Shown here: positions 1 to 64,000 of the stretch, one piece after another | How positions within the stretch are numbered: position 1 is the first letter of the stretch | Layout: every line of letters begins with the position of its first letter | Assembly (NCBI GenBank): GCA_905339155.1 | Contig: CAJPFJ010000004.1 | Span: 62,001 to 126,000, forward strand | Length of the DNA: 64,000 nt | Reading direction: 5' to 3' | DNA from: Methanosarcinales archaeon | GTDB lineage: Archaea > Halobacteriota > Methanosarcinia > Methanosarcinales > Methanoperedenaceae | The notes under the pieces: generated by a model | The model's database searches: none | The model's input: the letters and a program-made list of their open reading frames with translations, nothing else | What the model was told of the DNA's origin: nothing | Made by a program: the position numbers and the translations under genes

Positions 1-1004
1 TCACCTGCAAAGATGAACAGCAGCGATAACAACGCTATGTTTATTATGGCTATCCATGGTGTTCTCCTTAAAAAATGAACCCTTGAAAGGATATTGGGAA
101 GATGTGAGGAATCAGCCATCCCATAGATTATTCTTGACGAGCCCAGCATCATCAAAAGAACGGTATTGGCAGTTGAAAAAAGAGCAATAATAGTCAGAAA
201 GACAAATGCGTTGCTCCCAAAAGCAGAAAAAGCAATGTCTGCAAGAGGCGCATCTGATCTACTCAGATTTTCCCATCCAACAACGCTCACAGCAGAAATT
301 GCCACCAGAATATAAAGCACCACACTGATCAAAATGGAAAATATCAATCCCTTCGGAATTGTTTTCTCAGGAGATTTCGTCTCTTCCGAGAGCTTAACGA
401 TGCTCTCAAAACCTGTATATGCAAAAAAAACTAATGCTGAAGCCTGGAAAACCCCGGCCATTCCCAGAGGCATTTCAAAATAATCAACCTTTCCAAGATA
501 AGGAACTCCTATGAATATGATAATCAAAAGCCCTGATGTCTCAATAAGTGTAGAGATAATTGCGAACCGTGCCGATTCTTTTATTCCCCAGAAAAGGAGA
601 AAAGAAAGAGCAATTATCAGGACAAACGCCGAGGTAATTATAGGCATATTGAATAATACTTTGAAATAGCCTCCGAATCCGAGAGCCACAGTTGAAGCCC
701 CGATCGCTCCGCTTAAGATTATCAGCCAGCCGACAATAAAAGCCAGCCTTTTTCCAAAAGCATGTGAAGTATATTCGTATTCTGCGCTTGCTTTTGTAAA
801 CATGGATGAGAGTTCTGCGTAACTCAATCCGGTGAATATCGCTATTAATGCCGAGATAGCAAATGACATCCATAAGGAATTCCCTGCAAGACCGGATGCT
901 CTCCCTAAAAGCGCGTAGATTCCCGCGCCAAGGATGATACCTACGCCGGAAAGAGTGACTTCAAGAAGCCCTAGCTCACGTTTCAATGACGCCTTTTCTC
1001 CCAT
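1..1004 (-). CDS. APC-family amino-acid permease, 3' part cut by window edge
   Basis: An open frame of about 334 codons runs from an ATG at 1004 to the left edge without a stop, so the C-terminus lies outside the window. The translation begins MGEKASLKRELGLLEVTLSG and continues GIILGAGIYALLGRASG, the classic first-helix signature of amino-acid/polyamine/organocation permeases. Repeated hydrophobic segments follow, with FAYTGFESIVKLSEET in the middle, the conserved helix 6 region that contacts substrate. It should be an inner-membrane transporter for amino acids or related cations. Substrate cannot be read from sequence. It is divergent from the metallopeptidase at 1115, and an AT-rich TATA-like stretch (1006-1017) lies between them. 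Family assignment is firm. Confidence 0.85.
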   Translation of the reverse strand, partial: MGEKASLKRELGLLEVTLSGVGIILGAGIYALLGRASGLAGNSLWMSFAISALIAIFTGLSYAELSSMFTKASAEYEYTSHAFGKRLAFIVGWLIILSGAIGASTVALGFGGYFKVLFNMPIITSAFVLIIALSFLLFWGIKESARFAIISTLIETSGLLIIIFIGVPYLGKVDYFEMPLGMAGVFQASALVFFAYTGFESIVKLSEETKSPEKTIPKGLIFSILISVVLYILVAISAVSVVGWENLSRSDAPLADIAFSAFGSNAFVFLTIIALFSTANTVLLMMLGSSRIIYGMADSSHLPNILSRVHFLRRTPWIAIINIALLSLLFIFAG

Positions 1005-1017
1005 AAGTTTATATATT

Positions 1018-1122
1018 ATGTATAAATTGATAAAGATTTGGGTTTTTATGCTGATTATAAAATTCATAATACCATTGATACTTTTCATTAATCCTGTGTT
1101 GAGGCTGGTTAAACATGGTTAA
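1018..1122 (+). other. short hydrophobic ORF overlapping the metallopeptidase start
   Basis: A 34-codon ATG frame encodes a basic N-terminus followed by a long hydrophobic run (FMLIIKFIIPLILFI), and its stop overlaps the ATG of the metallopeptidase by 8 bp in a different frame. It resembles a signal peptide or single membrane helix. It could be a small membrane protein, a translationally coupled leader, or the displaced signal peptide of the downstream enzyme. Chance is possible because the region is AT-rich. Confidence 0.25.
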
Positions 1123-2734
1123 TGCCACCAGGCATAAGATAGGGGGGATAAAACCAATTAAGCCCACAAAATCCCAGTTGAATGCCCTGGAAAAGTTGAA
1201 AAGGCTTGACCGGAGCCTCCATGTTATATGGGATAAAAGAGGAATTCCCTCTCATTTATGCGGAATTTTATCTGTTGAGATAGGAGAAGACCCGGAAAGA
1301 ATGGCACAAAAATTTCTTCTTGATAATTTAAAATTATTTAAAATGAAGGAAAATTTAAAGGATTTAACTTTAATCAAAAAGGCAGAAAGTCTTGGGGGAT
1401 GTCATGTTATATTCCAGCAGTTTGTCGATGAACTGCCTGTTCACAATGCTTTTAGTTCGGTTCATATGGATAAAAATAACCTGGTCAAAAAAATCGATAT
1501 ATGTTATCACCCCGACCTTTATGTGGAACCCTGGGAAAAAGGCATCTTACAGGAAGAAGCAATTCGCATTGCCATTGATTTTCTTAACGCGGAAAAAAGA
1601 CTTTCAGGAAACGTTTCTGGAGAACTGGTCATTTATTCAAAAAAGGAAAAGTACTATGCAGCATGGAAAATTGCAGTTTCTTGTATTAACCCAATTGAGG
1701 AATGGCATGTATTTGTCGACTGCAATACTGGCAAAATATTGGATATTCTGGATGTGTTACTTAAGGCAACAGGTCGAGGAAAGGTCTTTATTCCAAATCC
1801 TGTGGTTGCTCTCGGGGATACGAGTCTTACTCATGAATCCGAGATCCCGGACAGGGCTTATTCCACAGTTGTATTGAGGGATCTGGACGGATCAGGTTAT
1901 CTCAGGGGGGTGGATGTCGATACATGTATCACACCGAATAGAGCACAGGAACAGAATTTGATTTTTAATTATTCGAGGTCAGATCCGGGCTTCAAGGAAG
2001 TAATGGTTTATTATCATATCGCTGAGGCGCATCGATATATAAAGGACCTTGGATTCACGAACTTATGCAGAAAGATCATCAAAGTGAATGTTCAGGGAGA
2101 TTTCGTGGATAACTCATATTACAATCCGGATAACAGGGAATTGGTTTTCGGTACGTGGTATATAGATGATGCGGAGGATGCTGATATAATTCTTCATGAA
2201 TACTGCCATGTCATGCTGGATGAACAGGTGCAGGGTTTTGGGCAAAACTGGAATACCTGCCCTATCGCAGAAGGATTTTGTGATTTTTTTGCTGCATGTT
2301 ATTTTGCTGAAATAAATGGTGGTTTTAACCGTGAGTGCGTCGGGGACTGGAACGGTGTTGGGAAAATGAGAAATTGCGTGAGCAGGGTGGACAGCAAAAA
2401 GCATTATCCAGAAGATTTCCTTGGATTGGGGAGCTGTGATAGGGATGGAGAAATATGGTCTGCCACTCTGTGGGATATATATCTGCAAATGGGCGGGGCT
2501 TCCAAGGTCAAAGTAAGAAGGCTTGCTGCAAGGGATAACGCCATCCGATTGATCATTGAAAGTAATTTTAATTTAAATATTAATTCAAGGTTTGAAGATG
2601 CTGCCGACGCAATTATTATTGCAGATAAAAATATTTACGATGGCGCCAACGAACATTTGATAAGGGAAGTCTTAGTAAAAAGGGGAATTCTATTTCCACT
2701 GGTGAAAACATATAGTGGTAAAAAAGCTGATTAA
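1115..2734 (+). CDS. M4/M36-like (gluzincin) zinc metallopeptidase
   Basis: A 539-residue protein. The N-terminal third resembles the fungalysin/thermolysin propeptide (FTP/PepSY type), with the run AAWKIAVSC and EEWHVFVDCNTGKIL. The catalytic domain carries HEYCH at residues 361-365 (zinc ligands His361 and His365, base Glu362), and AEGFCDFFAA supplies the third ligand Glu386, the spacing expected for thermolysin/fungalysin-type gluzincins. It should hydrolyse peptide bonds after propeptide removal. These families are normally secreted, yet no signal peptide is encoded in this frame; a hydrophobic 34-codon ORF sits directly upstream in another frame. Subfamily (M36 versus M4) is not certain. 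Confidence 0.8.
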   Translation: MVNATRHKIGGIKPIKPTKSQLNALEKLKRLDRSLHVIWDKRGIPSHLCGILSVEIGEDPERMAQKFLLDNLKLFKMKENLKDLTLIKKAESLGGCHVIFQQFVDELPVHNAFSSVHMDKNNLVKKIDICYHPDLYVEPWEKGILQEEAIRIAIDFLNAEKRLSGNVSGELVIYSKKEKYYAAWKIAVSCINPIEEWHVFVDCNTGKILDILDVLLKATGRGKVFIPNPVVALGDTSLTHESEIPDRAYSTVVLRDLDGSGYLRGVDVDTCITPNRAQEQNLIFNYSRSDPGFKEVMVYYHIAEAHRYIKDLGFTNLCRKIIKVNVQGDFVDNSYYNPDNRELVFGTWYIDDAEDADIILHEYCHVMLDEQVQGFGQNWNTCPIAEGFCDFFAACYFAEINGGFNRECVGDWNGVGKMRNCVSRVDSKKHYPEDFLGLGSCDRDGEIWSATLWDIYLQMGGASKVKVRRLAARDNAIRLIIESNFNLNINSRFEDAADAIIIADKNIYDGANEHLIREVLVKRGILFPLVKTYSGKKAD

Positions 2735-2748
2735 AAAAATTAATAATG

Positions 2749-2787
2749 GGTTCAGAAACAGGCGAATTCAGAGTAATTCCCTGAACC
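2749..2787. terminator. possible bidirectional stem-loop between convergent genes
   Basis: Seven-base arms GGTTCAG (2749-2755) and CTGAACC (2781-2787) can pair across a 25-nt loop, placed between the convergent metallopeptidase and cytochrome genes. The position suits a shared transcription end. No strong U-tract flanks the right arm, so support is weak. Confidence 0.25.
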
Positions 2788-2877
2788 TCAATATTTGGCC
2801 AATCTGCGATCTTCGACTACGCATAACAAACCATGTCCGCAGCCTATTGCAGGGGCATTTCTATGCATAATTTCTTC

Positions 2878-4152
2878 TTATTTTCTCTTCTGGACCAGGA
2901 TCAAAGAAACTATTAATCCGAACACAAGTGCTGCTTCGAATCCCGGAACTGCTTTAGGACTTTTGGTCTTCTCAAGCTCTGCTATCCTGCGCAATGTCCT
3001 GTTCTGGGATTTGATCTTATTAAGATCCAGATTCACCTGCGCCCAGCCATACCAGTGTGCATAGTCAGGGTTCATGTGATACGCCCCTTTCCATGAGTGG
3101 ACAAGTGCATATTTATACATCTCAAAGAACTCAGCCTCAATGCCTGAGGTATTTGAATATGTCTGCTGTCCTGTGAGGGTAAGATTATTTCCAGTAACGG
3201 GATTTGGCGGCCTGTTTTCAGGCATGGGGTCAAGCAAACCATCTTTATAAAGTCCTTCGATTATTGTTATACCTTCTCCTACTTTTTTATCGGCCTGTAC
3301 TTTGATGTCATCAGCATTCTCAAGTGTACTCTTTGCAAAATTCCTGGAATGGCAGCGTATACAGATTGAAAGCATCTTTTCCCGGTTCGTATCGAATTTT
3401 TCCTGTGTTATTGCCCTCATGACAATGCCATTCCTGTCTTTTACATAATTATCCTGGCTGCTATTATCGCTTAGGAAAGCCCCCTGAGATACTGTTCCTA
3501 TGGTTATCCCCTGGCTCACATCATGCGTTCCACCATCCATATGGCAGGTAATACAAGCCGGTGCGCGTGCGCTTGTCCTGTTCGTCTCCTGGATCATGCC
3601 ATGCTTTGATTTTTTATAGTATTCTATCTGTTCATGGTCAAGTCCCATGTGGCAGGTCTCACATGCTTCTGGCTGGCGTGCTTCAACTTTACTGAATACA
3701 TGCCTTGTATGGCATGAGTCGCATTTCCCTACTGAGCCGTCAGCATAAACTTTTCCAATGCTATGGCACCCCTCACACATACTTGCCCGCATTTTGTCAT
3801 CCGGGATTGCCTTATAACGGGCTGCAACAATCATCTTTGTCCAGCCAAGATTATGCTTTCCTGCAGTGAATTGACTTACCTGGCCCGGATGGCACTTTGC
3901 GCAGTCCGATGGTGATGGCGTCTGTGTGATCAGGAAACTGTTATGACCTATTGCGTCTTTATCCCCATTCACTGCCCCATGACATTTATCACATGTTACA
4001 TTATTTAAAGCATGTTTACTCTCTTTCCAGTCATTGATTATCCCATATGTTGCTCCGACCGATGTATGACAGCCCACACATGCGTTTTCAGCAGCAGCAG
4101 ACAATCCTGTCAAGAATAGTATAATAGCTATTCCTATGAACCCCTTGATCAT
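2878..4152 (-). CDS. octaheme c-type cytochrome, hydroxylamine-oxidoreductase-like, PGF-CTERM anchored
   Basis: A 424-residue protein with an N-terminal signal peptide (about residues 1-21) and eight CXXCH haem-binding motifs starting at Cys25, 54, 84, 126, 144, 164, 200 and 264. The stretch HEQIEYYKKSKHG after the sixth motif matches the hydroxylamine oxidoreductase (HAO) family pattern. The C-terminus ends PGFEAALVFGLIVSLILVQ plus basic residues, which fits a PGF-CTERM archaeosortase sorting tag, so the protein is predicted to sit outside the cell membrane. It could oxidise hydroxylamine, reduce nitrite, or only carry electrons; the catalytic cross-link tyrosine cannot be confirmed by eye. 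It lies 92 bp downstream of cooS on the same strand, so co-transcription is plausible. Confidence 0.85.
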   Translation of the reverse strand: MIKGFIGIAIILFLTGLSAAAENACVGCHTSVGATYGIINDWKESKHALNNVTCDKCHGAVNGDKDAIGHNSFLITQTPSPSDCAKCHPGQVSQFTAGKHNLGWTKMIVAARYKAIPDDKMRASMCEGCHSIGKVYADGSVGKCDSCHTRHVFSKVEARQPEACETCHMGLDHEQIEYYKKSKHGMIQETNRTSARAPACITCHMDGGTHDVSQGITIGTVSQGAFLSDNSSQDNYVKDRNGIVMRAITQEKFDTNREKMLSICIRCHSRNFAKSTLENADDIKVQADKKVGEGITIIEGLYKDGLLDPMPENRPPNPVTGNNLTLTGQQTYSNTSGIEAEFFEMYKYALVHSWKGAYHMNPDYAHWYGWAQVNLDLNKIKSQNRTLRRIAELEKTKSPKAVPGFEAALVFGLIVSLILVQKRK

Positions 4153-4244
4153 CTTTTAACCCACCTCATGTTAATTTATCATTAATATACCATAAATATA
4201 TGGTGCGCCTGGAGGCCGGCACACCATTATTACTCTGTGGGATG

Positions 4245-6122
4245 TTACGCTGGCAATCCCAGGGCTGACCTTTTCTTCATTATATGTGCCTCTATGCCTT
4301 TTGCCGCTTCAACCATGTCTGTCTCTACGGCAATCTTTCCACCAGTGATTCCTTCAAGGTCTACGGTAAGGAGTTTCACGAGGCGTGGTGCGCCTGCAAC
4401 CGGAGGAAGAGGCGCCACATGGGTATAAAGTCCAAAAGCCAGGGCAAATAATGCATCGATCGTGGCTTTCTGTTCCATATACTCCGGCGCTGTCACTGCA
4501 ACTGGAAGCTGGGACGGGTCAACGCCGAGTGCATCAGCAACCGCTGTCACAAGAAGCGTGATTCTTCCTGTATCCGTGCATGTTCCAAAGCTCAGGACCG
4601 GAGGTATCTTGAGAAGCTCGCATACCGCCCTGAGACCTGGACCTGCTTCCTGTTTTGCTTCAAGAGTGGTAAGTCCTCCGACCTGAAGTGCGGCATTTCC
4701 GCATCCTGCGCTGATCACAAGTATATCCCGTTTTATTAGTTCGCGGGCCATTTTCAATGTATTTACATCCTGGCCGCTGTCACGCAGCGTTGTGCAGCTG
4801 ACAAGTGCCACTACTCCTTTTAACGTTCCTTTCTTGATAACATCAAGAAGCGGGTCAAGAGTACCGCCAAGTGCCCCAAGGCATGCCTCGGTCGAGAAAC
4901 CGATCAGCGCATTCTGCTTCTTGCTTGATGGATTTGTGACCTTTCCTTTTCTTTTATTGAAGTTCCCAATCGCGATATCTATGAGTTTCTGTGCCTGAGC
5001 TGCTGCATCTTCCGGTTTATAAACGATCTGGTCTTTCATACCCGGAATGTTGACGAGTTTTGAGACTGAAATAAGGTTAGTGTTGTATTTATCCTGGTAT
5101 TCGCCCATTCCCGGAGGCGAGCAGTTCATATCCATGGCAAAAACATCGATGCCGCCTGTTGCAAGCGCTGGTTCGACAGACAGCCAGTTCCCGGTCATGC
5201 CAACGAATACATCGTCTATAGGGAATCTCTGGATGAGTTCCTGTCCTGTTTCGATTGAGCCGATGATATGTAGTCCTTTTGCTCCTGCTTTCTTTGCAGC
5301 ATCCTGGTTTTTTACCTCATGGGCAGCTTTGATAAGAGCCGCGCCGATAAAAGGTTCATGACCATTTGCCGCAATATTTACATAAGTTGGGTCGATAATT
5401 CCAAGATCCACATTGACTGCATGTGGCTGGGGCGTTCCGAAAAGTATGTCCTGTCCCATCTCAAGCGGTATCTGTGAGCCGTAAATACAGGAAATGCCAA
5501 GACGCAATGCCTTTTTTGCAAGCGAAACATAATCGCCATCAATATTTGTCATCGCGCTTGTGGTAGCATCCATGACCTCATGAAGTGGTCCTCCTGGAAG
5601 TACTCCAAGTTTTCTCCAGAGTTCTATCCTTGACTTCGGGGCAAATCGAAGAACATTTGAAAGCTCGATGTCAGAATCAGAGTTTATTTCAGCAGTCATC
5701 GCATCTGCCAATGCAATTGCGATATCTTTTGCGCTACCGTCAGTTTTTAAGCCCATCTTCCCGGCAAAACTTTTAAGCTTTGCTTCATCCTTTATCTGGA
5801 AAGGCGTTTTACCCGAGGCTGTCGCTTTGAGTGTTTTGGCAACACTCTTTGCATGGTAAGTATATGCCGTTGTACCCATGGTATTCAGGAACAGCATGTT
5901 CCTCATTGCCATTGCATCGGCATCTATGCCACAAACACCGCGCTCTGCTCCTGGCTTTATCCTGCATGGGCCGTTGCTGCAAAGCTGGCAGCTTATCCCC
6001 TGTTCACAGAATGAACAGCGTTTTCCCTGAGCCTGGGCCCTATCAAAAGAGTTCGTTACATTATCTTTATGCAATATATTATGCATTTTTATTATTGATT
6101 CATGTGCACTAATCGGTTCCAT
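4245..6122 (-). CDS. cooS: Ni-Fe carbon monoxide dehydrogenase catalytic subunit
   Basis: A 625-residue protein of the usual CooS length that interconverts CO and CO2 at a Ni-4Fe-5S C-cluster. The N-terminus carries the cysteines of the B and D clusters (CSFCEQGISCQLC, then CSNGPC and GVCG). C-cluster candidates are NGHEP (His), MDMNC, VSCTTL, SAGCGNAAL and FGTCTD. The start ATG at 6122 follows a clear GGAGGAG ribosome site. No acsB, cooF or hydrogenase genes are adjacent, so it is a monofunctional enzyme whose electron partner is not evident, unless the HAO-like cytochrome just downstream is part of the same unit. A TATA-like run lies near 6255-6270. Confidence 0.95.
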   Translation of the reverse strand: MEPISAHESIIKMHNILHKDNVTNSFDRAQAQGKRCSFCEQGISCQLCSNGPCRIKPGAERGVCGIDADAMAMRNMLFLNTMGTTAYTYHAKSVAKTLKATASGKTPFQIKDEAKLKSFAGKMGLKTDGSAKDIAIALADAMTAEINSDSDIELSNVLRFAPKSRIELWRKLGVLPGGPLHEVMDATTSAMTNIDGDYVSLAKKALRLGISCIYGSQIPLEMGQDILFGTPQPHAVNVDLGIIDPTYVNIAANGHEPFIGAALIKAAHEVKNQDAAKKAGAKGLHIIGSIETGQELIQRFPIDDVFVGMTGNWLSVEPALATGGIDVFAMDMNCSPPGMGEYQDKYNTNLISVSKLVNIPGMKDQIVYKPEDAAAQAQKLIDIAIGNFNKRKGKVTNPSSKKQNALIGFSTEACLGALGGTLDPLLDVIKKGTLKGVVALVSCTTLRDSGQDVNTLKMARELIKRDILVISAGCGNAALQVGGLTTLEAKQEAGPGLRAVCELLKIPPVLSFGTCTDTGRITLLVTAVADALGVDPSQLPVAVTAPEYMEQKATIDALFALAFGLYTHVAPLPPVAGAPRLVKLLTVDLEGITGGKIAVETDMVEAAKGIEAHIMKKRSALGLPA

Positions 6123-6254
6123 AATTCTCCTCCTATGTCTTTAATGTCCTGTCCTGTATAAATGTGTTATTCCCAGTTCTATTTTTATTATATTTTTCAA
6201 CCATTCTTATTACCTCTTTCCGTATTGTTTAAGGCCAGTATCCTAACAATACTC

Positions 6255-6270
6255 TATAATATATAAATTT
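6255..6270 (-). promoter_or_regulatory. cooS: TATA-like element upstream of cooS
   Basis: Read on the minus strand the sequence AATTTATATATTATAG resembles an archaeal TATA box. It lies about 135 bp before the cooS start codon, implying a leader of roughly 100 nt. Assignment is by inspection only. Confidence 0.3.
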
Positions 6271-6401
6271 AATGACTATAAGATATAAGAAATAAGTTAA
6301 ATTAACATATAATGTATAACATACGATGATAGAATTTATGGCAGATTTCTGGATAAAAGATTATTTCTAGGATTGAGAACAATTTTAATGTGTGAATCCT
6401 T

Positions 6402-6713
6402 ATGTCTCTACCCATAATTCTAAAAGAACATATTGAATATAGCCCGGACTCAGTTGTCAGCAAGACCCTGAAACAGAATCCGGCAGGCACAATAACATTA
6501 TTTGCTTTTGATGCAGGACAGGGGTTAAGCGAGCATTCTGCGCCATTTGATGCCGTGGTCCAGGTTATTGAAGGAGAAGGACATTTTATCATCGGGGGAA
6601 AATATCACGATTTGAAAGAAGGACAGTTGATAATAATGCCAGCAAATGTGCCGCATGCTGTAAAAGCCGGGCAGAAGTTCAAAATGCTGCTCGTAATGTT
6701 GAAGTCCTCTTAA
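6402..6713 (+). CDS. small cupin-domain protein
   Basis: A 103-residue single-domain cupin. The core is visible as GQGLSEHSAPFDAVVQVIEGEG followed by the second motif region MPANVPHAVKAG, with His residues in positions normally used for metal binding. Small cupins of this type bind a metal and often a small ligand, or serve as sensor or isomerase modules; no specific reaction can be assigned. It is monocistronic, divergent from cooS, with AT-rich TATA-like sequence at about 6297-6320. Confidence 0.85.
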   Translation: MSLPIILKEHIEYSPDSVVSKTLKQNPAGTITLFAFDAGQGLSEHSAPFDAVVQVIEGEGHFIIGGKYHDLKEGQLIIMPANVPHAVKAGQKFKMLLVMLKSS

Positions 6714-6764
6714 AAAGACGATTGCCAGGATAATAAGAAACGCATTATGGTTATGAGTATCAAA

Positions 6765-6817
6765 ACATATAAATGCCATTAATGTTATACACCTAAATTG
6801 AAGAATAAACCGGGGTG
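6765..6817 (+). promoter_or_regulatory. promoter/leader element shared with 23980-24030
   Basis: ACATATAAATGCCATTAATG (6765-6784) and TAAACCGGGGTG (6806-6817) recur almost unchanged, with the same spacing of about 40 bp, at 23980-24030. The first block contains a TATA box (ATATAAAT), and the second would fall just downstream of the expected transcription start. Here it precedes the DUF3494 gene by 70-120 bp. Confidence 0.45.
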
Positions 6818-6884
6818 TTGGCTAGATTTTTTTTGCCGATAGTTCTCTGAAAGAACCGGAAATGTAAAATAAGGAGAAAACAAA

Positions 6885-7760
6885 ATGAATAATAAAATAA
6901 AATTATCACTTATGAGTGTGGGATTCGCTGCGATTCTTTTATTGGCGCAAACCAATTCAGCGCTGGCCGCGACTGCGCCGCCACTGGGCCAGGCAACAAG
7001 TTTCGGGGTCCTGGGGGCCTCGGCGGTAACCAATACCGGTCCGACCGTCATCATCGGAGATCTTGGTATCTGGCCAAACAATGCGGATTCGATCACTGGC
7101 TTTCCGCCGGGGAGCTACACCGCGCTGCACGCAGCGGATGCGGTAGCGCCTGGGGCTCAGAATGATGCCACCACCGCGTACAATACACTGGCAGGCCAGG
7201 CTTACGATGTCGACTTGACTGGCCAGGACCTGGGCGGACTAACGTTAATTCCAGGTGTCTATCGTTTTTCGTCGTCGGCTCAGTTGACCGGGACACTCAC
7301 TCTCGACGCCCAGGGCGACTCCAATGCGGCGTGGGTATTCCAGATGGGGAGCACCCTCACGACCGCAAGCGGCTCGTCTGTGATCGTAAACAATAGCGGC
7401 TCACCATGCAACGTATTTTGGCAGGTCGGCAGCTCCGCAACTCTGGGTACAACCACTGCGCTCAAAGGAACTATTATCGCACTCGAAAGCATCACAATTA
7501 ATAATGGCGTCACTCTAAAAGGGAGAGCTCTGGCGCGAAATGGTGCGGTGACCTTGATTAACGACAACATCGACACGACCGGGTGCACCGGTCCAACTCC
7601 AACATCAACAACTCCAACATCAACATCACCAACTCCAACACCAACATCACCAACACCAACTCTAACACCGCCATCTCCAGTACCGGAAATGAGTACTATA
7701 GTCTTGATGGGAACAGGAATAGTTGGACTGTTATTGATAGCTGTAAGAAATAGAAGATAA
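6885..7760 (+). CDS. DUF3494 ice-binding-like surface protein with C-terminal sorting signal
   Basis: A 291-residue protein. A signal peptide (about residues 1-28) precedes a DUF3494/ice-binding-like beta-solenoid domain (about 33-228) recognisable by LGQATSFGVLGASAVTNTG, IGDLGIWP, TLIPGVYRF and AWVFQMGSTLTT. A Thr/Pro-rich linker (about 229-262) leads to a C-terminal tag beginning VPEMS, then a hydrophobic helix and a basic end, similar to PEF/PEP-CTERM sorting signals. It is exported and probably anchored or shed. In this family the domain can bind ice, but many members act as adhesins. The body is visibly richer in G+C than its neighbours, which suggests acquisition by transfer. The start follows an AAGGAG site. 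Confidence 0.88.
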   Translation: MNNKIKLSLMSVGFAAILLLAQTNSALAATAPPLGQATSFGVLGASAVTNTGPTVIIGDLGIWPNNADSITGFPPGSYTALHAADAVAPGAQNDATTAYNTLAGQAYDVDLTGQDLGGLTLIPGVYRFSSSAQLTGTLTLDAQGDSNAAWVFQMGSTLTTASGSSVIVNNSGSPCNVFWQVGSSATLGTTTALKGTIIALESITINNGVTLKGRALARNGAVTLINDNIDTTGCTGPTPTSTTPTSTSPTPTPTSPTPTLTPPSPVPEMSTIVLMGTGIVGLLLIAVRNRR

Positions 7761-7940
7761 TTTATTATCTTCCATTTTTTGAGATTTTTGTAATTGTTTA
7801 TCTAACATTTTTTCTTTAACATTTTCATGAATTTTGCCACATCATCTCGCTGGAATCATTCTTGCTTCAGCACGCAAAGGTTAATAGTCATAAACCAATA
7901 TAAGGTCATTTAAATTTAAACACAAACTAAATGGTGAAAT

Positions 7941-8522
7941 ATGCACTGGCGAGAAAAAGAATTGCTTAACATACTGAAAACTGGAAAAATGACAACTACC
8001 GAGATAGTCGCCAGGGTAAATATGAGCAAGGCAACAGCCCTGAAGTACCTGGATGGAATGAAAGAACAAAACCTGGTTGATAGCGAAGAGATAGGCACTG
8101 CAAAAATCTGGTTCTTAAAAAATGAAGAAGAAATAGTTGAAAAGAAAATCAAAATACTAATTGCGGATGATGATAAAAATGTTGTTAACATTATCCGATA
8201 TTCTATAGATGATCAATACGAGATTTTAGAAGCTGCAAATGGAAAAGAAGCTCTGGGGATGGTCTTTGCCAGATCTCCTGACATCCTGGTCCTGGATATC
8301 ATGATGCCTGAAATGGATGGCTACATGGTCTGCAAAGAATTAAAAGAACATGATTCCACAAAGGATTTGCCAATAATAATTTTGTCTGCCAAGGGCAGTG
8401 TAGATGATAAGCTCAAAGCAATAGGTTTTGGGATAGATGATTATATGGTAAAACCCTTTGACCCGAGGGAATTAGAGGCAAGAATAAAAATGAGGTTAAA
8501 ACGGACTCACGATATGGATTAA
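7941..8522 (+). CDS. response regulator with N-terminal HTH domain
   Basis: A 193-residue protein. Residues 1-60 form a winged-helix/HTH domain (KMTTTEIVARVNMSKATALK). Residues about 70-190 form a receiver domain with the acidic pocket DDD, phospho-acceptor Asp119 in LVLDIMMPEMDG, and the conserved Lys in MVKPFDP. The order HTH-receiver is the reverse of most bacterial regulators and is common in archaea. It is the first of three plus-strand signalling genes, 10 bp ahead of the CheB-CheR-PAS gene, so it is a likely target or partner of the kinases nearby. Confidence 0.88.
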   Translation: MHWREKELLNILKTGKMTTTEIVARVNMSKATALKYLDGMKEQNLVDSEEIGTAKIWFLKNEEEIVEKKIKILIADDDKNVVNIIRYSIDDQYEILEAANGKEALGMVFARSPDILVLDIMMPEMDGYMVCKELKEHDSTKDLPIIILSAKGSVDDKLKAIGFGIDDYMVKPFDPRELEARIKMRLKRTHDMD

Positions 8523-8532
8523 CCTGGTTATT

Positions 8533-11469
8533 GTGATCATGACCAAAAAACAAGAACAATCCAAAATAGGCAAGAATTCCGGGACCGGGAAATCTCACAA
8601 TTTGGATGATAACATCCCTGTCGTAGGTATAGGCGCCTCTGCGGGTGGGCTTGAGGCTTTAGGGAAATTTTTTTCCAATATGCCTTCTGACAGCGGAATG
8701 GCTTTTGTTATTATCATGCACTTTGATCCAGCTTCTAAAAGCCTCATGGCTGAAATATTGAAGAGATATACAAAGATGGAAGTATTCCAGGTGGAAGAAT
8801 GTATGAAGGTTGAGCCAAACCATGTCTATATCATACCGCCCAATAAAGATATGGCAATACTTCGTGGAATACTTCATTTACTGGAATCTGTGTTGCGCCA
8901 GGGGATAAGGCATCCTATCGATTTCTTTTTCCGGTCCCTGGCCGATGACAAAAGAGAAAAAGCTATCTGTATAATCCTGTCAGGAACCGGAACTGAAGGA
9001 ACTCTGGGCTTAAAAGCTGTCAAGGGTGAGAACGGTATGATCATGGTCCAGGATGTAAAATCGGCCGCTTATGACGGTATGCCAGTAAGCGCCATAGCCA
9101 CCGGACTTGTGGACTATATTCTGCCTCCTGAGAAAATGCCGCAGCAGCTTCTTAAATATGTAAAACAATTTTCCATTCAAGTCGCAAGAAAACCCGATAA
9201 CGCAACCAACTTCACTAATTCACAACAAAAAATAATCATCCTGATAAGAGACCAGACAGGACATGATTTTTCCCATTACAAGCAAAGTACGATCGTCCGA
9301 AGAATTGAAACGCGGATGAACATCCACCAGATTGACAATATATCTGATTATGTCCGTTATCTGCGTGAAAACCCCCATGAATTAGAAACGCTCTACAAAG
9401 ATCTTTTGATCGGGGTCACCAATTTTTTCAGAGACCTGCAGGCCTTTGAAGTACTCAAAAAAGAAATATCCGACCTGTTTAAAAATAAGAATGCTGTGCG
9501 GGTCTGGGTTCCAGCCTGTTCCACGGGTGAAGAGGCTTATTCTATCGCCATGGTCTGCAAGGAGTATATGGATGAGACAAAAAATGATCTCAAAGTCCAG
9601 GTCTTTGCCACAGATGTGGATAAGACCGCCATTGAAATTGCCCGGGCAGGTGTTTATCCAGATAGTATTGCTGCTGATGTAACCCATGAACGCTTACAGC
9701 GTTTTTTTACAAAAAATCCTGATACCTGCGTGATCAAAAAGGAAATCAGGGAAATGGTAATATTTTCTCCTCAAAATATCATCAAAGATCCACCTTTTTC
9801 CAGGCTGGATATGGTCAGTTGCAGGAATCTGTTGATCTATCTTGGCCCTGAGTTGCAGAAAAAACTATTGCGCCTTTTCCATTATTCCTTAAACCAGGAC
9901 GGGATTCTTTTTCTGGGTAATTCCGAAACTATAGGTGAACTTACAGACCTGTTTTCCGTTCTGGATAGAAAAGGGAAAATCTTTAAACGCAAGGGATTGG
10001 CAGCTTTACCATTGATGGGGGATTTTATCCATATTGCTCCACGTGAAATCAATGAAATAAAAGAAACATTTGACCCAAAACCCAGAGGCATCGGCGAACT
10101 TACTGAAAAGATACTGCTTGAGAGCTATGTCCCTTCATGTGTTATAATAAATGAAAAAGGGGACATTCTCTATATTCATGGTAAAACCGGAAAATACCTG
10201 GAACCAGCCCCGGGAAGAGCCAGTTTTAATATCTTAGAAATGGCGCGCGAAGGCCTGAAACTTGAATTGAACGCAGCCATTCGTAAAGTCATCACCCGGA
10301 AAAAGGACATTGTCTTTAAGGATTTGTATGTAAAGACCAATGGAGATGTCCAAAAAGTTAACCTGGTCGTCAAACCTATTGTAAAACCTGAGGCCATGAA
10401 GGGACTTATAATGGTCATTTTTGAGGATGTCCGGTCTCTTGAACCTTCAAGGCCAGCCAAAAAAACCCATACTTCAAAACATATTAATGAACATGTGTCT
10501 GAACTGGAACAGGAATTGAAATCCACAAAAGAAAATCTTCAAGCAACCATAGAAGAATTTGAAACCTCCAACGAAGAACTCAAATCATCAAACGAGGAAA
10601 TTCAGTCTTCAAACGAGGAATTGCAAAGCGCCAATGAAGAACTGGAAGCCTCAAAGGAGGAGCTGCAATCCATCAATGAGGAACTGATGACTCTTAATGC
10701 TGAACATCAGGTCAAGATAGAGGAGTTCTCAAGGGTCATTAACGATATGAACAACTTGCTTGCCAGCACAGAAATTGCAACGATCTTTCTTGATAATGAC
10801 CTTCATATCAAAGGTTTTACCCCTGCTGTCACCAAAATAATCAATCTTATTAAAACAGATATTGGGCGCCCGATAAGTGACATAGTGTCCAATCTGGAAT
10901 ATGAAAATATGGTCAAAGATGTTAAGATCGTACTCGACACACTGGTTTTCCAGGAAAAAGAAATTAAGAATTTAAAAAATCTCTGGTATTTAATGCGGAT
11001 TTTGCCCTATCGAACTATAGAGAATATTATCGATGGCGCAGTCATTACATTCATTGATATTACCCGGAGAAAACGGATGGAGCAAATGGAACGAGATGCC
11101 CGGATATATGCTGACGGCGTAGTGGATACGGTGCGCGAATCGCTTATAATATTGGACAAAGACCTCAGGGTATTATCGGCGAACCGGTCTTTCTATAAGA
11201 CTTTCCAGGTTTCCAGAGAAGATACCGAAAACAAATTCATATACGAAATAGGCAACCATCAATGGGATATTCCAAAGTTGCGAGAGTTTCTGGAGGAGAT
11301 CATACTCAGGGACTCGGTTTTCAATGATTTCGAGGTTGATTACGAGTTCCTGCGCCTCGGCTACAAGAGAATGATGCTCAATGCCCGCCGGATATATCAG
11401 GAGGGGAAAGGCAAAGAGATGATACTTCTTGCCATTGAAGACATCACGCAGCGAGCAGGGAAAGGGTGA
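8533..11469 (+). CDS. CheB-CheR-PAS hybrid signalling protein
   Basis: A 978-residue fusion. Residues about 28-210 are a CheB methylesterase domain with nucleophile Ser36 in GASAGG, candidate His in MHFDP, and SGTGTEG where the family usually has Asp in place of the Glu. Residues about 225-500 are a CheR methyltransferase (MVSCRNLLIYL, VWVPACSTGEEAYSIAM for SAM binding). A long Glu-rich coiled coil of repeated SNEEL-type heptads follows (about 655-735), then two PAS modules. Such hybrids sense small ligands and may modify Glu residues on partners. No chemoreceptor gene is in the window. The listed start is GTG; an ATG two codons later at 8539 is equally possible. Confidence 0.9.
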   Translation: MIMTKKQEQSKIGKNSGTGKSHNLDDNIPVVGIGASAGGLEALGKFFSNMPSDSGMAFVIIMHFDPASKSLMAEILKRYTKMEVFQVEECMKVEPNHVYIIPPNKDMAILRGILHLLESVLRQGIRHPIDFFFRSLADDKREKAICIILSGTGTEGTLGLKAVKGENGMIMVQDVKSAAYDGMPVSAIATGLVDYILPPEKMPQQLLKYVKQFSIQVARKPDNATNFTNSQQKIIILIRDQTGHDFSHYKQSTIVRRIETRMNIHQIDNISDYVRYLRENPHELETLYKDLLIGVTNFFRDLQAFEVLKKEISDLFKNKNAVRVWVPACSTGEEAYSIAMVCKEYMDETKNDLKVQVFATDVDKTAIEIARAGVYPDSIAADVTHERLQRFFTKNPDTCVIKKEIREMVIFSPQNIIKDPPFSRLDMVSCRNLLIYLGPELQKKLLRLFHYSLNQDGILFLGNSETIGELTDLFSVLDRKGKIFKRKGLAALPLMGDFIHIAPREINEIKETFDPKPRGIGELTEKILLESYVPSCVIINEKGDILYIHGKTGKYLEPAPGRASFNILEMAREGLKLELNAAIRKVITRKKDIVFKDLYVKTNGDVQKVNLVVKPIVKPEAMKGLIMVIFEDVRSLEPSRPAKKTHTSKHINEHVSELEQELKSTKENLQATIEEFETSNEELKSSNEEIQSSNEELQSANEELEASKEELQSINEELMTLNAEHQVKIEEFSRVINDMNNLLASTEIATIFLDNDLHIKGFTPAVTKIINLIKTDIGRPISDIVSNLEYENMVKDVKIVLDTLVFQEKEIKNLKNLWYLMRILPYRTIENIIDGAVITFIDITRRKRMEQMERDARIYADGVVDTVRESLIILDKDLRVLSANRSFYKTFQVSREDTENKFIYEIGNHQWDIPKLREFLEEIILRDSVFNDFEVDYEFLRLGYKRMMLNARRIYQEGKGKEMILLAIEDITQRAGKG

Positions 11470-11493
11470 ACTATAAAATCTGGGGATAGAGAT

Positions 11494-13170
11494 GTGAAAG
11501 GAGAAAAAACTTATTCCGAAAAAATATCTGACCTGAGAAAACGGGCAGAGGATGCTCTGCAGGGAAAACGTGAGGATATTTCCGGACTATCTATTACGGA
11601 TGCCCGGAGTTTGATCCATGAACTTCAGGTTCACCAGATCGAACTGGAAATGCAAAACGAAGAACTTCAAAGGGCTCAGAGGGAACTCGAAGAGTCGCGA
11701 AACAGATATTCTGATCTGTATGATTTTGCCCCCGTTGGTTATTTTACTTTTGATAAAAATGGGCTTATCATAGAAGTCAATCTCACAGCAGCAAATAAAT
11801 TGGGTGTGGAAAGAAGCTTTTTGATCAAGAAACCATTTTCGCTTTTTATTTCCCCGGGCAGTAAGGATGTGTTTTATCTGTACTTGCGGCATGTTTTCAG
11901 GACCAATCTCAAACAGGCCTGCGAACTCAAACTTGTGGATAAGAAGGGAGTTTCGTTCGATATACAATTAGAAAGCATACCAGTCCAGGATGGAGAGGGG
12001 AATTCCAGCTATTGTCGGGCAGTCATGAGCGATATTACAGAACTTAAGAGGACCGGGGAAGCCATTCAGGACGCTCTTGCATATGCCGAGAGCATCATAG
12101 ATACAATACAAGAACCACTTGTGATCCTTGATTCATATCAGAAAGTGAAAAAGGTGAATCATGCTTTTTATAAAACGTTCAAGATCCCGATAGAAGATAC
12201 TAAGGACAGATCGTTATATGAATTAGGGAACGGCCTGTGGAATATTCCCAGGCTGAAAGAATTACTTGAGGAAATTATTTCCAGGAAAAACCAGTTCAAG
12301 GATTTTGAAGTTGAGCAGGATTTTCCTGATATAGGGAAAAAGGTGATGTCGCTCAATGCCTGCCGACTTGATCGAGCGGGCGCCGATATGATCCTCCTCG
12401 CGATGGAGGATATCACAGAGCGCAAAAAATTGATAGAACTGGGTCTTGAGAATGAGCGTCTCAGAAGTGCAAACAAAACCAGGTCAGAGTTTCTGACAAT
12501 CATGAGCCATGAACTGAGGACGCCTCTTACGGCAGTTATAGGATATTCAATAATCTTGCGGGGGAATACCCAGGGTAAATTAAATCAGAAACAGAGCTTT
12601 TTTGTGGATAATATTCTTGCAAGCGGCAAACACCTGCTTGACCTCATCAACAATTTTCTGGACCTTGCTAAAATAGAAGCTGGAAAGCTGGAATTGGTTC
12701 TTGAGGAAATATTTGTTATTGAAATATTAAATGATATACTCAAGCTTTTCAAAGAGAATGCACAAGAACATAATTTAATCATTGAAAAAGAATTTGACCC
12801 GGAACTGAAGTCTATAAAGGCTGACAGGCGGGCGTTCAAGCAGATACTTTTCAACCTGATGGGCAACGCGATAAAATTCAGCAAGCAAGAAGGGGGGATT
12901 GTTACTGTGTCAGCAAAAAGAGAAGGCGACATGGTAAAAATATCAGTCTCTGATAAAGGCATTGGAATTAAGGAAGAAGAATTACGAAGACTCTTCCAGA
13001 AGTTTGAGCAGCTTGATTCGGGAACATCCAGAAAATACGAGGGTACAGGTCTTGGACTTGCGATTACCAAACAGCTTGTAGAGCTCCATGGTGGTAAGAT
13101 CACGGTTGAAAGCAAATACGGGCAAGGCAGCACTTTCACCTTCTCACTGCCTATCGATGAGAAAAAGTAG
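11494..13170 (+). CDS. PAS-PAS histidine kinase
   Basis: A 558-residue kinase with no membrane segments, so cytoplasmic. An N-terminal helical region ([20 protein letters not shown]) is followed by PAS domains at about 70-185 and 195-310. A HisKA domain has phospho-acceptor His339 in SHELRTPL, and a HATPase domain follows with NLMGNAIKF (N box), [12 protein letters not shown] (G1) and GTGLGL (G2). The second PAS is closely related to the C-terminal PAS of the CheB-CheR hybrid just upstream (both contain the YKTF and DFEV patterns), which suggests intra-operon duplication. The start is GTG at 11494, since the overlapping ATG hits a stop at once. Its 3' end overlaps the convergent receiver gene by 20 bp. 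Confidence 0.9.
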
Positions 13171-13573
13171 TATGCAGCACGGTACGAATTTTCGCTTTAA
13201 GTTCATTTAGATCAAATGGTTTTGTAATATAGTCATCTGCCCCTAATTCCAGGCCTGCGATTCTACCTGTCTCACCCATCCCTGTCAGCATAATAATCGG
13301 GATCGATCTGGTCAATGGATGTTTTTTGATCTTGTTACATATCTCATAACCGGTCACGTCCGGAAGCATGATGTCTAATAATATTAAATCAGGAGCTTCG
13401 CTGCACGCTTTTCGGATCGCTCCGTCACCAGTGTACGCTTCAATAACTTTGTAGTTATCTGATTCAAGGGACATCTTCAAGGCGCTGACTATACCTTTCT
13501 CATCATCCACAACCAGTATTTTGACCTGCATACCACGTTCACCTGTTGTTTTAGATATGTTCCATTTCATCAA
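13151..13573 (-). CDS. stand-alone receiver protein closing the Kai-Rsb operon
   Basis: A 140-residue protein that is essentially one receiver domain: [11 protein letters not shown], phospho-acceptor Asp in [14 protein letters not shown], conserved Thr in MLTGMG and Lys in ITKPFD. There is no output domain, so it acts by protein contact, as in CheY or Spo0F. It begins 4 bp after the upstream histidine kinase-receiver stop. An internal ATG at 13531 preceded by AGGTGA may be the real start, giving a typical 126-residue receiver. It is the last gene of the minus-strand operon and is a candidate phosphate acceptor for the kinases encoded there. Confidence 0.88.
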
Positions 13574-13577
13574 TATC

Positions 13578-15770
13578 TTATTCTGTACATATAACTTCGT
13601 GTAAGGTTTTTAGCAATCTGTGCGCAGTGTAAGGCTTTGATAAAAAAGCCTTCGCCTCTGTGCTTCCAAACTTTCCATGTGCATCTTTATCTGCTAATCC
13701 ACTAACAGCAATAACCTTAACCTCAGGGTTAATTTTATGAATCGCCCGGATGCTCGCATGACCATCCATGACCGGCATCATTATATCCATAAGGACAACT
13801 TTGATTTTATCCTTATTTTGAGCATACAATGCCACTGCCTGGGCACCGTCATTGGCCGTAAGCACTTTATACCCGTACTTTTCCAATGTCGAGGAGGTAA
13901 TTTCACGAATTGAGCCTTCATCTTCAGCAACCAGAATCAACTCTCCATGCCCGATAGACAATTCAAGCTGTTCTTCTTCTTTTTGTACTTCGGTTTTAAT
14001 CGCAGGCAAATATACACTGAATTTCGTTCCTTTTCCAACCTCACTATACACATCGATGAATCCGCCGTGGCTCTTCACAATTGCAAATGCTATTGAAAGA
14101 CCAAGTCCCGTGCCTTTGCCAAACTCCTTTGTCGTGAAAAACGGTTCAAAAATCCTGTCAAGTATCCTGGGGAGGATACCGGTTCCGGTATCCGAGACTG
14201 AAATGATAATGTAAGAACCAACTTTAGCTTCGGCATACTTGCGTTCATAATTTTCATCAATGAAAAAATTCGAAGCTGTGATGCTTAAGATACCACCATC
14301 CGGCATTGCATCGCGGGCATTCACGCACAGGTTCATCATAACCTGGTGTAGTTGTGTGGCATCTCCTGAGATGGCAAAAAGATCTTTCTGTATATTGGTT
14401 CGAATTTCGATATTTCTTGGAAATGTCTCTTCTGCGACCTTCCCGATTTCGGTGATAATATGCTTTGCCTGAAGAATATTGCGTTCACCCTCGACGCCCC
14501 GCGCAAAAGACAGGACTTGCTTTATCAGATCAGCTCCGCGCTGTGAGTTCTGCTCAAGAATAGTAAGCAATTTCTGGCTCTGTTCATCTTTGAATTTTTC
14601 TTTTAACAGTTGCAGAGATAGCATCATCGGCGTCAGCACATTGTTGAGATCATGCGCTATTCCACCTGCAAGTGTGCCTATGCTCTCCATCCGCTGCGCT
14701 CGTAATAGCTGCGACTCAAGTTTCTTATTCTCCGTAATGTCGCTGTTGATAATAAGTATCGATTTTGGCTTTCCTTCGTTATCTCGTACCAGAGTCCAGC
14801 GGCTTTCAACGATGACCTTTTTGCCGTCTTTCTTTACCTGATGCAATTCGCCTGTCCATTCTCCATTTTCAAGCACCCTCTTTTTGGTTTCACTGAGCTG
14901 GAATGAGTCTTTATATAGAAGCTCATCAGCATTTTTGCCTATGATTTCTTCCGCTGTCCAGCCATACAGGCGTTGTGCACCATTATTCCAGTAGATGAGA
15001 CGGTGTTCTAAATCCCGGACTGCAATGGTATCATGTGCTTTATCAAGAAGGGAGGCCTGTTCCCGTATTTTCTCCAGGGCTTTCTTACGTTCCGTGATGT
15101 CGCGGAGGATACATGTGAAAAATGTTCCTTCGCCTGTTTTCCAGATAGCGATGGATATCTCAACCGGGAACTCTGATCCATCTTTTCTTAAACCCTGGGA
15201 TTCATGCGTTTTTCCTTTATTCTTATATTCCCCTGTTGACCGCAAGCGCTCAAATTCCTTTATATGAATTTCTCTATATTGTTCAGGCATGAGGATGGTA
15301 ACAGGTCTTCCCATCAATTCCTTTTCAGAATAGCCGAAGATGGTTTGTGCGCCATTGTTCCATGAAATGATGTTTCCATCGCTGTCGCTTGAAATAATTG
15401 CATCATTTGCCGCCTGTACCACAGAGCGGAATTTCATCTCAGACTGTTCAAGCGTCCTGTTCATGTCGTGAAGCCTGGACATAGATTCCTGGAAACCGCG
15501 AAATGTCATTTCAAAGGGCGCGATGCTCTCTGCAAAGAACTGCGCTGCTTGCTTCAGGGTCTGATCTTGCAGAGTGTTGGGTAAAACCCTGACCAGCGCT
15601 TTCTGGTGAACCCCCGCGATATCCAATATACCCAGCCCGTCGACTATTGCTTTTCGCCCGAGCTCATACGCGCGCTCCAGAGCCGTTTCTCCCCCTCCCG
15701 CAAGATAGTCCACTAGCGTTGAAGCGTATTGTTTTTCTAATTCATCCAGCGTGTTTTTCTTTATTTGCAT
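13578..15770 (-). CDS. RsbU_N-PAS-PAS histidine kinase-receiver hybrid
   Basis: A 730-residue hybrid kinase. The first 90 residues (YLAGGGETALERAYELGRKA, GLGILDIAGVHQKAL) match the N-terminal domain of RsbU phosphatases, the part that binds RsbT. PAS domains follow at about 110-230 and 235-350. The kinase core has His373 in GGIAHDLNN and a HATPase domain with SDTGTGILPR. A C-terminal receiver has Asp662 in LMDIMMPVMDG. It overlaps the rsbX-like gene by 10 bp. The domain order suggests that RsbT released from the stressosome is read by this kinase instead of by an RsbU phosphatase. The kinase-receiver half is a near-duplicate of the 18066-20654 protein. Confidence 0.88.
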   Translation of the reverse strand: MQIKKNTLDELEKQYASTLVDYLAGGGETALERAYELGRKAIVDGLGILDIAGVHQKALVRVLPNTLQDQTLKQAAQFFAESIAPFEMTFRGFQESMSRLHDMNRTLEQSEMKFRSVVQAANDAIISSDSDGNIISWNNGAQTIFGYSEKELMGRPVTILMPEQYREIHIKEFERLRSTGEYKNKGKTHESQGLRKDGSEFPVEISIAIWKTGEGTFFTCILRDITERKKALEKIREQASLLDKAHDTIAVRDLEHRLIYWNNGAQRLYGWTAEEIIGKNADELLYKDSFQLSETKKRVLENGEWTGELHQVKKDGKKVIVESRWTLVRDNEGKPKSILIINSDITENKKLESQLLRAQRMESIGTLAGGIAHDLNNVLTPMMLSLQLLKEKFKDEQSQKLLTILEQNSQRGADLIKQVLSFARGVEGERNILQAKHIITEIGKVAEETFPRNIEIRTNIQKDLFAISGDATQLHQVMMNLCVNARDAMPDGGILSITASNFFIDENYERKYAEAKVGSYIIISVSDTGTGILPRILDRIFEPFFTTKEFGKGTGLGLSIAFAIVKSHGGFIDVYSEVGKGTKFSVYLPAIKTEVQKEEEQLELSIGHGELILVAEDEGSIREITSSTLEKYGYKVLTANDGAQAVALYAQNKDKIKVVLMDIMMPVMDGHASIRAIHKINPEVKVIAVSGLADKDAHGKFGSTEAKAFLSKPYTAHRLLKTLHEVICTE
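13611..15063. repeat. 1.45-kb direct repeat, copy 1 (kinase-receiver module)
   Basis: Nearly the same sequence recurs at 18129-19584, with an offset of 4518-4521 bp and a small net indel. It covers the receiver, ATPase, phospho-acceptor and adjacent PAS coding regions of the two hybrid kinases. Long exact blocks are visible, for instance around the receiver C-terminus. It reflects recent duplication or gene conversion inside the operon. Confidence 0.85.
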
Positions 15771-16372
15771 TTAGATCGTACGACCAGCACGAGTGCATCG
15801 TCCGTACCCCTGTTAAAATGTGCCATTATATAATCGGCAATTTTCTGCGGCATATCCTCGAGTTTAATCCCGCTATCAAAGTTACTGCGAATGCCGTCGG
15901 TGACGAAAATCAATGTATCTCCCTTTATAAAAGGGATTACGGATTCTTTTAGCGTCGGAAGTTGATAACCCAGTGTTCCACCGCGAAGCAGTAACCTCTC
16001 ATGTGAAATGACTGATTTTCCATTCCCTCTTGTCACCAGGCCTTCAATATTCCCCACCCCAAGCCAGGATATCATCTTATCATGAGAATTGAGCTTTGCA
16101 ATGCTCATCACTACCCCGCGCGTTCCCTTCAAGGCCTCATGGCAACGCCTGACCAGCATGATAACAGGCTCGTGAGTATAAGTATCCAGCGTGGTAATGG
16201 CGATCTTAGAAGCTGCTGCGGCTTCATAACCATGTCCCAACCCATCCACTACCGCAATGAGGATGCCATCCGGGATCGGCTTGATAATATAACTGTCTCC
16301 TGAGACCTCCTCTCCCCGTAACGGTATCCCCGCAAAACCCCATTCGATCAACTGTAACTGATCATCGCACAT
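15761..16372 (-). CDS. rsbX: RsbX-like PP2C/SpoIIE-type phosphatase
   Basis: A 203-residue PP2C-fold phosphatase with metal-binding motifs GEEVSGDSY and VVDGLGHG and a C-terminal LIFVTDGI segment with its Asp. It lacks sensory domains, and its size matches RsbX, the enzyme that resets stressosomes by dephosphorylating RsbR and RsbS. It overlaps rsbT by 11 bp and the following kinase gene by 10 bp. The R-S-T-X order is that of bacterial stressosome operons. The alternative, a short RsbU-type output phosphatase, is less likely because the RsbU_N domain is instead fused to the next gene. Confidence 0.85.
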   Translation of the reverse strand: MCDDQLQLIEWGFAGIPLRGEEVSGDSYIIKPIPDGILIAVVDGLGHGYEAAAASKIAITTLDTYTHEPVIMLVRRCHEALKGTRGVVMSIAKLNSHDKMISWLGVGNIEGLVTRGNGKSVISHERLLLRGGTLGYQLPTLKESVIPFIKGDTLIFVTDGIRSNFDSGIKLEDMPQKIADYIMAHFNRGTDDALVLVVRSKCK

Positions 16373-16775
16373 TTTTTTGCACCCATTTCTTCATCGTTAT
16401 TTTCGTTCCCTTCCCAACTTCGGAGACGATTTCAAACTCATCCATCAATCGCTTGGCTCCAGGAAGACCGAGCCCCAGGCTTTTCCCGGTAGAGTAGCCG
16501 TCCTGCATAGCCAGTTTAATATTGGGAATACCCGGTCCTCTGTCAGAGGCGATTACAGCAATGCCGCGTTTGTCTCCCTCCCGGACAATGTTCAGGCAGA
16601 GTTCGCCGCTCCTTGCATATTCCACGATGTTACGCACTACCTCGGAGATTGCAGTAGCGATAAGTGTGAGTTCGGTGTTTGAGAAACCCAGCGGCACAGC
16701 CATCTCCTTTCCCTTCTGGCGGGCAGTAACAATGTCAAATTCGGAATTGATTGGAATACACACTTCATTTTCCAA
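16362..16775 (-). CDS. rsbT: RsbT-like switch protein kinase
   Basis: A 137-residue GHKL-type Ser/Thr kinase. Visible are the N box AISEVVRNIVEYA, the G1 box SDRGPGIPNI, and GKSLGLGLPGAKRLMDEFEI, which is highly characteristic of RsbT. In the bacterial paradigm RsbT is held by the RsbR-RsbS stressosome, phosphorylates both on stimulus, and is then freed to activate a partner with an RsbU_N domain; such a domain is present two genes downstream. It overlaps rsbS by 11 bp and the phosphatase gene by 11 bp. Confidence 0.92.
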   Translation of the reverse strand: MENEVCIPINSEFDIVTARQKGKEMAVPLGFSNTELTLIATAISEVVRNIVEYARSGELCLNIVREGDKRGIAVIASDRGPGIPNIKLAMQDGYSTGKSLGLGLPGAKRLMDEFEIVSEVGKGTKITMKKWVQKNVR

Positions 16776-17142
16776 GCTTTTTATCTCCTTTTTTTATCCG
16801 ATTATCCAGAAGTGCCAGCCCCTCTTCCAGGTCAAGCGCGGTCTTTACACCCTCAAGCTTCAAGCCCAGCTGAACCATCGAAAACGCTACCTCAGGCTGT
16901 ATCCCGACTATGACGGTTTCTGCCCCGCGAAGCATTATCATGTGCGCCATGGAGCGCAGGGTACGGGTCGCGAACGAGTCCATCACATCCAGCACGGTGA
17001 CGTCTACGATGACCCCGCGTGAGCGGAACTCACTTACCCGCCTTACCAGATCGTCACGTAACTTGAGCAAATCGGCATCGCTAAGCTCTGACTGAATGGA
17101 TGCGATAATATATTCTCCCTGTTTGAGGATTGGGACAAGCAT
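16765..17142 (-). CDS. rsbS: RsbS-like stressosome STAS protein
   Basis: A 125-residue single STAS domain. VTVLDVMDSFATRTLR contains the expected phospho-acceptor Ser56, equivalent to Ser59 of Bacillus subtilis RsbS, and VIVGIQPEVAFSMVQLGL is a hallmark of RsbS. RsbS forms the structural core of the stressosome with RsbR. The gene starts 3 bp after the rsbR stop and overlaps rsbT by 11 bp, so stoichiometric co-expression is likely. Confidence 0.93.
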   Translation of the reverse strand: MLVPILKQGEYIIASIQSELSDADLLKLRDDLVRRVSEFRSRGVIVDVTVLDVMDSFATRTLRSMAHMIMLRGAETVIVGIQPEVAFSMVQLGLKLEGVKTALDLEEGLALLDNRIKKGDKKLGK

Positions 17143-17145
17143 TCC

Positions 17146-18069
17146 TTATTGCACCTTTTTTTCTTGATGATTCAGGCTGGTTTCGGGCTCTATTCTGATA
17201 GTCTTGTAGCCCAGCAGCTGGTCTGCTTCTTCTATGCCACCTTGCAGGTCGCCTACGGTGTTCATCTTTGCTATATCGACGCCAAGGGTTACGAGAGTCT
17301 GGGCGATCTCAGGTGATATACCAGTAACAACGACCGTTGCGCCCATGAGCTTCGATGCGTCAACCGTCTGCACAAGGTGTCCGGCGATCTTGGAATCCAC
17401 CGCAGGAACGCCTGTGATGTCCATAACCACGACCTTGGCACGTTTGGCCCGGATTGTACGCAGTAATTGTTCGGTTAATTGGCGGGCACGATGGGTGTCG
17501 ATGACTCCGATAATCGGCAGGATGAGCAATTGATCCCGAACCTGCAATACCGGAGTTGAGAGTTCCTTTATAGCCTCTTGCTGCTGGCTGACGATTTTTT
17601 CGCGCTCTTCGATGAAAGAGAGTGCAACGATGGAGAGAATCTTATTGGCGACAGGTTCGTAGATGTCCAATGCCGCAGACAACCCCTCCATATCCTGCTG
17701 ATATCTCTCAAACAGGCTGCGACCGTATACATCGCGAAGAGTGAGTAAGCCGCCTATGATTTGCTCGGTCGTCATCCCGCGCAGCACGCCGCGTTCTGCC
17801 ATGCGCGCTGCATAAGTCTGGGCGTCTTCATACTCTCCTGTTTCCAGACAGACGATAACAGTGTCATAAATCGTGATCGATTCGGTTTCGATTTCTTCCT
17901 GCGTCAGGCCGGCAAGCAATCCCTTGGCTGTCATGTGCTGCACCCACTGCTGCCGCAATATCTCCCGCTTTTCACGGAAATGTTCTACTAACTCCTGCCG
18001 CAGCGCGGCTTCTGATTCCGGTGTTGGTTGGCTAATTTTTTCCTTCTTCATAATCCTCCTTTTTTTCAT
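17146..18069 (-). CDS. rsbR: RsbR-like stressosome sensor/scaffold
   Basis: A 307-residue protein. The N-terminal helical part (about 20-155) resembles the RsbRD-type sensory domain, not a PAS or haem-globin. The STAS domain (about 170-285) carries VVVMDITGVPAVDS and VVVTGISPEIAQTLVTLG. The two RsbR phosphosites correspond to Ser226 (Thr171 in B. subtilis) and Thr249 (Thr205). It is predicted to co-assemble with RsbS. The first ATG overlaps the upstream kinase stop by 4 bp; an internal ATG at codon 7 also exists. With only one RsbR in the neighbourhood, the input ligand is unknown. Confidence 0.92.
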   Translation of the reverse strand: MKKRRIMKKEKISQPTPESEAALRQELVEHFREKREILRQQWVQHMTAKGLLAGLTQEEIETESITIYDTVIVCLETGEYEDAQTYAARMAERGVLRGMTTEQIIGGLLTLRDVYGRSLFERYQQDMEGLSAALDIYEPVANKILSIVALSFIEEREKIVSQQQEAIKELSTPVLQVRDQLLILPIIGVIDTHRARQLTEQLLRTIRAKRAKVVVMDITGVPAVDSKIAGHLVQTVDASKLMGATVVVTGISPEIAQTLVTLGVDIAKMNTVGDLQGGIEEADQLLGYKTIRIEPETSLNHQEKKVQ

Positions 18070-20654
18070 TGAAATCCTCCATGCATTAGATTATCGTTCT
18101 GCTTATGCAAGCAGATATTTATGGCTTTTAGCAATCTGTGCGCAGTGTAAGGCTTTGATAAAAAAGCCTTCGCCTGAGAACTTCCAAACTTTCCATGTGC
18201 ATCATTATCTGCTAATCCACTAACAGCAATAACCTTAACCTCAGGGTTAATTTTATGAATCGCCCGGATGCTCGCATGACCATCCATAACAGGCATCATT
18301 ATATCCATAAGAACAACTTTGATTCTATCTTTATTTTGAGCATACAATGCCACTGCCTGGGCACCGTCATTGGCCGTAAGCACTTTATACCCGTACTTTT
18401 CCAATGTCGAAGAGGTAATTTCACGAATTGAGTCTTCGTCTTCAGCAACCAGAATCAACTCTCCATGCCCAATAGACAATTCAAGCTGTTCTTCTTCTTT
18501 TTGTACTTCGGTTTTAATCGCAGGTAAATATACCGTGAATTTCGTTCCTTTTCCAACCTCACTATACACATTTATAAATCCGCCGTGGCCCTTTACAATT
18601 GCAAGTACTGTTGAAAGACCAAGTCCTGTGCCTTTGCCAAATTCTTTTGTGGTGAAAAATGGTTCAAAAATTCGTTCCAGCAGCCTGGGAGGGATACCTG
18701 TTCCAGTATCCGAAACTGAAATGAGAACGTAAGAGCCAGCTTTAGCTTCTGAATGCATACCTTCATAATTTTCATCAATAAAAAAATTCGAAGATGTTAC
18801 GCTTAAGATACCGCCATCCGGCATAGCATCGCGGGCATTCACGCACAGGTTCATTATAACCTGATACAACTGTGTAGCGTCTCCTGAGATGGTAAAGAGG
18901 TCTTTTTTCAGATCAGTTCTGAATTCGATATTTTTTGGAAATGTCTCTTTTGTGACCTTCTCAATTTCAGATATGATGTTATTTGCGAAAAGAGGATTGC
19001 GTTCACCTTCTATCCCTCGTGCAAAAGATAGAACCTGCTTTATTAAATTAGCTCCGCGCCAGGAGTTCTGCTCAAGAATAGTAAGCAATTTCTGACTTTG
19101 CTCATCTTTGAATTTTTCTTTTAATAGTTGAAGCGACAGCATCATCGGCGTCAGTACATTGTTGAGATCATGTGCTATACCGCCTGCAAGAGTGCCTATG
19201 CTCTCCATCCTCTGAGACCGCAGGAACTGCACCTCCAGCCTTTTCTTCTCCGTGATATCGGTATTGATGATAAGTATTGATTTCGGCCTCCCATTACTAT
19301 CCTGCACAAGGGTCCAGCGGCTCTCGACGATAATCTCGTTACCCTTTTTTGTCACCTGGTCCAGCTCGCCTATCCATTCCCCCTTCTCGATTACGGTTTT
19401 CTTGGCCTCGATCAGCTTCGATGATTCTTCTTTATACAGAAGCTCATCTGCATTCCTGCCCAAGACTTCCTCTGCCGTCCATCCATACATACGCTGTGCG
19501 CCCTTATTCCAGTAGATGAGGCGGTGTTCTAAATCCCGCACTGCAATAGTATCACGCGCTTTATCAAGAAGGGCAGCCTGCTCCCGGATCAGCTCCCCGG
19601 ATCTCATGCTCTTCGTGATATCTTTGGCGATAACTGAAAGGCCCAACCTAGAGGGATAGGCATTAATTTCAAAAGTGAAGATCTTCTCTCCAGCCCGATA
19701 TCTACTCACGAAATGACGAACTTGCTGTGTAAATAATACCTCTCTGTACAATCCTTCCGTTCTTGTGCCTTTTAGCTCGGGGAAAAGCTCAAATAGAGAT
19801 TTTCCAATAGCATCTTTAGCCAGGATTCCTGTAAGAGTTTCAGATGCATTATTCCAGTAGGTATATATTAGCTTCCTGTCCATGGCATAGAAGACCTCAC
19901 CGATGCTTTCAGCAAGTTCCCTGTATCTTTCTTCGCTTTCCATAGATGCTGTGGTGGCTTCTTGCAGTTGGGCTGTCCGTTCCAGAACACGCAGTTCTAA
20001 CTCATCGTGTGCTCTGGACAGCGCCTCTTCCGCTCGCTCGCGTTCCATGATTTCAGCATTCAATTCCTCGTTGGCAGTTACAAGTTCTGCTGTCCGCTCC
20101 TCTACCCTTATTTCTAATTCATCATGCGCCCTTCGTAGCTCCTCCTCCGCCCTCTTGCGCTCTGTCAGATCCACGGCAACAAGATTGATTAATGCCATCC
20201 CGTCCTGTTGCAGGGAATTGAGGGAGAGATACATCGGCACATGCGTCCCATCCCCTGCCACAAAGGATATTTCCCCAATGCTACTCTCCCCCCGATGCAA
20301 TAATTCCTCAAAGACGTCCCAATCGGCTGGCGAGATAAAGTGCGAAATGCTGGTGCCCATCAATTTTTCAAGCGGCGTCTTCATCATCCGGGCAAAACCG
20401 CTGTTGCAGTAAAGGATAGAATTATCGGCACCAAGAGTTACTGCCCCTTCCTCCATCCCCTCAATGAGAATACGGTAGGGATGCTCTGCCCCTTTCAATG
20501 TGAAAACCTGCTCGCCTTTTTCCCCTGAGAGAACAAAAGCGTCCACCTCGCCGCTCCTGATGGCGCGTAAAGTTTCTTCGGCTTCCGCTAATTGTGCACG
20601 AAGTTTTTCAACTTCAAGCGCAAGTTCCTCACGTGATCTATCTTTTTTCTGCAT
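18066..20654 (-). CDS. PAS-PAS-PAS histidine kinase-receiver hybrid
   Basis: An 862-residue cytoplasmic hybrid kinase. A coiled coil (about 1-55) precedes a PAS domain (about 60-170). Two repeated helical segments containing RRAHDELEIRVEERTAEL-type sequence follow (about 170-250), then PAS domains at about 255-355 and 360-475. The kinase core has His495 in GGIAHDLNN and a HATPase domain, followed by a receiver with Asp784 in LMDIMMPVMDG. It sits 7 bp after kaiB and overlaps rsbR by 4 bp, physically linking the Kai genes to the stressosome genes. By analogy with cyanobacterial SasA it could read the KaiB-KaiC state, but it lacks a KaiB-like sensor domain, so this is inference. Confidence 0.88.
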   Translation of the reverse strand: MQKKDRSREELALEVEKLRAQLAEAEETLRAIRSGEVDAFVLSGEKGEQVFTLKGAEHPYRILIEGMEEGAVTLGADNSILYCNSGFARMMKTPLEKLMGTSISHFISPADWDVFEELLHRGESSIGEISFVAGDGTHVPMYLSLNSLQQDGMALINLVAVDLTERKRAEEELRRAHDELEIRVEERTAELVTANEELNAEIMERERAEEALSRAHDELELRVLERTAQLQEATTASMESEERYRELAESIGEVFYAMDRKLIYTYWNNASETLTGILAKDAIGKSLFELFPELKGTRTEGLYREVLFTQQVRHFVSRYRAGEKIFTFEINAYPSRLGLSVIAKDITKSMRSGELIREQAALLDKARDTIAVRDLEHRLIYWNKGAQRMYGWTAEEVLGRNADELLYKEESSKLIEAKKTVIEKGEWIGELDQVTKKGNEIIVESRWTLVQDSNGRPKSILIINTDITEKKRLEVQFLRSQRMESIGTLAGGIAHDLNNVLTPMMLSLQLLKEKFKDEQSQKLLTILEQNSWRGANLIKQVLSFARGIEGERNPLFANNIISEIEKVTKETFPKNIEFRTDLKKDLFTISGDATQLYQVIMNLCVNARDAMPDGGILSVTSSNFFIDENYEGMHSEAKAGSYVLISVSDTGTGIPPRLLERIFEPFFTTKEFGKGTGLGLSTVLAIVKGHGGFINVYSEVGKGTKFTVYLPAIKTEVQKEEEQLELSIGHGELILVAEDEDSIREITSSTLEKYGYKVLTANDGAQAVALYAQNKDRIKVVLMDIMMPVMDGHASIRAIHKINPEVKVIAVSGLADNDAHGKFGSSQAKAFLSKPYTAHRLLKAINICLHKQNDNLMHGGFQ
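18129..19584. repeat. 1.45-kb direct repeat, copy 2 (kinase-receiver module)
   Basis: The partner of 13611-15063. The match begins at the receiver C-terminus (TAGCAATCTGTGCGCAGTGT in both) and fades near the PAS/PAS boundary after TTATCAAGAAGGG. Confidence 0.85.
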
Positions 20655-20661
20655 GACAATT

Positions 20662-20994
20662 TTACCTGGGCCGCAAGTCCAATCCTACAAGAATACGTTC
20701 TCTGTTAGACATATCACCGATAAGTTTGCGCAAAGGAAGAGGAAGTTTCTTTATTAGCGTGGGCGCTGCAATTATCTCGGCATCTTTAGCAAGCTCTGGC
20801 TGCTGATAGATATCGATAACTTCAAGTTCATAGCGGCCTTTGAGATTTTCCTCACATATTTTTTTGATGTTCACGATCGCCTGTGTAGACCTGGGTGTTA
20901 TCCCGGAAATGTACAAACGCAGGACATATGTCTGCGTTCCTCCCTTTTGGAGCGACTGTTCATACTCTTCTAAACCATCTTTTATTTCATTCAT
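20662..20994 (-). CDS. kaiB: KaiB-like protein, second copy
   Basis: A 110-residue thioredoxin-like KaiB: YVLRLYISGITPRSTQAI, then LEVIDIYQQPELAKDAEIIA, APTLIKKLPLPLRKLIGDMS and LVGLDLRP. These are the core KaiB elements, including the segment that changes fold when KaiB binds KaiC. A 20-residue extension precedes the fold. It lies 42 bp downstream of the first kaiB and 7 bp upstream of the hybrid kinase. It differs from the neighbour in many positions, so the duplication is not recent and the two could bind different KaiC rings or states. Confidence 0.93.
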   Translation of the reverse strand: MNEIKDGLEEYEQSLQKGGTQTYVLRLYISGITPRSTQAIVNIKKICEENLKGRYELEVIDIYQQPELAKDAEIIAAPTLIKKLPLPLRKLIGDMSNRERILVGLDLRPR

Positions 20995-21036
20995 AGAATT
21001 CCCCCTTTCTCCATAAGCATATTCTGTCTGTCCTCC

Positions 21037-21366
21037 TTACTCTTTGAGAGGGCGCAGATCAAGCCCAACAAGAACGCGCTCGGTGTTGGAGAGGTCTCCT
21101 ATTATTTTCTTTAAAGGCATAGGAAGGTTCCTCACGAGAGTAGGAATCGCAAGTATCTGATCGCCCCTGGCAAGCTGCGGATTTTTCAGCAGGTCGATCA
21201 CTTCGATCCTGTATTTTCCTGCAAGGTGTTCTTCACAGAGTTTCTTAAGATTGGCAAATGCTGTCATGGATTTGGGCGTCTGTCCTGCAACATAAAGCCT
21301 CAGTTCCCATGTATCCCCTTTCTGTATTTCGGATGTTTGCTGTCCTGTTTCTGTTATGTTTTTCAT
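21037..21366 (-). CDS. kaiB: KaiB-like protein, first copy
   Basis: A 109-residue KaiB with [60 protein letters not shown] and LVGLDLRPL. It follows kaiC by 24 bp on the same strand, so kaiC and both kaiB copies form a probable operon start. No kaiA is present, as usual outside cyanobacteria. A role as KaiC ring-binding switch partner is inferred from the family. Confidence 0.94.
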
Positions 21367-21390
21367 TTCCTGTCCTCCTTTACATGATAT

Positions 21391-23103
21391 CTATGACCTG
21401 TTTGCATCTGACTTGCGAAGACGTTCCATTTCTGCACGTACTCGCGACAGGGTGGCCTCCTGCATTTCTTCTTGCCGGGTGAGTTTATTTACTTCTTCTT
21501 GCGCCGCTTCGAACTCAGAACGCAAAGCTGTAATCTGCATTTCCAGGGATTTGCTCTTGCGTTCAAGTCCGCGCTTCTTACGTTCGATCTCCTCAAGGCG
21601 CAAAGTTTCAGAAGATTTCTCCTGCGCTTCCTGTGCAGCCCGCGCAGAACCTGTCAGAACGCCTGCCGGACCAAGATACACATCAACCAGGTCTATTCCC
21701 TTATCGGTCAGCAGGAACTCGCGGATCTGGTTGGAATGCGCCATGCCCCGGGACTTTAATATGTACAGGCCGCGATTGTGCTCCCCCCCGATTTCAATAT
21801 CACGCAGCAGAAGCCATGTATCCATTAATGACGAAATGCCAAATTCTGTCTGTTCGGTAGTACCTCCATGCGACAGGTTTGTAAAGAAGGCTGTTATCTG
21901 GTTCGCTTTTAAGAAATCAATAAGACGCGATAGCATTGATTTGACCTCGGTATCACTGCCTATAGCGATTAAATTTGTAACCGGGTCGATGATAACGACT
22001 TTGGGTTTGAATTCCCTTACCATTTTGTACATCTTTACAAGATGCATTTCCAGGCCGTAAATCGTGGGGCGCACTGCGTAAATATCCAGAAGACCCTGTT
22101 TTATCCATGGCTCAAGGTCAATTCCGATTGAGCGCATATTGCGGGTAAGCTGGTCTGAGGATTCCTCAAATGCAAAATAGAGACATCGTTCGCCGCGTGA
22201 GCAGGCCGCGTTGGCAAAGCTGGCAGATATGCTGGTTTTTCCGGTCCCGGCAGTACCTGAGACAAGAACACTACTGCCGCAATAGTATCCCTCACCTCCA
22301 AGCATGGTATCAAGACGGGGGATGCCTGAGGATATCCGTTCAGTAGATACATCGTGCTGTAACCCAAGTGATGTGATTGGCAGCACTGACATGCCCTGTT
22401 CATCTATAAGGAACGGGTACTCATTTGTGCCGTGTGATGAGCCGCGATATTTGACGATGCGCAAACGCCGGGTGGAAATCTGCCCTTCCACCCTGTTGTC
22501 CAGAAGGATAACGCAATCAGAGACATATTCTTCCAGCCCGTGCCTTGTCAGTGTGCCTTCTCCTTTTTCTCCGGTAATAATCGCTGTAACGCCTTTTGCT
22601 TTCAGCCAGCGGAAAAGCCTTCTAAGTTCGGCGCGCAGAATACTTTCATTGGATAATCCGCCGAAGAGCGATTCTATGGTATCAAGCACTACGCGCTTAG
22701 CCCCGATCGAATCTATGGCATGATTGAGGCGGATGAACAGCCCTTCAAGGTCGTATTCACCGGTCTCTTCGATTTCACTTCTTTCGATGCGAACATAATC
22801 AAGGAACATCTTTTTGCGTGCTGCAAGGTCGTTCAGGTCAAACCCCAGAGATGCCACATTCTGAACCAATTCTTCGGAGGATTCCTCAAATGACATAAAG
22901 ACTCCGGGTTCGTTATATTGAACAGCCCCACGCACAAGAAATTCCATCGCTAACAATGTTTTACCGCACCCGGCAGTTCCGCATACCAGCGTCGGACGCC
23001 CTTTTGGTAATCCTCCATCTGTTATTTCATCCAGTCCCCGGATCCCTGTCTGGCATTTAGGCAGGCACTCCAGGGAATTTAGATTAATTTTTACTTCAGT
23101 CAT
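21391..23103 (-). CDS. kaiC: KaiC-like double-domain ATPase with C-terminal coiled coil
   Basis: A 570-residue KaiC with two RecA-type domains. Numbering is from the ATG at 23103, which has an AAGGAGC ribosome site 7 nt upstream; a TTG two codons earlier is also open. CI has Walker A GTAGCGKT (42-49) and paired Glu73-Glu74. CII has Walker A GTAGTGKT (283-290) and Glu313-Glu314. The autophosphorylation site region reads EFGISSLMDTW, giving Ser424-Ser425 where cyanobacterial KaiC has Ser-Thr. A charged coiled coil of about 80 residues (about 488-568) replaces the cyanobacterial tail. It is predicted to form a phosphorylatable hexamer that binds KaiB and signals to the kinases and stressosome encoded downstream. 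Confidence 0.94.
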   Translation of the reverse strand: MTEVKINLNSLECLPKCQTGIRGLDEITDGGLPKGRPTLVCGTAGCGKTLLAMEFLVRGAVQYNEPGVFMSFEESSEELVQNVASLGFDLNDLAARKKMFLDYVRIERSEIEETGEYDLEGLFIRLNHAIDSIGAKRVVLDTIESLFGGLSNESILRAELRRLFRWLKAKGVTAIITGEKGEGTLTRHGLEEYVSDCVILLDNRVEGQISTRRLRIVKYRGSSHGTNEYPFLIDEQGMSVLPITSLGLQHDVSTERISSGIPRLDTMLGGEGYYCGSSVLVSGTAGTGKTSISASFANAACSRGERCLYFAFEESSDQLTRNMRSIGIDLEPWIKQGLLDIYAVRPTIYGLEMHLVKMYKMVREFKPKVVIIDPVTNLIAIGSDTEVKSMLSRLIDFLKANQITAFFTNLSHGGTTEQTEFGISSLMDTWLLLRDIEIGGEHNRGLYILKSRGMAHSNQIREFLLTDKGIDLVDVYLGPAGVLTGSARAAQEAQEKSSETLRLEEIERKKRGLERKSKSLEMQITALRSEFEAAQEEVNKLTRQEEMQEATLSRVRAEMERLRKSDANRS

Positions 23104-23109
23104 TGGCAA

Positions 23110-23423
23110 GCTCCTTTTTCAATGGTTTCTGTTTCCCACTATATCGTGATTATTAAACGGATTTTCCACTTTCGATAGATTATTATTATCCATAAGTTAA
23201 GCCTTATTTAAACATAACGGTATCGATATCCGGTATATCCCGGGGCAAGCATGGTTACCGTATAAAATTAAATGAACGATTGGATACTTTTAAATACTAT
23301 TAATTCATTCAGTATATTGTTTACCATCGTGTGAACCGCGGGAGTGGGATTTACCACCCAACATATGCATCTATATGGAAAACAATCAGCCAAAAAATAT
23401 GGATAAATCTTGGAGGTTAAATC
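23110..23423. promoter_or_regulatory. divergent promoter region between kaiC and the small-protein genes
   Basis: This 314-bp gene-free stretch holds the presumed kaiC promoter: on the minus strand GTTTAAATAAGG (about 23203-23215) resembles a BRE/TATA pair, leaving a leader of about 75 nt. Toward the plus-strand genes, TTTTAAATACTATTAA near 23287 is TATA-like. A short hairpin (GGGAGTGG and CCACCC, about 23340-23362) lies upstream of the DUF5670-like gene. GGTATCGATATCC (near 23219) is a candidate palindrome-like operator. Confidence 0.35.
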
Positions 23424-23573
23424 ATGGATATAATATGGACATTAGTTGTAATTTTGGTGATACTGTGGGCCCTGGGAATGGCCGGTGCGGTTGGCAGCTT
23501 GATCCACATATTGTTGGTCATTGCTATCATCCTGGTATTGCTTAGAATTATCGAAGGGCGTAATCCTTTGTAA
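23424..23573 (+). CDS. 49-residue membrane protein, lmo0937/DUF5670-like
   Basis: A short ATG frame preceded by TTGGAGG encodes MDIIWTLVVILVILWALGM, then a Gly-rich turn, a second hydrophobic helix (HILLVIAIILVLLRI) and the end EGRNPL. Two short helices separated by GAVGS match the lmo0937/DUF5670 family of tiny membrane proteins, often stress-induced in bacteria, with no known biochemical role. Its place next to a stress-sensing operon may be meaningful. Confidence 0.8.
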   Translation: MDIIWTLVVILVILWALGMAGAVGSLIHILLVIAIILVLLRIIEGRNPL

Positions 23574-23625
23574 CCCGTATAAAAGGAAGCAATGGAAACT
23601 GAATAGAAGATGGAGGTGTGAATAT

Positions 23626-23844
23626 ATGAAATACTCAAGAGGAGATGTTGTGGAATTCAATGTCGGATCAAATGAAAAACACAAAGGGCAGGTTCAATTT
23701 GTAGAAGAGAATTACAATGAGGAAATATTGTATGTAGACAGTTTCAGCGGATGGGCATATAAAGTTCCTGAAAAAAGGATCATATCTCGTATAAAGAATC
23801 AAAATGCATCTAAAGAAAGAGAACGCTTTCAGGTGAATTTTTAA
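23626..23844 (+). CDS. small basic protein, SH3-like fold possible
   Basis: A 72-residue product starting at an ATG with a GGAGGTG ribosome site 8 bp upstream; the frame is open farther 5' but that part overlaps the preceding gene. The sequence begins MKYSRGDVVEFNVGSN and contains GQVQFVEENY and FSGWAYKVPEKRI, a pattern of short beta strands with a basic surface, as in small SH3-like barrels. I do not recognise a named family. It is 52 bp downstream of the small membrane protein and probably co-transcribed. Confidence 0.65.
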   Translation: MKYSRGDVVEFNVGSNEKHKGQVQFVEENYNEEILYVDSFSGWAYKVPEKRIISRIKNQNASKERERFQVNF

Positions 23845-23876
23845 ATTTTGCGATGAAATTTATTGATGCCAAACTG

Positions 23877-23966
23877 AGAGCTCGCAAGGTACCTTCGCCG
23901 GAATAATTGTATGAACAACAATTCCCTTATGCCTCCAGGTGAGGCGTTTGGGAGCTGCTCTTTTTT
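23877..23966 (+). ncRNA. candidate folded RNA or transcription end with U-tract
   Basis: A closing stem AGAGC (23877-23881)/GCTCT (23957-23961) encloses three local hairpins: palindrome AAGGTACCTT (23886-23895), GAATAATTGT with ACAACAATTC (23901-23924), and GCCTC-CAGGT-GAGGC (23931-23945). TTTTT follows at 23962-23966. It could be the terminator or 3' element of the small-protein transcript, or a small RNA. Pairing is by eye only. Confidence 0.35.
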
Positions 23967-23979
23967 GCATCCGATCACA

Positions 23980-24030
23980 ACATATAAATGCCATTGATGT
24001 TAAAATATTAAATGGAGAGTAAACCGGGTG
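23980..24030 (+). promoter_or_regulatory. promoter/leader element shared with 6765-6817
   Basis: ACATATAAATGCCATTGATG and TAAACCGGGTG, 40 bp apart, repeat the element ahead of the DUF3494 gene. ATATAAAT is a good TATA box, and transcription would start near 24007. It lies 225-275 bp before the endonuclease Q start. Confidence 0.45.
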
Positions 24031-24240
24031 ATCATTTCTAACCTGCGTGGTAATCTCGTAAGTTCAGGATGATATAGAAACACCAAACATGGGTAATGCC
24101 ATGGGGGAATAACTATGGTTCGGTACCCGCCCGGGCTTGAATCCCTTTTTAGCATCCAGAGCCAGTTCTTTATCCGGTAAAGGCCAGTGAACTCCTCACG
24201 CTGTGAGGTAATTGACACGTAAGCCCTATATCTTTTCCAG
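24007..24240 (+). ncRNA. candidate structured RNA or long leader of the endonuclease Q gene
   Basis: This stretch has no convincing ORF but several pairings. GGTG/TTTCTA (24027-24040) pairs with TAGAAACACC (24075-24084). Hairpin CATGG-GTAATG-CCATG occupies 24088-24103. Long-range GGGCTT (24133-24138)/AAGCCC (24221-24226) encloses AGTTC/GAACT (24164-24168/24189-24193) with inner CTTTA-TCCGG-TAAAG, and the strong hairpin CCTCAC-GTGAGG (24194-24208). I checked it against the signatures of SRP RNA, RNase P RNA and cobalamin riboswitches and saw none. It is a separate RNA gene, an unrecognised riboswitch, or a leader. Confidence 0.4.
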
Positions 24241-24254
24241 TTGATTAGTCCCCT

Positions 24255-25478
24255 ATGCAAGTAAACGCTGATCTTCATATTCATTCAAAATACAGCATGG
24301 CAACGTCCCCTAAAATGGATCTTCCCACTTTAGCTTCGAAATCTTTGAAGAAAGGTATCCAGCTTGTGGCAACAGGGGATTGTCTCCACCCAAAGTGGCT
24401 TTGTGAGATAAAGACCTTAAAGGAAGAAAACGGTGTCTTTAAGCTAAAAGCACCAGATTCGGATCTAAAGACAGATGCGAATTTCATCCTCACAACCGAG
24501 ATCGAGGACATAAACCAGGTTCATCACCTCCTGATCATTCCTTCAATTTCCAAGGCAGAAGAGTTGTATGAATTCATAAAACCCCATTCAAAAGATATAG
24601 ACTCTAATGGCAGGCCTAATGTCAGGCTGGATGGTAAAGAGATTGCGGACGCTGCAATATCAGCCGGCGCTCTTATCGGGCCTGCGCATGCTTTCACGCC
24701 ATGGACTGCCATGTATGCATATCATAATTCACTCAAAGAATGCTATGGGGACATGGCAAAGAATATTTATTTCATAGAACTTGGATTGAGCGCAGATACT
24801 TCATATGCAGATAGGATTGCAGAACTTAAATGCCTCACATACCTCTCAAACTCCGATGCGCATTCCCCCTATGTCAATAAGCTCGCCCGTGAGTTTAACC
24901 GTTTCGAAATGGAAGACATAAGTTTTGATGAACTGAAAATGGCAATTATCCGGGAAAAAGGAAGAAAACCTGTTCTTAATGTGGGAATGCCGCCAGAAGA
25001 AGGAAAATACAACGAGAGCGCATGTATCCGATGCTTCAGGCATTATACGATAAGGGAGAGCGTTATGAAAAGCTGCTCATGCGGGGGAACCATAAAAAAA
25101 GGTGTGAAAGACAGAGTAAATGAGCTTGCATCTTTTGATGAACCGCAATACCCCGATCACAGGCCGCCCTATATTCACATTATACCGCTATCAGAAATAA
25201 TCGCAAAAGCCCTGGGGATAGGCCCGAATACCAAAGGTGTCCAGGGCGTCTGGAATGCTCTGATTGGCCAATATGGGTCTGAAGTGGCAGTTCTCATTGA
25301 TGCGGATATAAAGAATTCAGGAGTCGATGAACGGGTCATTGGCGCTATAATTGCTTTTAAGGAAGGAAAGGTTAAGGTAAAGCCCGGTGGTGGCGGACAA
25401 TATGGAAGTGTTGAGTTGCCAGGCAAGACAAATAAAAAAAAAATTGAACCACAAAGATCATTGGGTGATTTTGGATAG
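24255..25478 (+). CDS. endonuclease Q family protein (PHP domain)
   Basis: A 407-residue protein that starts with a PHP metal-site motif (NADLHIHSKYSMATS) and continues TGDCLHPKW, matching the archaeal EndoQ/TIGR00375 family. Four cysteines of a zinc finger are seen at CIRCFRHY and CSCGG (about 260-285), and a C-terminal helical domain with a Gly-rich end (PGGGGQYGS) follows. EndoQ nicks DNA 5' to deaminated bases (uracil, hypoxanthine), apurinic sites and related lesions, acting in repair. The length matches the family. The ATG at 24255 is directly before the conserved N-terminus; it is preceded by an unusually long structured region. Confidence 0.9.
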   Translation: MQVNADLHIHSKYSMATSPKMDLPTLASKSLKKGIQLVATGDCLHPKWLCEIKTLKEENGVFKLKAPDSDLKTDANFILTTEIEDINQVHHLLIIPSISKAEELYEFIKPHSKDIDSNGRPNVRLDGKEIADAAISAGALIGPAHAFTPWTAMYAYHNSLKECYGDMAKNIYFIELGLSADTSYADRIAELKCLTYLSNSDAHSPYVNKLAREFNRFEMEDISFDELKMAIIREKGRKPVLNVGMPPEEGKYNESACIRCFRHYTIRESVMKSCSCGGTIKKGVKDRVNELASFDEPQYPDHRPPYIHIIPLSEIIAKALGIGPNTKGVQGVWNALIGQYGSEVAVLIDADIKNSGVDERVIGAIIAFKEGKVKVKPGGGGQYGSVELPGKTNKKKIEPQRSLGDFG

Positions 25479-25560
25479 ATAATCAATTATTAAAAATAAA
25501 AAAAGATATTAACAGCGTAACATTTATCATGTTAAATAGATATATAACCGGATGGGTTTT

Positions 25561-26688
25561 ATGAAAGTATCACATATATTTATTTATTTATTCTTGATAT
25601 CGTTTTTTTCAGCGCCAGTTTCTGCTGACCTTGTTATAGAAAGCACATCGACAGCCAATATTACTGATAAAGAGGTCTTGAGTACGGCAATAAGTCCGGA
25701 TGGCAGCGCTATTGCATATGTTTCTTATGACACATCAAGGAATCAGCAGATCTTCACGATAAAGACCGATGGTTCAGAAAGAAAACAGTTGACAAATGAC
25801 CCAAATCGAAAATGGGACATTGAATGGTTAACAGATGAAATCTCTTATATGTCCTATGACAATGATGGGATCGAAAAAATATTCATTGTTTCACTGGATG
25901 GATCGAAAAGTCGGAAACTTCTCAATGAGATGATCCGCCAGGGAAGAGAGCCTGTAAAAGGAGACCGTTTCTGGGGATCAGCCTCGTGGAATCCAGCAAG
26001 TAAAAATATATTATTTACTTCATTGGGTAAAAATGGTTATGAAAAGATATTCGAAGTAAATATCGATGGAACCGGGCTAAAAATAGTAATTGAAGATAAC
26101 TCACGCCAATGGAATCCCCAGTGGAGCCCGGATGGCGCTTCCTTTGTATATGCATCACAGGACAAAAATAATATTGATCAATTGTACATTGCCAAAGCCG
26201 ATGGCACTGGTATAACACAGGTCACAGATGATGTTTTTAAGAAATATGATTTGAATTGGGGAAAGGATGGTATTCTTTATGTATCAACCGAATCCCAGAT
26301 AGCAAGCAGTGAAAAGATATTTATCATTAATCCTGATGGCACAGGGAAAAGGCGCCTTATAGAAAATGGTTTCAACCAGAGAAATCCCATGTGGAGCCGG
26401 GATGGGAATACAATTCTTTATGAGGCAACAGACATTCCGGGAAATAAATTAATTGAGTTATTGCATCTTCAAAAACCTGAAGTCATATCCACTGTATCCC
26501 CTGTGGTTCCAACAGTTACAAGAACGATCACACCAACTGTCACACCAGCTGCTACAGGAACACCGGTAATTGAAAAAACACCAGAGAAAAGTTCACTTTG
26601 GCAACCTGTATTATCCGTTGTATTAATACTTGGTCTGATCGTGATAATAATACTGGCAATTTCAAATTTCATGTCAAAGAAGAAATGA
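25561..26688 (+). CDS. TolB-like beta-propeller surface protein with C-terminal membrane helix
   Basis: A 375-residue protein from the ATG at 25561 (another in-frame ATG at 25552). It has a signal peptide (about 1-23), repeated PD40/TolB blades (SPDGSAIAYVS, SPDGASFVYAS, SRDGNTILYEA), a Thr/Pro-rich linker with TVTRTITPTVTP (about 315-340), and a C-terminal hydrophobic helix ending in lysines. It is predicted to display a six-bladed propeller outside the membrane for protein or ligand binding. TATA-like sequence lies at about 25531-25548, close to the start, so a very short leader is likely. It converges with the CorA-like gene, with stops adjacent. Confidence 0.82.
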   Translation: MKVSHIFIYLFLISFFSAPVSADLVIESTSTANITDKEVLSTAISPDGSAIAYVSYDTSRNQQIFTIKTDGSERKQLTNDPNRKWDIEWLTDEISYMSYDNDGIEKIFIVSLDGSKSRKLLNEMIRQGREPVKGDRFWGSASWNPASKNILFTSLGKNGYEKIFEVNIDGTGLKIVIEDNSRQWNPQWSPDGASFVYASQDKNNIDQLYIAKADGTGITQVTDDVFKKYDLNWGKDGILYVSTESQIASSEKIFIINPDGTGKRRLIENGFNQRNPMWSRDGNTILYEATDIPGNKLIELLHLQKPEVISTVSPVVPTVTRTITPTVTPAATGTPVIEKTPEKSSLWQPVLSVVLILGLIVIIILAISNFMSKKK

Positions 26689-27810
26689 TCATTCTACTAC
26701 TTTTGGCATTAATCCTTTCTTATTTATCCACCAATATGCTGCCCAGGTCGCGATTATTGTAGAGGAAATAATAAGTATCAAATACCATCCCTGGTCTTTG
26801 GGCCCCATATCGAAAGCCGCATTTCCCAGAACAGTGGCTATTGTATTCGGGACAAGCACGGCTGTACCTAATATAGTTAACCATGTCATGACAAGGGCCA
26901 GCCTGTTATTTAATATCTGGAGCTGGTTGTTGTATATGCTCTGAAGCACTTCAAGTCCTGAAGCAAGCACATCTGACATGTGTTCACTAAGAGCAATATG
27001 CCTGTTAACATCATCTGCAAGAATTCCCATCCTGGCAAGTAATTTTGGGCTGTCGGTCATTAATTCAGCGTCGCCGTGCCTTAGTGAATTCACTACATCA
27101 AGTGTAGCCCAGAGCGTATCCATATAACTTATAAGGGCATGTTTCATGTTGTGTATCTCAGGAGCGATCATTGCACGCGGTGTCATCGGATCCATAAGGA
27201 ACTTGCTCAATTCATCCCCCTGGGATTCAATTTGTCGTAAATGGTCAAAATTCCTGTTAATATTTTCATCTATAAGTCTTGTCAGGATTATTGTCAATTT
27301 GTCTTCCAATATTAGATTTGGCTTTATTTTTCTCATGAAAGCGTCGGCATAACGGGAAAGACGCACAAGACGCGTCACGTTCTCTTCATGAATTGTGACG
27401 ATCAGATCTTTTCTTATAAGGAAAAGTATCGGGCTTATAAGAACATCAAATTTCTTTACTGCAACTGCAGGAAGCATCAATCCCATTTCCGTATCCCTGT
27501 CTTCATAGGCAGAAAGATAGCCGGATAAGATCGTTGGCGCAAGTGAAGAACTGAATCCCAGGGACATTGCAATAATTTCTGCATCCTTTTTGATGTCTTT
27601 TACCGGGAAATTTAACCAGGCTACGGAAGAATCTTTCAGGAATGAAATGAAATCATGTGGATTATCTCCCATTAATTTTAGGGGTCTTCCCCCTGATATT
27701 GGTAGCGCCACACAAAAAGCTTGCTTGTTGTCAGGAAGAGGCTGTGGAATGCACCCGGGTTCTTTTTTTTCTTCCGGTATAATAATCTGCTCGGATTTTT
27801 CCTCGTTCAT
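26689..27810 (-). CDS. CorA-like divalent-cation transporter, lacking the GMN motif
   Basis: A 373-residue protein with the CorA architecture: a soluble alpha/beta N-domain, long helices (about 150-310) and two C-terminal membrane helices. The usual signature GMN at the end of the first helix is not seen; the region reads NTIATVLGNAAFDMGPKDQ. Family members carry Mg2+, Co2+ or Zn2+ through a pentameric pore, and GMN variants differ in selectivity, so the ion is uncertain. The N-terminal 30 residues are Glu/Lys/Pro-rich and likely disordered. It is a single gene between the TolB-like gene and argH. Confidence 0.8.
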   Translation of the reverse strand: MNEEKSEQIIIPEEKKEPGCIPQPLPDNKQAFCVALPISGGRPLKLMGDNPHDFISFLKDSSVAWLNFPVKDIKKDAEIIAMSLGFSSSLAPTILSGYLSAYEDRDTEMGLMLPAVAVKKFDVLISPILFLIRKDLIVTIHEENVTRLVRLSRYADAFMRKIKPNLILEDKLTIILTRLIDENINRNFDHLRQIESQGDELSKFLMDPMTPRAMIAPEIHNMKHALISYMDTLWATLDVVNSLRHGDAELMTDSPKLLARMGILADDVNRHIALSEHMSDVLASGLEVLQSIYNNQLQILNNRLALVMTWLTILGTAVLVPNTIATVLGNAAFDMGPKDQGWYLILIISSTIIATWAAYWWINKKGLMPKVVE

Positions 27811-27871
27811 GATAATGCCTCTTTAGTCCCAACTCATATATGCGATGAATTATATTTATATTTGCCTTTCA

Positions 27872-29338
27872 TCAAGCACAATTTTTGCAGGCTTTTGTGA
27901 GTTTATCTGATGCTTCATTTATTTTTTTATTAAACAGTCCAATATCTTTTTCAATTATCGTGATCTTTTTCTTAATAACAGCAATCTGTCGTTTCGTTTC
28001 ATGAGGCGAAGGACCCCCCATTACTTTTCGTTTCCTGACATTATCCAGAGGGTCAAGAGCCTCCATGATAGCTTTTTCTGTAAGACCCTTATCGCTTAAT
28101 TTCTCATGGATTATTTCTGATGAGAGTTCATCAAGAATTAAAAGAGTTGGAGTCGAACCTGTCTTTGCAATTGCCCCGACAATATGATGTGCAGTCCGAA
28201 AAGGAATACCAGTAGTCCGCACAATGACATCGGCAAGCTCGGTAGCTGTCATAAAACCTGAATCTATTGCTTTTATCATGCCATTTTTCTTAATATTCAT
28301 TGTCCCGACCATACCGCGGGCCATCCTGACCGAAGCCCGGACGGTCATAACCGCACGCCACAGGTGTGGTGTTGCTTCCTGCAGGTCGCGATTATAGCTG
28401 TAAGGAAGGGCTTTGCATATCGTCAGTACAGACACAAGTGCGCCGTTAACCGAACCTGTCTTTGCGCGCATAAGTTCGGCAATGTCGGGATTTTTCTTTT
28501 GCGGCATGATCGAGGATGTGGATGAATAACTGTCATCAAGTTCAATAAATCCGAATTCTGATGAACTCCAGAGTATCAGTTCTTCTGCCATTCTGCTAAG
28601 ATTTGTCATCATGTTTGAAAAACAGCTTATGCTTTCGATCATAAAATCGCGTGTGCTGACTGCATCCATGGAATTTTCGATTGCCGAATCAAAACCGAGA
28701 AGTTCAGTTGTTCTTTTCCTGTTTATCGGGAAGCCGGTAGAAGCAAATGCAGCAGCGCCGAGGGGATTCTGGTTGGTATGCCTGTATGCTGCTTGTATCC
28801 GTTCAATATCACGCAGGAATGAATTTGCATGAGCAAGAAGATTGTGAGCAAGGGTGGTAGGCTGGGCATGCTGGGTGTGAGTGTATCCTGGCATTATGGT
28901 TTCATGATGTTTTCCTGCTGTCATGATAAGCATTCCAATAAGGTCTTGTGCTTCCTCCATAAGACATAACAGCTCGATGCGCAGCGTAAGGCGTATGCAT
29001 GTGGCAACTTCGTCATTACGCGACCTTCCTGAATGCATCCTGCCGCCTGTATCCTCGCCCACCATTTCAATGAGGCGCGCTTCAAGAGCAATATGTACAT
29101 CCTCATAGGATGTATCAAGGGCTGATATGCCCTCTTTTTGTATTTTCTCAAGACCCGAAAGAATTGCACAACAATCGCTCTCCTTTATTATTCCCTGTTC
29201 TTTGAGCATGACAACATGCGCCTTATCAACTTCAATATCAGCATCAAATATACGTTTGTCAGCCTCCATTGATGAAGTGAAATGCATGATATCTTCGTCA
29301 GGTGCTACCTGAAGGCGCCCTCGTCTTAATATATTCAT
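27872..29338 (-). CDS. argH: argininosuccinate lyase
   Basis: A 488-residue enzyme that splits argininosuccinate into arginine and fumarate, the last step of arginine synthesis. The superfamily signature GSSIMPQKKNPD, carrying the catalytic serine loop, is at about 279-290. Other landmarks are HSGRSRNDE near 101-109, MPGYTHTQHAQP with the catalytic His, and NQNPLGAAAF. Length is slightly above the usual 460-470 because of a C-terminal helical tail with two cysteines. Start MNILRRGRL is typical. It stands alone; the next gene is divergent. Confidence 0.96.
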   Translation of the reverse strand: MNILRRGRLQVAPDEDIMHFTSSMEADKRIFDADIEVDKAHVVMLKEQGIIKESDCCAILSGLEKIQKEGISALDTSYEDVHIALEARLIEMVGEDTGGRMHSGRSRNDEVATCIRLTLRIELLCLMEEAQDLIGMLIMTAGKHHETIMPGYTHTQHAQPTTLAHNLLAHANSFLRDIERIQAAYRHTNQNPLGAAAFASTGFPINRKRTTELLGFDSAIENSMDAVSTRDFMIESISCFSNMMTNLSRMAEELILWSSSEFGFIELDDSYSSTSSIMPQKKNPDIAELMRAKTGSVNGALVSVLTICKALPYSYNRDLQEATPHLWRAVMTVRASVRMARGMVGTMNIKKNGMIKAIDSGFMTATELADVIVRTTGIPFRTAHHIVGAIAKTGSTPTLLILDELSSEIIHEKLSDKGLTEKAIMEALDPLDNVRKRKVMGGPSPHETKRQIAVIKKKITIIEKDIGLFNKKINEASDKLTKACKNCA

Positions 29339-29400
29339 AAATTCTCTTTAATTCATGTCAACATTTATAAATATAGAGGCTTTTACAGAAAACTTTATAT

Positions 29401-29431
29401 ATTCACTTAGTGAATAATTCAGTAGGTGAAT
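29401..29431. promoter_or_regulatory. two tandem 15-bp palindromes over the ATPase start region
   Basis: ATTCACTTAGTGAAT (29401-29415, perfect inverted repeat around a 3-nt centre) is followed after one base by ATTCAGTAGGTGAAT (29417-29431). The pair directly follows a TATA-like TTTATATA at about 29394-29401 and covers the expected transcription start of the downstream gene. The two units are on the same helical scale (16-bp period). This looks like an operator for a repressor, perhaps autoregulation. Confidence 0.6.
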
Positions 29432-29434
29432 AGA

Positions 29435-30880
29435 ATGAGGTTTATCGACCGAACAGAAGAAGTCAGATATCTGAAAGAAGCTGTTGAATTGTCAAAAAGC
29501 AAGCTTTTTTCTGTTTCCATTACGGGCCTTCGAAGAGTGGGAAAAACAAGGCTCATTCTGGAATTATTATCTAAGGATGACCTGTACTTTTTTGTAAATA
29601 AAGACAAGGAAAGCACAAGTCTCCTGCAGGAATATTCCGATGTTTTAAAGACAAGAAAAATCCTTACCCAGCTTGAGGTATTAACTGACTGGGATGCATT
29701 TTTCAGGATATTATTCGAAAGATTAAAAGGTATTGTTGCTTTTGATGAGTTCCAGAATTTTGTGGCTGTCGACAAGTCAGTTTACGGCATACTTCAGAAA
29801 TATATCGACCTAAACGAAAACAAAACAGGGCTTTTTATTATTTTTTCAGGCTCTACGGTCGGTTTAATGAAAAAGCTTTTTTCGGACTCAAAACAGCCCC
29901 TATATGGGCGCCTCAAAAGAAAGATGCCCTTAAAGCCGCTTATGTTTCGCGATACTCTGGAGGCATGCAATACGCTTCGAATAAACAATATTGAAGATGC
30001 AGTGAGGCTTTATGCAATTTTCGGGGGGTTTCCAAAATACTATGTTGCCTTAGAGGATGAGCAGCTTGGGTGTGCAGGCTTTGAAGAAATAATGGACAGG
30101 TTTTTCTTTGCTGAAAATGCAATTCTTGAGGATGAAGCAAACCAGATACTTTCGCTTGAGTTTGGCAAAAGATCCGGAATATATTACGACATTCTTGCAG
30201 CCATAGCATCGGGAAATACAAAAATAAGCGAAGTTGCATCGTTTCTTAGAAAGAAAGAAACCGCACTGACACGGCAGATGAACGAACTTATAAATCTTTT
30301 TGAGTTTGTATCTGTCGAGAAGCCAGTCACAGGCGGAAAAGGTGTATTTGTTATCAATCATCCGCTTCTTAATTTCTGGTTCAGGTTTTTCCACAAGAAC
30401 ATATCCAGCTATAAGCGGCGTGAAAAAGCGCTTATTAATAAAATAAAGGATAATACGAATGCATATATTGGGCACAGATTTGAAGCGGTTTGTCAGGAAT
30501 TTCTGGAAAATCAAAAACTCGGTTTTGATAGAACCGGACGATGGTGGGGGGCTTACAGAGATGCCGAAACGAGCGAGCGAAAAGTCGCAGAAATAGATAT
30601 CGTCTCAATTAACGAGCAAACAAAAGAAATATTATTTGGAGAGTGCAAATGGCAAGAAAAGGTTGATGCGAAAAAGATTTTGGTCCAGCTTAAGGAAAAA
30701 GTACAGTTTGTAGAATGGCATAAAGATATTAGAAAAGAGCGTTATGCTGTTTTTGCGAAATCTTTTAAGGAAAAAATAAAAGGGCCTGATTTAATGCTGT
30801 TTGACTTAAAGGATATTGAAATGGCCTTCAATCACCCACACCTAAAAGGTGTGGGCATGTTCCATGAGGAGCATAGATAA
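29435..30880 (+). CDS. archaeal AAA ATPase with DUF234-type nuclease-like C-domain
   Basis: A 481-residue protein from the ATG at 29435; a GTG at 29426 is also open but lies inside a palindromic operator. The N-terminus FIDRTEEVRYL and P-loop GLRRVGKTRL identify the archaeal ATPase family, with VAFDEFQNF as Walker B. A winged-helix region follows (KISEVASFLRKKETALTRQM), then a C-terminal DUF234 part with EIDIVSINEQTKEILFGECK, which has the acidic-plus-ExK layout of PD-(D/E)xK nucleases. Such genes are numerous in archaea, probably selfish or defence-related, with poorly known function. Two palindromes precede it. Confidence 0.85.
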   Translation: MRFIDRTEEVRYLKEAVELSKSKLFSVSITGLRRVGKTRLILELLSKDDLYFFVNKDKESTSLLQEYSDVLKTRKILTQLEVLTDWDAFFRILFERLKGIVAFDEFQNFVAVDKSVYGILQKYIDLNENKTGLFIIFSGSTVGLMKKLFSDSKQPLYGRLKRKMPLKPLMFRDTLEACNTLRINNIEDAVRLYAIFGGFPKYYVALEDEQLGCAGFEEIMDRFFFAENAILEDEANQILSLEFGKRSGIYYDILAAIASGNTKISEVASFLRKKETALTRQMNELINLFEFVSVEKPVTGGKGVFVINHPLLNFWFRFFHKNISSYKRREKALINKIKDNTNAYIGHRFEAVCQEFLENQKLGFDRTGRWWGAYRDAETSERKVAEIDIVSINEQTKEILFGECKWQEKVDAKKILVQLKEKVQFVEWHKDIRKERYAVFAKSFKEKIKGPDLMLFDLKDIEMAFNHPHLKGVGMFHEEHR

Positions 30881-30897
30881 TCTATTGACAAAGAAGC

Positions 30898-31755
30898 TCA
30901 GATATAAAGTCCTCCATTGATATCAATAACCTGCCCTGTTATGTAATCCCCTTCCTGCGATGCAAGGAATGCCACAGTCGCCGCGACTTCAGAAGCTTTA
31001 CCCAGTCTTCCCAGCGGGATCCGGGATACGATTCTTTCCATTGCGTCGGGATTGATACCCTTTACCATATCCGTTTCAATGAACCCTGGCGCTATAGCGT
31101 TCACAGTGACACCCTTTCCAGCAAATTCCTTAGCAAGCGCCTTTGTGAGACCTATCATCCCGGCTTTGGATGCAGCGTAATTTGTCTGTCCGAAGTTACC
31201 CATCCTGCCTATGACAGATGAAATATTCAATATCCTGCCATACTTTCTCTCAAGCATTCCATCTATGAATGCCTTGGTGCAGTAAAACGTACCATCAAGA
31301 TTTACTGATAAGACATCATTCCACATATCAGCTGTCATTTTCACGAAAGATTTGTCCCTTACGATCCCTGCATTATTGACAAGGATATCTACCTTCCCGA
31401 ATTTCTTCAGAACTTCTTCACGCATCCTGTTTACCTGCTCAGGGTCGCTCACATTCGCCTGGCACATGCAGGAGTGACATCCTTTTGATTCTATCAGGTC
31501 GGATATTTCCTTGGCATGTTCCTTATCTTCCATTTTCTCGATCTTTTCAGTAATTTCTCCAAGATCATCTGCCATTCCCATGCGGTCTATCAATTTTGAT
31601 ACGGTTTCTGCATGATCTTTTGCATTCTGGTAGTTAATAACAATATCAGCCCCTTCTTCTGCCAGCCTTATTGCTATTGCACGACCGATCCCCCTTGAAC
31701 TTCCGGTTACAAGAGCCACTTTATTTTCCAGTTTCCCTTTCTTATTTCCTCTCAT
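30898..31755 (-). CDS. SDR-family 3-oxoacyl reductase with a charged insertion
   Basis: A 285-residue short-chain dehydrogenase of the FabG/PhaB type. NAD(P)-binding TGSSRGIGRA is at about 17-26, NNAG follows, and YAASKAGMIG holds the catalytic Tyr and Lys. A helical insertion of about 30 residues (57-88, rich in Glu/Lys/Met) and CHSCMC at 93-98 are absent from the neighbouring phaB. The start at 31755 is chosen because an upstream ATG would overlap the thiolase gene by 41 bp. It is last in the PHA operon and probably reduces 3-oxoacyl-CoA to (R)-3-hydroxyacyl-CoA, with a different chain-length or cofactor preference than PhaB. Confidence 0.85.
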   Translation of the reverse strand: MRGNKKGKLENKVALVTGSSRGIGRAIAIRLAEEGADIVINYQNAKDHAETVSKLIDRMGMADDLGEITEKIEKMEDKEHAKEISDLIESKGCHSCMCQANVSDPEQVNRMREEVLKKFGKVDILVNNAGIVRDKSFVKMTADMWNDVLSVNLDGTFYCTKAFIDGMLERKYGRILNISSVIGRMGNFGQTNYAASKAGMIGLTKALAKEFAGKGVTVNAIAPGFIETDMVKGINPDAMERIVSRIPLGRLGKASEVAATVAFLASQEGDYITGQVIDINGGLYI

Positions 31756-31759
31756 ATAA

Positions 31760-32938
31760 TTACCTCTTGACCACGATCGCAGCGCCCATCCCCCCGCCAA
31801 TACAGAGCGTTGCGAGTCCGTATGTACCCTTTCTTCTTCTTAATTCATGTAGAAGCGTGACCAGTATCCGCGCACCGCTTGCTCCTATTGGATGTCCGAG
31901 CGCTATTGCCCCGCCATTCACATTGACTTTGTCAGTATTCCAGCCCATTTCCCGGTTCACTGCAATGGCCTGGGCTGCAAATGCTTCGTTGGCTTCGATA
32001 AGATCAAGCTGGCTAACAGAAATATTTGCCCGCTGCAAAGCCTTTTTGCTTGCATTGATGGGGCCTGTTCCCATAATATCCGGAGCTACACCTGCGGTAC
32101 CGTAACCTTTGATAGCAGCCAGTACTTCCAGGCCTTTTTCCTTTGCTTTTTCTTCTGACATAAGAAGCACTGCCGCTGCCCCGTCATTAATGCCTGATGC
32201 ATTGCCGGCAGTCACAGTCCCATCCTTCTTGAATGCAGGTTTGAGTTTTGCAAGAACTTCTTTTGTTGTCCCGAACCTTGGGAACTCATCTGTATCAAAT
32301 AGAACCGGTTCCCCTTTTGGCTGGGGGATAGGGACAGGAATTATCTCATCCTTGAATTTTCCACCTTTAATGGCAGCTTCTGCTTTGTTCTGGCTTTTTG
32401 CCGAGAGCTCATCCTGCTCATCCCGCGATATCCCGAATTTTGTTGCCACATTCTCAGCTGTGACACCCATGTGGTAGTTATTGAAAACATCCCATAGCCC
32501 ATCGTAGATCATTAGATCCACAAGCTCATCATTTCCCATCTTGGCTCCCCACCGCGCTTTCCTTAAAGCGTATGGGCATGTGGACATGGATTCTATCCCG
32601 CCTGCCAGGATAACATCTGCGTCCCCGAGCATGATCGACTGGGTTCCCAGGATGATCGATTTTAAACCTGAACCGCATACCTTATTTACACCGAAGGATG
32701 GAACATCATTTGGGATACCGGCTGCTATTGCCGCCTGCCTTGCCACATTCTGTCCATGGCCTGCAGAGAGTACATTTCCCATTATGACTTCATTCACTTC
32801 ACTTCCCGCTAAACCTGCCCGTTTCATGGCTTCCTTCAGTACCTCTGAACCAAGCTGCACCGGGCTTGTATCTTTCAGGCTTCCCCCAAACTTTCCTATC
32901 GCCGTACGTACGGCAGACACTATAACGACATTACTCAT
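31760..32938 (-). CDS. phaA: acetyl-CoA acetyltransferase (thiolase)
   Basis: A 392-residue thiolase that condenses two acetyl-CoA into acetoacetyl-CoA, the first step of poly-3-hydroxybutyrate synthesis. Nucleophile Cys88 lies in [10 protein letters not shown], the catalytic His in [10 protein letters not shown], and the second Cys in [11 protein letters not shown]. The length is standard for biosynthetic thiolases. The neighbours phaB and phaC on the same strand with short gaps support a PHA role over fatty-acid degradation. Confidence 0.93.
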
Positions 32939-32959
32939 GTTTTACCTCTGGTTATTGAA

Positions 32960-33700
32960 TTATAATAGCAATCCGCCATCTACGCTTATCACAGCGCCGT
33001 TAATAAAACTTGCATCATCCGAAGACAGGAATAACAATGTATTTGCTATATCTGCCGGAGCGCCAAGCCTCTTTAATGGCGTTTTTTCTTTCATCATTTC
33101 AAGGATCTTTTCCGGAACTGTCGCTGTCATTGGAGTATATATGAATCCCGGCGCTACCGCATTTACCCGTATGCCTTTTTTCCCCAGTTCCTTGGCAAGT
33201 GTCTTTGTCATGCCAACCAAACCGGCTTTTGTTGCAGCATAATTCGTCTGCCCTACATTACCGTACAGGGCAACTATTGATGAAATATTTAAGATCACTC
33301 CGCTTCCCTGTAAAATCATTTGTTCAACAACTGCCTGGATACAATTAAAAGGCCCTTTCAGGTTTATGTCTATGACTTTATCCCACTGTTCTTCGGTCAT
33401 TTTCACTACAAGAGCGTCCTGGATGATCCCCGCATTATTTATTAGTACATCTACTCTGCTATATTTTGCAATGGTATCTTTCACGACCTGCTTTGATTGT
33501 TCCCTGTTGGAAACATCGAGTCTGGCAAAAAAAGCCTCCCCACCCGCATTTTTTATGGCGTCGACAGTTTCTGCCCCTGCTTTTTCATTTACATCGGCAA
33601 CTACGACCTTTGCGCCTTCTTTAGCAAATAAAATCCCGGTCTCTTTCCCGATACCACTGCCGCCTCCTGTGATAATAACTACTTTATCTTTAACCCTCAT
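32960..33700 (-). CDS. phaB: acetoacetyl-CoA reductase
   Basis: A 246-residue SDR enzyme expected to make (R)-3-hydroxybutyryl-CoA with NAD(P)H. TGGGSGIGKETG binds the cofactor, NNAGIIQDAL follows, Ser lies in LNISSIVALYG, and YAATKAGLVG has the catalytic Tyr and Lys. The ATG at 33700 has an AGGAGG ribosome site. It sits between phaC and the thiolase. It is about 40 residues shorter than the second SDR of the operon. Confidence 0.9.
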   Translation of the reverse strand: MRVKDKVVIITGGGSGIGKETGILFAKEGAKVVVADVNEKAGAETVDAIKNAGGEAFFARLDVSNREQSKQVVKDTIAKYSRVDVLINNAGIIQDALVVKMTEEQWDKVIDINLKGPFNCIQAVVEQMILQGSGVILNISSIVALYGNVGQTNYAATKAGLVGMTKTLAKELGKKGIRVNAVAPGFIYTPMTATVPEKILEMMKEKTPLKRLGAPADIANTLLFLSSDDASFINGAVISVDGGLLL

Positions 33701-33712
33701 GTAATTCCTCCT

Positions 33713-34840
33713 TTATTTTCTTTTAGGTTTCTTAATTTCAGGTCCCCTGGATTCTTCTTCATCAAGACCTGACCTTGGCGTTAACCATTTTGAAATCGTG
33801 GGACAGACTTCTTTCTGGGATTTTGATCCCACAAATATGCCTATATGCCCTGTTGGAAAAACAGCCATCTCTTTTTCTTTACTTGATACTGCATCATTTA
33901 GCGGTATACTTGCTTCGTTTGGTACAAGATGGTCAAATTCCGCCATAATATTAAGAAGAGGCATGGTGATATTTTTAAGATTGATCTTTTTTCCATTTAG
34001 TTCTAATTTATTCTTTATAAGTAGATTTTTCTGGTAACAATCTTTCATGAATTGCCGGAATGTCTCACCAGCCTGGTCCGGGCTGTCGAATATCCATTTT
34101 TCCATTCTCAAAAAATTCTTCACTATTTCTTCATTTCGTATCTGGCAAACATCATCACCGGGTTCACATTCTATCCGGTCAAACATTCCCACATATTTAT
34201 CGATCATAAGCCTGAATGGATCTGTCAATAAGAATCCTGAATTCAGGAAATCCCCTGGCACAATTCCATAGTAATCAACGACCTTATCCACATCAAGGTT
34301 CTTTGCCCAGACATGAAGAAGTCCTTTTTGCGTATCAAAATTAACAGGCGCCACAAGTGTTATGAGGTTCTTGACTTTTTCAGGATGTAACGTCGAATAC
34401 ATAATCGAAAAAGTTCCTCCCTGGCAGATCCCCATAAGTGTGATCTTATCCAATCCTGAACGCTTTCTCACAATATCTACAGCATTATTTATGTATCCAT
34501 TGACATAATCATCTAAAGTAAGATACCTATCCATGCCGGAAGGGTATCCCCAATCGATGATATATACATCAAAACCGTCATCTAATAGCTTTCTTATCAC
34601 ACTTTTATCCGGCTGCAGGTCAAGGATGTAATAACGGTTCACAAGCGCATATACCATCAATATCGGTACAGGGTGCGTTTTCTCCACGGTGGGTATGAAA
34701 TGGAGAAGCTTCATCTTATCTTCGGTATAGATTATTTCATGAGGGGTTGTGCCAACAGATATTTCTGGCATTTTCAAAAATATTTGAAATCCACTCATTA
34801 ATTTATTATATTCCTTTTCTATTGAACTGAGTTCATACAT
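33713..34840 (-). CDS. phaC: class III polyhydroxyalkanoate synthase catalytic subunit
   Basis: A 375-residue alpha/beta-hydrolase that polymerises (R)-3-hydroxyacyl-CoA. The lipase-like box GICQGG holds nucleophile Cys139, and Asp303 (EFDHLVP) and His332 (TGHIGIF) complete the triad. Length and positions fit class III synthases, which need PhaE; phaE lies immediately upstream. The ATG at 34840 with AAGGGG upstream is preferred; a GTG three codons earlier is also possible. The C-terminal 25 residues are charged and Lys-rich. Confidence 0.95.
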   Translation of the reverse strand: MYELSSIEKEYNKLMSGFQIFLKMPEISVGTTPHEIIYTEDKMKLLHFIPTVEKTHPVPILMVYALVNRYYILDLQPDKSVIRKLLDDGFDVYIIDWGYPSGMDRYLTLDDYVNGYINNAVDIVRKRSGLDKITLMGICQGGTFSIMYSTLHPEKVKNLITLVAPVNFDTQKGLLHVWAKNLDVDKVVDYYGIVPGDFLNSGFLLTDPFRLMIDKYVGMFDRIECEPGDDVCQIRNEEIVKNFLRMEKWIFDSPDQAGETFRQFMKDCYQKNLLIKNKLELNGKKINLKNITMPLLNIMAEFDHLVPNEASIPLNDAVSSKEKEMAVFPTGHIGIFVGSKSQKEVCPTISKWLTPRSGLDEEESRGPEIKKPKRK

Positions 34841-34867
34841 AATGCTCACCCCTTGGAAATTGAATGA

Positions 34868-35413
34868 TTATTTATTCCCTGATATCTCGTTGATCTTCCC
34901 CGATAATTCCTTTAACTGCTTCTTCAGGAAATATAATTCCTTATTTACCTCATCTATATCGGATTTTGTTGGAAGGTTGGATGGTTTTAGATAATTCTCC
35001 TCAAGCATGTCCCGGTTGAATTTTTGAACATCCAGGAAATTTGACATAAATTTTCCCATATCAGAGGAGAAATGGCCGGATTTCAGGAATTCTTTGAATG
35101 TTTCACTATATGATTCCATCCATACATTATAAAGTTCTTTATAATTTTCCGTACCTGTCTTGTCTTCTAAAGATATATTTTTTGCATTCATTCGCTTCAT
35201 TGCTTCCATGGAAATATTCTGGAAATCTACGACTGTATCCATCCATGTTGAATAAAGGTTAAAATAAAGAGGAAGACCTTTAGACATTTTTTCGGATTTC
35301 TCCCGTGATGGCCCGATCGCGGGAATTTCAGTTATCTTTCCTAAGGTTGCCTCATATGTTTTTACCCACATGTCAAAAAATTCACGTGAGGATTCAAGTT
35401 TTGTTTCTTCCAT
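34868..35413 (-). CDS. phaE: class III PHA synthase subunit PhaE
   Basis: A 181-residue mostly helical protein with REFFDMWVKTYEATLG and YKELYNVWMESYSETFKEFL, repeats typical of PhaE, and a C-terminal coiled coil (ELYFLKKQLKELSGKINEI) that in the family activates PhaC. The start at 35413 is 2 bp after the preceding stop; a longer frame would overlap the upstream gene by 85 bp. It forms a heterocomplex with PhaC on granules. No catalytic residues are expected. Confidence 0.88.
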   Translation of the reverse strand: MEETKLESSREFFDMWVKTYEATLGKITEIPAIGPSREKSEKMSKGLPLYFNLYSTWMDTVVDFQNISMEAMKRMNAKNISLEDKTGTENYKELYNVWMESYSETFKEFLKSGHFSSDMGKFMSNFLDVQKFNRDMLEENYLKPSNLPTKSDIDEVNKELYFLKKQLKELSGKINEISGNK

Positions 35414-35415
35414 AT

Positions 35416-36528
35416 TTATACCTTTGGAGCGCTCATATGGCTGAAAGAATCCATCCACATTTTTGACATCTTTATCGATGTGTTCGAATAAATCTGACAT
35501 GCACTCTTTACAGGTTCCATCATCTCTTTTAATGGGCCAACGAGAGGAACTCCTTCAAAGATATCTTCGGAAGATTTTTCATACATATTTAACCAGAGAT
35601 TATAGAATTCTTTAAAAGCCTCAGGATCATTGATCAGTTTTGACTGGTCTTCCATTTTTGCAGACATCTTTTCAAGTGCTTCTGTCCATGATTTGAATAA
35701 GTCTATACTTACTTCAGTGCTCTCTTTAAGATTATCCAGCATTTCTTTTGAGGGCTTCATTGTCTGTGGATCGAACATCTTTGAAAAGGCATCCTTATAG
35801 GTATTTATCCACAAATCATAAAATTCTTTATATGATTCAGGGTTCAACTCACCTTTAGATATTTTTGTCAGCCCATCTGAAAATTTTTTGATGGAATCAT
35901 CCGATGGAACATACAATTTAGTATATACTTCTTTGATTTGTTTTGCCATTTTCGCCATTGACTCTGAATAGAAATCAGGCATACCCGTATAACTTCCGAA
36001 AACATCTCTCTGGAATTTGATCGCAGGGTGTTCATTGATGTCATCGATAACCTTTTCATAAGTCTTTATCCAGTTGTCGCAACACTCCATGTATTTTGCC
36101 GGATCACTTCCATTATTCAGGACTTGTGCCGTATTTTTAGAATTTTCACCGAACTCCGCGATCCAGGAATTATAAACTTTATTCGACTCATCGGCACATT
36201 TAACAAAACTTTCAAGTGTTTCTCTTGGCGAGGAAATCTCGACCGGATAGATATTCCCATATGTACTCTTGTATGTTTTCATCCAATCTTCATAAAATTC
36301 CTGGTATTTTATTGGGGATGTGCTCATGGATAGATCTGTCATTTTCAAAGAATTATCCCCAAAGAACTCTATCAATGGTTTATAGAGTTTAAGGTTTGAA
36401 TCACTCCACAATTTTAAGAATTCGTTTGAATTATTAACCCACAGGTTGATAATTGTTTTCTGTTCAGGTACTTCTGTTATTGTTGTTTTCTCCTCGATTT
36501 TCTTGACCATATCTATTTCACTCTCCAT
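35416..36528 (-). CDS. PhaE-like protein with four tandem phasin-type repeats
   Basis: A 370-residue helical protein containing four copies of the pattern (Y/F)-x-E-(F/C)-x-x-x-W-x-x-x-Y beginning at residues 75 (YQEFYEDWMKTY), 146 (YMECCDNWIKTY), 233 (YKEFYDLWINTY) and 305 (FKEFYNLWLNMY). The unit resembles the repeat of the adjacent PhaE. It is the first gene of the PHA operon. It may be an extended PhaE, a granule-coating phasin, or a scaffold binding several PhaC. No catalytic motif is visible. Confidence 0.75.
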   Translation of the reverse strand: MESEIDMVKKIEEKTTITEVPEQKTIINLWVNNSNEFLKLWSDSNLKLYKPLIEFFGDNSLKMTDLSMSTSPIKYQEFYEDWMKTYKSTYGNIYPVEISSPRETLESFVKCADESNKVYNSWIAEFGENSKNTAQVLNNGSDPAKYMECCDNWIKTYEKVIDDINEHPAIKFQRDVFGSYTGMPDFYSESMAKMAKQIKEVYTKLYVPSDDSIKKFSDGLTKISKGELNPESYKEFYDLWINTYKDAFSKMFDPQTMKPSKEMLDNLKESTEVSIDLFKSWTEALEKMSAKMEDQSKLINDPEAFKEFYNLWLNMYEKSSEDIFEGVPLVGPLKEMMEPVKSACQIYSNTSIKMSKMWMDSFSHMSAPKV

Positions 36529-36754
36529 TTAATGGTGTTTATTCCGATGGCGATAAAAATGGGGAATATACAAGCTTGTATTAACCCCCGTTTTTTACAG
36601 AACATAATATACATTATAATGATATATAAAGCTTGTTAATTCATATTAATAATGTAGATTTGAACCCTTATGAAATTTAAAGTCATACTTTCAAAAATTT
36701 TTGGGCGAAAACTATATATCTAATAAACCCCGATACTTTATAGGAGGGTATAAA
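36529..36754. promoter_or_regulatory. divergent promoter region of the PHA operon
   Basis: This stretch between divergent genes holds TATA-like sequences for both sides: CTTTATATATC on the minus strand at about 36624-36634 (about 100 bp before the PHA operon) and AAACTATATATC on the plus strand at 36706-36717. The plus-strand gene has a TAGGAGGG ribosome site at 36741-36748. Confidence 0.4.
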
Positions 36755-37078
36755 ATGGCAGTTAGTGAAAACGCCCTAAATGAAATATTCAATGAGAGAG
36801 CGCAATATCTTGTTAATGTGGATGACTTATTGTTGGAAAGATTTGGTGAGCAAGTTCCCGGAAAAAAAATCGGTATACCGTCAGAATCGGCTCAATTCTG
36901 GAAAACTGGCTGTATTGATATCGCACAAAAGATCAGTGATGTAGACCAGCTTTTCGAAAGCAAGGAATATCAGACATATATTCAATTGACACGCCCGTCA
37001 AAAAGCAAATTCCATCCTGAGATGAAAAAAATAAGTGATGACGAATTACAGGACTTCAACTCTATTAAAAAAGAATAG
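36755..37078 (+). CDS. conserved-looking small protein divergent from the PHA operon
   Basis: A 107-residue soluble protein starting MAVSENALNEIFNERAQYL, from the ATG with a GGAGGG site 7 bp upstream; an earlier in-frame ATG at 36701 precedes the likely promoter and is rejected. It contains VDDLLLERFGEQVPG and ESAQFWKTGCIDI and ends in charged residues. I do not recognise a family. A divergent position next to PHA genes could mean shared regulation. Codon use looks like the neighbours. Confidence 0.65.
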   Translation: MAVSENALNEIFNERAQYLVNVDDLLLERFGEQVPGKKIGIPSESAQFWKTGCIDIAQKISDVDQLFESKEYQTYIQLTRPSKSKFHPEMKKISDDELQDFNSIKKE

Positions 37079-37088
37079 GCAGGATTTT

Positions 37089-37427
37089 CTATTCATTTTG
37101 CAGCTTATAAACCCATTCAGAGAGATTCAAACAATTTTCAGGAATACATTCCAAAGAGCAACCCGTGCATGGTGAGAACAGGTCTTTGATCAGTAATAAA
37201 TTGAAATTCTTAGCTTTATTTTCCTTTTTTATGACAGGTTTGATCAGATAGGTCTTTGTTCCTTTTGAAGAATCTTGTTCTCTTGTGATCAAACCATCCT
37301 TTTCGAGTTTCATGACAATTCTCGAACATTTACTGCTATCTATTTTACCCGTTTTCCAGAGTTCATTCTGGAGAATGCCGCTTTTTCTGGATTGTATCAG
37401 CATCAGGATTTTTTCTTCAATATCCAT
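37089..37427 (-). CDS. winged-helix regulator with C-terminal four-cysteine motif
   Basis: A 112-residue protein. Residues 1-65 are a winged helix (ILMLIQSRKSGILQNELWK, then KCSRIVMKLEKDGLITREQ). The C-terminus has Cys87, Cys90, Cys94 and Cys99 in CTGCSLECIPENC, suited to bind an iron-sulfur cluster or zinc, so it may be a redox or metal-responsive repressor. It is 9 bp upstream of an LSm gene on the same strand. The targets are unknown; the PHA operon and its own operon are candidates. Confidence 0.8.
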   Translation of the reverse strand: MDIEEKILMLIQSRKSGILQNELWKTGKIDSSKCSRIVMKLEKDGLITREQDSSKGTKTYLIKPVIKKENKAKNFNLLLIKDLFSPCTGCSLECIPENCLNLSEWVYKLQNE

Positions 37428-37436
37428 TCTATTCCA

Positions 37437-37661
37437 TTACTCCTCTACCGGACTTAGCATAATAATATTATTTCCTCTTAAGATGACAGAACCCAGGGAA
37501 CGCGATTTTACACCATCTACAATTTCATATGTTTCGTTTAGGTGCAGATTTAAATATTCATCGGCGCTTTCAAGCTTGCCTTCAAGAGTATGTTTGTCTC
37601 CTTTCATCTCAACCTGTATAACCGTGCCTATTAATGTCTGGACTTTTTTAGTGGGGAACAA
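37437..37661 (-). CDS. LSm (Sm-like) RNA-binding protein
   Basis: A 74-residue Sm-fold protein. The Sm1 region reads VEMKGDKHTLEGKLESADEY followed by LNLHLNET, and Sm2 reads LGSVILRGNNIIMLS, including the RG-containing motif that lines the RNA-binding ring. Archaeal LSm proteins form heptamers on U-rich RNA. It overlaps nothing and is 31 bp downstream of the flavoprotein gene on the same strand. Confidence 0.88.
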   Translation of the reverse strand: MFPTKKVQTLIGTVIQVEMKGDKHTLEGKLESADEYLNLHLNETYEIVDGVKSRSLGSVILRGNNIIMLSPVEE

Positions 37662-37692
37662 GATTTTTGCCTCTATTTTCTTTTATAACCCT

Positions 37693-38418
37693 TCATTTAT
37701 CGTTTAGTACTTCAATTTTTGCATTGCTTATAAAATCATGGACTTTTCGGGGATGATTGATTATTGTTATCCCTTCAAGCCCGGCTAAAATTTTCACGTT
37801 CTTTGAATCAACATCACGGACTTTAAGTTTTGTTAATCCACCTCCTATCGCACCATAACTGCATAATTTTACGCAAAATCCGCATCCATTGCATTTTAAA
37901 AGATCGATCTGACCGTCAATTGCCTTATTCGGGCATTCAATCACCGGGGGACAAATATCGCACTTATTGCAAATTTCACGATCTATGAAGAAAGGCATTC
38001 TTGATTCGATATGTCCTTCGATATCAACTGGAACGATATAAACCGGAACATTCCCTTTTACAGCCTGGGCAACAGCATTTGTAACAAGAGTATCTGCTAT
38101 TCCATATGCAAGTTTTGCGATCGTATTGGAAGTTGCAGGAGTGACTACCAGGGCATCATATTTTTTCAATAACAATCTTCCAGCCTTCGGAAAGCTTGCA
38201 CCCTGCTCCTGCTCATAAAAGCACTCTTCAAGGTAGTTGCCGCTTGAAATATCAATAAGAACGTTTCGCAATCCATACATTTTTATTACTTCTTCTGCGG
38301 CACGCGATATAAACGATGTAACTTTAAGTTCTTTGTTTTTTTCTTTCAATTCTTTAAAAACATCAAAGCTATCGCGTAAAAAATGTCCGGCGCCAGTAAT
38401 ACACCATGCAAGTTTCAT
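37693..38418 (-). CDS. iron-sulfur flavoprotein, dihydromethanopterin reductase (acceptor)-like
   Basis: A 241-residue protein. Residues 1-130 form a flavodoxin-like/HFCD flavoprotein domain (MKLAWCITGAGHFLRDS, VVTPATSNTIAKLAYGIAD), as in archaeoflavoprotein AfpA and DmrB. Two ferredoxin [4Fe-4S] motifs follow: CNKCDICPPVIECP and CNGCGFCVKLC. The combination matches DmrX-type dihydromethanopterin reductases of Methanosarcinales, which make tetrahydromethanopterin with ferredoxin-like electron supply. The exact acceptor is not proven by sequence. Confidence 0.85.
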   Translation of the reverse strand: MKLAWCITGAGHFLRDSFDVFKELKEKNKELKVTSFISRAAEEVIKMYGLRNVLIDISSGNYLEECFYEQEQGASFPKAGRLLLKKYDALVVTPATSNTIAKLAYGIADTLVTNAVAQAVKGNVPVYIVPVDIEGHIESRMPFFIDREICNKCDICPPVIECPNKAIDGQIDLLKCNGCGFCVKLCSYGAIGGGLTKLKVRDVDSKNVKILAGLEGITIINHPRKVHDFISNAKIEVLNDK

Positions 38419-38480
38419 GTTAAGTCCTTCTATATGGACCAGATACTCCCAAACGATTATAAAAATCCATTGGATTTGAA

Positions 38481-38750
38481 TTAAATCCCTGATCTGCGAT
38501 TGCCAAATAACTGGAATTCAAGTACATGATGAAAAAAATCAATTAATTTTTTTAATCGCATCCTGAACTTGATAAAGGGAATAAGCCTGTTATCCATAAA
38601 TGAGATCAAGCTTTCCTCCAAAAACCTGACATAAAGATATGGAATAATAAAAAGCAGGGACAAAAAGAATAGTCCCAGAATAACATCAAAAATCGTGGTT
38701 TGTGGAATTGATCCAGGATATATCCTTTTGAAATCCTCAATGTCGAACAT
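38481..38750 (-). CDS. small membrane protein of unknown function
   Basis: An 89-residue protein with one or two membrane helices (TTIFDVILGLFFLSLLFIIP) followed by an amphipathic, basic segment rich in Phe and Leu. It fills the gap between the flavoprotein gene and purC on the same strand. No family is recognised; no ribosome site is obvious. Confidence 0.5.
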   Translation of the reverse strand: MFDIEDFKRIYPGSIPQTTIFDVILGLFFLSLLFIIPYLYVRFLEESLISFMDNRLIPFIKFRMRLKKLIDFFHHVLEFQLFGNRRSGI

Positions 38751-38811
38751 CGATACGAATATATCTTCTTCTTTTTATAAATACTTAACCGTCAGGATTT
38801 TATATTCCTCT

Positions 38812-39534
38812 TCACTGGTCCTTGAATATTTCAGGTACAATTCTTCTTGCCACTTCCCGGTATGCAGCTACCAGGTCACCCTTATCGAACCTGAACACAT
38901 CCTTATCAAGCGATTCTCCCGTTGCCCTGTCCCAGAACCTGCATGTATCGCAGGATATCTCATCTGCAAGGAGGATTTTACCATTTCGTCTTCCGAACTC
39001 AAGTTTAAAATCCGGGAGCAAAAGATTCCTCTCATCCAGGTAATCAACCAGGATCGAGTTGATAAAAAGTGCAAGTTTTCGAATTTCTGAAAGCTCTTGC
39101 TTGGTTGCAAGTCCAAGGGCAAGGACGATATCATCATTTATCATAGGATCGCCGTGCTCATCGCTCTTGTAATCAAAAATCAAAATAGGAGGATCAAGTT
39201 TCTGGCCTGTCTTAAAAGGATATTTTTTTACAAGTGAACCTGCCGCGATATTCCTTACAATGACTTCGATTTTTATAATATCGACAGCATCAACGACCAT
39301 CTCAGTATTTGACATCATACTGTTATAATGGGTTTTGATACCTTTATCTTCAAGTAGTGTGAAGAGTTTTGCAGCGATCTGCGCATTGTAATATCCCTTT
39401 TTTGGCGCTTCGCTTTTCTTTTTACCATCAAACGCCGTAAGGCTGTTCCTGAATTCCATTATCAGCTTTTCAGGATCATCAGTTTTAAAAACAGTCTTTG
39501 CCTTGCCCGAATAAAGTTCAGAGAGCTTGATCAT
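38812..39534 (-). CDS. purC: SAICAR synthetase (purine biosynthesis)
   Basis: A 240-residue phosphoribosylaminoimidazole-succinocarboxamide synthase joining CAIR and aspartate with ATP. It begins [14 protein letters not shown], which holds the nucleotide-binding Lys, and continues [23 protein letters not shown] and [13 protein letters not shown]. The length is that of bacterial and archaeal PurC. It is divergent from alba. Confidence 0.96.
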
Positions 39535-39713
39535 TAATTTCCTAGTGTTATCTTTTTGGATATAAAGGAGACGGTTTAATTAATACACATTGATTGAACC
39601 GCAGTAATGCGATAATTTAGCTTCCGGGGTATTATATTTCTCCCAAAAAAATTTCGGTAAATATATGTAGGTGCATTGTATTTATATCTTAAAACAATCA
39701 GGGAGACAATACA

Positions 39714-39983
39714 ATGACAGAGGATAATGTAGTATTTATCGGGAACAAACCAGTGATGAACTATGTCCTTGCCATAGTTACACAATTCAATAAAGGCGCT
39801 CCTGAAATTTTTATAAAAGCAAGAGGAAAAGCAATATCAAGAGCAGTTGATGCCGTAGAAGTTTCAAGGAACAGGTTTTTACCAGAAACAAAAATAAAAG
39901 AGATAAAGATCGGGACAGAAAAAATTGCAACTGATCGGGGAGATTCTAACGTTTCTACTATAGAAATTGTTTTGGCAAGATAA
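39714..39983 (+). CDS. albA: Alba chromatin/RNA-binding protein
   Basis: An 89-residue Alba dimer subunit: [40 protein letters not shown] and ends STIEIVLAR. It coats DNA and also binds RNA; the Lys in GNKPVMNYV is the residue acetylated in some archaea. TATA-like TATTTATATCTTA lies about 30 bp upstream (39678-39691), consistent with a strong promoter and a short leader. Confidence 0.96.
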
Positions 39984-40020
39984 AAATAGGGGATGAGGAC
40001 GAAAACACATGGCTTCCCCT

Positions 40021-40893
40021 CTACTCCATTTTTGTGAATACCCACGGGACAACAAATACCGAAAAAAATCCAAGCGCTGCATACATTACATATGTAAATA
40101 CAGGATTTATTAAAGATAATATAACAGATATCAGATAAATCGAGCTCAAAATTAAAATGCCAATAAATGCCCTCTTAACCTTCTGTTTCTTATTTTTTAC
40201 ATCGGGAAACCTGATTTTTTCCTCCTCTAATAAATAACCAGCTCCTACGGAAGCCATCACCACTCCTAATTCTATCTGTTCTTTCAGAAGACTTTTTTGC
40301 AAGGATGCTATTAAAACAAGTATTATCGGAAGAGATATAACAATAAGATATTTTGAATTACGACTTTGTTTACTGAATATATTGAGGAATCCGGTTTCTC
40401 CCTTATATGAAATAAATGCGACCGTAAGGCCAAAAATAATACCACCAACGACATCGCCCAAATAATGGACGCCAAGATATAATCGTGACAATGAAACAAG
40501 GATTATTGCAACAGCGCCCACTATGATGATCCGGTTCTTCTTGCTTCGAATTCCCAGGTAACCCCAGAATCCTGATGAAACCTGTGCGTGACCGCTGGGG
40601 AATCCGAATTCATTTTCAGTGACCTTGTGAAGATAGTAAGGAGGTCGTGGCATACCGAACAGGCTCTTGGCAAGAAGTGCCGTGTATGCAGAAAACATAA
40701 TTACATACATCACTCTTATGCCGGTTTTTTTGTTAAGACACCAGAAGATTAGCGATGCAAGAAGAATATAGACAGGCTCACTGCCAGCATTAGTTACAAC
40801 CTTGAATAACGTATCCAGTAGAGGAGTACCGAAATCTTGGAAAAATATATTGATATTTTCGTTGAAAAGGAATTGAAACGATCCTATTACCAT
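40021..40893 (-). CDS. PAP2-family membrane phosphatase
   Basis: A 290-residue polytopic membrane protein with the three PAP2 motifs: KSLFGMPRPPY, PSGHAQ, and SRLYLGVHYLGDVVGG (the His and Asp being the catalytic pair). It likely removes phosphate from phospholipid or polyprenyl-diphosphate substrates at the outer face of the membrane. It is converging with alba. Additional C-terminal helices (about 170-290) extend it beyond the core domain. Confidence 0.88.
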   Translation of the reverse strand: MVIGSFQFLFNENINIFFQDFGTPLLDTLFKVVTNAGSEPVYILLASLIFWCLNKKTGIRVMYVIMFSAYTALLAKSLFGMPRPPYYLHKVTENEFGFPSGHAQVSSGFWGYLGIRSKKNRIIIVGAVAIILVSLSRLYLGVHYLGDVVGGIIFGLTVAFISYKGETGFLNIFSKQSRNSKYLIVISLPIILVLIASLQKSLLKEQIELGVVMASVGAGYLLEEEKIRFPDVKNKKQKVKRAFIGILILSSIYLISVILSLINPVFTYVMYAALGFFSVFVVPWVFTKME

Positions 40894-40948
40894 GTCCTGA
40901 ATCCAAAATAGACACGGATAAACGCAGATTTATATCTGCGCTGATTAT

Positions 40949-41128
40949 TTACGATCCTTTTACAATAGCTTTTGGTGAACGGGCTATCTTCTTGCGCTTT
41001 GCGCCTTCAGAAGTATATCGCTGCATCGGGCCGGGGCGCTTGTGGCTGAGTTCGGCTTCTGGGACCATTATTATGTTCCCTTTTCGTCCTTTGACTCTGC
41101 CCCATTTTGTTATACCTGTTTTTCCCAT
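40949..41128 (-). CDS. DUF5350-family small basic protein
   Basis: A 59-residue very basic protein, MGKTGITKWGRVKGRKG, then NIIMVPEAELSHKRPGPMQR and a Lys-rich end. It matches small methanogen proteins annotated DUF5350. The composition suggests RNA or ribosome binding. The ATG at 41128 is preceded by TGGAGG. It has no known function. Confidence 0.8.
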   Translation of the reverse strand: MGKTGITKWGRVKGRKGNIIMVPEAELSHKRPGPMQRYTSEGAKRKKIARSPKAIVKGS

Positions 41129-41524
41129 GTAATTTATATCCTCCAATGATTTAGTTTGGCTTCAGAATACTTCCGTTTATTCATAAACCTTTCCCCGTTT
41201 TAATTCTCTTCTTTATCATGTGCATTTGCACTTTCCTGGCTTTAGCCTGATGAAGAACCAAGACACTCTCTTTAGAAAAAAGGTTAGACTTCCTGGCCGT
41301 TACCGCTGAATAACGAATAATGCAAAAACTTGTGCCCTGCATCGAGAGCAGCGACCTGGATGCGTGCGTTGAGGGGGCGGCGCGGGTGGCGGGGGGGGCA
41401 GGAAATAGTTTAATGGTTAGTAATCATGTTTGATAAATTGATTATTTATATAAGTTAATAGAAAGAAGGTTTTAAGAAAAATATACAAAAGTTGTAAAAC
41501 CCGAAAATTGAATGAGGTTATTCT
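41129..41524. other. intergenic stretch holding a TPR-gene remnant
   Basis: These 396 bp hold no intact gene. The only recognisable item is the TPR-family remnant at 41320-41400; the rest shows no repeat, RNA gene or coding signal that I can support. Confidence 0.5.
41320..41400 (+). pseudogene. remnant 1 of a TPR-family gene 5' end
   Basis: TGCAAAAACTTGTGCCCTGC and GCGACCTGGATGCGTGCGTT closely match the start of the TPR gene at 42788 (codons 11-30). The similarity stops at a G-rich run (GGGTGGCGGGGGGGG), exactly where the second remnant also stops. No start codon or continuing frame is present. Confidence 0.75.
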
Positions 41525-41824
41525 ATGTCGTATGTTAAAATCCAGCGCAGTATATTTCAGCCTATAGAGGATTTAATCAAAATTGGAGTATATAAAAATG
41601 AGCAGGAAGCCATATCTGCACTTGTCCATGACCAGGCCATGTTAAAAGTAGAACATTTTAAAAATAATATAAAAAAAATGGAAAATAAATATAATATGGC
41701 TTTTTCTGATTTTGAAGCTAAGATTAATAAAACTGTAAATAAAGAAAATTTTGAAGAATGGGATGACTATATCCTCTGGGAAAGTTATGTCAAAACGCTT
41801 CAGTACTGGAGCAAAATGGCATGA
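41525..41824 (+). CDS. putative antitoxin of the TumE-type toxin pair
   Basis: A 99-residue protein beginning MSYVKIQRSIFQPIEDLIKI and continuing VYKNEQEAISALVHDQA, resembling antitoxins with an N-terminal ribbon- or helix-type DNA-binding segment followed by long helices. It overlaps the next gene by 4 bp (ATGA), the classic TA arrangement. It probably neutralises the partner and represses the operon. Family assignment rests mainly on the neighbour. Confidence 0.65.
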   Translation: MSYVKIQRSIFQPIEDLIKIGVYKNEQEAISALVHDQAMLKVEHFKNNIKKMENKYNMAFSDFEAKINKTVNKENFEEWDDYILWESYVKTLQYWSKMA

Positions 41825-42180
41825 CCGTATCGTATATCATAACGATACTTTCAGCATGCGACTTTATTGATGACCTAAAAATAATTGATATCAATATTGA
41901 ACCCCCTGTTCAGTCTATTAAAGTAAGGGCGCGCCTTAAAAATGGTCTCATGCTTCAGATAACTGAAAGCATTGGAGAAGATTTCAGGCGATATTCATAT
42001 CATCTTCATGATGGAGATGATATAATTAAGCGGTGGGACAACGCCCCTCACTGGAAGAATGTAAGAACATACCCTTTCCATATGCATATTAAGGATCAGG
42101 AAAAACCTCTTGAATCGAAAGAGATGTTTGTGAGCGATGTTATTACAGAACTGAAAAAGCTTGATTATGCCAGAAAATAA
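41821..42180 (+). CDS. TumE/DUF6516-like toxin
   Basis: A 119-residue protein with YSYHLHDGDDIIKRWDNAPH and TYPFHMHI, the conserved core of the TumE (DUF6516) toxin family; the paired His/Asp/Arg residues suggest an RNase-type site. Its 3' end (DYARK) runs into the start of a TPR-family remnant, since ATGCCAGAAAATAAC supplies its stop. Toxin activity is inferred from family only. Confidence 0.75.
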   Translation: MTVSYIITILSACDFIDDLKIIDINIEPPVQSIKVRARLKNGLMLQITESIGEDFRRYSYHLHDGDDIIKRWDNAPHWKNVRTYPFHMHIKDQEKPLESKEMFVSDVITELKKLDYARK

Positions 42181-42307
42181 CAAAACCCAGGAATTCCTGC
42201 AAAAACTTGCGTCATGCATCGAGCGCAGCGATCTGGATGCGTGTGTGGAGGAGGCGGCGCGGGGGGGGGGTTGGAATTTTAAATTATGTCCTTCAAAATT
42301 AACATAA
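42167..42307 (+). pseudogene. remnant 2 of a TPR-family gene 5' end
   Basis: A 46-codon frame starts MPENNKTQEFLQKLASCIER, the same N-terminus as the TPR protein at 42788, continues SDLDACVEEAAR, and is lost in GGG after a run of ten G. It overlaps the TumE-like stop and the RelE-like start. It is a truncated copy, not a likely functional gene. Confidence 0.75.
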
Positions 42308-42540
42308 AAGAGCCCGCTGAAAAGTGGCTTCGAAAATATGATCGGGAGATTCAGAAGCGATTTGCAACAAAAATTCGCAAATTAAAAGAAAATCCAGAAA
42401 TTCACGGTAAGCCCCTCAGAGGCGTGCTTCATGGATATTGGGAACTCTATTTTGAGAATAGATTTAGAATATTATATACAATTGATAATAAATAAAAGAC
42501 TGTTACAATTGAAGCCATAAAACATAAAGATGTTTTTTAA
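42286..42540 (+). pseudogene. RelE/ParE-like toxin with in-frame stop near its C-terminus
   Basis: The frame encodes FKINIKEPAEKWLRKYDREI, then LRGVLHGYWELYFENRFRIL and YTIDNK, typical of RelE-family mRNA interferases, then TAA at 42493-42495. Reading on in frame gives KTVTIEAIKHKDVF and a second TAA at 42538-42540, which is the normal end of this family (catalytic-region residues included). So one nonsense change has removed the last 14 residues. It may be an inactivated toxin. The antitoxin-like gene on the other strand overlaps its extended 3' end. Confidence 0.75.
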
Positions 42541-42728
42541 ATCCCTAATTCCTCAGCAAGAGTTTCAAAGTCCCTTGCCTTACCGCTATCTTTCTTACCT
42601 TCTTCAAGCTGCTTTATGATATCGATATCCGACAGAACTTCTATCGTTTCCTTCATAGATTCATATTCATCTGTAGATATTGTTATCCAGCCAGATTGAT
42701 GTTTTCCAGTTACGGATGCTGCTGCCAT
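42537..42728 (-). CDS. RelB/YefM-like antitoxin on the opposite strand
   Basis: A 63-residue protein with SGWITISTDEYESMKETIEV and a C-terminal acidic helix (KARDFETLAEELGI), as in Phd/YefM/RelB antitoxins. Such genes usually lie upstream of and parallel to the toxin; here it converges with the broken RelE-like toxin. A DNA-binding N-domain is short or missing. It may be the former partner after an inversion, or belong to another toxin. Confidence 0.6.
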   Translation of the reverse strand: MAAASVTGKHQSGWITISTDEYESMKETIEVLSDIDIIKQLEEGKKDSGKARDFETLAEELGI

Positions 42729-42787
42729 TCGATATGTTTATAGGATGGGCTTCTATTTAAATCTTAATATAGGTTTCATAAAAAGTC

Positions 42788-44092
42788 ATGCCAGAAAATA
42801 ACAAAATCCAAGAATTCTTTCAGAAACTCGCGCCCTGCATCAAGCGCGGCGACCTGGATGCGTGCGTTGAGGGGGCGGCGCAGCTGGCTGGGGAGATAGG
42901 CGTGGGGGCGGGGAAGTTGCTGAAGTTGTCTATGGAAACATGCTTGTATAGCAGGTACGATTTTGCTTATGTGATTGCGCTTGTGGCGGCTCAGGGGCTT
43001 GAAGGAGAAGCGAAAGCAGAAGCTTATTCTAATGCAGGTATTGCGGCGTATTATCTCAAGAAAGTGGAAAAAGCCGAACAGCATTATAAAAAGGCGATAG
43101 AAGTTGATCCGAATTATGCGGCGGTGCATTCGAATTACGCGAACCTGCTATCTGAACAAAAAAAGAACGATGAAGCCGAACAGTATTATAAACAGGCGAT
43201 AGAAGTTGACCCGAATTATGCGGCGGCGCATTCGAATTACGCACTCCTGCTATCTGAACAAAAAAGGAACGATGAAGCCGAACAGCATTATAAACAGGCG
43301 ATAGAAGTTGACCCGAATTATGCGGCGGCGCATTCGAATTACGCACTCCTTCTATCTGAACAAAAAAGGAATGATGAAGCCGAACAGCATTATAAACAGG
43401 CGATAGAAGTTGACCCGAAACTTGCGGCAGCGCATTCGAATTACGCACTCCTGCTATCTGAACAAAAAAGGAATGATGAAGCCGAAAAGCATTATAAACA
43501 GGCGATAGAAGCTGACCCGAATTTGATCGAAGCTCATGGTGCTTATGGACTTTTCTTAATTGAAAGTGATCAACGGGAGAATTCGTGGAAAGAAACAAAA
43601 ATAGCTTCCGATCTTCTTCAAAAAGCTTTGCGATTCACGGAATCCTATCTGGCTAAAGCATGGTTTTATGAGAAATATTCAAAAAAATATTTGGGGCAAA
43701 ATGAATTTTATGAAAGTTCAGAGGATGCTTATTCAGCAGGTCAGGAATATTTAAAAGCGGCTGATACGACAGATGACGGATCAAAGGAGAAATCCGCATT
43801 TGAATTGCGTGGGAATGAGCTTATTGCAAAATCATATATCCGCAAAGACCATAAAAACCTTCAGGAATTAATTAATAATTTAAAATTGGCATCTGAATAT
43901 TATAAAAAAGCCTCAGTATGTCAGGTTGGTGGAAGAGAAGAAGTGTGTGCAGCATGCCGAAAAGTAATTAATGTTTTTTCGGAAGTTCTGAACTCATTGG
44001 ATGATATTATTAAAGATAAAGTTCCTATGATTAATAAAAATCAATGGAAAGATGATCTTGAAAAATCTCAGTTTGTTTATGAAAAGAAGTAG
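42788..44092 (+). CDS. TPR-repeat protein ending at an in-frame amber codon
   Basis: A 434-residue soluble protein. The N-terminal 95 residues (NNKIQEFFQKLAPCIKRGDL and on) are shared with three remnants nearby. Five 34-residue TPR units follow (about 96-265), with the repeated core AEQHYKQAIEVDPNYAAAHS, then a helical C-domain. The stop is TAG at 44090-44092; the same frame stays open for another 136 codons in sequence that continues the coiled-coil and ends in a membrane anchor. TPR arrays mediate protein contacts. Function unknown. Confidence 0.85.
   Translation: MPENNKIQEFFQKLAPCIKRGDLDACVEGAAQLAGEIGVGAGKLLKLSMETCLYSRYDFAYVIALVAAQGLEGEAKAEAYSNAGIAAYYLKKVEKAEQHYKKAIEVDPNYAAVHSNYANLLSEQKKNDEAEQYYKQAIEVDPNYAAAHSNYALLLSEQKRNDEAEQHYKQAIEVDPNYAAAHSNYALLLSEQKRNDEAEQHYKQAIEVDPKLAAAHSNYALLLSEQKRNDEAEKHYKQAIEADPNLIEAHGAYGLFLIESDQRENSWKETKIASDLLQKALRFTESYLAKAWFYEKYSKKYLGQNEFYESSEDAYSAGQEYLKAADTTDDGSKEKSAFELRGNELIAKSYIRKDHKNLQELINNLKLASEYYKKASVCQVGGREEVCAACRKVINVFSEVLNSLDDIIKDKVPMINKNQWKDDLEKSQFVYEKK
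43073..43582 (+). repeat. 102-bp tandem repeat, five units
   Basis: Units begin near 43073, 43175, 43277, 43379 and 43481 at GCCGAA-CAG, and the central units are almost identical at the DNA level (for example CATTATAAACAGGCGATAGA recurs in each). They encode 34-residue TPR motifs. High identity implies recent unit amplification and possible copy-number variation. Confidence 0.9.
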
Positions 44093-44500
44093 TCAGAAAA
44101 AGGAATCAAACTTATTGAAACCCTGAAAGCATTAATCAAATGTGTGGATGAGCTGTATGATTATAAAAAACGCAAATCGATTGTTCAGGAAAAAAGATTG
44201 AAGGATTGTTATAAAAAATTAATTGAGGTTAGTGCAAATATTGAAGGCGGACTTAAGAATATAACAGATCCTGCCACTGATTTCATAAAAAATTATGCAC
44301 GAAAAAAAGGATATCCAATTTCAGATGAATTTCCAACTATTGAATCTCCTTCACGTTCTAAATCCAAATTATTTAAAGTGATACTTGGAATTTTGGGTGC
44401 AATAATAATTGGATATATTACAAATCTGTTATTTGAGTGGAAAGTGCACCAATCCATATGGAATTTGATAAAATCTCTCATTTTCGGAAGCAACATATGA
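44093..44500 (+). CDS. C-terminal extension of the TPR protein with membrane helix
   Basis: This segment is in the same frame as the TPR gene, right after its TAG. Translated, it gives SEKGIKLIETLKALIKCVDE, a helical part, and a hydrophobic helix (LGILGAIIIGYITNLLF, about codons 95-112 of the segment). An internal ATG at 44144 could start a separate 118-residue protein, but the sequence upstream of it is also protein-like. So the gene was probably one 570-residue membrane-anchored protein before the TAG, or is read through it. Confidence 0.6.
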   Translation, partial: SEKGIKLIETLKALIKCVDELYDYKKRKSIVQEKRLKDCYKKLIEVSANIEGGLKNITDPATDFIKNYARKKGYPISDEFPTIESPSRSKSKLFKVILGILGAIIIGYITNLLFEWKVHQSIWNLIKSLIFGSNI

Positions 44501-44509
44501 CCGCACTCC

Positions 44510-44566
44510 ATCCTCAACAACCACATTTGCCTCAACCCCTTTGGCAGATGTTTCGATGCATTCTGC
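44510..44566 (+). pseudogene. remnant of a TatD-like gene 5' end
   Basis: The bases translate as ILNNHICLNPFGRCFDAFC, closely matching ILDNHMHLNPSGRCLDAVR at the start of the TatD-like gene at 45845, including CGGCAGATG-type DNA similarity. The metal-binding HxH has become HIC and the similarity ends after about 57 bp. It directly follows the TPR reading frame. Confidence 0.75.
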
Positions 44567-44681
44567 CTTTTATTGATAGAACTGTATTATTTATATTCGA
44601 AAAACAATTAAGTTTATTCCACAGAAAAGTGCCTTGTATAGGAGATAAGTATTATGATAGATTCGGTTATGAAGTATCGAG

Positions 44682-44954
44682 AACCGCAGATAAACGCAGA
44701 TGAACGCAGATTAAATGCTTCGTATCAAGAAAATATTTTGGTGGCTTCGGAAAAGTATTGTGAAAAGCATCTAAATACCACAGAGAGCGCAGAGTACACA
44801 GAGAATAATTGCAGCACTCTGCGTTCTCTGTGTACTCTGTGGTTGATTACTTATGCAAATATTCCTTTTTCCAGAAGAAATAAAAAAGTCTCGAAAACAC
44901 TGACACTAATAATTAATAAATCCAGTGCAATAAATCTGCGTTCATCTGCGGTTT
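44682..44954. repeat. nested inverted-repeat element (MITE-like)
   Basis: The outer arms AACCGCAGAT...GAACGCAGATT (44682-44711, with an extra 10-bp AAACGCAGAT) and AATCTGCGTTCATCTGCGGTT (44933-44953) are complementary. Inside, ACCACAGAGAGCGCAGAGTA with CACAGAGAA (44777-44805) pairs with TTCTCTGTGTACTCTGTGGT (44824-44843). It has no coding capacity and could fold as one long hairpin with internal loops. It resembles non-autonomous palindromic elements. Confidence 0.75.
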
Positions 44955-45034
44955 AATAAAATCGCTAAAGATAAGACAACCTTATTACATATTTAATATT
45001 CTTATATAAATGAATTTCAGGAGGTTATTGAAAT

Positions 45035-45436
45035 ATGAGCAATATGGATGAAGCATTGCGGTGGTTAAATCAGGGCGAACCCGACCTTGGGGCTGCAATT
45101 GTTTTAATGAATAAAGAGTTCCACGAAAGCGCATGTTTTCATGCCCAGCAAGCCTCTGAAAAGGCGCTTAAAAGCCTGCTGTTTTTGAAAGGGCAACGCT
45201 CTGTTATAACCCATTTAACACGAGAATTATACAGGGAAGTTAAAAAAATCATCCCCGAATTCAAAGACCTTGCTAGAGCTTCTATGGAACTCGATAAGCA
45301 TTATATTCCACCGCGTTATCCGGATGCATTTCCATCCAGGTTCACCTTATGAATACTATACAAGAGAGGATGCAGACAAATGCATAAAATATGCAGAATC
45401 GATATTAGCAGAAGTGAGGAACTTCCTGGCAAAATA
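45035..45436 (+). pseudogene. HEPN-domain toxin gene with a 1-nt frameshift
   Basis: The frame from 45035 gives a HEPN protein (GEPDLGAAIVLMNKEFHESA, FHAQQASEKALKSLL, RSVITH as an Rx4H motif) that stops at 45352 after FPSRFTL. Dropping one base at about 45337-45338 restores the family ending PSGSPYEYYTREDADKCIKY to a TAG at 45434-45436. So the current gene is truncated by a single-nucleotide insertion, lies just ahead of the MNT gene, and may be inactive. The catalytic motif is upstream of the lesion. Confidence 0.75.
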
Positions 45437-45742
45437 GAAAGTTTTGTTGAGAAGCTCACTTCTCGTATCAATATCAAAAAGGTATATCTATTCGGTTCAG
45501 TAGCACGTAACGACCTTAATGAAGGCAGCGATATAGACCTTGCTATCATAGGGGATTTCAAGGAACGTTTTTTAGACCGTGTGGATAGAATTCTTGAGAT
45601 GACAGAGCTGCCAATAGAACCCCTGTGCTACACAGAAAACGAATTTGAAGAAATGAAAAGGAAAGGTAATCCTTTTGTAAAAGAAATTCTGAAGGGTAAA
45701 TTGCTCTTTAATTCTAAAGAAAAACCACCTGCATCAGGTTAA
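45380..45742 (+). CDS. minimal nucleotidyltransferase (MNT) antitoxin
   Basis: A 120-residue protein with YLFGSVARNDLNEGSDIDLA, the GSxxR-...-DxD active site of MNT-fold nucleotidyltransferases. In HEPN-MNT pairs this enzyme adds AMP to the HEPN toxin to silence it. Its N-terminal 19 codons overlap the frameshifted tail of the HEPN gene in another frame; no later canonical start is visible. The pair is complete except for the HEPN frameshift. Confidence 0.85.
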   Translation: MHKICRIDISRSEELPGKIESFVEKLTSRINIKKVYLFGSVARNDLNEGSDIDLAIIGDFKERFLDRVDRILEMTELPIEPLCYTENEFEEMKRKGNPFVKEILKGKLLFNSKEKPPASG

Positions 45743-45786
45743 ACAAGTGGAGAAAAAAGATTCAGATGGCAACTGGAACAGGAAAA

Positions 45787-45848
45787 ACTGCATTAAAGGG
45801 ACAGCGCAACTGGTGGGAGAGATGGGAATAGGGGCGGGAAAATTTTGA
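45787..45848 (+). pseudogene. remnant 3 of the TPR-family gene
   Basis: One frame reads GTAQLVGEMGIGAGKF and then a stop, matching GAAQLAGEIGVGAGKLL of the TPR protein (codons 31-47). It directly precedes the TatD-like gene, so TPR and TatD-like genes appear side by side in two places. Confidence 0.7.
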
Positions 45849-46690
45849 CCTTGACCATCCCAATCCTCGACAACCACATGCATCTGAATCCCTCCGGCAG
45901 ATGCCTCGACGCAGTGCGCGAATTCGCGCGCGCGGGCGGCACGCATATCGTTCTTGTCTCGCTTCCGCCCTGGTCGCTGGGCATCGATATTAACTCACCC
46001 GGAGATTACAGGAAAGTATTCGATAAAATCCTCAAGATCGCCCGGCGCGCCCAGGAAGCTGAGAAAGTGAAAGTCTTTGTTGTGCTTGGCGTGCATCCTG
46101 CCGAGCTAACAAAATACTACGGGCGCCTTGGCCTTTCGCGCTCTCTGGAAATAATGAGGGGCGGGCTTGAAATTGCGCGCGATTATGTGGTGCAAGGACG
46201 AGCCATTGGATTAAAATCAGGGCGTCCTCATTATGAAGTTGAACCCAAAATATGGGATCATTCAAATGAAATCATGCGCTACAGCTTTGAGCTTGCAAAG
46301 GATGCAGGATGCGCTGTGCAGCTTCATACAGAAAGCGCGACAGAGGAAGGGCTTGCACAGATTGCGGGAATTGCACGAAGCGTGGGATTGCCTGATGGAA
46401 AAGTAGTCAAGCACTTTTCACCGCCCATGGTGAGAATATGTGAAAAACACGGGATTTTCCCGAGCGTGCTGGCAGGTGAAAATGCGATCGAATCAGCCCT
46501 TTCTGAGGGAACACGTTTCATGATGGAAACCGATTACATCGATGACCTTGAAAGACCAGGATCTGTACTGGGGCCAAAGACGGTCCCCAGAAGGACAAAA
46601 CAACTCATTGAGAAATGGGGCGAGGATGTATTCTGGAAGGTCCACAAAGAAAATCCGGAAAAAGTGTATGGTGTGGAGATCGAGCTATAG
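45845..46690 (+). CDS. TatD-like metal-dependent hydrolase
   Basis: A 281-residue TIM-barrel hydrolase. The metal site begins DNHMHLN; further ligands are likely in VLGVHPAEL, LQ-HTES (VQLHTESATEEG), VKHFSPP and METDYIDD. It belongs to the TatD/amidohydrolase superfamily in its archaeal form; DNase or other phosphodiester activity is possible but not shown. The start is TTG at 45845 (another TTG at 45851); no ATG fits. The sequence has higher G+C than its 5' neighbours. Confidence 0.8.
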   Translation: MTLTIPILDNHMHLNPSGRCLDAVREFARAGGTHIVLVSLPPWSLGIDINSPGDYRKVFDKILKIARRAQEAEKVKVFVVLGVHPAELTKYYGRLGLSRSLEIMRGGLEIARDYVVQGRAIGLKSGRPHYEVEPKIWDHSNEIMRYSFELAKDAGCAVQLHTESATEEGLAQIAGIARSVGLPDGKVVKHFSPPMVRICEKHGIFPSVLAGENAIESALSEGTRFMMETDYIDDLERPGSVLGPKTVPRRTKQLIEKWGEDVFWKVHKENPEKVYGVEIEL

Positions 46691-46754
46691 GTTATATTGA
46701 TGAAATCTTTCCGTTAATTATAATGCTATCCTCTTAGAATTAAACCACCTGTTT

Positions 46755-47978
46755 ATGACCAGGGACTACCTCACTATCGATGACATTGATACTAAAGGGA
46801 AGACGGTTCTATGCAGGCTTGACCTTAACTCACCGATGGACCCGAACGGGATCATTCTTGATGATAGCCGGTTCAGGAGCCACCATATAACATTGAAGGA
46901 ACTGGAAGACTCAAAAGTTGTAATACTTTCCCACCAGAGCCGCCCGGGAAAGAGCGATTTTACTACGATGGAGCCTCATGCAAGGCTATTGTCTAAATTG
47001 ATGAAACGTAATATTAATTATATTGATGATATTTTTGGCTCACATGCTATTGATTCCATAAAAAAAATGAGTATAGGCGATATAATCCTGCTTGAAAATA
47101 CGCGCTTCTATTCGGAAGAATCGATTGAACGCGCGCCAAAAGACCATAAGAAAACCCATATGGTAAGGCGCCTTGCAGCGGTTTGCGATATATTCCTGAA
47201 CGATGCGTTTTCGGTATCACACAGGTCACATCTTTCCGTAACGGGTTTTACAGAATCATTACCAAGTATAGCGGGAAGAATTATGGAAAAAGAGATAGAT
47301 TCCCTGAACAGGGGAATGTCATGTTCCGAACGGCCGTGTGTCTATGTGCTTGGAGGAACAAAAGTTGACGATTCTATCAAAGTCACAAAAAACGTACTTG
47401 AGCGGGGATGTGCAGACAGGGTGCTTGTCACAGGGGTTGTGGCTAATGTGTTCCTGGCGGCTTCCGGAGTAAATATCGGGGATGTGAATATTAGTTTTAT
47501 CGATAAGCAGGGTTACCTGCCCCAGATAGACATAGCAAAATGGCTTCTCAAACGTTTCCCGAAGAATATCGGTCTTCCTGTAGATGTTGCATTGAACAAG
47601 AATGATGAACGCATCGAAGAAAAAGTAAGTAACCTGAAGCCTGAATTGCCTATCCACGATATAGGTATTGAAACAATGGTAAAATTCTCCGAGGAAATAA
47701 GTAATGCCAAAACAGTAGTAATGAACGGGCCTGCAGGGGTATTTGAAAATGAACCATTCGCCCTGGGAACTCATGAACTCATAAAGGCAGGATCGAAATC
47801 AGGTTTCTCCGTGATCGGCGGAGGGCATATTGCTGCCGCCGCTGAACAGATGGGTATTTCAAATAAGTTCTCTCATGTAAGTACAGGAGGAGGCGCCTGT
47901 ATCGATTTCCTGGCCGGTGAAAAACTGCCTGGTATTGAGGCATTAAGGGATGCTGCAAACAAATACAGAAAAAAATAG
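46755..47978 (+). CDS. pgk: phosphoglycerate kinase
   Basis: A 407-residue archaeal-type enzyme interconverting 1,3-bisphosphoglycerate and 3-phosphoglycerate with ADP/ATP. Landmarks are CRLDLNSPMD, LSHQSRPGKSDF, LENTRFYSEE, the nucleotide site VMNGPAGVFE, VIGGGHIAAAA and the end STGGGACIDFL. Its 3' end overlaps the next gene by 29 bp, suggesting an operon of three genes to 49535. Confidence 0.96.
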   Translation: MTRDYLTIDDIDTKGKTVLCRLDLNSPMDPNGIILDDSRFRSHHITLKELEDSKVVILSHQSRPGKSDFTTMEPHARLLSKLMKRNINYIDDIFGSHAIDSIKKMSIGDIILLENTRFYSEESIERAPKDHKKTHMVRRLAAVCDIFLNDAFSVSHRSHLSVTGFTESLPSIAGRIMEKEIDSLNRGMSCSERPCVYVLGGTKVDDSIKVTKNVLERGCADRVLVTGVVANVFLAASGVNIGDVNISFIDKQGYLPQIDIAKWLLKRFPKNIGLPVDVALNKNDERIEEKVSNLKPELPIHDIGIETMVKFSEEISNAKTVVMNGPAGVFENEPFALGTHELIKAGSKSGFSVIGGGHIAAAAEQMGISNKFSHVSTGGGACIDFLAGEKLPGIEALRDAANKYRKK

Positions 47979-48603
47979 CATCACTGGTTTTGATTTCACA
48001 GGAAATATGACCTTGCTTGTCGATGATATTATTAAAACGCATCCTTTTTTCAAACATATTAAGATCCAGAATATTCTCATTGTAATATCTCCTTCTAACG
48101 GCAACAAGAACGGTATTGTTGCAAAACTTCGTCCCATGCTTTTTGAAGGAGGCTCAAGAACGAAAACTGTCAGGGGAATTGAGTATGCAGCGCCGGAAGT
48201 TGTGACAAATGGCACGAATATCCTGTACATAGTCTATTTTCATCTACCGCGTTTCCTGAATCACTGCGACCAAAAAGCAAAACTGGCGACAGTCCTGCAT
48301 GAATTACATCACATCTCCCCGCTATTTAATGGCGACATACGGCGGTATTCAGGAAAGAATTATGCTCATGGCAATTCGCGCAAGAATTTCGATAGTCTGG
48401 TAAGTATTTACACTGATGAATATATCCACGCAACAGCGCATCCTGAGTTAAGCATTTTCTTAAAATATAAATATAATGAGCTTAAGCGAAAATACGGGGC
48501 GATCTATGGCGATATGATACGTATTCCGCGTTCAAAAAAATGTATCTTTCGAAAAACCTGTGGGAAACATTTAACACTTGAGGATATTATTAACCCAGGA
48601 TGA
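47950..48603 (+). CDS. putative zinc metallopeptidase-like protein (HELHH)
   Basis: A 217-residue protein with VLHELHHISP at about 115-124, an HExxH zinc motif, followed by YAHGNSRKNFDSLV, which could hold a further ligand. A C-terminal basic part has CIFRKTCGKH with two Cys. It resembles small putative metallopeptidases seen in phage-type and archaeal annotations; substrate unknown. It overlaps pgk by 29 bp and the flippase-like gene by 4 bp (ATGA), so it is translationally coupled. Confidence 0.7.
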   Translation: MLQTNTEKNSITGFDFTGNMTLLVDDIIKTHPFFKHIKIQNILIVISPSNGNKNGIVAKLRPMLFEGGSRTKTVRGIEYAAPEVVTNGTNILYIVYFHLPRFLNHCDQKAKLATVLHELHHISPLFNGDIRRYSGKNYAHGNSRKNFDSLVSIYTDEYIHATAHPELSIFLKYKYNELKRKYGAIYGDMIRIPRSKKCIFRKTCGKHLTLEDIINPG

Positions 48604-49535
48604 AGAAACTTCATTTATTCATTCAGATCATTATTGGCATATCTATTATTGCTTTTATTTTAAATAAACTGGGCCTGCATGAAGTATTTATTGTTCTTAA
48701 AAAAACCGACATGTTCTATTTCGTCCTGGCTTGCCTCTCATACCTGTTCCTTAACCTCATACTTGCATCAAGATTATCTTATCTGCTAACAAAAACAGGG
48801 CATGAAATAAAATTCAGGGACGTTTTTCTTTCGCATATGGGGGGAATGATAATTGGGGATTTAACTCCCGGAAGGAGCGGTTATTTTTTGACACCTTCGA
48901 TCTTGAAAAAAAAAGCCGGCATCCCTATTACGGAAGGAATGGCATGCATTTTTGCTCCGCAGGGAATTGAATTCATTCTTAAGGTCGCAGGGGCTATTGC
49001 AGCAATAATTTATTTATCTTATTATTTGAATATTGAAAAAAATTTCATTATTTATTCTGGAATAGGTTCGCTAATTCTCCTGATCGTCGGGATATTGATG
49101 CTCTTAGTATCATGGAATAATGAAAAAATGACTTCAAAATTCCTGGGTAAGATCCCTTTTCTTAACAAATTTACTGGAAACCTCTCTTCTTTTAAAGACA
49201 GAAGCATCCTGATCAAGGACAGCTTAAACATAATCTTGATGTTATATCTGATAGGATGGTTATTTGCTGCATTGCAGTGGTACTTCTTAGGAAAAGCTAT
49301 AGGGATCGATATTTCATTTTTTAGTTTTTTCCTCCTTCATCCCCTCATTACGATCCTGATGTTTGTTCCATTATCGCCCGCAGGTCTGGGGCTGATGGAA
49401 GGAGGAATAATCCTTGTGTTTTCGTTTTTTGGGATTTCACCAGCTCTGGGAATGGTTTTTTCAGTACTGGTGAGGATCAGTATTATAGTTGTTGATCTAA
49501 TTGGTTTGAAGACTGTTATAACTGCATCCAGATAG
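48600..49535 (+). CDS. lysylphosphatidylglycerol-synthase-like/UPF0104 membrane protein
   Basis: A 311-residue protein with about eight membrane helices and the hallmark segment GDLTPGRSGYFLTPSILKKK, plus PLSPAGLGLMEGGIILVF. This fits the flippase-like UPF0104 (AglD-type) family. Members move or modify lipid-linked sugars in archaeal cell-surface glycosylation; the exact role is unknown. It ends 1 bp before the convergent Trm112-like gene. Confidence 0.85.
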   Translation: MKKLHLFIQIIIGISIIAFILNKLGLHEVFIVLKKTDMFYFVLACLSYLFLNLILASRLSYLLTKTGHEIKFRDVFLSHMGGMIIGDLTPGRSGYFLTPSILKKKAGIPITEGMACIFAPQGIEFILKVAGAIAAIIYLSYYLNIEKNFIIYSGIGSLILLIVGILMLLVSWNNEKMTSKFLGKIPFLNKFTGNLSSFKDRSILIKDSLNIILMLYLIGWLFAALQWYFLGKAIGIDISFFSFFLLHPLITILMFVPLSPAGLGLMEGGIILVFSFFGISPALGMVFSVLVRISIIVVDLIGLKTVITASR

Positions 49536-49718
49536 TTATTCCCTTAATTCCGGCGGCAGCATGTTTGGAATACCATCGTCGATCGGGTAATACTCTTTAC
49601 ATTTTCCGCAAAAAAGCGTCCCTTTGACGATCTCTTTCTCATTCTCTTCTGTAACTTCAAGTACGAGGTCGCCTTTGCACATAGGGCAGCACAGGATATC
49701 CATAAGATCTCTTTTCAT
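49536..49718 (-). CDS. Trm112-family zinc protein
   Basis: A 60-residue protein starting MKRDLMDILCCPMCKGDLVL and with CGKCKEYYPIDDGIPNMLP, the two CxxC pairs and end motif of Trm112-like activators. Such proteins stabilise tRNA and protein methyltransferases. The start at 49718 is chosen over an upstream ATG at 49775 because the family begins at MKRD. Confidence 0.9.
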   Translation of the reverse strand: MKRDLMDILCCPMCKGDLVLEVTEENEKEIVKGTLFCGKCKEYYPIDDGIPNMLPPELRE

Positions 49719-49816
49719 TATAATTACACCTTTATTCCATAAAACATCTTTTTTATTATCAAGCTTTCGAATCAAATAATTTTTATTGTTTAAAAGAGTA
49801 TTTACATTTGATTAAA

Positions 49817-50356
49817 ATGATAAGGACATTCATAGCCGTTGAGCTGCCTGATAGATTTATTCCTGAAATAGAAAAAATTAGAAATACCCTGGATATGCCT
49901 GGAATAAAACTCGTTGACCCAAATCAGGTTCATATAACCCTGAAATTCCTGGGGAACATCAATGAAAATGATGTAGAATCTATTTTATCCTCTTTATCCC
50001 GGGTAAATTGCACAGCGTTTGAAGCGAAAATAAAAGGTGTGGGCGTGTTCCCGAAAACTTCTTATATAAAAGTTGTATGGCTGGGGGCGCAAGGTAATTT
50101 TGATGTGCTTCATGACGAAGTTGAGCGTGTGCTTTCACGATTTAAGTTCGAAAAAGATCCCCATTTCTCACCTCATGCAACCCTTGCCCGTGTGAAACAA
50201 ATGAGGGACAAGGCTATACTTCTTGAGAAGTTAAAAAAATTGGAGCTAACAGACCTTGGAACTATGAAGGTCGGATTAATTTCCCTCAAAAAAAGTACGC
50301 TGACACCGGTTGGTTCTATATATGAGACCCTGGGGGAAATAAGGCTGAAAGATTAA
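49817..50356 (+). CDS. thpR: RNA 2',3'-cyclic phosphodiesterase
   Basis: A 179-residue 2H phosphoesterase with HITLKFLG and HATLARVK, the two HxT motifs of the active site, and MIRTFIAVELP at the start. It opens 2',3'-cyclic phosphates or ligates tRNA halves in vitro. The ATG at 49817 is preferred to the TTG at 49808. It is divergent from the Trm112-like gene. Confidence 0.93.
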   Translation: MIRTFIAVELPDRFIPEIEKIRNTLDMPGIKLVDPNQVHITLKFLGNINENDVESILSSLSRVNCTAFEAKIKGVGVFPKTSYIKVVWLGAQGNFDVLHDEVERVLSRFKFEKDPHFSPHATLARVKQMRDKAILLEKLKKLELTDLGTMKVGLISLKKSTLTPVGSIYETLGEIRLKD

Positions 50357-50486
50357 AATTTGTGGCAATTCCTTTCTTGTAAATTTCATTCATTCTCAAT
50401 GTCTCTATTCATCACACTATTGTATATATTCATGTGAATTCAGTATGTGATTCTAATTGAGGCGTTATTTAGTAAAAAGAGGTTTT

Positions 50487-50882
50487 ATGATTACTTCGTT
50501 CGGTATGGATTTTATTAGCACGTTCATGGTTATATATAATGCTGGGGCAGCGTTCGTGTTAATATTCATGATAGGACAAATTCTTATAATGATGCACAAA
50601 GTTGACAAAGAACTGTTCAGGGCCAGGCTATTTCTTAATAATTCGATAATCCATAAAACATGGGTTTATATTTCAATAGCAGGAGCTTCATTTGCAATAA
50701 ATAACGTATTCAAATTCATCATTAACTTTACATCGGAAGGGTATACACTCGATGCGTATCATATGGCCGATTTTGCCCAGCTGGTTTTTTTGATATCTTT
50801 TATATTGGCTGTACAAAACTGGTATGCATTTGTTGGAAGTTTCACTGCCAAGAAATCTATTCCGGGCAAATATAGTGTTTGA
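50487..50882 (+). CDS. four-helix membrane protein of unknown function
   Basis: A 131-residue protein with about four membrane helices (FMVIYNAGAAFVLIFMIGQI and on) and short loops. The ATG at 50487 with AAGAGG upstream is preferred to a TTG at 50457. No family is recognised. It lies 38 bp before the BofA-like gene. Confidence 0.6.
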   Translation: MITSFGMDFISTFMVIYNAGAAFVLIFMIGQILIMMHKVDKELFRARLFLNNSIIHKTWVYISIAGASFAINNVFKFIINFTSEGYTLDAYHMADFAQLVFLISFILAVQNWYAFVGSFTAKKSIPGKYSV

Positions 50883-50920
50883 TAGAAATGTTTAATTAAA
50901 AGGAGCGCCATTTAATTACT

Positions 50921-51169
50921 GTGGCAATTGAAATAATAATCGTGATATTAGCGATAATTGGAGTTATTGTTGCATATTATTTATTAAAAACCGCGACTCA
51001 CCTCATAATAAACGCAGTTCTGGGACTTATTATTTTTTTTGTTGCTAACGCGATTTTTGATGTCGGTATAAGTTATTCTCTCCCCGCGTTACTTGTTAGC
51101 GCTTTTGCAGGAATTCCCGGTGCAATTATTGTCATACTTCTACACATATTGGGTATAGCTTTTGTGTGA
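50921..51169 (+). CDS. BofA-family small membrane protein
   Basis: An 82-residue protein of two to three membrane helices with THLIINAVLGLIIFFVANAI and ends AGIPGAIIVILLHILGIAF, the pattern of the BofA/pro-sigma-K processing inhibitor family found widely in archaea with no known role. It starts with GTG. Its stop overlaps the start of the next gene by 4 bp. Confidence 0.82.
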   Translation: MAIEIIIVILAIIGVIVAYYLLKTATHLIINAVLGLIIFFVANAIFDVGISYSLPALLVSAFAGIPGAIIVILLHILGIAFV

Positions 51170-52245
51170 ACATGCAATTGAAATTTAACAGGATATTATT
51201 AATGAAAACAATATTTTCAATATTTTTAATTTTGATATTTTTTTCTGTAGCCAGTTCAGCATCTGCACGCGTTGAATTAACTGATTTTTTTTCTGATTTC
51301 ACAACAAGTGATGTTACAATCAATTCAGATATGGATTTCAAAGGAAAAGCAGTTTTTGAACTTTTGTATTCAGGTGAACTCGTTGAATCACATGAAGTTT
51401 CAGTTAATGCCAGAGCAGGCGAACCTTTGACCAAAGTCATAATATGGGAGGAAAAACCCCAGCATGATTTTTATATTGCCACCGTAACCTTATATGAAGG
51501 GGACAGGCTCATTTCTAACAAATCATATAATATCGCTTACGGAACTGTCACTATGCCTTCATTCCAGGTCGTGGATTTCTCGCCATCAAACAGCGGTGTA
51601 CAGTTATTACTTCGTTCTTTTAATCCCACAGTGACCGATATTAAAATTGAATTGCTGGATAATAACGATATTGTTTACTCTAAAACCAGAGATGACATAT
51701 CAATTACAACCAGCACTGAATTAAAAATACTGTGGCCTTTTCTGCTCACTGATAACAAGAAATATATTGTCCGGGCAAAAATGTATAGCCACAGGCTATA
51801 TGCGCCTCCTCTGGTCAATACATATATAGCCGGATTCACAGCGATAGACGATGTTGAGATACTGCCTGCCGATGTGCAGGTGGACGAATACGGCGCAAGC
51901 GTTACTATCCAGGGAAAATCACAGGTTCCTTTCGATGGATCCATTGTTGTTTCGGCAAGGAACAGGGCAACAGGAGAAACGGTTGTATACAGGCAGCAGC
52001 TTGAAGATATTCTCACATCAGGAAAAGAATCAACTGCTGGCATTGTTTGGAAAGGAATTGCTCCGGGGACTTATGATATAATTATTGAAGCGGTGAACCA
52101 GGAAAATGTCACCATCGATAAATATGAAACTGTGCTTAGAATCCCGGATTATCCCATCGCCAACATAACTTCGCCTGCAAGGAGTCCCGGTTTCGAAGGA
52201 ATTATTTTCCTGATCATCCTGATAGTAGTATCCCGGAAATTATGA
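51166..52245 (+). CDS. secreted PGF-CTERM-like protein linked to an ABC exporter
   Basis: A 359-residue protein with a signal peptide (about 13-35), beta-rich repeats (FDGSIVVSARNRATGET, like S-layer or COG1361-type surface proteins), and the tail SPGFEGIIFLIILIVVSRKL, a probable PGF-CTERM anchor. It starts with GTG at 51166 or ATG at 51172, overlapping the BofA-like stop. It is followed at 16 bp by two ABC permeases and an ATPase, so it may be an exporter accessory or extracellular adaptor. Confidence 0.75.
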   Translation: MNMQLKFNRILLMKTIFSIFLILIFFSVASSASARVELTDFFSDFTTSDVTINSDMDFKGKAVFELLYSGELVESHEVSVNARAGEPLTKVIIWEEKPQHDFYIATVTLYEGDRLISNKSYNIAYGTVTMPSFQVVDFSPSNSGVQLLLRSFNPTVTDIKIELLDNNDIVYSKTRDDISITTSTELKILWPFLLTDNKKYIVRAKMYSHRLYAPPLVNTYIAGFTAIDDVEILPADVQVDEYGASVTIQGKSQVPFDGSIVVSARNRATGETVVYRQQLEDILTSGKESTAGIVWKGIAPGTYDIIIEAVNQENVTIDKYETVLRIPDYPIANITSPARSPGFEGIIFLIILIVVSRKL

Positions 52246-52261
52246 TTTTAAAAGGTGTTTA

Positions 52262-53416
52262 ATGTTTGACCTTATCATCAAGAACATCACACAACGAAAA
52301 CTCAGGACAGGGCTTACTGTATTTGGTATTGCGCTTGGGATATTTGCAGTTATCGTTATGGGCGGGATGTCCGAGCATTTCAATATGACTTTTGAAAAAT
52401 CCATAAGTTTGACAGCAGATAAGATTCGAGTGTTCCCGGAAATAGGATTCGGGGGCGGGAATCTTAACGATTCAAAAGCAAGGGAAGTAAAAAGGGTAAC
52501 CGGTGTCGCTGATGCCTACGGGCTTTTGCAGGCCGCACTTGATCCTGAAAGCCTGGGTTTTTTTGGGGGAGATGTTGTGATCGGAGTAGAGCCTGAAAAA
52601 CAATCATCCTTATTAAAAGACACATTAGTCACAGAAGGCAGGTATCTGGCAGTGGGTGATGGTTACAGGGCAGTACTTGGCAGCAGTGTTGCTCGCGAGT
52701 TCAACATGAAAGCAGGGGATGAGCTCCAGATAAAGAGCAAGCGTGTGCAGCGCGCCTCATCAATAACCCATGCAAGGAATTTTACCGTTGTTGGAATAAT
52801 GGAATACACGGGTTCTTTCTTTGATAATGGCGTTATAATCCCTCTTGACATTGCACAAAAATTCTATGACCGCGGAGATACAGTATCTTTTATTCTCGCA
52901 GTCCCTGATCCGAATACGGATGCAGAAGATCTTTCCAAAAGGATCGAGCTAAATGTTGAAAAAATAAAGACCTTTTCACCTGAGCAGCTGCGTAAACAGA
53001 TAGAACAGTCACTTGTAGTTTTCACTCTCATCACAATAAGCGCTGCTGTACTGGCGGCAATAATCGGGGGCTTAAGCGTTGTGAACACAATGCTGATGTC
53101 GGTTTCCGAAAGAACAAAAGAATTCGGGCTCATGAAAGCGCTGGGGGCCGAGACAAAGGATATCCTTTTTATGACCATGGGAGAAGCAGCCTTGATGGGA
53201 ATACTTGGGGGGATATGCGGAATAATCGGAGGCGGAGCCCTCGTATATTATTTGAATGATTTTCTTGCTTCCCGCGGGACAGTTCTTTTTGCGATCACGC
53301 CCAGGCTGCTTGTTATAGCGATTGTTTTTTCAACCCTACTTGGGGTCATATCAGGATTGTATCCTGCATACAGGGCAGCAAAAATGAGTCCCATGGAGGC
53401 GCTGCGGTATGAATGA
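52262..53416 (+). CDS. MacB/FtsX-type ABC permease, first copy
   Basis: A 384-residue protein with one N-terminal helix (GLTVFGIALGIFAVIVMGGM), a periplasmic-type extracellular domain (about 45-250), and three C-terminal helices with GGLSVVNTMLMSVSERTKEF, the hallmark of MacB/LolE-type permeases. It works with the ATPase at 54608. A paralog follows at 53467, so the exporter is probably heterodimeric. Confidence 0.93.
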   Translation: MFDLIIKNITQRKLRTGLTVFGIALGIFAVIVMGGMSEHFNMTFEKSISLTADKIRVFPEIGFGGGNLNDSKAREVKRVTGVADAYGLLQAALDPESLGFFGGDVVIGVEPEKQSSLLKDTLVTEGRYLAVGDGYRAVLGSSVAREFNMKAGDELQIKSKRVQRASSITHARNFTVVGIMEYTGSFFDNGVIIPLDIAQKFYDRGDTVSFILAVPDPNTDAEDLSKRIELNVEKIKTFSPEQLRKQIEQSLVVFTLITISAAVLAAIIGGLSVVNTMLMSVSERTKEFGLMKALGAETKDILFMTMGEAALMGILGGICGIIGGGALVYYLNDFLASRGTVLFAITPRLLVIAIVFSTLLGVISGLYPAYRAAKMSPMEALRYE

Positions 53417-53466
53417 ATTCTTACATTTGAATTCCACAATTATTCGTCGTCCTGAGGTATGAAAAT

Positions 53467-54615
53467 ATGTTTGATCTCATAATTCGAAACACTACACAGA
53501 GAAAATTCAGGACAGGTTTAACCGTATTTGGCATAGCGCTTGGGATATTCGCGGTCATGGTCATGGGCGGGATGTCGGAATATTTCAGCCGCCATTCAGA
53601 AAACACATTGAACCTTGTGGATAAAATCCAGGTCGTTCCTGAAACAGGATATCTGGGAGGAAGCATCGACGAATCCACTGTAAGAAAAGTCAACCGGGTT
53701 CCAGGTGTTGCCGATGCATATGGTTTATTGTGGATGCCTTATGATGTTGAAGGGATAGGGTTGATTGGAGATTACGTCGTGGGAATCCCTATCGATAAGC
53801 AAGAACCAACATTGAAAGATACAAAACTGAAAAGTGGAAGACTCCTCCTTCCCGGCGACACTTACAGAGCTGTAGTAGGCAGCAATGTTGAACGGGAATT
53901 CAAAATCAAAGTCGGGGATGAGCTTCCTATAAAATCAAAAAGATTTCGGGGCACTTCCTCCATAACCCATGAAAAAAATTTTACTATTGTTGGAATAATG
54001 GAATATACAAGCTCTGATTATGACAATATTATCGGGATTCCACTTGAAACAGCACAAAAATTTTATGAGCTTGAAAATACGATTTCTTATATCTGGGTCG
54101 TGCCTGAACCTTCTGCTGACGGGGAAGACCTTGCAAAAAGGATAGAATTGAGTGTTGAAAAAATCACGGCCTTATCGCCTCAAAAACTCAGGGAACAGGT
54201 GGAAGAAACACTTGTTATTATCAATTTGATTACTCTCAGTTCGGCACTGCTTGCAGCCATCATCGGTGGTTTAAGTGTAATGAACACCATGTTGATGTCG
54301 GTTTCGGAAAGGACAAAGGATTTCGGTCAAATGAAAGCAATGGGTGCCGAGGTCAGGGATATTCTTTATCTCACTATGGGGGAATCCGCGCTTATGGGTG
54401 CCCTTGGCGGGATTATCGGGATTATCGGAGGTGGGATATTCATTTATTATATGAATGAATACCTCTCTTCCATGGGAATGGTGCTTTTTGCCATAACACC
54501 AAGACTCATTCTTATATCATTGCTGTTCGCAACTCTTCTCGGGACGATTTCTGGCAGTATTCCTGCTTATCGTGCAGCCAAAATGAACCCTATGGAGGCC
54601 ATGAAGTATGGATGA
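53467..54615 (+). CDS. MacB/FtsX-type ABC permease, second copy
   Basis: A 382-residue paralog of the preceding permease with the same layout (GLTVFGIALGIFAVMVMGGM; GGLSVMNTMLMSVSERTKDF) and clear DNA similarity at both ends. It overlaps the ATPase gene by 8 bp. The extracellular domains differ more than the membrane parts, as expected for a two-subunit gate. Confidence 0.93.
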   Translation: MFDLIIRNTTQRKFRTGLTVFGIALGIFAVMVMGGMSEYFSRHSENTLNLVDKIQVVPETGYLGGSIDESTVRKVNRVPGVADAYGLLWMPYDVEGIGLIGDYVVGIPIDKQEPTLKDTKLKSGRLLLPGDTYRAVVGSNVEREFKIKVGDELPIKSKRFRGTSSITHEKNFTIVGIMEYTSSDYDNIIGIPLETAQKFYELENTISYIWVVPEPSADGEDLAKRIELSVEKITALSPQKLREQVEETLVIINLITLSSALLAAIIGGLSVMNTMLMSVSERTKDFGQMKAMGAEVRDILYLTMGESALMGALGGIIGIIGGGIFIYYMNEYLSSMGMVLFAITPRLILISLLFATLLGTISGSIPAYRAAKMNPMEAMKYG

Positions 54616-55303
54616 ACCTATCCTGCGTGTCAGGAACCTTTCAAAAACATATATGCAGGGAAAAATCCCGGTGCATGCACTGAGCGATGTGAGTTTTGAT
54701 GTGGATAAAGGCGAGTTCTTAAGCATAGTCGGGCCATCGGGAAGCGGTAAATCCACGTTCCTTTCAATGATAGGCCTTCTTGATAAACCCACAAGTGGCA
54801 GTGTCTTTATCGATGGAGTCGAGGTAACAAAAGCAACAGATAGCCAGGCACCGAAAATCCGCCGTGAAAAGATCGGTTTTGTGTTCCAGCATTTCAATCT
54901 CATACCCACCCTTTCCGCTTTTGAAAACGTGGATATTGCGATGCGGTTTGCAAGGGTCCCTAAAAGCAAACGAAAAGAAAGAGCGGTCGAGCTTCTCACA
55001 CAGATGGGACTTCGCGACCGCATGAACCACAAGCCATCTGAATTATCAGGCGGAGAGCAGCAGCGGGTTGCGATCGCGCGGGCAATGGCGAACAATCCTG
55101 CGATCATCCTTGCTGATGAGCCTACAGGGGAAGTGGATACAAAGACGCGGGATATGATAGTGGAACTCCTTCGCGGATTGAGCGAAAATGGGCAGACTAT
55201 CCTGATCGTGACGCATGATACGTCAGTATCTGCGAGGACTAGGAGGATAATAAAAATGCTGGATGGGAAGATCGAAAGCGATACGAAAGTTGAAGGGACT
55301 TGA
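54608..55303 (+). CDS. ABC transporter ATP-binding protein (MacB/LolD type)
   Basis: A 231-residue ATPase with Walker A GPSGSGKST, Q-loop FQHFNLIP, signature LSGGEQQRVAIARA and Walker B IILADEPTGEVD. It powers the two upstream permeases to extrude or mechanically act on lipoproteins, peptides or antibiotics. The substrate is not evident. It is the last gene of the 50921-55303 run. Confidence 0.95.
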   Translation: MDEPILRVRNLSKTYMQGKIPVHALSDVSFDVDKGEFLSIVGPSGSGKSTFLSMIGLLDKPTSGSVFIDGVEVTKATDSQAPKIRREKIGFVFQHFNLIPTLSAFENVDIAMRFARVPKSKRKERAVELLTQMGLRDRMNHKPSELSGGEQQRVAIARAMANNPAIILADEPTGEVDTKTRDMIVELLRGLSENGQTILIVTHDTSVSARTRRIIKMLDGKIESDTKVEGT

Positions 55304-55341
55304 GCTTCATTGAGTTATTAAAAAAAACAAAGGTTTAGACC

Positions 55342-56676
55342 ATGCCCGACCTCGTAATCAAGAATGCCCGGCTTTTTATCAACGATGCCATCCAGCCCGC
55401 TGAAATAGCAGTGGATAATGGAAAAATCTCAAAGATCAGTAAAATAATCGGACAAGAGGAAGTTGATGAAGTCATAGACGCAAAAGGCGCGTTAATATTA
55501 CCGGGGGCAATTGATGTCCATGTTCATTTCCGTGACCCTGGAATGACAAAGAAAGAGAACTGGTATACAGGTTCATGCGCAGCAGCCGCGGGGGGAGTTA
55601 CCATGGCCATAGACCATCCCGACACGATTCCACCTACGATAGATGCTTCTTCTTTTAAGGAAAAGCTAAAGGAGTCCAAAAAATCAATAATCGATTATGG
55701 TATCAATGCCGGAGTAACAGCAAATCTCACTAATTTCAAAAGTCTCTGGGAACTTGGCGTAACTGCATTTGGCGAGATATTCATGGCAGAATCCACAGGG
55801 TCGCGCAATGTTAATGAGAGGACATTGAAAGAGGCGCTTGAGGCAATTGGAAACCTGGATGCGGTGGCATGCATTCATGCCGAGGACGAAGAAATCAGAA
55901 AGAAATTCCAACATCTGCTTAAAGGGAACCTTTCACCTGAATCGCATTCAAAATCGCGCCCTAACCTATCTGAAACAATCGCTGTTGAAAAAGCTGTCAA
56001 ACTTGCAGCAAATAAGACTAAGCTTCATTTGTGTCACATCAGCGCATTCGAAAGCATCGAAGTCATAAAAAAGGCTAAGAATGAAAATAATAAAATAACA
56101 TGCGAAGTTACTCCGCATCATCTTTTCCTTTCCACAAGAGACTACAGGCGCCTTGGAACTCTCGGAAAAATGAACCCGCCTCTTCGTGATTTTCCATCAC
56201 AGCAAAGCCTGTGGTCAGGATTGAATGACGGGACTATAGATATGGTAGCCTCTTCTCATGAACCGCATCTCGAATCCGAGAAAATGACTGATATCTGGAG
56301 TGCGCCTGCGGGTGTTCCTGGAGTTGAAACGATGATGCCTCTTATGCTAATGGCTGTTAAACGGAATCTTATTACTTTGAAAAAGTTAATTGAAGTAACC
56401 AGTCAAAATCCTGCCAGAATATTCAACCTGAGAAACAAAGGAGTACTTTCTCAAGGGTATGATGCAGATATGATAATTGTGGGGAAGGCGCAGGAAATCC
56501 GCAAAGAAAAACTGCATAGTAAAGCAGGCTGGACGCCATTTCAAGGGATGAAAGGTATTTTTCCAGCCAAAACAATTGTGCGCGGAGAGATTGTTTGGGA
56601 TGGTGAAGTAATCTCCAGGAGGAGATATGGTAAGTTTTTACCCGGGAAAGGGTTGAAAATTGAAGAAGCTGATTGA
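55342..56676 (+). CDS. pyrC: dihydroorotase-like protein with replaced catalytic Asp
   Basis: A 444-residue amidohydrolase close to the PyrC of Methanosarcinales: GAIDVHVHFRDPGMT has the HxH metal site, and CHISAFESIE, CEVTPHHLFL and NPPLRDF are present. The motif that should read (S/T)DHAPH reads SSHEPH at 304-309, so the catalytic base/metal Asp is Ser305 (codon TCT) and the next Ala is Glu. If the sequence is right, normal ring closure of carbamoyl-aspartate is doubtful. The role could be another cyclic amide hydrolysis or a structural partner. Confidence 0.85.
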   Translation: MPDLVIKNARLFINDAIQPAEIAVDNGKISKISKIIGQEEVDEVIDAKGALILPGAIDVHVHFRDPGMTKKENWYTGSCAAAAGGVTMAIDHPDTIPPTIDASSFKEKLKESKKSIIDYGINAGVTANLTNFKSLWELGVTAFGEIFMAESTGSRNVNERTLKEALEAIGNLDAVACIHAEDEEIRKKFQHLLKGNLSPESHSKSRPNLSETIAVEKAVKLAANKTKLHLCHISAFESIEVIKKAKNENNKITCEVTPHHLFLSTRDYRRLGTLGKMNPPLRDFPSQQSLWSGLNDGTIDMVASSHEPHLESEKMTDIWSAPAGVPGVETMMPLMLMAVKRNLITLKKLIEVTSQNPARIFNLRNKGVLSQGYDADMIIVGKAQEIRKEKLHSKAGWTPFQGMKGIFPAKTIVRGEIVWDGEVISRRRYGKFLPGKGLKIEEAD

Positions 56677-56750
56677 TAGTAAGCTATTATCCTTCTCTAT
56701 AAAATGGGGTTATTTTTCATCGTTTCATTCTTATTTAATATTTTTTAATA

Positions 56751-58085
56751 TTAATAATTGAATTCTATATATCTTCCATAACATCTACTTTCCGTTTCAT
56801 CTATTTCACCATTTTCATAAATTAGTCTACCTCTGACCATTGTAAACTGAGGTTTCCCTTTCAGCTTCATTCCTTCAAAAGCAGACCATCTGCATTTAGT
56901 TTGTAACTCATCTCCCTTAACAACCCATTCTTCTTTTGGATCAAGAAATACAAGGTCTGCATCATATCCTAATGCAATTTTCCCTTTATCTCTTATTCCA
57001 AATATCCTGGCTGGATTCTCAGATGTTAATTTCACAATTTTATTTAGGGACAATCCGCTTGATATCAAGAGAGGGAGCATAGTCTCATTACCCGGCATCC
57101 CTGCTGGCGCTTCCCAAACCCCTTTTTCTTTTTCTTCTTTAGTGTGCGGCGTATGTTCCGAGGCGATACAATCAACTACGCCATTTTCGATACCATCCCA
57201 TAATGCTTTTTGATCATCTCCGGACTTTAATGCCGGGCTTACTTTCCCATAGGGGCCTAATTTTGTTGCATCATCTTTTGTTAAGAATAAATGATATGGA
57301 ACCACTTCACATGTAATATCTATACCGCTTTTTTTAGCTGCGCGTATCATTTCAAGTTCTTCTTTAGTACTTGAATGGCAAATGTGAACACGATTCCCGA
57401 TATATCTGGCCAATTCAATTACTTCTGCGGTAGCCAAATGAACAACAAGATTATTTCTGGATTCATTGTAAGCTTCAAAATCTTCACTGTGTTTGTATTT
57501 TTCTTTTAGATATTTTATCAATCTCTGATTTTCAGCATGGACAGTAGCTATCATGCCTCTTTTCTTAAGAATCGAGAACTCTTCAAAAAGTATTCCTTCA
57601 TCATCAACTGTGGTCGGGGTTGTTTCATGCCCTGCCATAAAAAACTTTACTGATGCAACATCATTAACGGTTTCAATTTCACTCTGGTTATCTACAGAAG
57701 CAGCAAAGTGGAAACCATAATCAACAACTGCATTTTTTTCGACCAATTTCCTTTTTTCTCGTAATCTTTTCCTGGTGGTTGTTGGCGGGTTGGTATTTGG
57801 CATATCCAGAACCGTTGTAATTCCACCCGCTGCAGCCGCAGAAGTTCCAGTAAAAAAATCCTCTTTATGGGTCATGCCCGGAACTCTAAAATGAGTATCT
57901 ACGTCAATTAATCCAGGGATTACTAATAATCCTTTTGCATCGAAAACATCCGAAGAACGAATCATTGAACTGTCTTTTGTGATAGCTACAATTTTTCCAT
58001 TTTCAATTCCCAAACATCCTTCATAAACATCACCAGGATCTCCAATATAAATCCTGGCGTTTTTTATAAGTAAATCAATTTCCAT
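56751..58085 (-). CDS. dihydroorotase/hydantoinase-family amidohydrolase, diverged
   Basis: A 444-residue paralog of the adjacent protein. The first metal motif is IDVDTHFRVPG, so the first His of HxH is Asp63 while His65 remains, and the catalytic motif reads SEHTPH with Glu310 instead of Asp. CHSSTKEELE and PYHLFL are kept. It lies 49 bp downstream of tfrB on the same strand and likely shares its transcript. Substrate and activity are uncertain; allantoinase or dihydropyrimidinase-type reactions are possible. Confidence 0.85.
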   Translation of the reverse strand: MEIDLLIKNARIYIGDPGDVYEGCLGIENGKIVAITKDSSMIRSSDVFDAKGLLVIPGLIDVDTHFRVPGMTHKEDFFTGTSAAAAGGITTVLDMPNTNPPTTTRKRLREKRKLVEKNAVVDYGFHFAASVDNQSEIETVNDVASVKFFMAGHETTPTTVDDEGILFEEFSILKKRGMIATVHAENQRLIKYLKEKYKHSEDFEAYNESRNNLVVHLATAEVIELARYIGNRVHICHSSTKEELEMIRAAKKSGIDITCEVVPYHLFLTKDDATKLGPYGKVSPALKSGDDQKALWDGIENGVVDCIASEHTPHTKEEKEKGVWEAPAGMPGNETMLPLLISSGLSLNKIVKLTSENPARIFGIRDKGKIALGYDADLVFLDPKEEWVVKGDELQTKCRWSAFEGMKLKGKPQFTMVRGRLIYENGEIDETESRCYGRYIEFNY

Positions 58086-58134
58086 TAAAGCACTCCTTAA
58101 CCTGATTTCTTAAAAATCAAAATAGGATATTCAC

Positions 58135-59709
58135 TCATTTCAAACCATATCCTCTGGCCAATATTGTATAAAAATTCTCCAGATCAAAACCTGCTTTTTC
58201 TTCCAGTGATAATAATTCGATTGCAGAATCAAAGGACATATAACAATAAGGGCAGTTGGTTACAAGCGAATCAACTTTGTTTTCTTTTACTGCCTGTAGC
58301 CGTCTTCTTGATAATGTATTATTCAATTCAGGATAGCGGGTCCTGACACCTCCTCCACCCCCACAGCATAATCGATCACTCGGAACTCTATTTATTTCAA
58401 TCCCAGGAATCTTCTGCATAAGTTCCAGATATAAATCTTCAGACAAACCCATTTTCCTGGTATGGCACGGATAATGGTACATTACTTTTGTATTAATTTT
58501 TTCTGTAAACTCTTTGAGATCAATTTTCTTGGTGAGAAATTCAGCTACATCATAAACCTTAGATTTGAAAGAAGTATCAATATCTCTTGAAAGTTCTGGA
58601 TAATCATTCCTGAGAGTTAAGCAACAACCTGAACAACTTGTTAAAATATTGTTTATGCCTTTTTCAATATAAGACTCAAAAATATCAAAGTTTTTCTTAA
58701 TGACAGGCAAAATCTCATCTTTCTGACCCGTTCTGATAGCTGGAGATCCACAGCACACCTGATTTTTGGGAAGATGTACTGCTATTTCATTGTGTTGAAG
58801 AATATTAATTACTGATTTTGCAACATCATGCTGCCTGCGGTTTAAGATACATCCTAAAAACAAAACTACTTCTGCTTGAGGTTCATCTTTGAAAGTTTTT
58901 ATATATTCCGGATATTTATATACAGTGGATGCTTCTTTAACAGATATTGAGCAGCCTGTATCTCTAATATTTTGCATTATTTTTTTATGTGGAGGCAAAG
59001 GGGCACAATGATTTGTTACAGCTTTGTATCTCAAATCAATAACATTTTGCCCGATATTGATATTTTTCGGACATGTTGGTTCACATTCATGGCATACAAT
59101 ACATTTGAATAATCCCCTTTCAATCGCCTGCCCGGTTCTTCCTGTGTCACAATCTCTGGGATCCTTTAAGAATCTCATGGTTTTAACCAGCGAATGAGGC
59201 CCCGCGAAAGTAGTATCTCCATCAATTGCATTGCATTCAGAATAACAGGATCCGCAGAATATACAATTTCTTGCTTCTTTGAGTTCCTTTACGTTCTGTG
59301 GAGGCATTAAGAATTCATTTATTGGCAATTGTTTTGAATGATCCAGAACAATCCATGGTTCCATATCTTTAATTTTCTTGAAAAATAAATTTTGATCTAC
59401 TACCAGATCTTTTATAATCCTGAAATGTCCTAACGGTTCAATGCTAATTATTTCCCCTGTTCTTATTTCAAAAAGTTGAGTCTTGCAGGCAAGCATTGAT
59501 TTTCCATTTATTTTTACTGCACATGACCCACATATTGCGCTTCTGCAGGACTGTCGAAATGTGAGGGTTCTATCCAAATTATCCTTAATATAATTCAATG
59601 AGTCCAAAACAGTAACTCCACGCCTGATTGGAACTGTGTATTCCTTAAAATAGGGAGCTTCATCCTTTTCCGGATCGAATCTGAAAATTTTTAATATGAT
59701 CTCTTCCAT
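58135..59709 (-). CDS. tfrB: thiol:fumarate reductase subunit B
   Basis: A 524-residue iron-sulfur protein. N-terminal 2Fe-2S cysteines lie in CRSAICGSCAVKINGKSMLAC-type sequence (written CRSAICGSC then MLAC), two ferredoxin motifs follow (CIFCGSCYSECNA and CIVCHECEPTCPK), then two CCG (HdrB-like) domains with CCGSPAIRTG, CSGCCLTL and CCGGGGGVRTRYP. This is the TfrB layout, which couples reduction of fumarate to oxidation of CoM-SH and CoB-SH to heterodisulfide. It is 8 bp from tfrA. Confidence 0.93.
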   Translation of the reverse strand: MEEIILKIFRFDPEKDEAPYFKEYTVPIRRGVTVLDSLNYIKDNLDRTLTFRQSCRSAICGSCAVKINGKSMLACKTQLFEIRTGEIISIEPLGHFRIIKDLVVDQNLFFKKIKDMEPWIVLDHSKQLPINEFLMPPQNVKELKEARNCIFCGSCYSECNAIDGDTTFAGPHSLVKTMRFLKDPRDCDTGRTGQAIERGLFKCIVCHECEPTCPKNINIGQNVIDLRYKAVTNHCAPLPPHKKIMQNIRDTGCSISVKEASTVYKYPEYIKTFKDEPQAEVVLFLGCILNRRQHDVAKSVINILQHNEIAVHLPKNQVCCGSPAIRTGQKDEILPVIKKNFDIFESYIEKGINNILTSCSGCCLTLRNDYPELSRDIDTSFKSKVYDVAEFLTKKIDLKEFTEKINTKVMYHYPCHTRKMGLSEDLYLELMQKIPGIEINRVPSDRLCCGGGGGVRTRYPELNNTLSRRRLQAVKENKVDSLVTNCPYCYMSFDSAIELLSLEEKAGFDLENFYTILARGYGLK

Positions 59710-59717
59710 TTAAATAC

Positions 59718-61382
59718 CTAATATTTTCTTTCTTTAGGTTCGAATAATGTAATTGTTACATTATCGTATTCAAATCTAATATCAGTGTCATTTTTATATG
59801 CAATAGCATGTTTTAAATAATGTGTGTCGTCTCTTTCCTGGAAATCAGTCCTGTAATGACTTCCTCTACTCTCCTCTCTATTTATTGCTCCTAATGTTAT
59901 GAGTTCAGAAAGTTCAAGCATAAATCCAAGCTCAATTGCATTTGTTAAATCCGTATTAAATATTCTACTATCATCTTCAATATAAATTGATTTGTATCTT
60001 TCCTTCAATTCATTTATTTTTATAAATGCATTTTTTAATTTATTTTTTTCACGAAATATTCCTACATCGTTCCACATTATTGTATGCAATTCATTAATAA
60101 TTGTAGAAGGTTTCTCTCCTTCTTTCTTATTTAATAGCGAATGCATTTCGTTTTTAATAATACATTTTGATATATTTCCTAAATTATGTTTTGCCGAGTA
60201 TTCTACTGCTTTTATTCCAGCTCTTCTCCCAAAAACCATCGCCTCCATCAATGAATTGCCGCCAAGCCTATTTGCGCCATGTACACTTACACATGCACAT
60301 TCACCTGCTGCAAATAATCCTTTAATTGAAGTTTCACCCCATATGTTAGTTTTGATTCCCCCCATCGTGTAGTGTTGTGCCGGTTGAACAGGTATTGGTT
60401 CTTTCAGTGCGTCAATTCCTCCAAAGCTTTTTGCAATATCATAAACCTGGGCAAATTCACCTCTAATTAAATCTTCATCCAAATGTCTCATATCCAGTAG
60501 GAAATATTCATTATCAATGCCCCTTCCTTCAAGTATTTCTGTTTGCATAGACCTGGAAACAATGTCTCTCGGGGCCAATTCCATCTTATCTGGTGCATAT
60601 CTTGCCATAAAACGCTCATTATTTGCATTAAGCAGATAGCCTCCTACGCCGCGAACAGTTTCAGAAATTAATATGTTTGTTCCTAACAGTGTTGTCGGAT
60701 GGAATTGTATGAATTCCATATCTTTTAACCCTGCTCCAACATTATAGGCCAATGCCATTCCATCCCCTGTGCATTGTAAAGAATTCGTGCTTCTTAAGTA
60801 TGTTCTACCACAGCCCCCTGTAGCCAAAATGACTGCCCTGGCTCTGATAATTTCTAACTCTCCTGTTTTCAGATCAATAAAAGTTAGACCTGTGCATTTT
60901 CCGTTTTCGACCAGCAAGCTTGTCACAAAGGATTCAACATAAATTTGGATATTATTCTTCAATATTTGCTCGAAATAAGTTTGCATCATTTCATGACCGG
61001 TCACATCACCAGAGTAACAGCATCTTGGATATGATGCTCCTCCTGAGTATTTCTGTGCAATTTTTCCTTCATGAGTTTTATCGAATATGGCCCCCCAATG
61101 ATCTAATTCATAAATTCTATCCCTTGATTCTTTGCACAATATCTCTACTGCATCTTGATCCGCCAAATAATCGCTACCTTTAATAGTATCAAATGCATGA
61201 CTTTCCCACGGATCTTTTTCCCAATCAAGAGCAGCATTTACTCCACCTTGAGCACATATTGAATGTGATCGAAGCGGATGCGTTTTAGAAATTAATGCAG
61301 TGTCAGCAGTTTTGCAGGTTTCTATTGCGGCTCTCATTCCTGCTAAACCGCCTCCAACGATTATAATATCATGAGTTATCAT
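59718..61382 (-). CDS. tfrA: thiol:fumarate reductase subunit A (flavoprotein)
   Basis: A 554-residue FAD protein of the fumarate reductase/succinate dehydrogenase group. FAD binding is at IIVGGGLAGMRAAIE and HSICAQGGVNAAL (the His for covalent FAD), HPTTL follows, and the catalytic Arg lies in HGANRLGGNSLMEAM. With the adjacent TfrB it forms the soluble cytoplasmic fumarate reductase of methanogens, feeding succinate to biosynthesis. It is first in a probable three-gene operon. Confidence 0.93.
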   Translation of the reverse strand: MITHDIIIVGGGLAGMRAAIETCKTADTALISKTHPLRSHSICAQGGVNAALDWEKDPWESHAFDTIKGSDYLADQDAVEILCKESRDRIYELDHWGAIFDKTHEGKIAQKYSGGASYPRCCYSGDVTGHEMMQTYFEQILKNNIQIYVESFVTSLLVENGKCTGLTFIDLKTGELEIIRARAVILATGGCGRTYLRSTNSLQCTGDGMALAYNVGAGLKDMEFIQFHPTTLLGTNILISETVRGVGGYLLNANNERFMARYAPDKMELAPRDIVSRSMQTEILEGRGIDNEYFLLDMRHLDEDLIRGEFAQVYDIAKSFGGIDALKEPIPVQPAQHYTMGGIKTNIWGETSIKGLFAAGECACVSVHGANRLGGNSLMEAMVFGRRAGIKAVEYSAKHNLGNISKCIIKNEMHSLLNKKEGEKPSTIINELHTIMWNDVGIFREKNKLKNAFIKINELKERYKSIYIEDDSRIFNTDLTNAIELGFMLELSELITLGAINREESRGSHYRTDFQERDDTHYLKHAIAYKNDTDIRFEYDNVTITLFEPKERKY

Positions 61383-61516
61383 TGTTTTTTTCTCACTTTT
61401 ACAGTAATCTATTTAACTCTTTGTTTTTTTAGGTGAAAAGGATAATATACAGTGAACCATAATGTTAAATGGGAATATAATTGCTATTTAGAAAAAACTT
61501 TTCAGGAGGGTTTTAA
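61383..61516. promoter_or_regulatory. divergent region between tfrA and the RNase H-fold gene
   Basis: An AT-rich 134-bp stretch. A good ribosome site CAGGAGGG (61503-61510) points to the plus-strand gene, but an in-frame TAA follows at 61514-61516 and no ATG, GTG or TTG appears at the right distance. Confidence 0.4.
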
Positions 61517-62278
61517 AGGTATAAGACGATAGCCGTTGTTACGGATGATTTTCCGGTATACCATTCCATCATTGAGGAAGCCAGAGCCCGCAAACTGAAA
61601 ATCCTTGTTCTCAATCCGGAAGATCGAATACCGCCGCACGTTGGTGTGGTCATTACTACAGAGAGGGAATCAGAGTTTATTGATTTTGAGAATGACATGA
61701 TCATTATCGCCGACAACAGGCCGCAGTCAACCCTTGATAAGGCGCTTTCCATGCTGTTCGGAGAGGATTTTGAACATTTAATCATAGGAATAGATCCTGG
61801 AAAATATCCGGGTGTTGCTGTGCTTGGAAATAATAAGACAATATCGGTTCATCATGTTTCTTCAGGTGATGTCTGCCCGCTTATAAGACAAATAAAACAG
61901 GAATTTGAGAATAAAAAAATCATTGTCAGGATAGGACACGGCGCCAGACTTATACGTTCTCAGTTGATAAACGGGATACTTGACCTTGGAATACAGGTCG
62001 AAATGGTAGATGAAACCGGAACAACACCGCATCTTGGAAAAGGAGTTCATGGACAGGTGATATCCGATATAATTGCAGCAATTAATATTGCATTGATCCC
62101 TGGAAAAATCGTGGGAAAACAATTCATTGAGCCTTCAAATGGGGAAGTAAGGGTAATACAGGAATCGAGCCGGGAATACAGCAACGGGAGATCAACCATC
62201 CCAAGGCTTCTTGCAAAGGCTGTCGCAAAAGGAGAATTAACACTTGATGAAGCTATAGAAAGACACAAGAACGATTAA
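61517..62278 (+). CDS. RNase H-fold (RuvC/YqgF-like) protein without a visible start codon
   Basis: The frame from 61517 reads KTIAVVTDDFPVYHSIIEEA and continues as convincing protein to 62278. The central part IIGIDPGKYPGVAVLG is a RuvC/YqgF-type first strand with Asp, and IIVRIGHGARLIRS and KGVHGQVISDIIAAINIA follow, as in archaeal RNase H-fold proteins. The first legal start, GTG at 61646, would cut about 40 conserved-looking residues. The start is either unusual, mutated, or affected by a sequence error. A nucleic-acid role is inferred. Confidence 0.7.
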   Translation, partial: RYKTIAVVTDDFPVYHSIIEEARARKLKILVLNPEDRIPPHVGVVITTERESEFIDFENDMIIIADNRPQSTLDKALSMLFGEDFEHLIIGIDPGKYPGVAVLGNNKTISVHHVSSGDVCPLIRQIKQEFENKKIIVRIGHGARLIRSQLINGILDLGIQVEMVDETGTTPHLGKGVHGQVISDIIAAINIALIPGKIVGKQFIEPSNGEVRVIQESSREYSNGRSTIPRLLAKAVAKGELTLDEAIERHKND

Positions 62279-63372
62279 TGTTTTGATATTCTCTTTCGTG
62301 TTGTCCTTGCTGATATCCATGCACCTATAACCGCAATTAATACCGCCACGATCACGCTTACAAACATAAACTGGCGGCCATTATTGATTATTGGATATGT
62401 GTCCATTGCATCCCGTATAACCAGGATGTATGTGCTTCCAGCCCATAAGATAATACCTGCCGCGAACACGAAGAACGGATGCGACCAGTGCCTTCCTATC
62501 CTTTCTTTATCAAGGTGCAGGTCAAAAATTTTACCAATATTGATTATTACTCCTGCAATGACATACCACCATATTGAGGCATTTATATACCCCATCAGCA
62601 GGACAAGATACCCTACCAGTATCGGTTCGTTATAATAATCCCATAGCGCAATACCTCCCTGTACAGTACCAATAAGGGACAGTATAATAGCTGCCAGATA
62701 CATAACAAAAGTGATTTTACCTCCGTATAAGGATTTCATCATAGATGATTTGAAACGATCGACCTCATCATCCAGACCTGTCCCACGAAATAGCATATAA
62801 AGGCCAATGCTTGCGGTTATTGCCATTACCGCGACCTCAGGACGATCAAAGTATAATGAAATCGCATAGATCAGGAATACAAGACCGGCAGGAACGAAAA
62901 AAGTGTGCGATATTTTTGGGTCGTTGAATGCTTTTTTAATTATATAATATGTGCTTTCAAGGTTCTCATGCTGCTTTACGATTATCCTGTGAACTGCATC
63001 AACTTTTATCCTGGACTGTATGATAGGCAATACAGATTCATCTTCGGCCCCATCTGAAACAAGTATAACATTATGTGGTTTTAGCTCATGGAGGACCCTG
63101 TCAAGCTGTTCTGCTATTTTCCGGTCAGCCAGTATTCCAACTTTCTTGTCCCCCGCTATTGAAACGATCTCTACATCCTCTTTTTGGGCAATGAGTTTAT
63201 CATAAACATTTATACCGCCAAAAATTGTGTTGATATCCGAATCCTCGGGGTCACTCGAAGCAAGCCTGACCGCAGCATCGATGTTTGCAGCGCGCCCGAT
63301 TATCGGGCTTTCCACTTTTCCCTTTTCCCCAAGGTCGTTGTCCCTGTCAATACATATGATAAGCGTATGCAT
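62275..63372 (-). CDS. DUF373 family membrane protein
   Basis: A 365-residue protein. The N-terminal half is soluble (TLIICIDRDNDLGEKGKVES, GIGG-like PIIGRAANIDAAV) and the C-terminal half has about six membrane helices. This is the archaeal DUF373 family, of unknown function. It overlaps the RNase H-fold gene by 4 bp at the convergent 3' ends. Confidence 0.9.
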   Translation of the reverse strand: MHTLIICIDRDNDLGEKGKVESPIIGRAANIDAAVRLASSDPEDSDINTIFGGINVYDKLIAQKEDVEIVSIAGDKKVGILADRKIAEQLDRVLHELKPHNVILVSDGAEDESVLPIIQSRIKVDAVHRIIVKQHENLESTYYIIKKAFNDPKISHTFFVPAGLVFLIYAISLYFDRPEVAVMAITASIGLYMLFRGTGLDDEVDRFKSSMMKSLYGGKITFVMYLAAIILSLIGTVQGGIALWDYYNEPILVGYLVLLMGYINASIWWYVIAGVIINIGKIFDLHLDKERIGRHWSHPFFVFAAGIILWAGSTYILVIRDAMDTYPIINNGRQFMFVSVIVAVLIAVIGAWISARTTRKRISKH

Positions 63373-63461
63373 TGCATTCTGTTATCTTCATGTTTATATA
63401 AAAAGCCTTCTAATGAATACAGGTTTTTTGTTGCTCCAAATTTCTTTATATAAAAAATCCT
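63373..63461. other. short AT-rich intergenic stretch
   Basis: These 89 bp hold TATA-like TTTATATAAAA sequences suited to the DUF373 gene promoter (minus strand, around 63390-63400 and 63444-63452). I see nothing else. Confidence 0.35.
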
Positions 63462-63926
63462 TTATTTGGGGAAAAGAGTCCACCAATCAATTACCTTTAT
63501 TGATAAATATATGATTCCGATACATTTTATTGTTTTTGCGATTGAGATCACTAACATGAACTTTTTAGTCTCATAATTTTCAATTCCAGCAACCATTGGG
63601 GCAAGGTCTCCAACGATCGGTATCCATGGGGAAACAAGTAGCAGTAATGTACCATATTTACGGAAGTACAATTGCATCATTAGTTCTTTTTTCCTGTCAT
63701 GGAAGGGTATGATCTTTCGAAGTTCATATTTTCCTAACAAATACCCAATATATGCTCCTGCTATTGATCCCACTATAAATATTAATAATACGAGTTCAGG
63801 TTTTTTTCCAACATCCAGTAATCCGAAAACCACGGGTTCAGTTGGTATTGGTATTATGGATGAAATAAGAGCTATAAGAAGAAGTCCAGCCATCCCATAG
63901 GATAAGAAAATTTCAAATAATACCAT
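63462..63926 (-). CDS. VTT/DedA-like membrane protein
   Basis: A 154-residue polytopic protein with SIIPIPTEPVVFGLLDVG, GSIAGAYIGYLLGKYELRK and SPWIPIVGDLAPMVAG, the pattern of the VTT (SNARE-associated/DedA/YqaA) family that moves lipids between leaflets. The ATG at 63926 is chosen because TATTTATATTTAA on the minus strand (about 63950-63963) is placed for a nearly leaderless transcript starting there. The upstream in-frame ATG at 63980 would precede that promoter. Confidence 0.85.
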   Translation of the reverse strand: MVLFEIFLSYGMAGLLLIALISSIIPIPTEPVVFGLLDVGKKPELVLLIFIVGSIAGAYIGYLLGKYELRKIIPFHDRKKELMMQLYFRKYGTLLLLVSPWIPIVGDLAPMVAGIENYETKKFMLVISIAKTIKCIGIIYLSIKVIDWWTLFPK

Positions 63927-64000
63927 TTCTTTAAGCTTATATCGCGTGTTAAATATAAATAATAATCTCTTCTCAATCAATTCAAATTGATTTTTCTAAT

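Follow-up and report, generated by a model that had tools for sequence, protein, structure and literature searches.

Stressosome modules of the rsbRSTX type were described in diverse bacteria, and the archaeal ones were mentioned in passing (Heinz 2022, PMC9237108). In Bacillus subtilis, the contact of RsbT with the RsbU_N domain of RsbU and the linker mechanism that follows are activating (PMC12143880). The RsbU_N domain was also found on signalling proteins encoded downstream of such modules in some alpha-, beta- and gammaproteobacteria (PMC9237108), and RsbU_N histidine kinases were reported in stressosome operons, one of them being modelled and RsbT being proposed to order its linker helix (eLife 2025, PMC12143880). 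The idea of a partner switch that feeds a phosphorelay has therefore already been published for bacteria. In Moorella thermoacetica, MtG (RsbU_N-GAF-GGDEF) is a non-phosphatase RsbU_N output of an RsbT stressosome; its output domain is a diguanylate cyclase, whereas that of the protein studied here is a kinase (Quin 2012, as cited in PMC12143880). Vibrio vulnificus likewise has rsbRSTX followed by a two-component kinase (VvD1/VvD2), with VvD1 lacking RsbU_N (PMC9237108).

The circadian protein KaiA and RsbU_N share a fold, in which RsbT and KaiC bind equivalent sites, and no link was identified between RsbU and the proposed circadian clock of B. subtilis (Köbler 2024, PMC11372060). Within the open-access literature, to which our search was confined (subscription papers lay outside it), no report joining the stressosome and KaiC in a relevant way was found, nor any on KaiC in Methanoperedens.

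In this work, sequence and structure searches combined with genome comparison were applied to a stretch of 64,000 nucleotides (the window) from a methane-eating archaeon resembling Ca. Methanoperedens, which includes its closest named relatives. A run of minus-strand genes from 23109 to 13151 encodes, in this order, KaiC, two KaiB proteins, a hybrid kinase (HKa), RsbR, RsbS, RsbT, RsbX, a kinase with an N-terminal RsbU_N domain and a stand-alone receiver (Table 1).

Table 1. Coordinates of the Kai and stressosome features in the window
Feature	Position	Strand	Basis and remarks
kaiC with C-terminal coiled-coil extension	21391..23109	-	NCBIfam PRK09302, 770 bits; likely ATG 23103
kaiB, first copy	21037..21366	-	PF07689, 94.3 bits
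kaiB, second copy	20662..20994	-	PF07689, 91.5 bits
Kai-operon hybrid kinase HKa: PAS domains, HisKA (His495), HATPase, receiver (Asp784)	18066..20654	-	Pfam, motif residues
rsbR, N-terminal sensor half and STAS	17146..18069	-	PDB RsbR 7b0u, E 5e-33, residues 31-287
rsbS, single STAS domain	16765..17142	-	PDB RsbS 6qcm, E 1.5e-26
rsbT, switch protein serine kinase (HATPase_c_2)	16362..16775	-	PF13581, 42.8 bits
rsbX, single-domain PP2C/SpoIIE feedback phosphatase	15761..16372	-	PF07228, 50.9 bits
Probable stressosome output kinase: RsbU_N, linker helix, PAS, PAS, HisKA, HATPase_c, receiver	13578..15770	-	Pfam, motif residues, AlphaFold2
RsbU_N and linker (residues 1-112), predicted RsbT-binding dimer domain	15435..15770	-	PF08673, PDB RsbU matches, KaiA-type fold
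Stand-alone receiver (Asp67)	13151..13573	-	PF00072, 102 bits; likely ATG 13531
Receiver protein with N-terminal HTH-like region	7941..8522	+	PF00072 only; HTH by eye only

The open reading frame of the RsbU_N kinase starts with ATG and encodes 730 amino acids. A sequence-only reading of the locus had likened its N-terminus to the RsbT-binding domain of RsbU, and this resemblance is borne out by profile searches. With the full protein, Pfam places RsbU_N (PF08673; curated cut-off 25.5 bits) on residues 13-88, covering profile positions 1-74 of 75 (35.4 bits, E 1.2e-8), and residues 1-103 searched alone reach 39.7 bits (E 5.5e-10). Structures of B. subtilis RsbU in the PDB are reached from the kinase even by plain phmmer (E 0.003-0.012), at about 25% identity to RsbU over 80 residues. 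A chance match is rejected in view of the two Pfam searches, the PDB matches and the homologues found across the order. The remainder of the protein comprises two PAS domains (about 114-227 and 242-349), HisKA (365-425), HATPase_c (469-590) and Response_reg (612-723), all above their Pfam cut-offs, with intact motifs around His373 (GGIAHDLNN) and Asp662 (LMDIMMP), so that the histidine, the ATPase domain and the receiver aspartate of a hybrid histidine kinase are all present. No PP2C/SpoIIE domain (PF07228) was detected in it by Pfam, and the identity of a canonical RsbU phosphatase is thus rejected; the domain replacement read earlier from the letters was correct in each of its parts. This is the single RsbU_N protein of the genome. 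Like RsbU of B. subtilis, it adjoins an RST module, but PAS-PAS-HK-REC stands in place of PP2C and the operon is without sigma-B, RsbV and RsbW. With the proteobacterial RsbU_N kinases it shares the N-terminal position of the domain, the location directly downstream of rsbRSTX and the proposed switching by RsbT (PMC9237108, PMC12143880), whereas it differs from them in being archaeal, in its two PAS domains and C-terminal receiver, and in its place inside a Kai operon.

The full RSTX set lies directly upstream of this kinase, and the gene ends overlap or nearly so (rsbS-rsbT and rsbT-rsbX by 11 bases each, rsbX and the kinase gene by 10 bases). RsbX is matched best by PDB 3zt9 (E 1e-16), which we take to be a Moorella protein, followed by RsbX 3w40 (E 2e-15). 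RsbT is 47% identical to B. subtilis RsbT; the numbering of the reference sequence, which also served for the interface lookup below, agrees with that of the paper naming the residues. One RsbT is encoded genome-wide, the remaining HATPase_c_2 matches sitting in large open frames, and no second RsbT-like small kinase was found in the genome. Compared with the solved RsbS and RsbR structures, RsbS keeps the serine of DSF, and RsbR keeps IDT and has a serine (VDS) at the second site; the DSF serine, the IDT threonine and the second threonine or serine are the phospho-acceptor sites. Judged by gene content and adjacency, this is a complete RSTX module, whose assembly into a megadalton stressosome core is predicted.

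The residues of the RsbT-RsbU_N interface were taken from B. subtilis RsbU (E24, L27, Y28, I74, I78) and RsbT (R19, R23, N24, D92). In the kinase, E24 and L27 are the same, and the other three positions read Y28E, I74A and I78A; in RsbT, R19 and D92 are the same and the substitutions are R23K and N24E, with the N box and the D78 equivalent of the kinase motifs preserved. The E/A/A pattern is common to related Methanoperedens kinases, several other archaeal families retain Y28, or a similar residue, and hydrophobic residues, and the pairing of RsbT with RsbU_N residues across loci is not strict. Binding of RsbT to the RsbU_N domain of the kinase is plausible.

The architecture is not an invention of one genome, a possibility rejected by the occurrence of RsbU_N in 41 of 200 related genomes (9 of 34 genera). 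A class-wide search again gave 41 genomes, and among 394 genomes drawn across the phylum the domain was found in 24. RsbT lies within 1 kb of the RsbU_N gene at 38 of the 45 loci examined, and the 37 RsbU_N proteins scanned include 31 with HisKA and 30 with HATPase_c, while SpoIIE/PP2C occurs in none. Outside the class, rsbT is found directly beside a RsbU_N protein ending in a kinase core at five of seven further loci, these cores being called by eye and from weak matches to the kinase of the window. Given the adjacency of RsbT, the frequency of HisKA and the lack of PP2C, the stressosomes of the archaea sampled ordinarily have a histidine kinase as their candidate output. The same counts fit the route from partner switch to phosphorelay that was proposed in the sequence-only reading; the rewiring itself is not new, being published for Proteobacteria and usual in this archaeal order. 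What is new is that a kinase is the usual output candidate in the sampled archaea and that, in the genome of the window, the module is merged with a Kai operon.

Several variations on these loci were seen among the relatives. RsbU_N kinases at L038 and L039 (genomes G024 and G014) adjoin two RsbR-like genes, with no RsbT or RsbS nearby. A tandem RsbT-like pair occurs at stressosome loci of other families of the order (L025, L028, L050, L053, L059, L068 and others), and a frame of 328 amino acids in G008 (L060, 7458-8444) matches both RsbT and RsbX, possibly as a natural fusion. At L070, positions 4097-6451 encode a relative of the stress kinase that lacks RsbU_N and begins with the linker; a Kai-type receiver gene comes directly after it, and neither stressosome nor kai genes were seen on this 13.8 kb contig. 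This shortened relative suggests that the RsbU_N domain can be lost. In two other genera, KaiC-like ATPases that are only weakly similar to the KaiC of the window are encoded upstream of stressosome genes (L061, 1640-3145; L041, 2309-3115).

The Kai-operon setting and the Kai-kinase-like C-terminal half of the kinase were absent from the sequence-only reading. KaiC carries ISS at its phosphosites (residues 425-427), and its best PDB match is 8dba/8fwi (675 bits), which we take to be the KaiA-independent KaiC of Rhodobacter; other KaiC entries, presumably from S. elongatus, score 355 bits. The system therefore resembles the Rhodobacter-type KaiBC hourglass in its best KaiC match and in the coiled-coil extension, but differs from it in having two KaiB copies, the only ones in the genome, and in sharing its gene run with a stressosome. 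At the Kai loci of three relatives (L162, L164 and L165 in G017, G020 and G021), kaiC-kaiB1-kaiB2-HK-REC precedes a convergent kinase gene, after which a receiver protein is encoded. All of these genes recur in the window in an unchanged order: the convergent kinase is 71-73% identical, and the receiver protein at 7941-8522 (89-92% identical to its counterparts) is kept beside the operon, where it may possibly act as a DNA-binding output. The stand-alone receiver is 86-87% identical to the Kai-operon receivers of these relatives, in alignments starting at residue 15, and is on this evidence the orthologue of the REC encoded directly after the Kai kinase. The convergent PAS-PAS histidine kinase (11494-13170, plus strand), conserved at the Kai loci of the three relatives, is accompanied in the window by a CheB-CheR-PAS fusion of 978 amino acids (8533-11469, plus strand), also convergent to the operon, to which no full-length match was found at those three loci. 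Elsewhere in the window are an ice-binding-like PF11999 protein (6885-7760, plus strand), apparently secreted and with a C-terminal membrane anchor, and a multihaem cytochrome beside a CO dehydrogenase (Prismane/CODH) gene (2878-4152 and 4245-6122, minus strand).

The difference specific to the window is the presence of rsbRSTX and the RsbU_N kinase (13578-18069) between the HK and REC genes. The Kai loci of G017, G020 and G021 are without these genes, and the three genomes have their own RSTX modules on other contigs. In relatives with both kaiB and RsbU_N the two are on different contigs, except in G014, where they are about 12 kb apart on one contig, and a conserved linkage of Kai and stressosome genes is thus rejected. 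No kinase of the HKa family was found upstream of rsbR in eight relatives, and among the sampled genomes a Kai/stressosome junction occurs in that of the window only. Comparison of the gene orders shows the stress module as inserted between the kinase and receiver genes of a kaiC-kaiB-kaiB-HK-REC operon.

Both kinases of the run are chimeric. HKa is a paralogue of the RsbU_N kinase: the two proteins show little resemblance before about residue 223 of the latter and 59-100% identity beyond it, and within residues 584-703 the identity is 97% in protein and 87-93% at third codon positions. Their receivers, 97% identical in protein, form a clade (support 0.996) whose neighbours in the receiver tree are the Kai-kinase receivers of G017, G020 and G021 (joint support 0.959), whereas the receivers of other RsbU_N kinases are just 52-74% identical. 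Compared block by block, the RsbU_N kinase has a PAS2 that is 57-87% identical to other stress kinases and 10-39% to Kai kinases. For its blocks 434-463 and 494-730 the closer similarity is mostly to Kai kinases, and HKa bears a stress-type PAS2. The 3' end of the RsbU_N kinase gene and the gap to REC also match Kai kinase 3' ends and the HK-REC gap. Exchange of the kinase core is less clear than that of the receiver, since the tree of residues 240-580 places neither kinase of the window firmly. This pattern agrees with a reciprocal exchange or a gene conversion that accompanied insertion by homologous recombination; the precise event is our inference. The two chimeric kinases make recombinational domain exchange directly visible.

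Taken with the distribution of the family, the RsbU_N match and the full RSTX set indicate that the RsbU_N protein probably serves an archaeal stressosome as its output kinase, switched by RsbT. By homology, a core of RsbR and RsbS would hold RsbT; upon stress, RsbT would phosphorylate the STAS proteins and depart, and RsbX would reset them. Free RsbT would then engage the dimeric RsbU_N domain and, through the helical linker, alter the pairing of the kinase dimer as in the model for B. subtilis RsbU, with phosphate passing from His373 to Asp662 and onward via a phosphorelay. The most likely consequence of the insertion would be one phosphorelay output common to the stressosome and the Kai module, namely the stand-alone receiver (13151-13531), to which the receiver protein at 7941-8522 may perhaps be added. 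Against an RsbT switch count the changes at Y28, I74 and I78 of the RsbU_N interface; in addition, the PAS pair could bring its own signals and mainly govern the kinase, and in V. vulnificus, whose downstream kinase is without RsbU_N, no interaction of that kinase with RsbT was detected (PMC9237108).

Such a shared output in this genome is a tentative reading, short of an even chance. Its fuller form, in which a KaiBC timer and a stressosome stand in one operon and their kinases, sharing a receiver type, feed one phosphorelay, is a little more doubtful. The merger might instead be a passive by-product of recombination, Kai and stressosome signalling staying separate and having only the transcript in common, which is compatible with switching of the kinase by RsbT. 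The exchange follows the homology of the kinases, Methanoperedens has many hybrid kinases of this family, and the junction is absent from the other sampled genomes, all of which agree with a passive origin; the near-identity of the two receivers, on the other hand, points to a common partner, and neighbouring genes overlap or abut along the whole run. We regard a purely passive merger as possible but on the unlikely side.

The direction of the switch was considered as well, as RsbT could bind RsbU_N and act on the protein mainly as a kinase or as an inhibitor, phosphorylating it or keeping it off, so that stress would lower the phosphorelay. The kinase motifs kept in RsbT would suit such a role, and RsbT-dependent phosphorylation of downstream kinases without RsbU_N was proposed previously (Heinz 2022, PMC9237108), but a transient contact between kinase and substrate would not require RsbU_N, and the B. 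subtilis contact and linker mechanism are activating. Such a mode of action is accordingly judged improbable.

It is still less probable that the assembly joined two loci artificially through repeated kinase 3' ends. Near the 3' ends, the two kinase genes do have 281 bases in common at 96%, the source is a metagenome-assembled genome with 5.4% estimated contamination, and the junction is known from one genome only; the longest exact repeat, however, is just 83 bases, and HKa and rsbR are joined by a 4-base ATGA overlap. This first join has no explanatory repeat, since rsbR of the examined relatives has no such kinase upstream.

An AlphaFold2 single-sequence model of residues 1-112 is an all-helical bundle (mean pLDDT 80). 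In Foldseek, the natural folds that match it best are C-terminal domains of KaiA (5jwr; TM 0.54-0.59, probability up to 0.99). There were no matches at E<=0.001, and RsbU structures were absent among the best 50 listed; the KaiA-type matches back the fold of the modelled RsbU_N region only weakly. The likeness to the C-terminal domain of KaiA lies in the four-helix bundle and in the RsbT site of RsbU_N, which is equivalent to the KaiC site, whereas the domain of the window matches RsbU_N only (the sole Pfam match of residues 1-103 at E<=10, with no KaiA family match), and its partners in relatives are rsbT, not kai genes. A KaiA-like role is unlikely, since the KaiC of the window resembles 8dba/8fwi, taken as the KaiA-independent Rhodobacter type, and the extreme form of the fusion reading, in which RsbU_N also touches KaiC in this KaiA-less system, is very improbable.

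The usual candidate for the stressosome output in the sampled archaea is a histidine kinase, and a partner switch would there feed phosphorelays without a sigma factor. The locus described here is a natural case of a KaiBC module joined to an RsbT/RsbU_N module and, if the shared phosphorelay is real, the fused operon would integrate timing and stress at the level of the histidine kinase.
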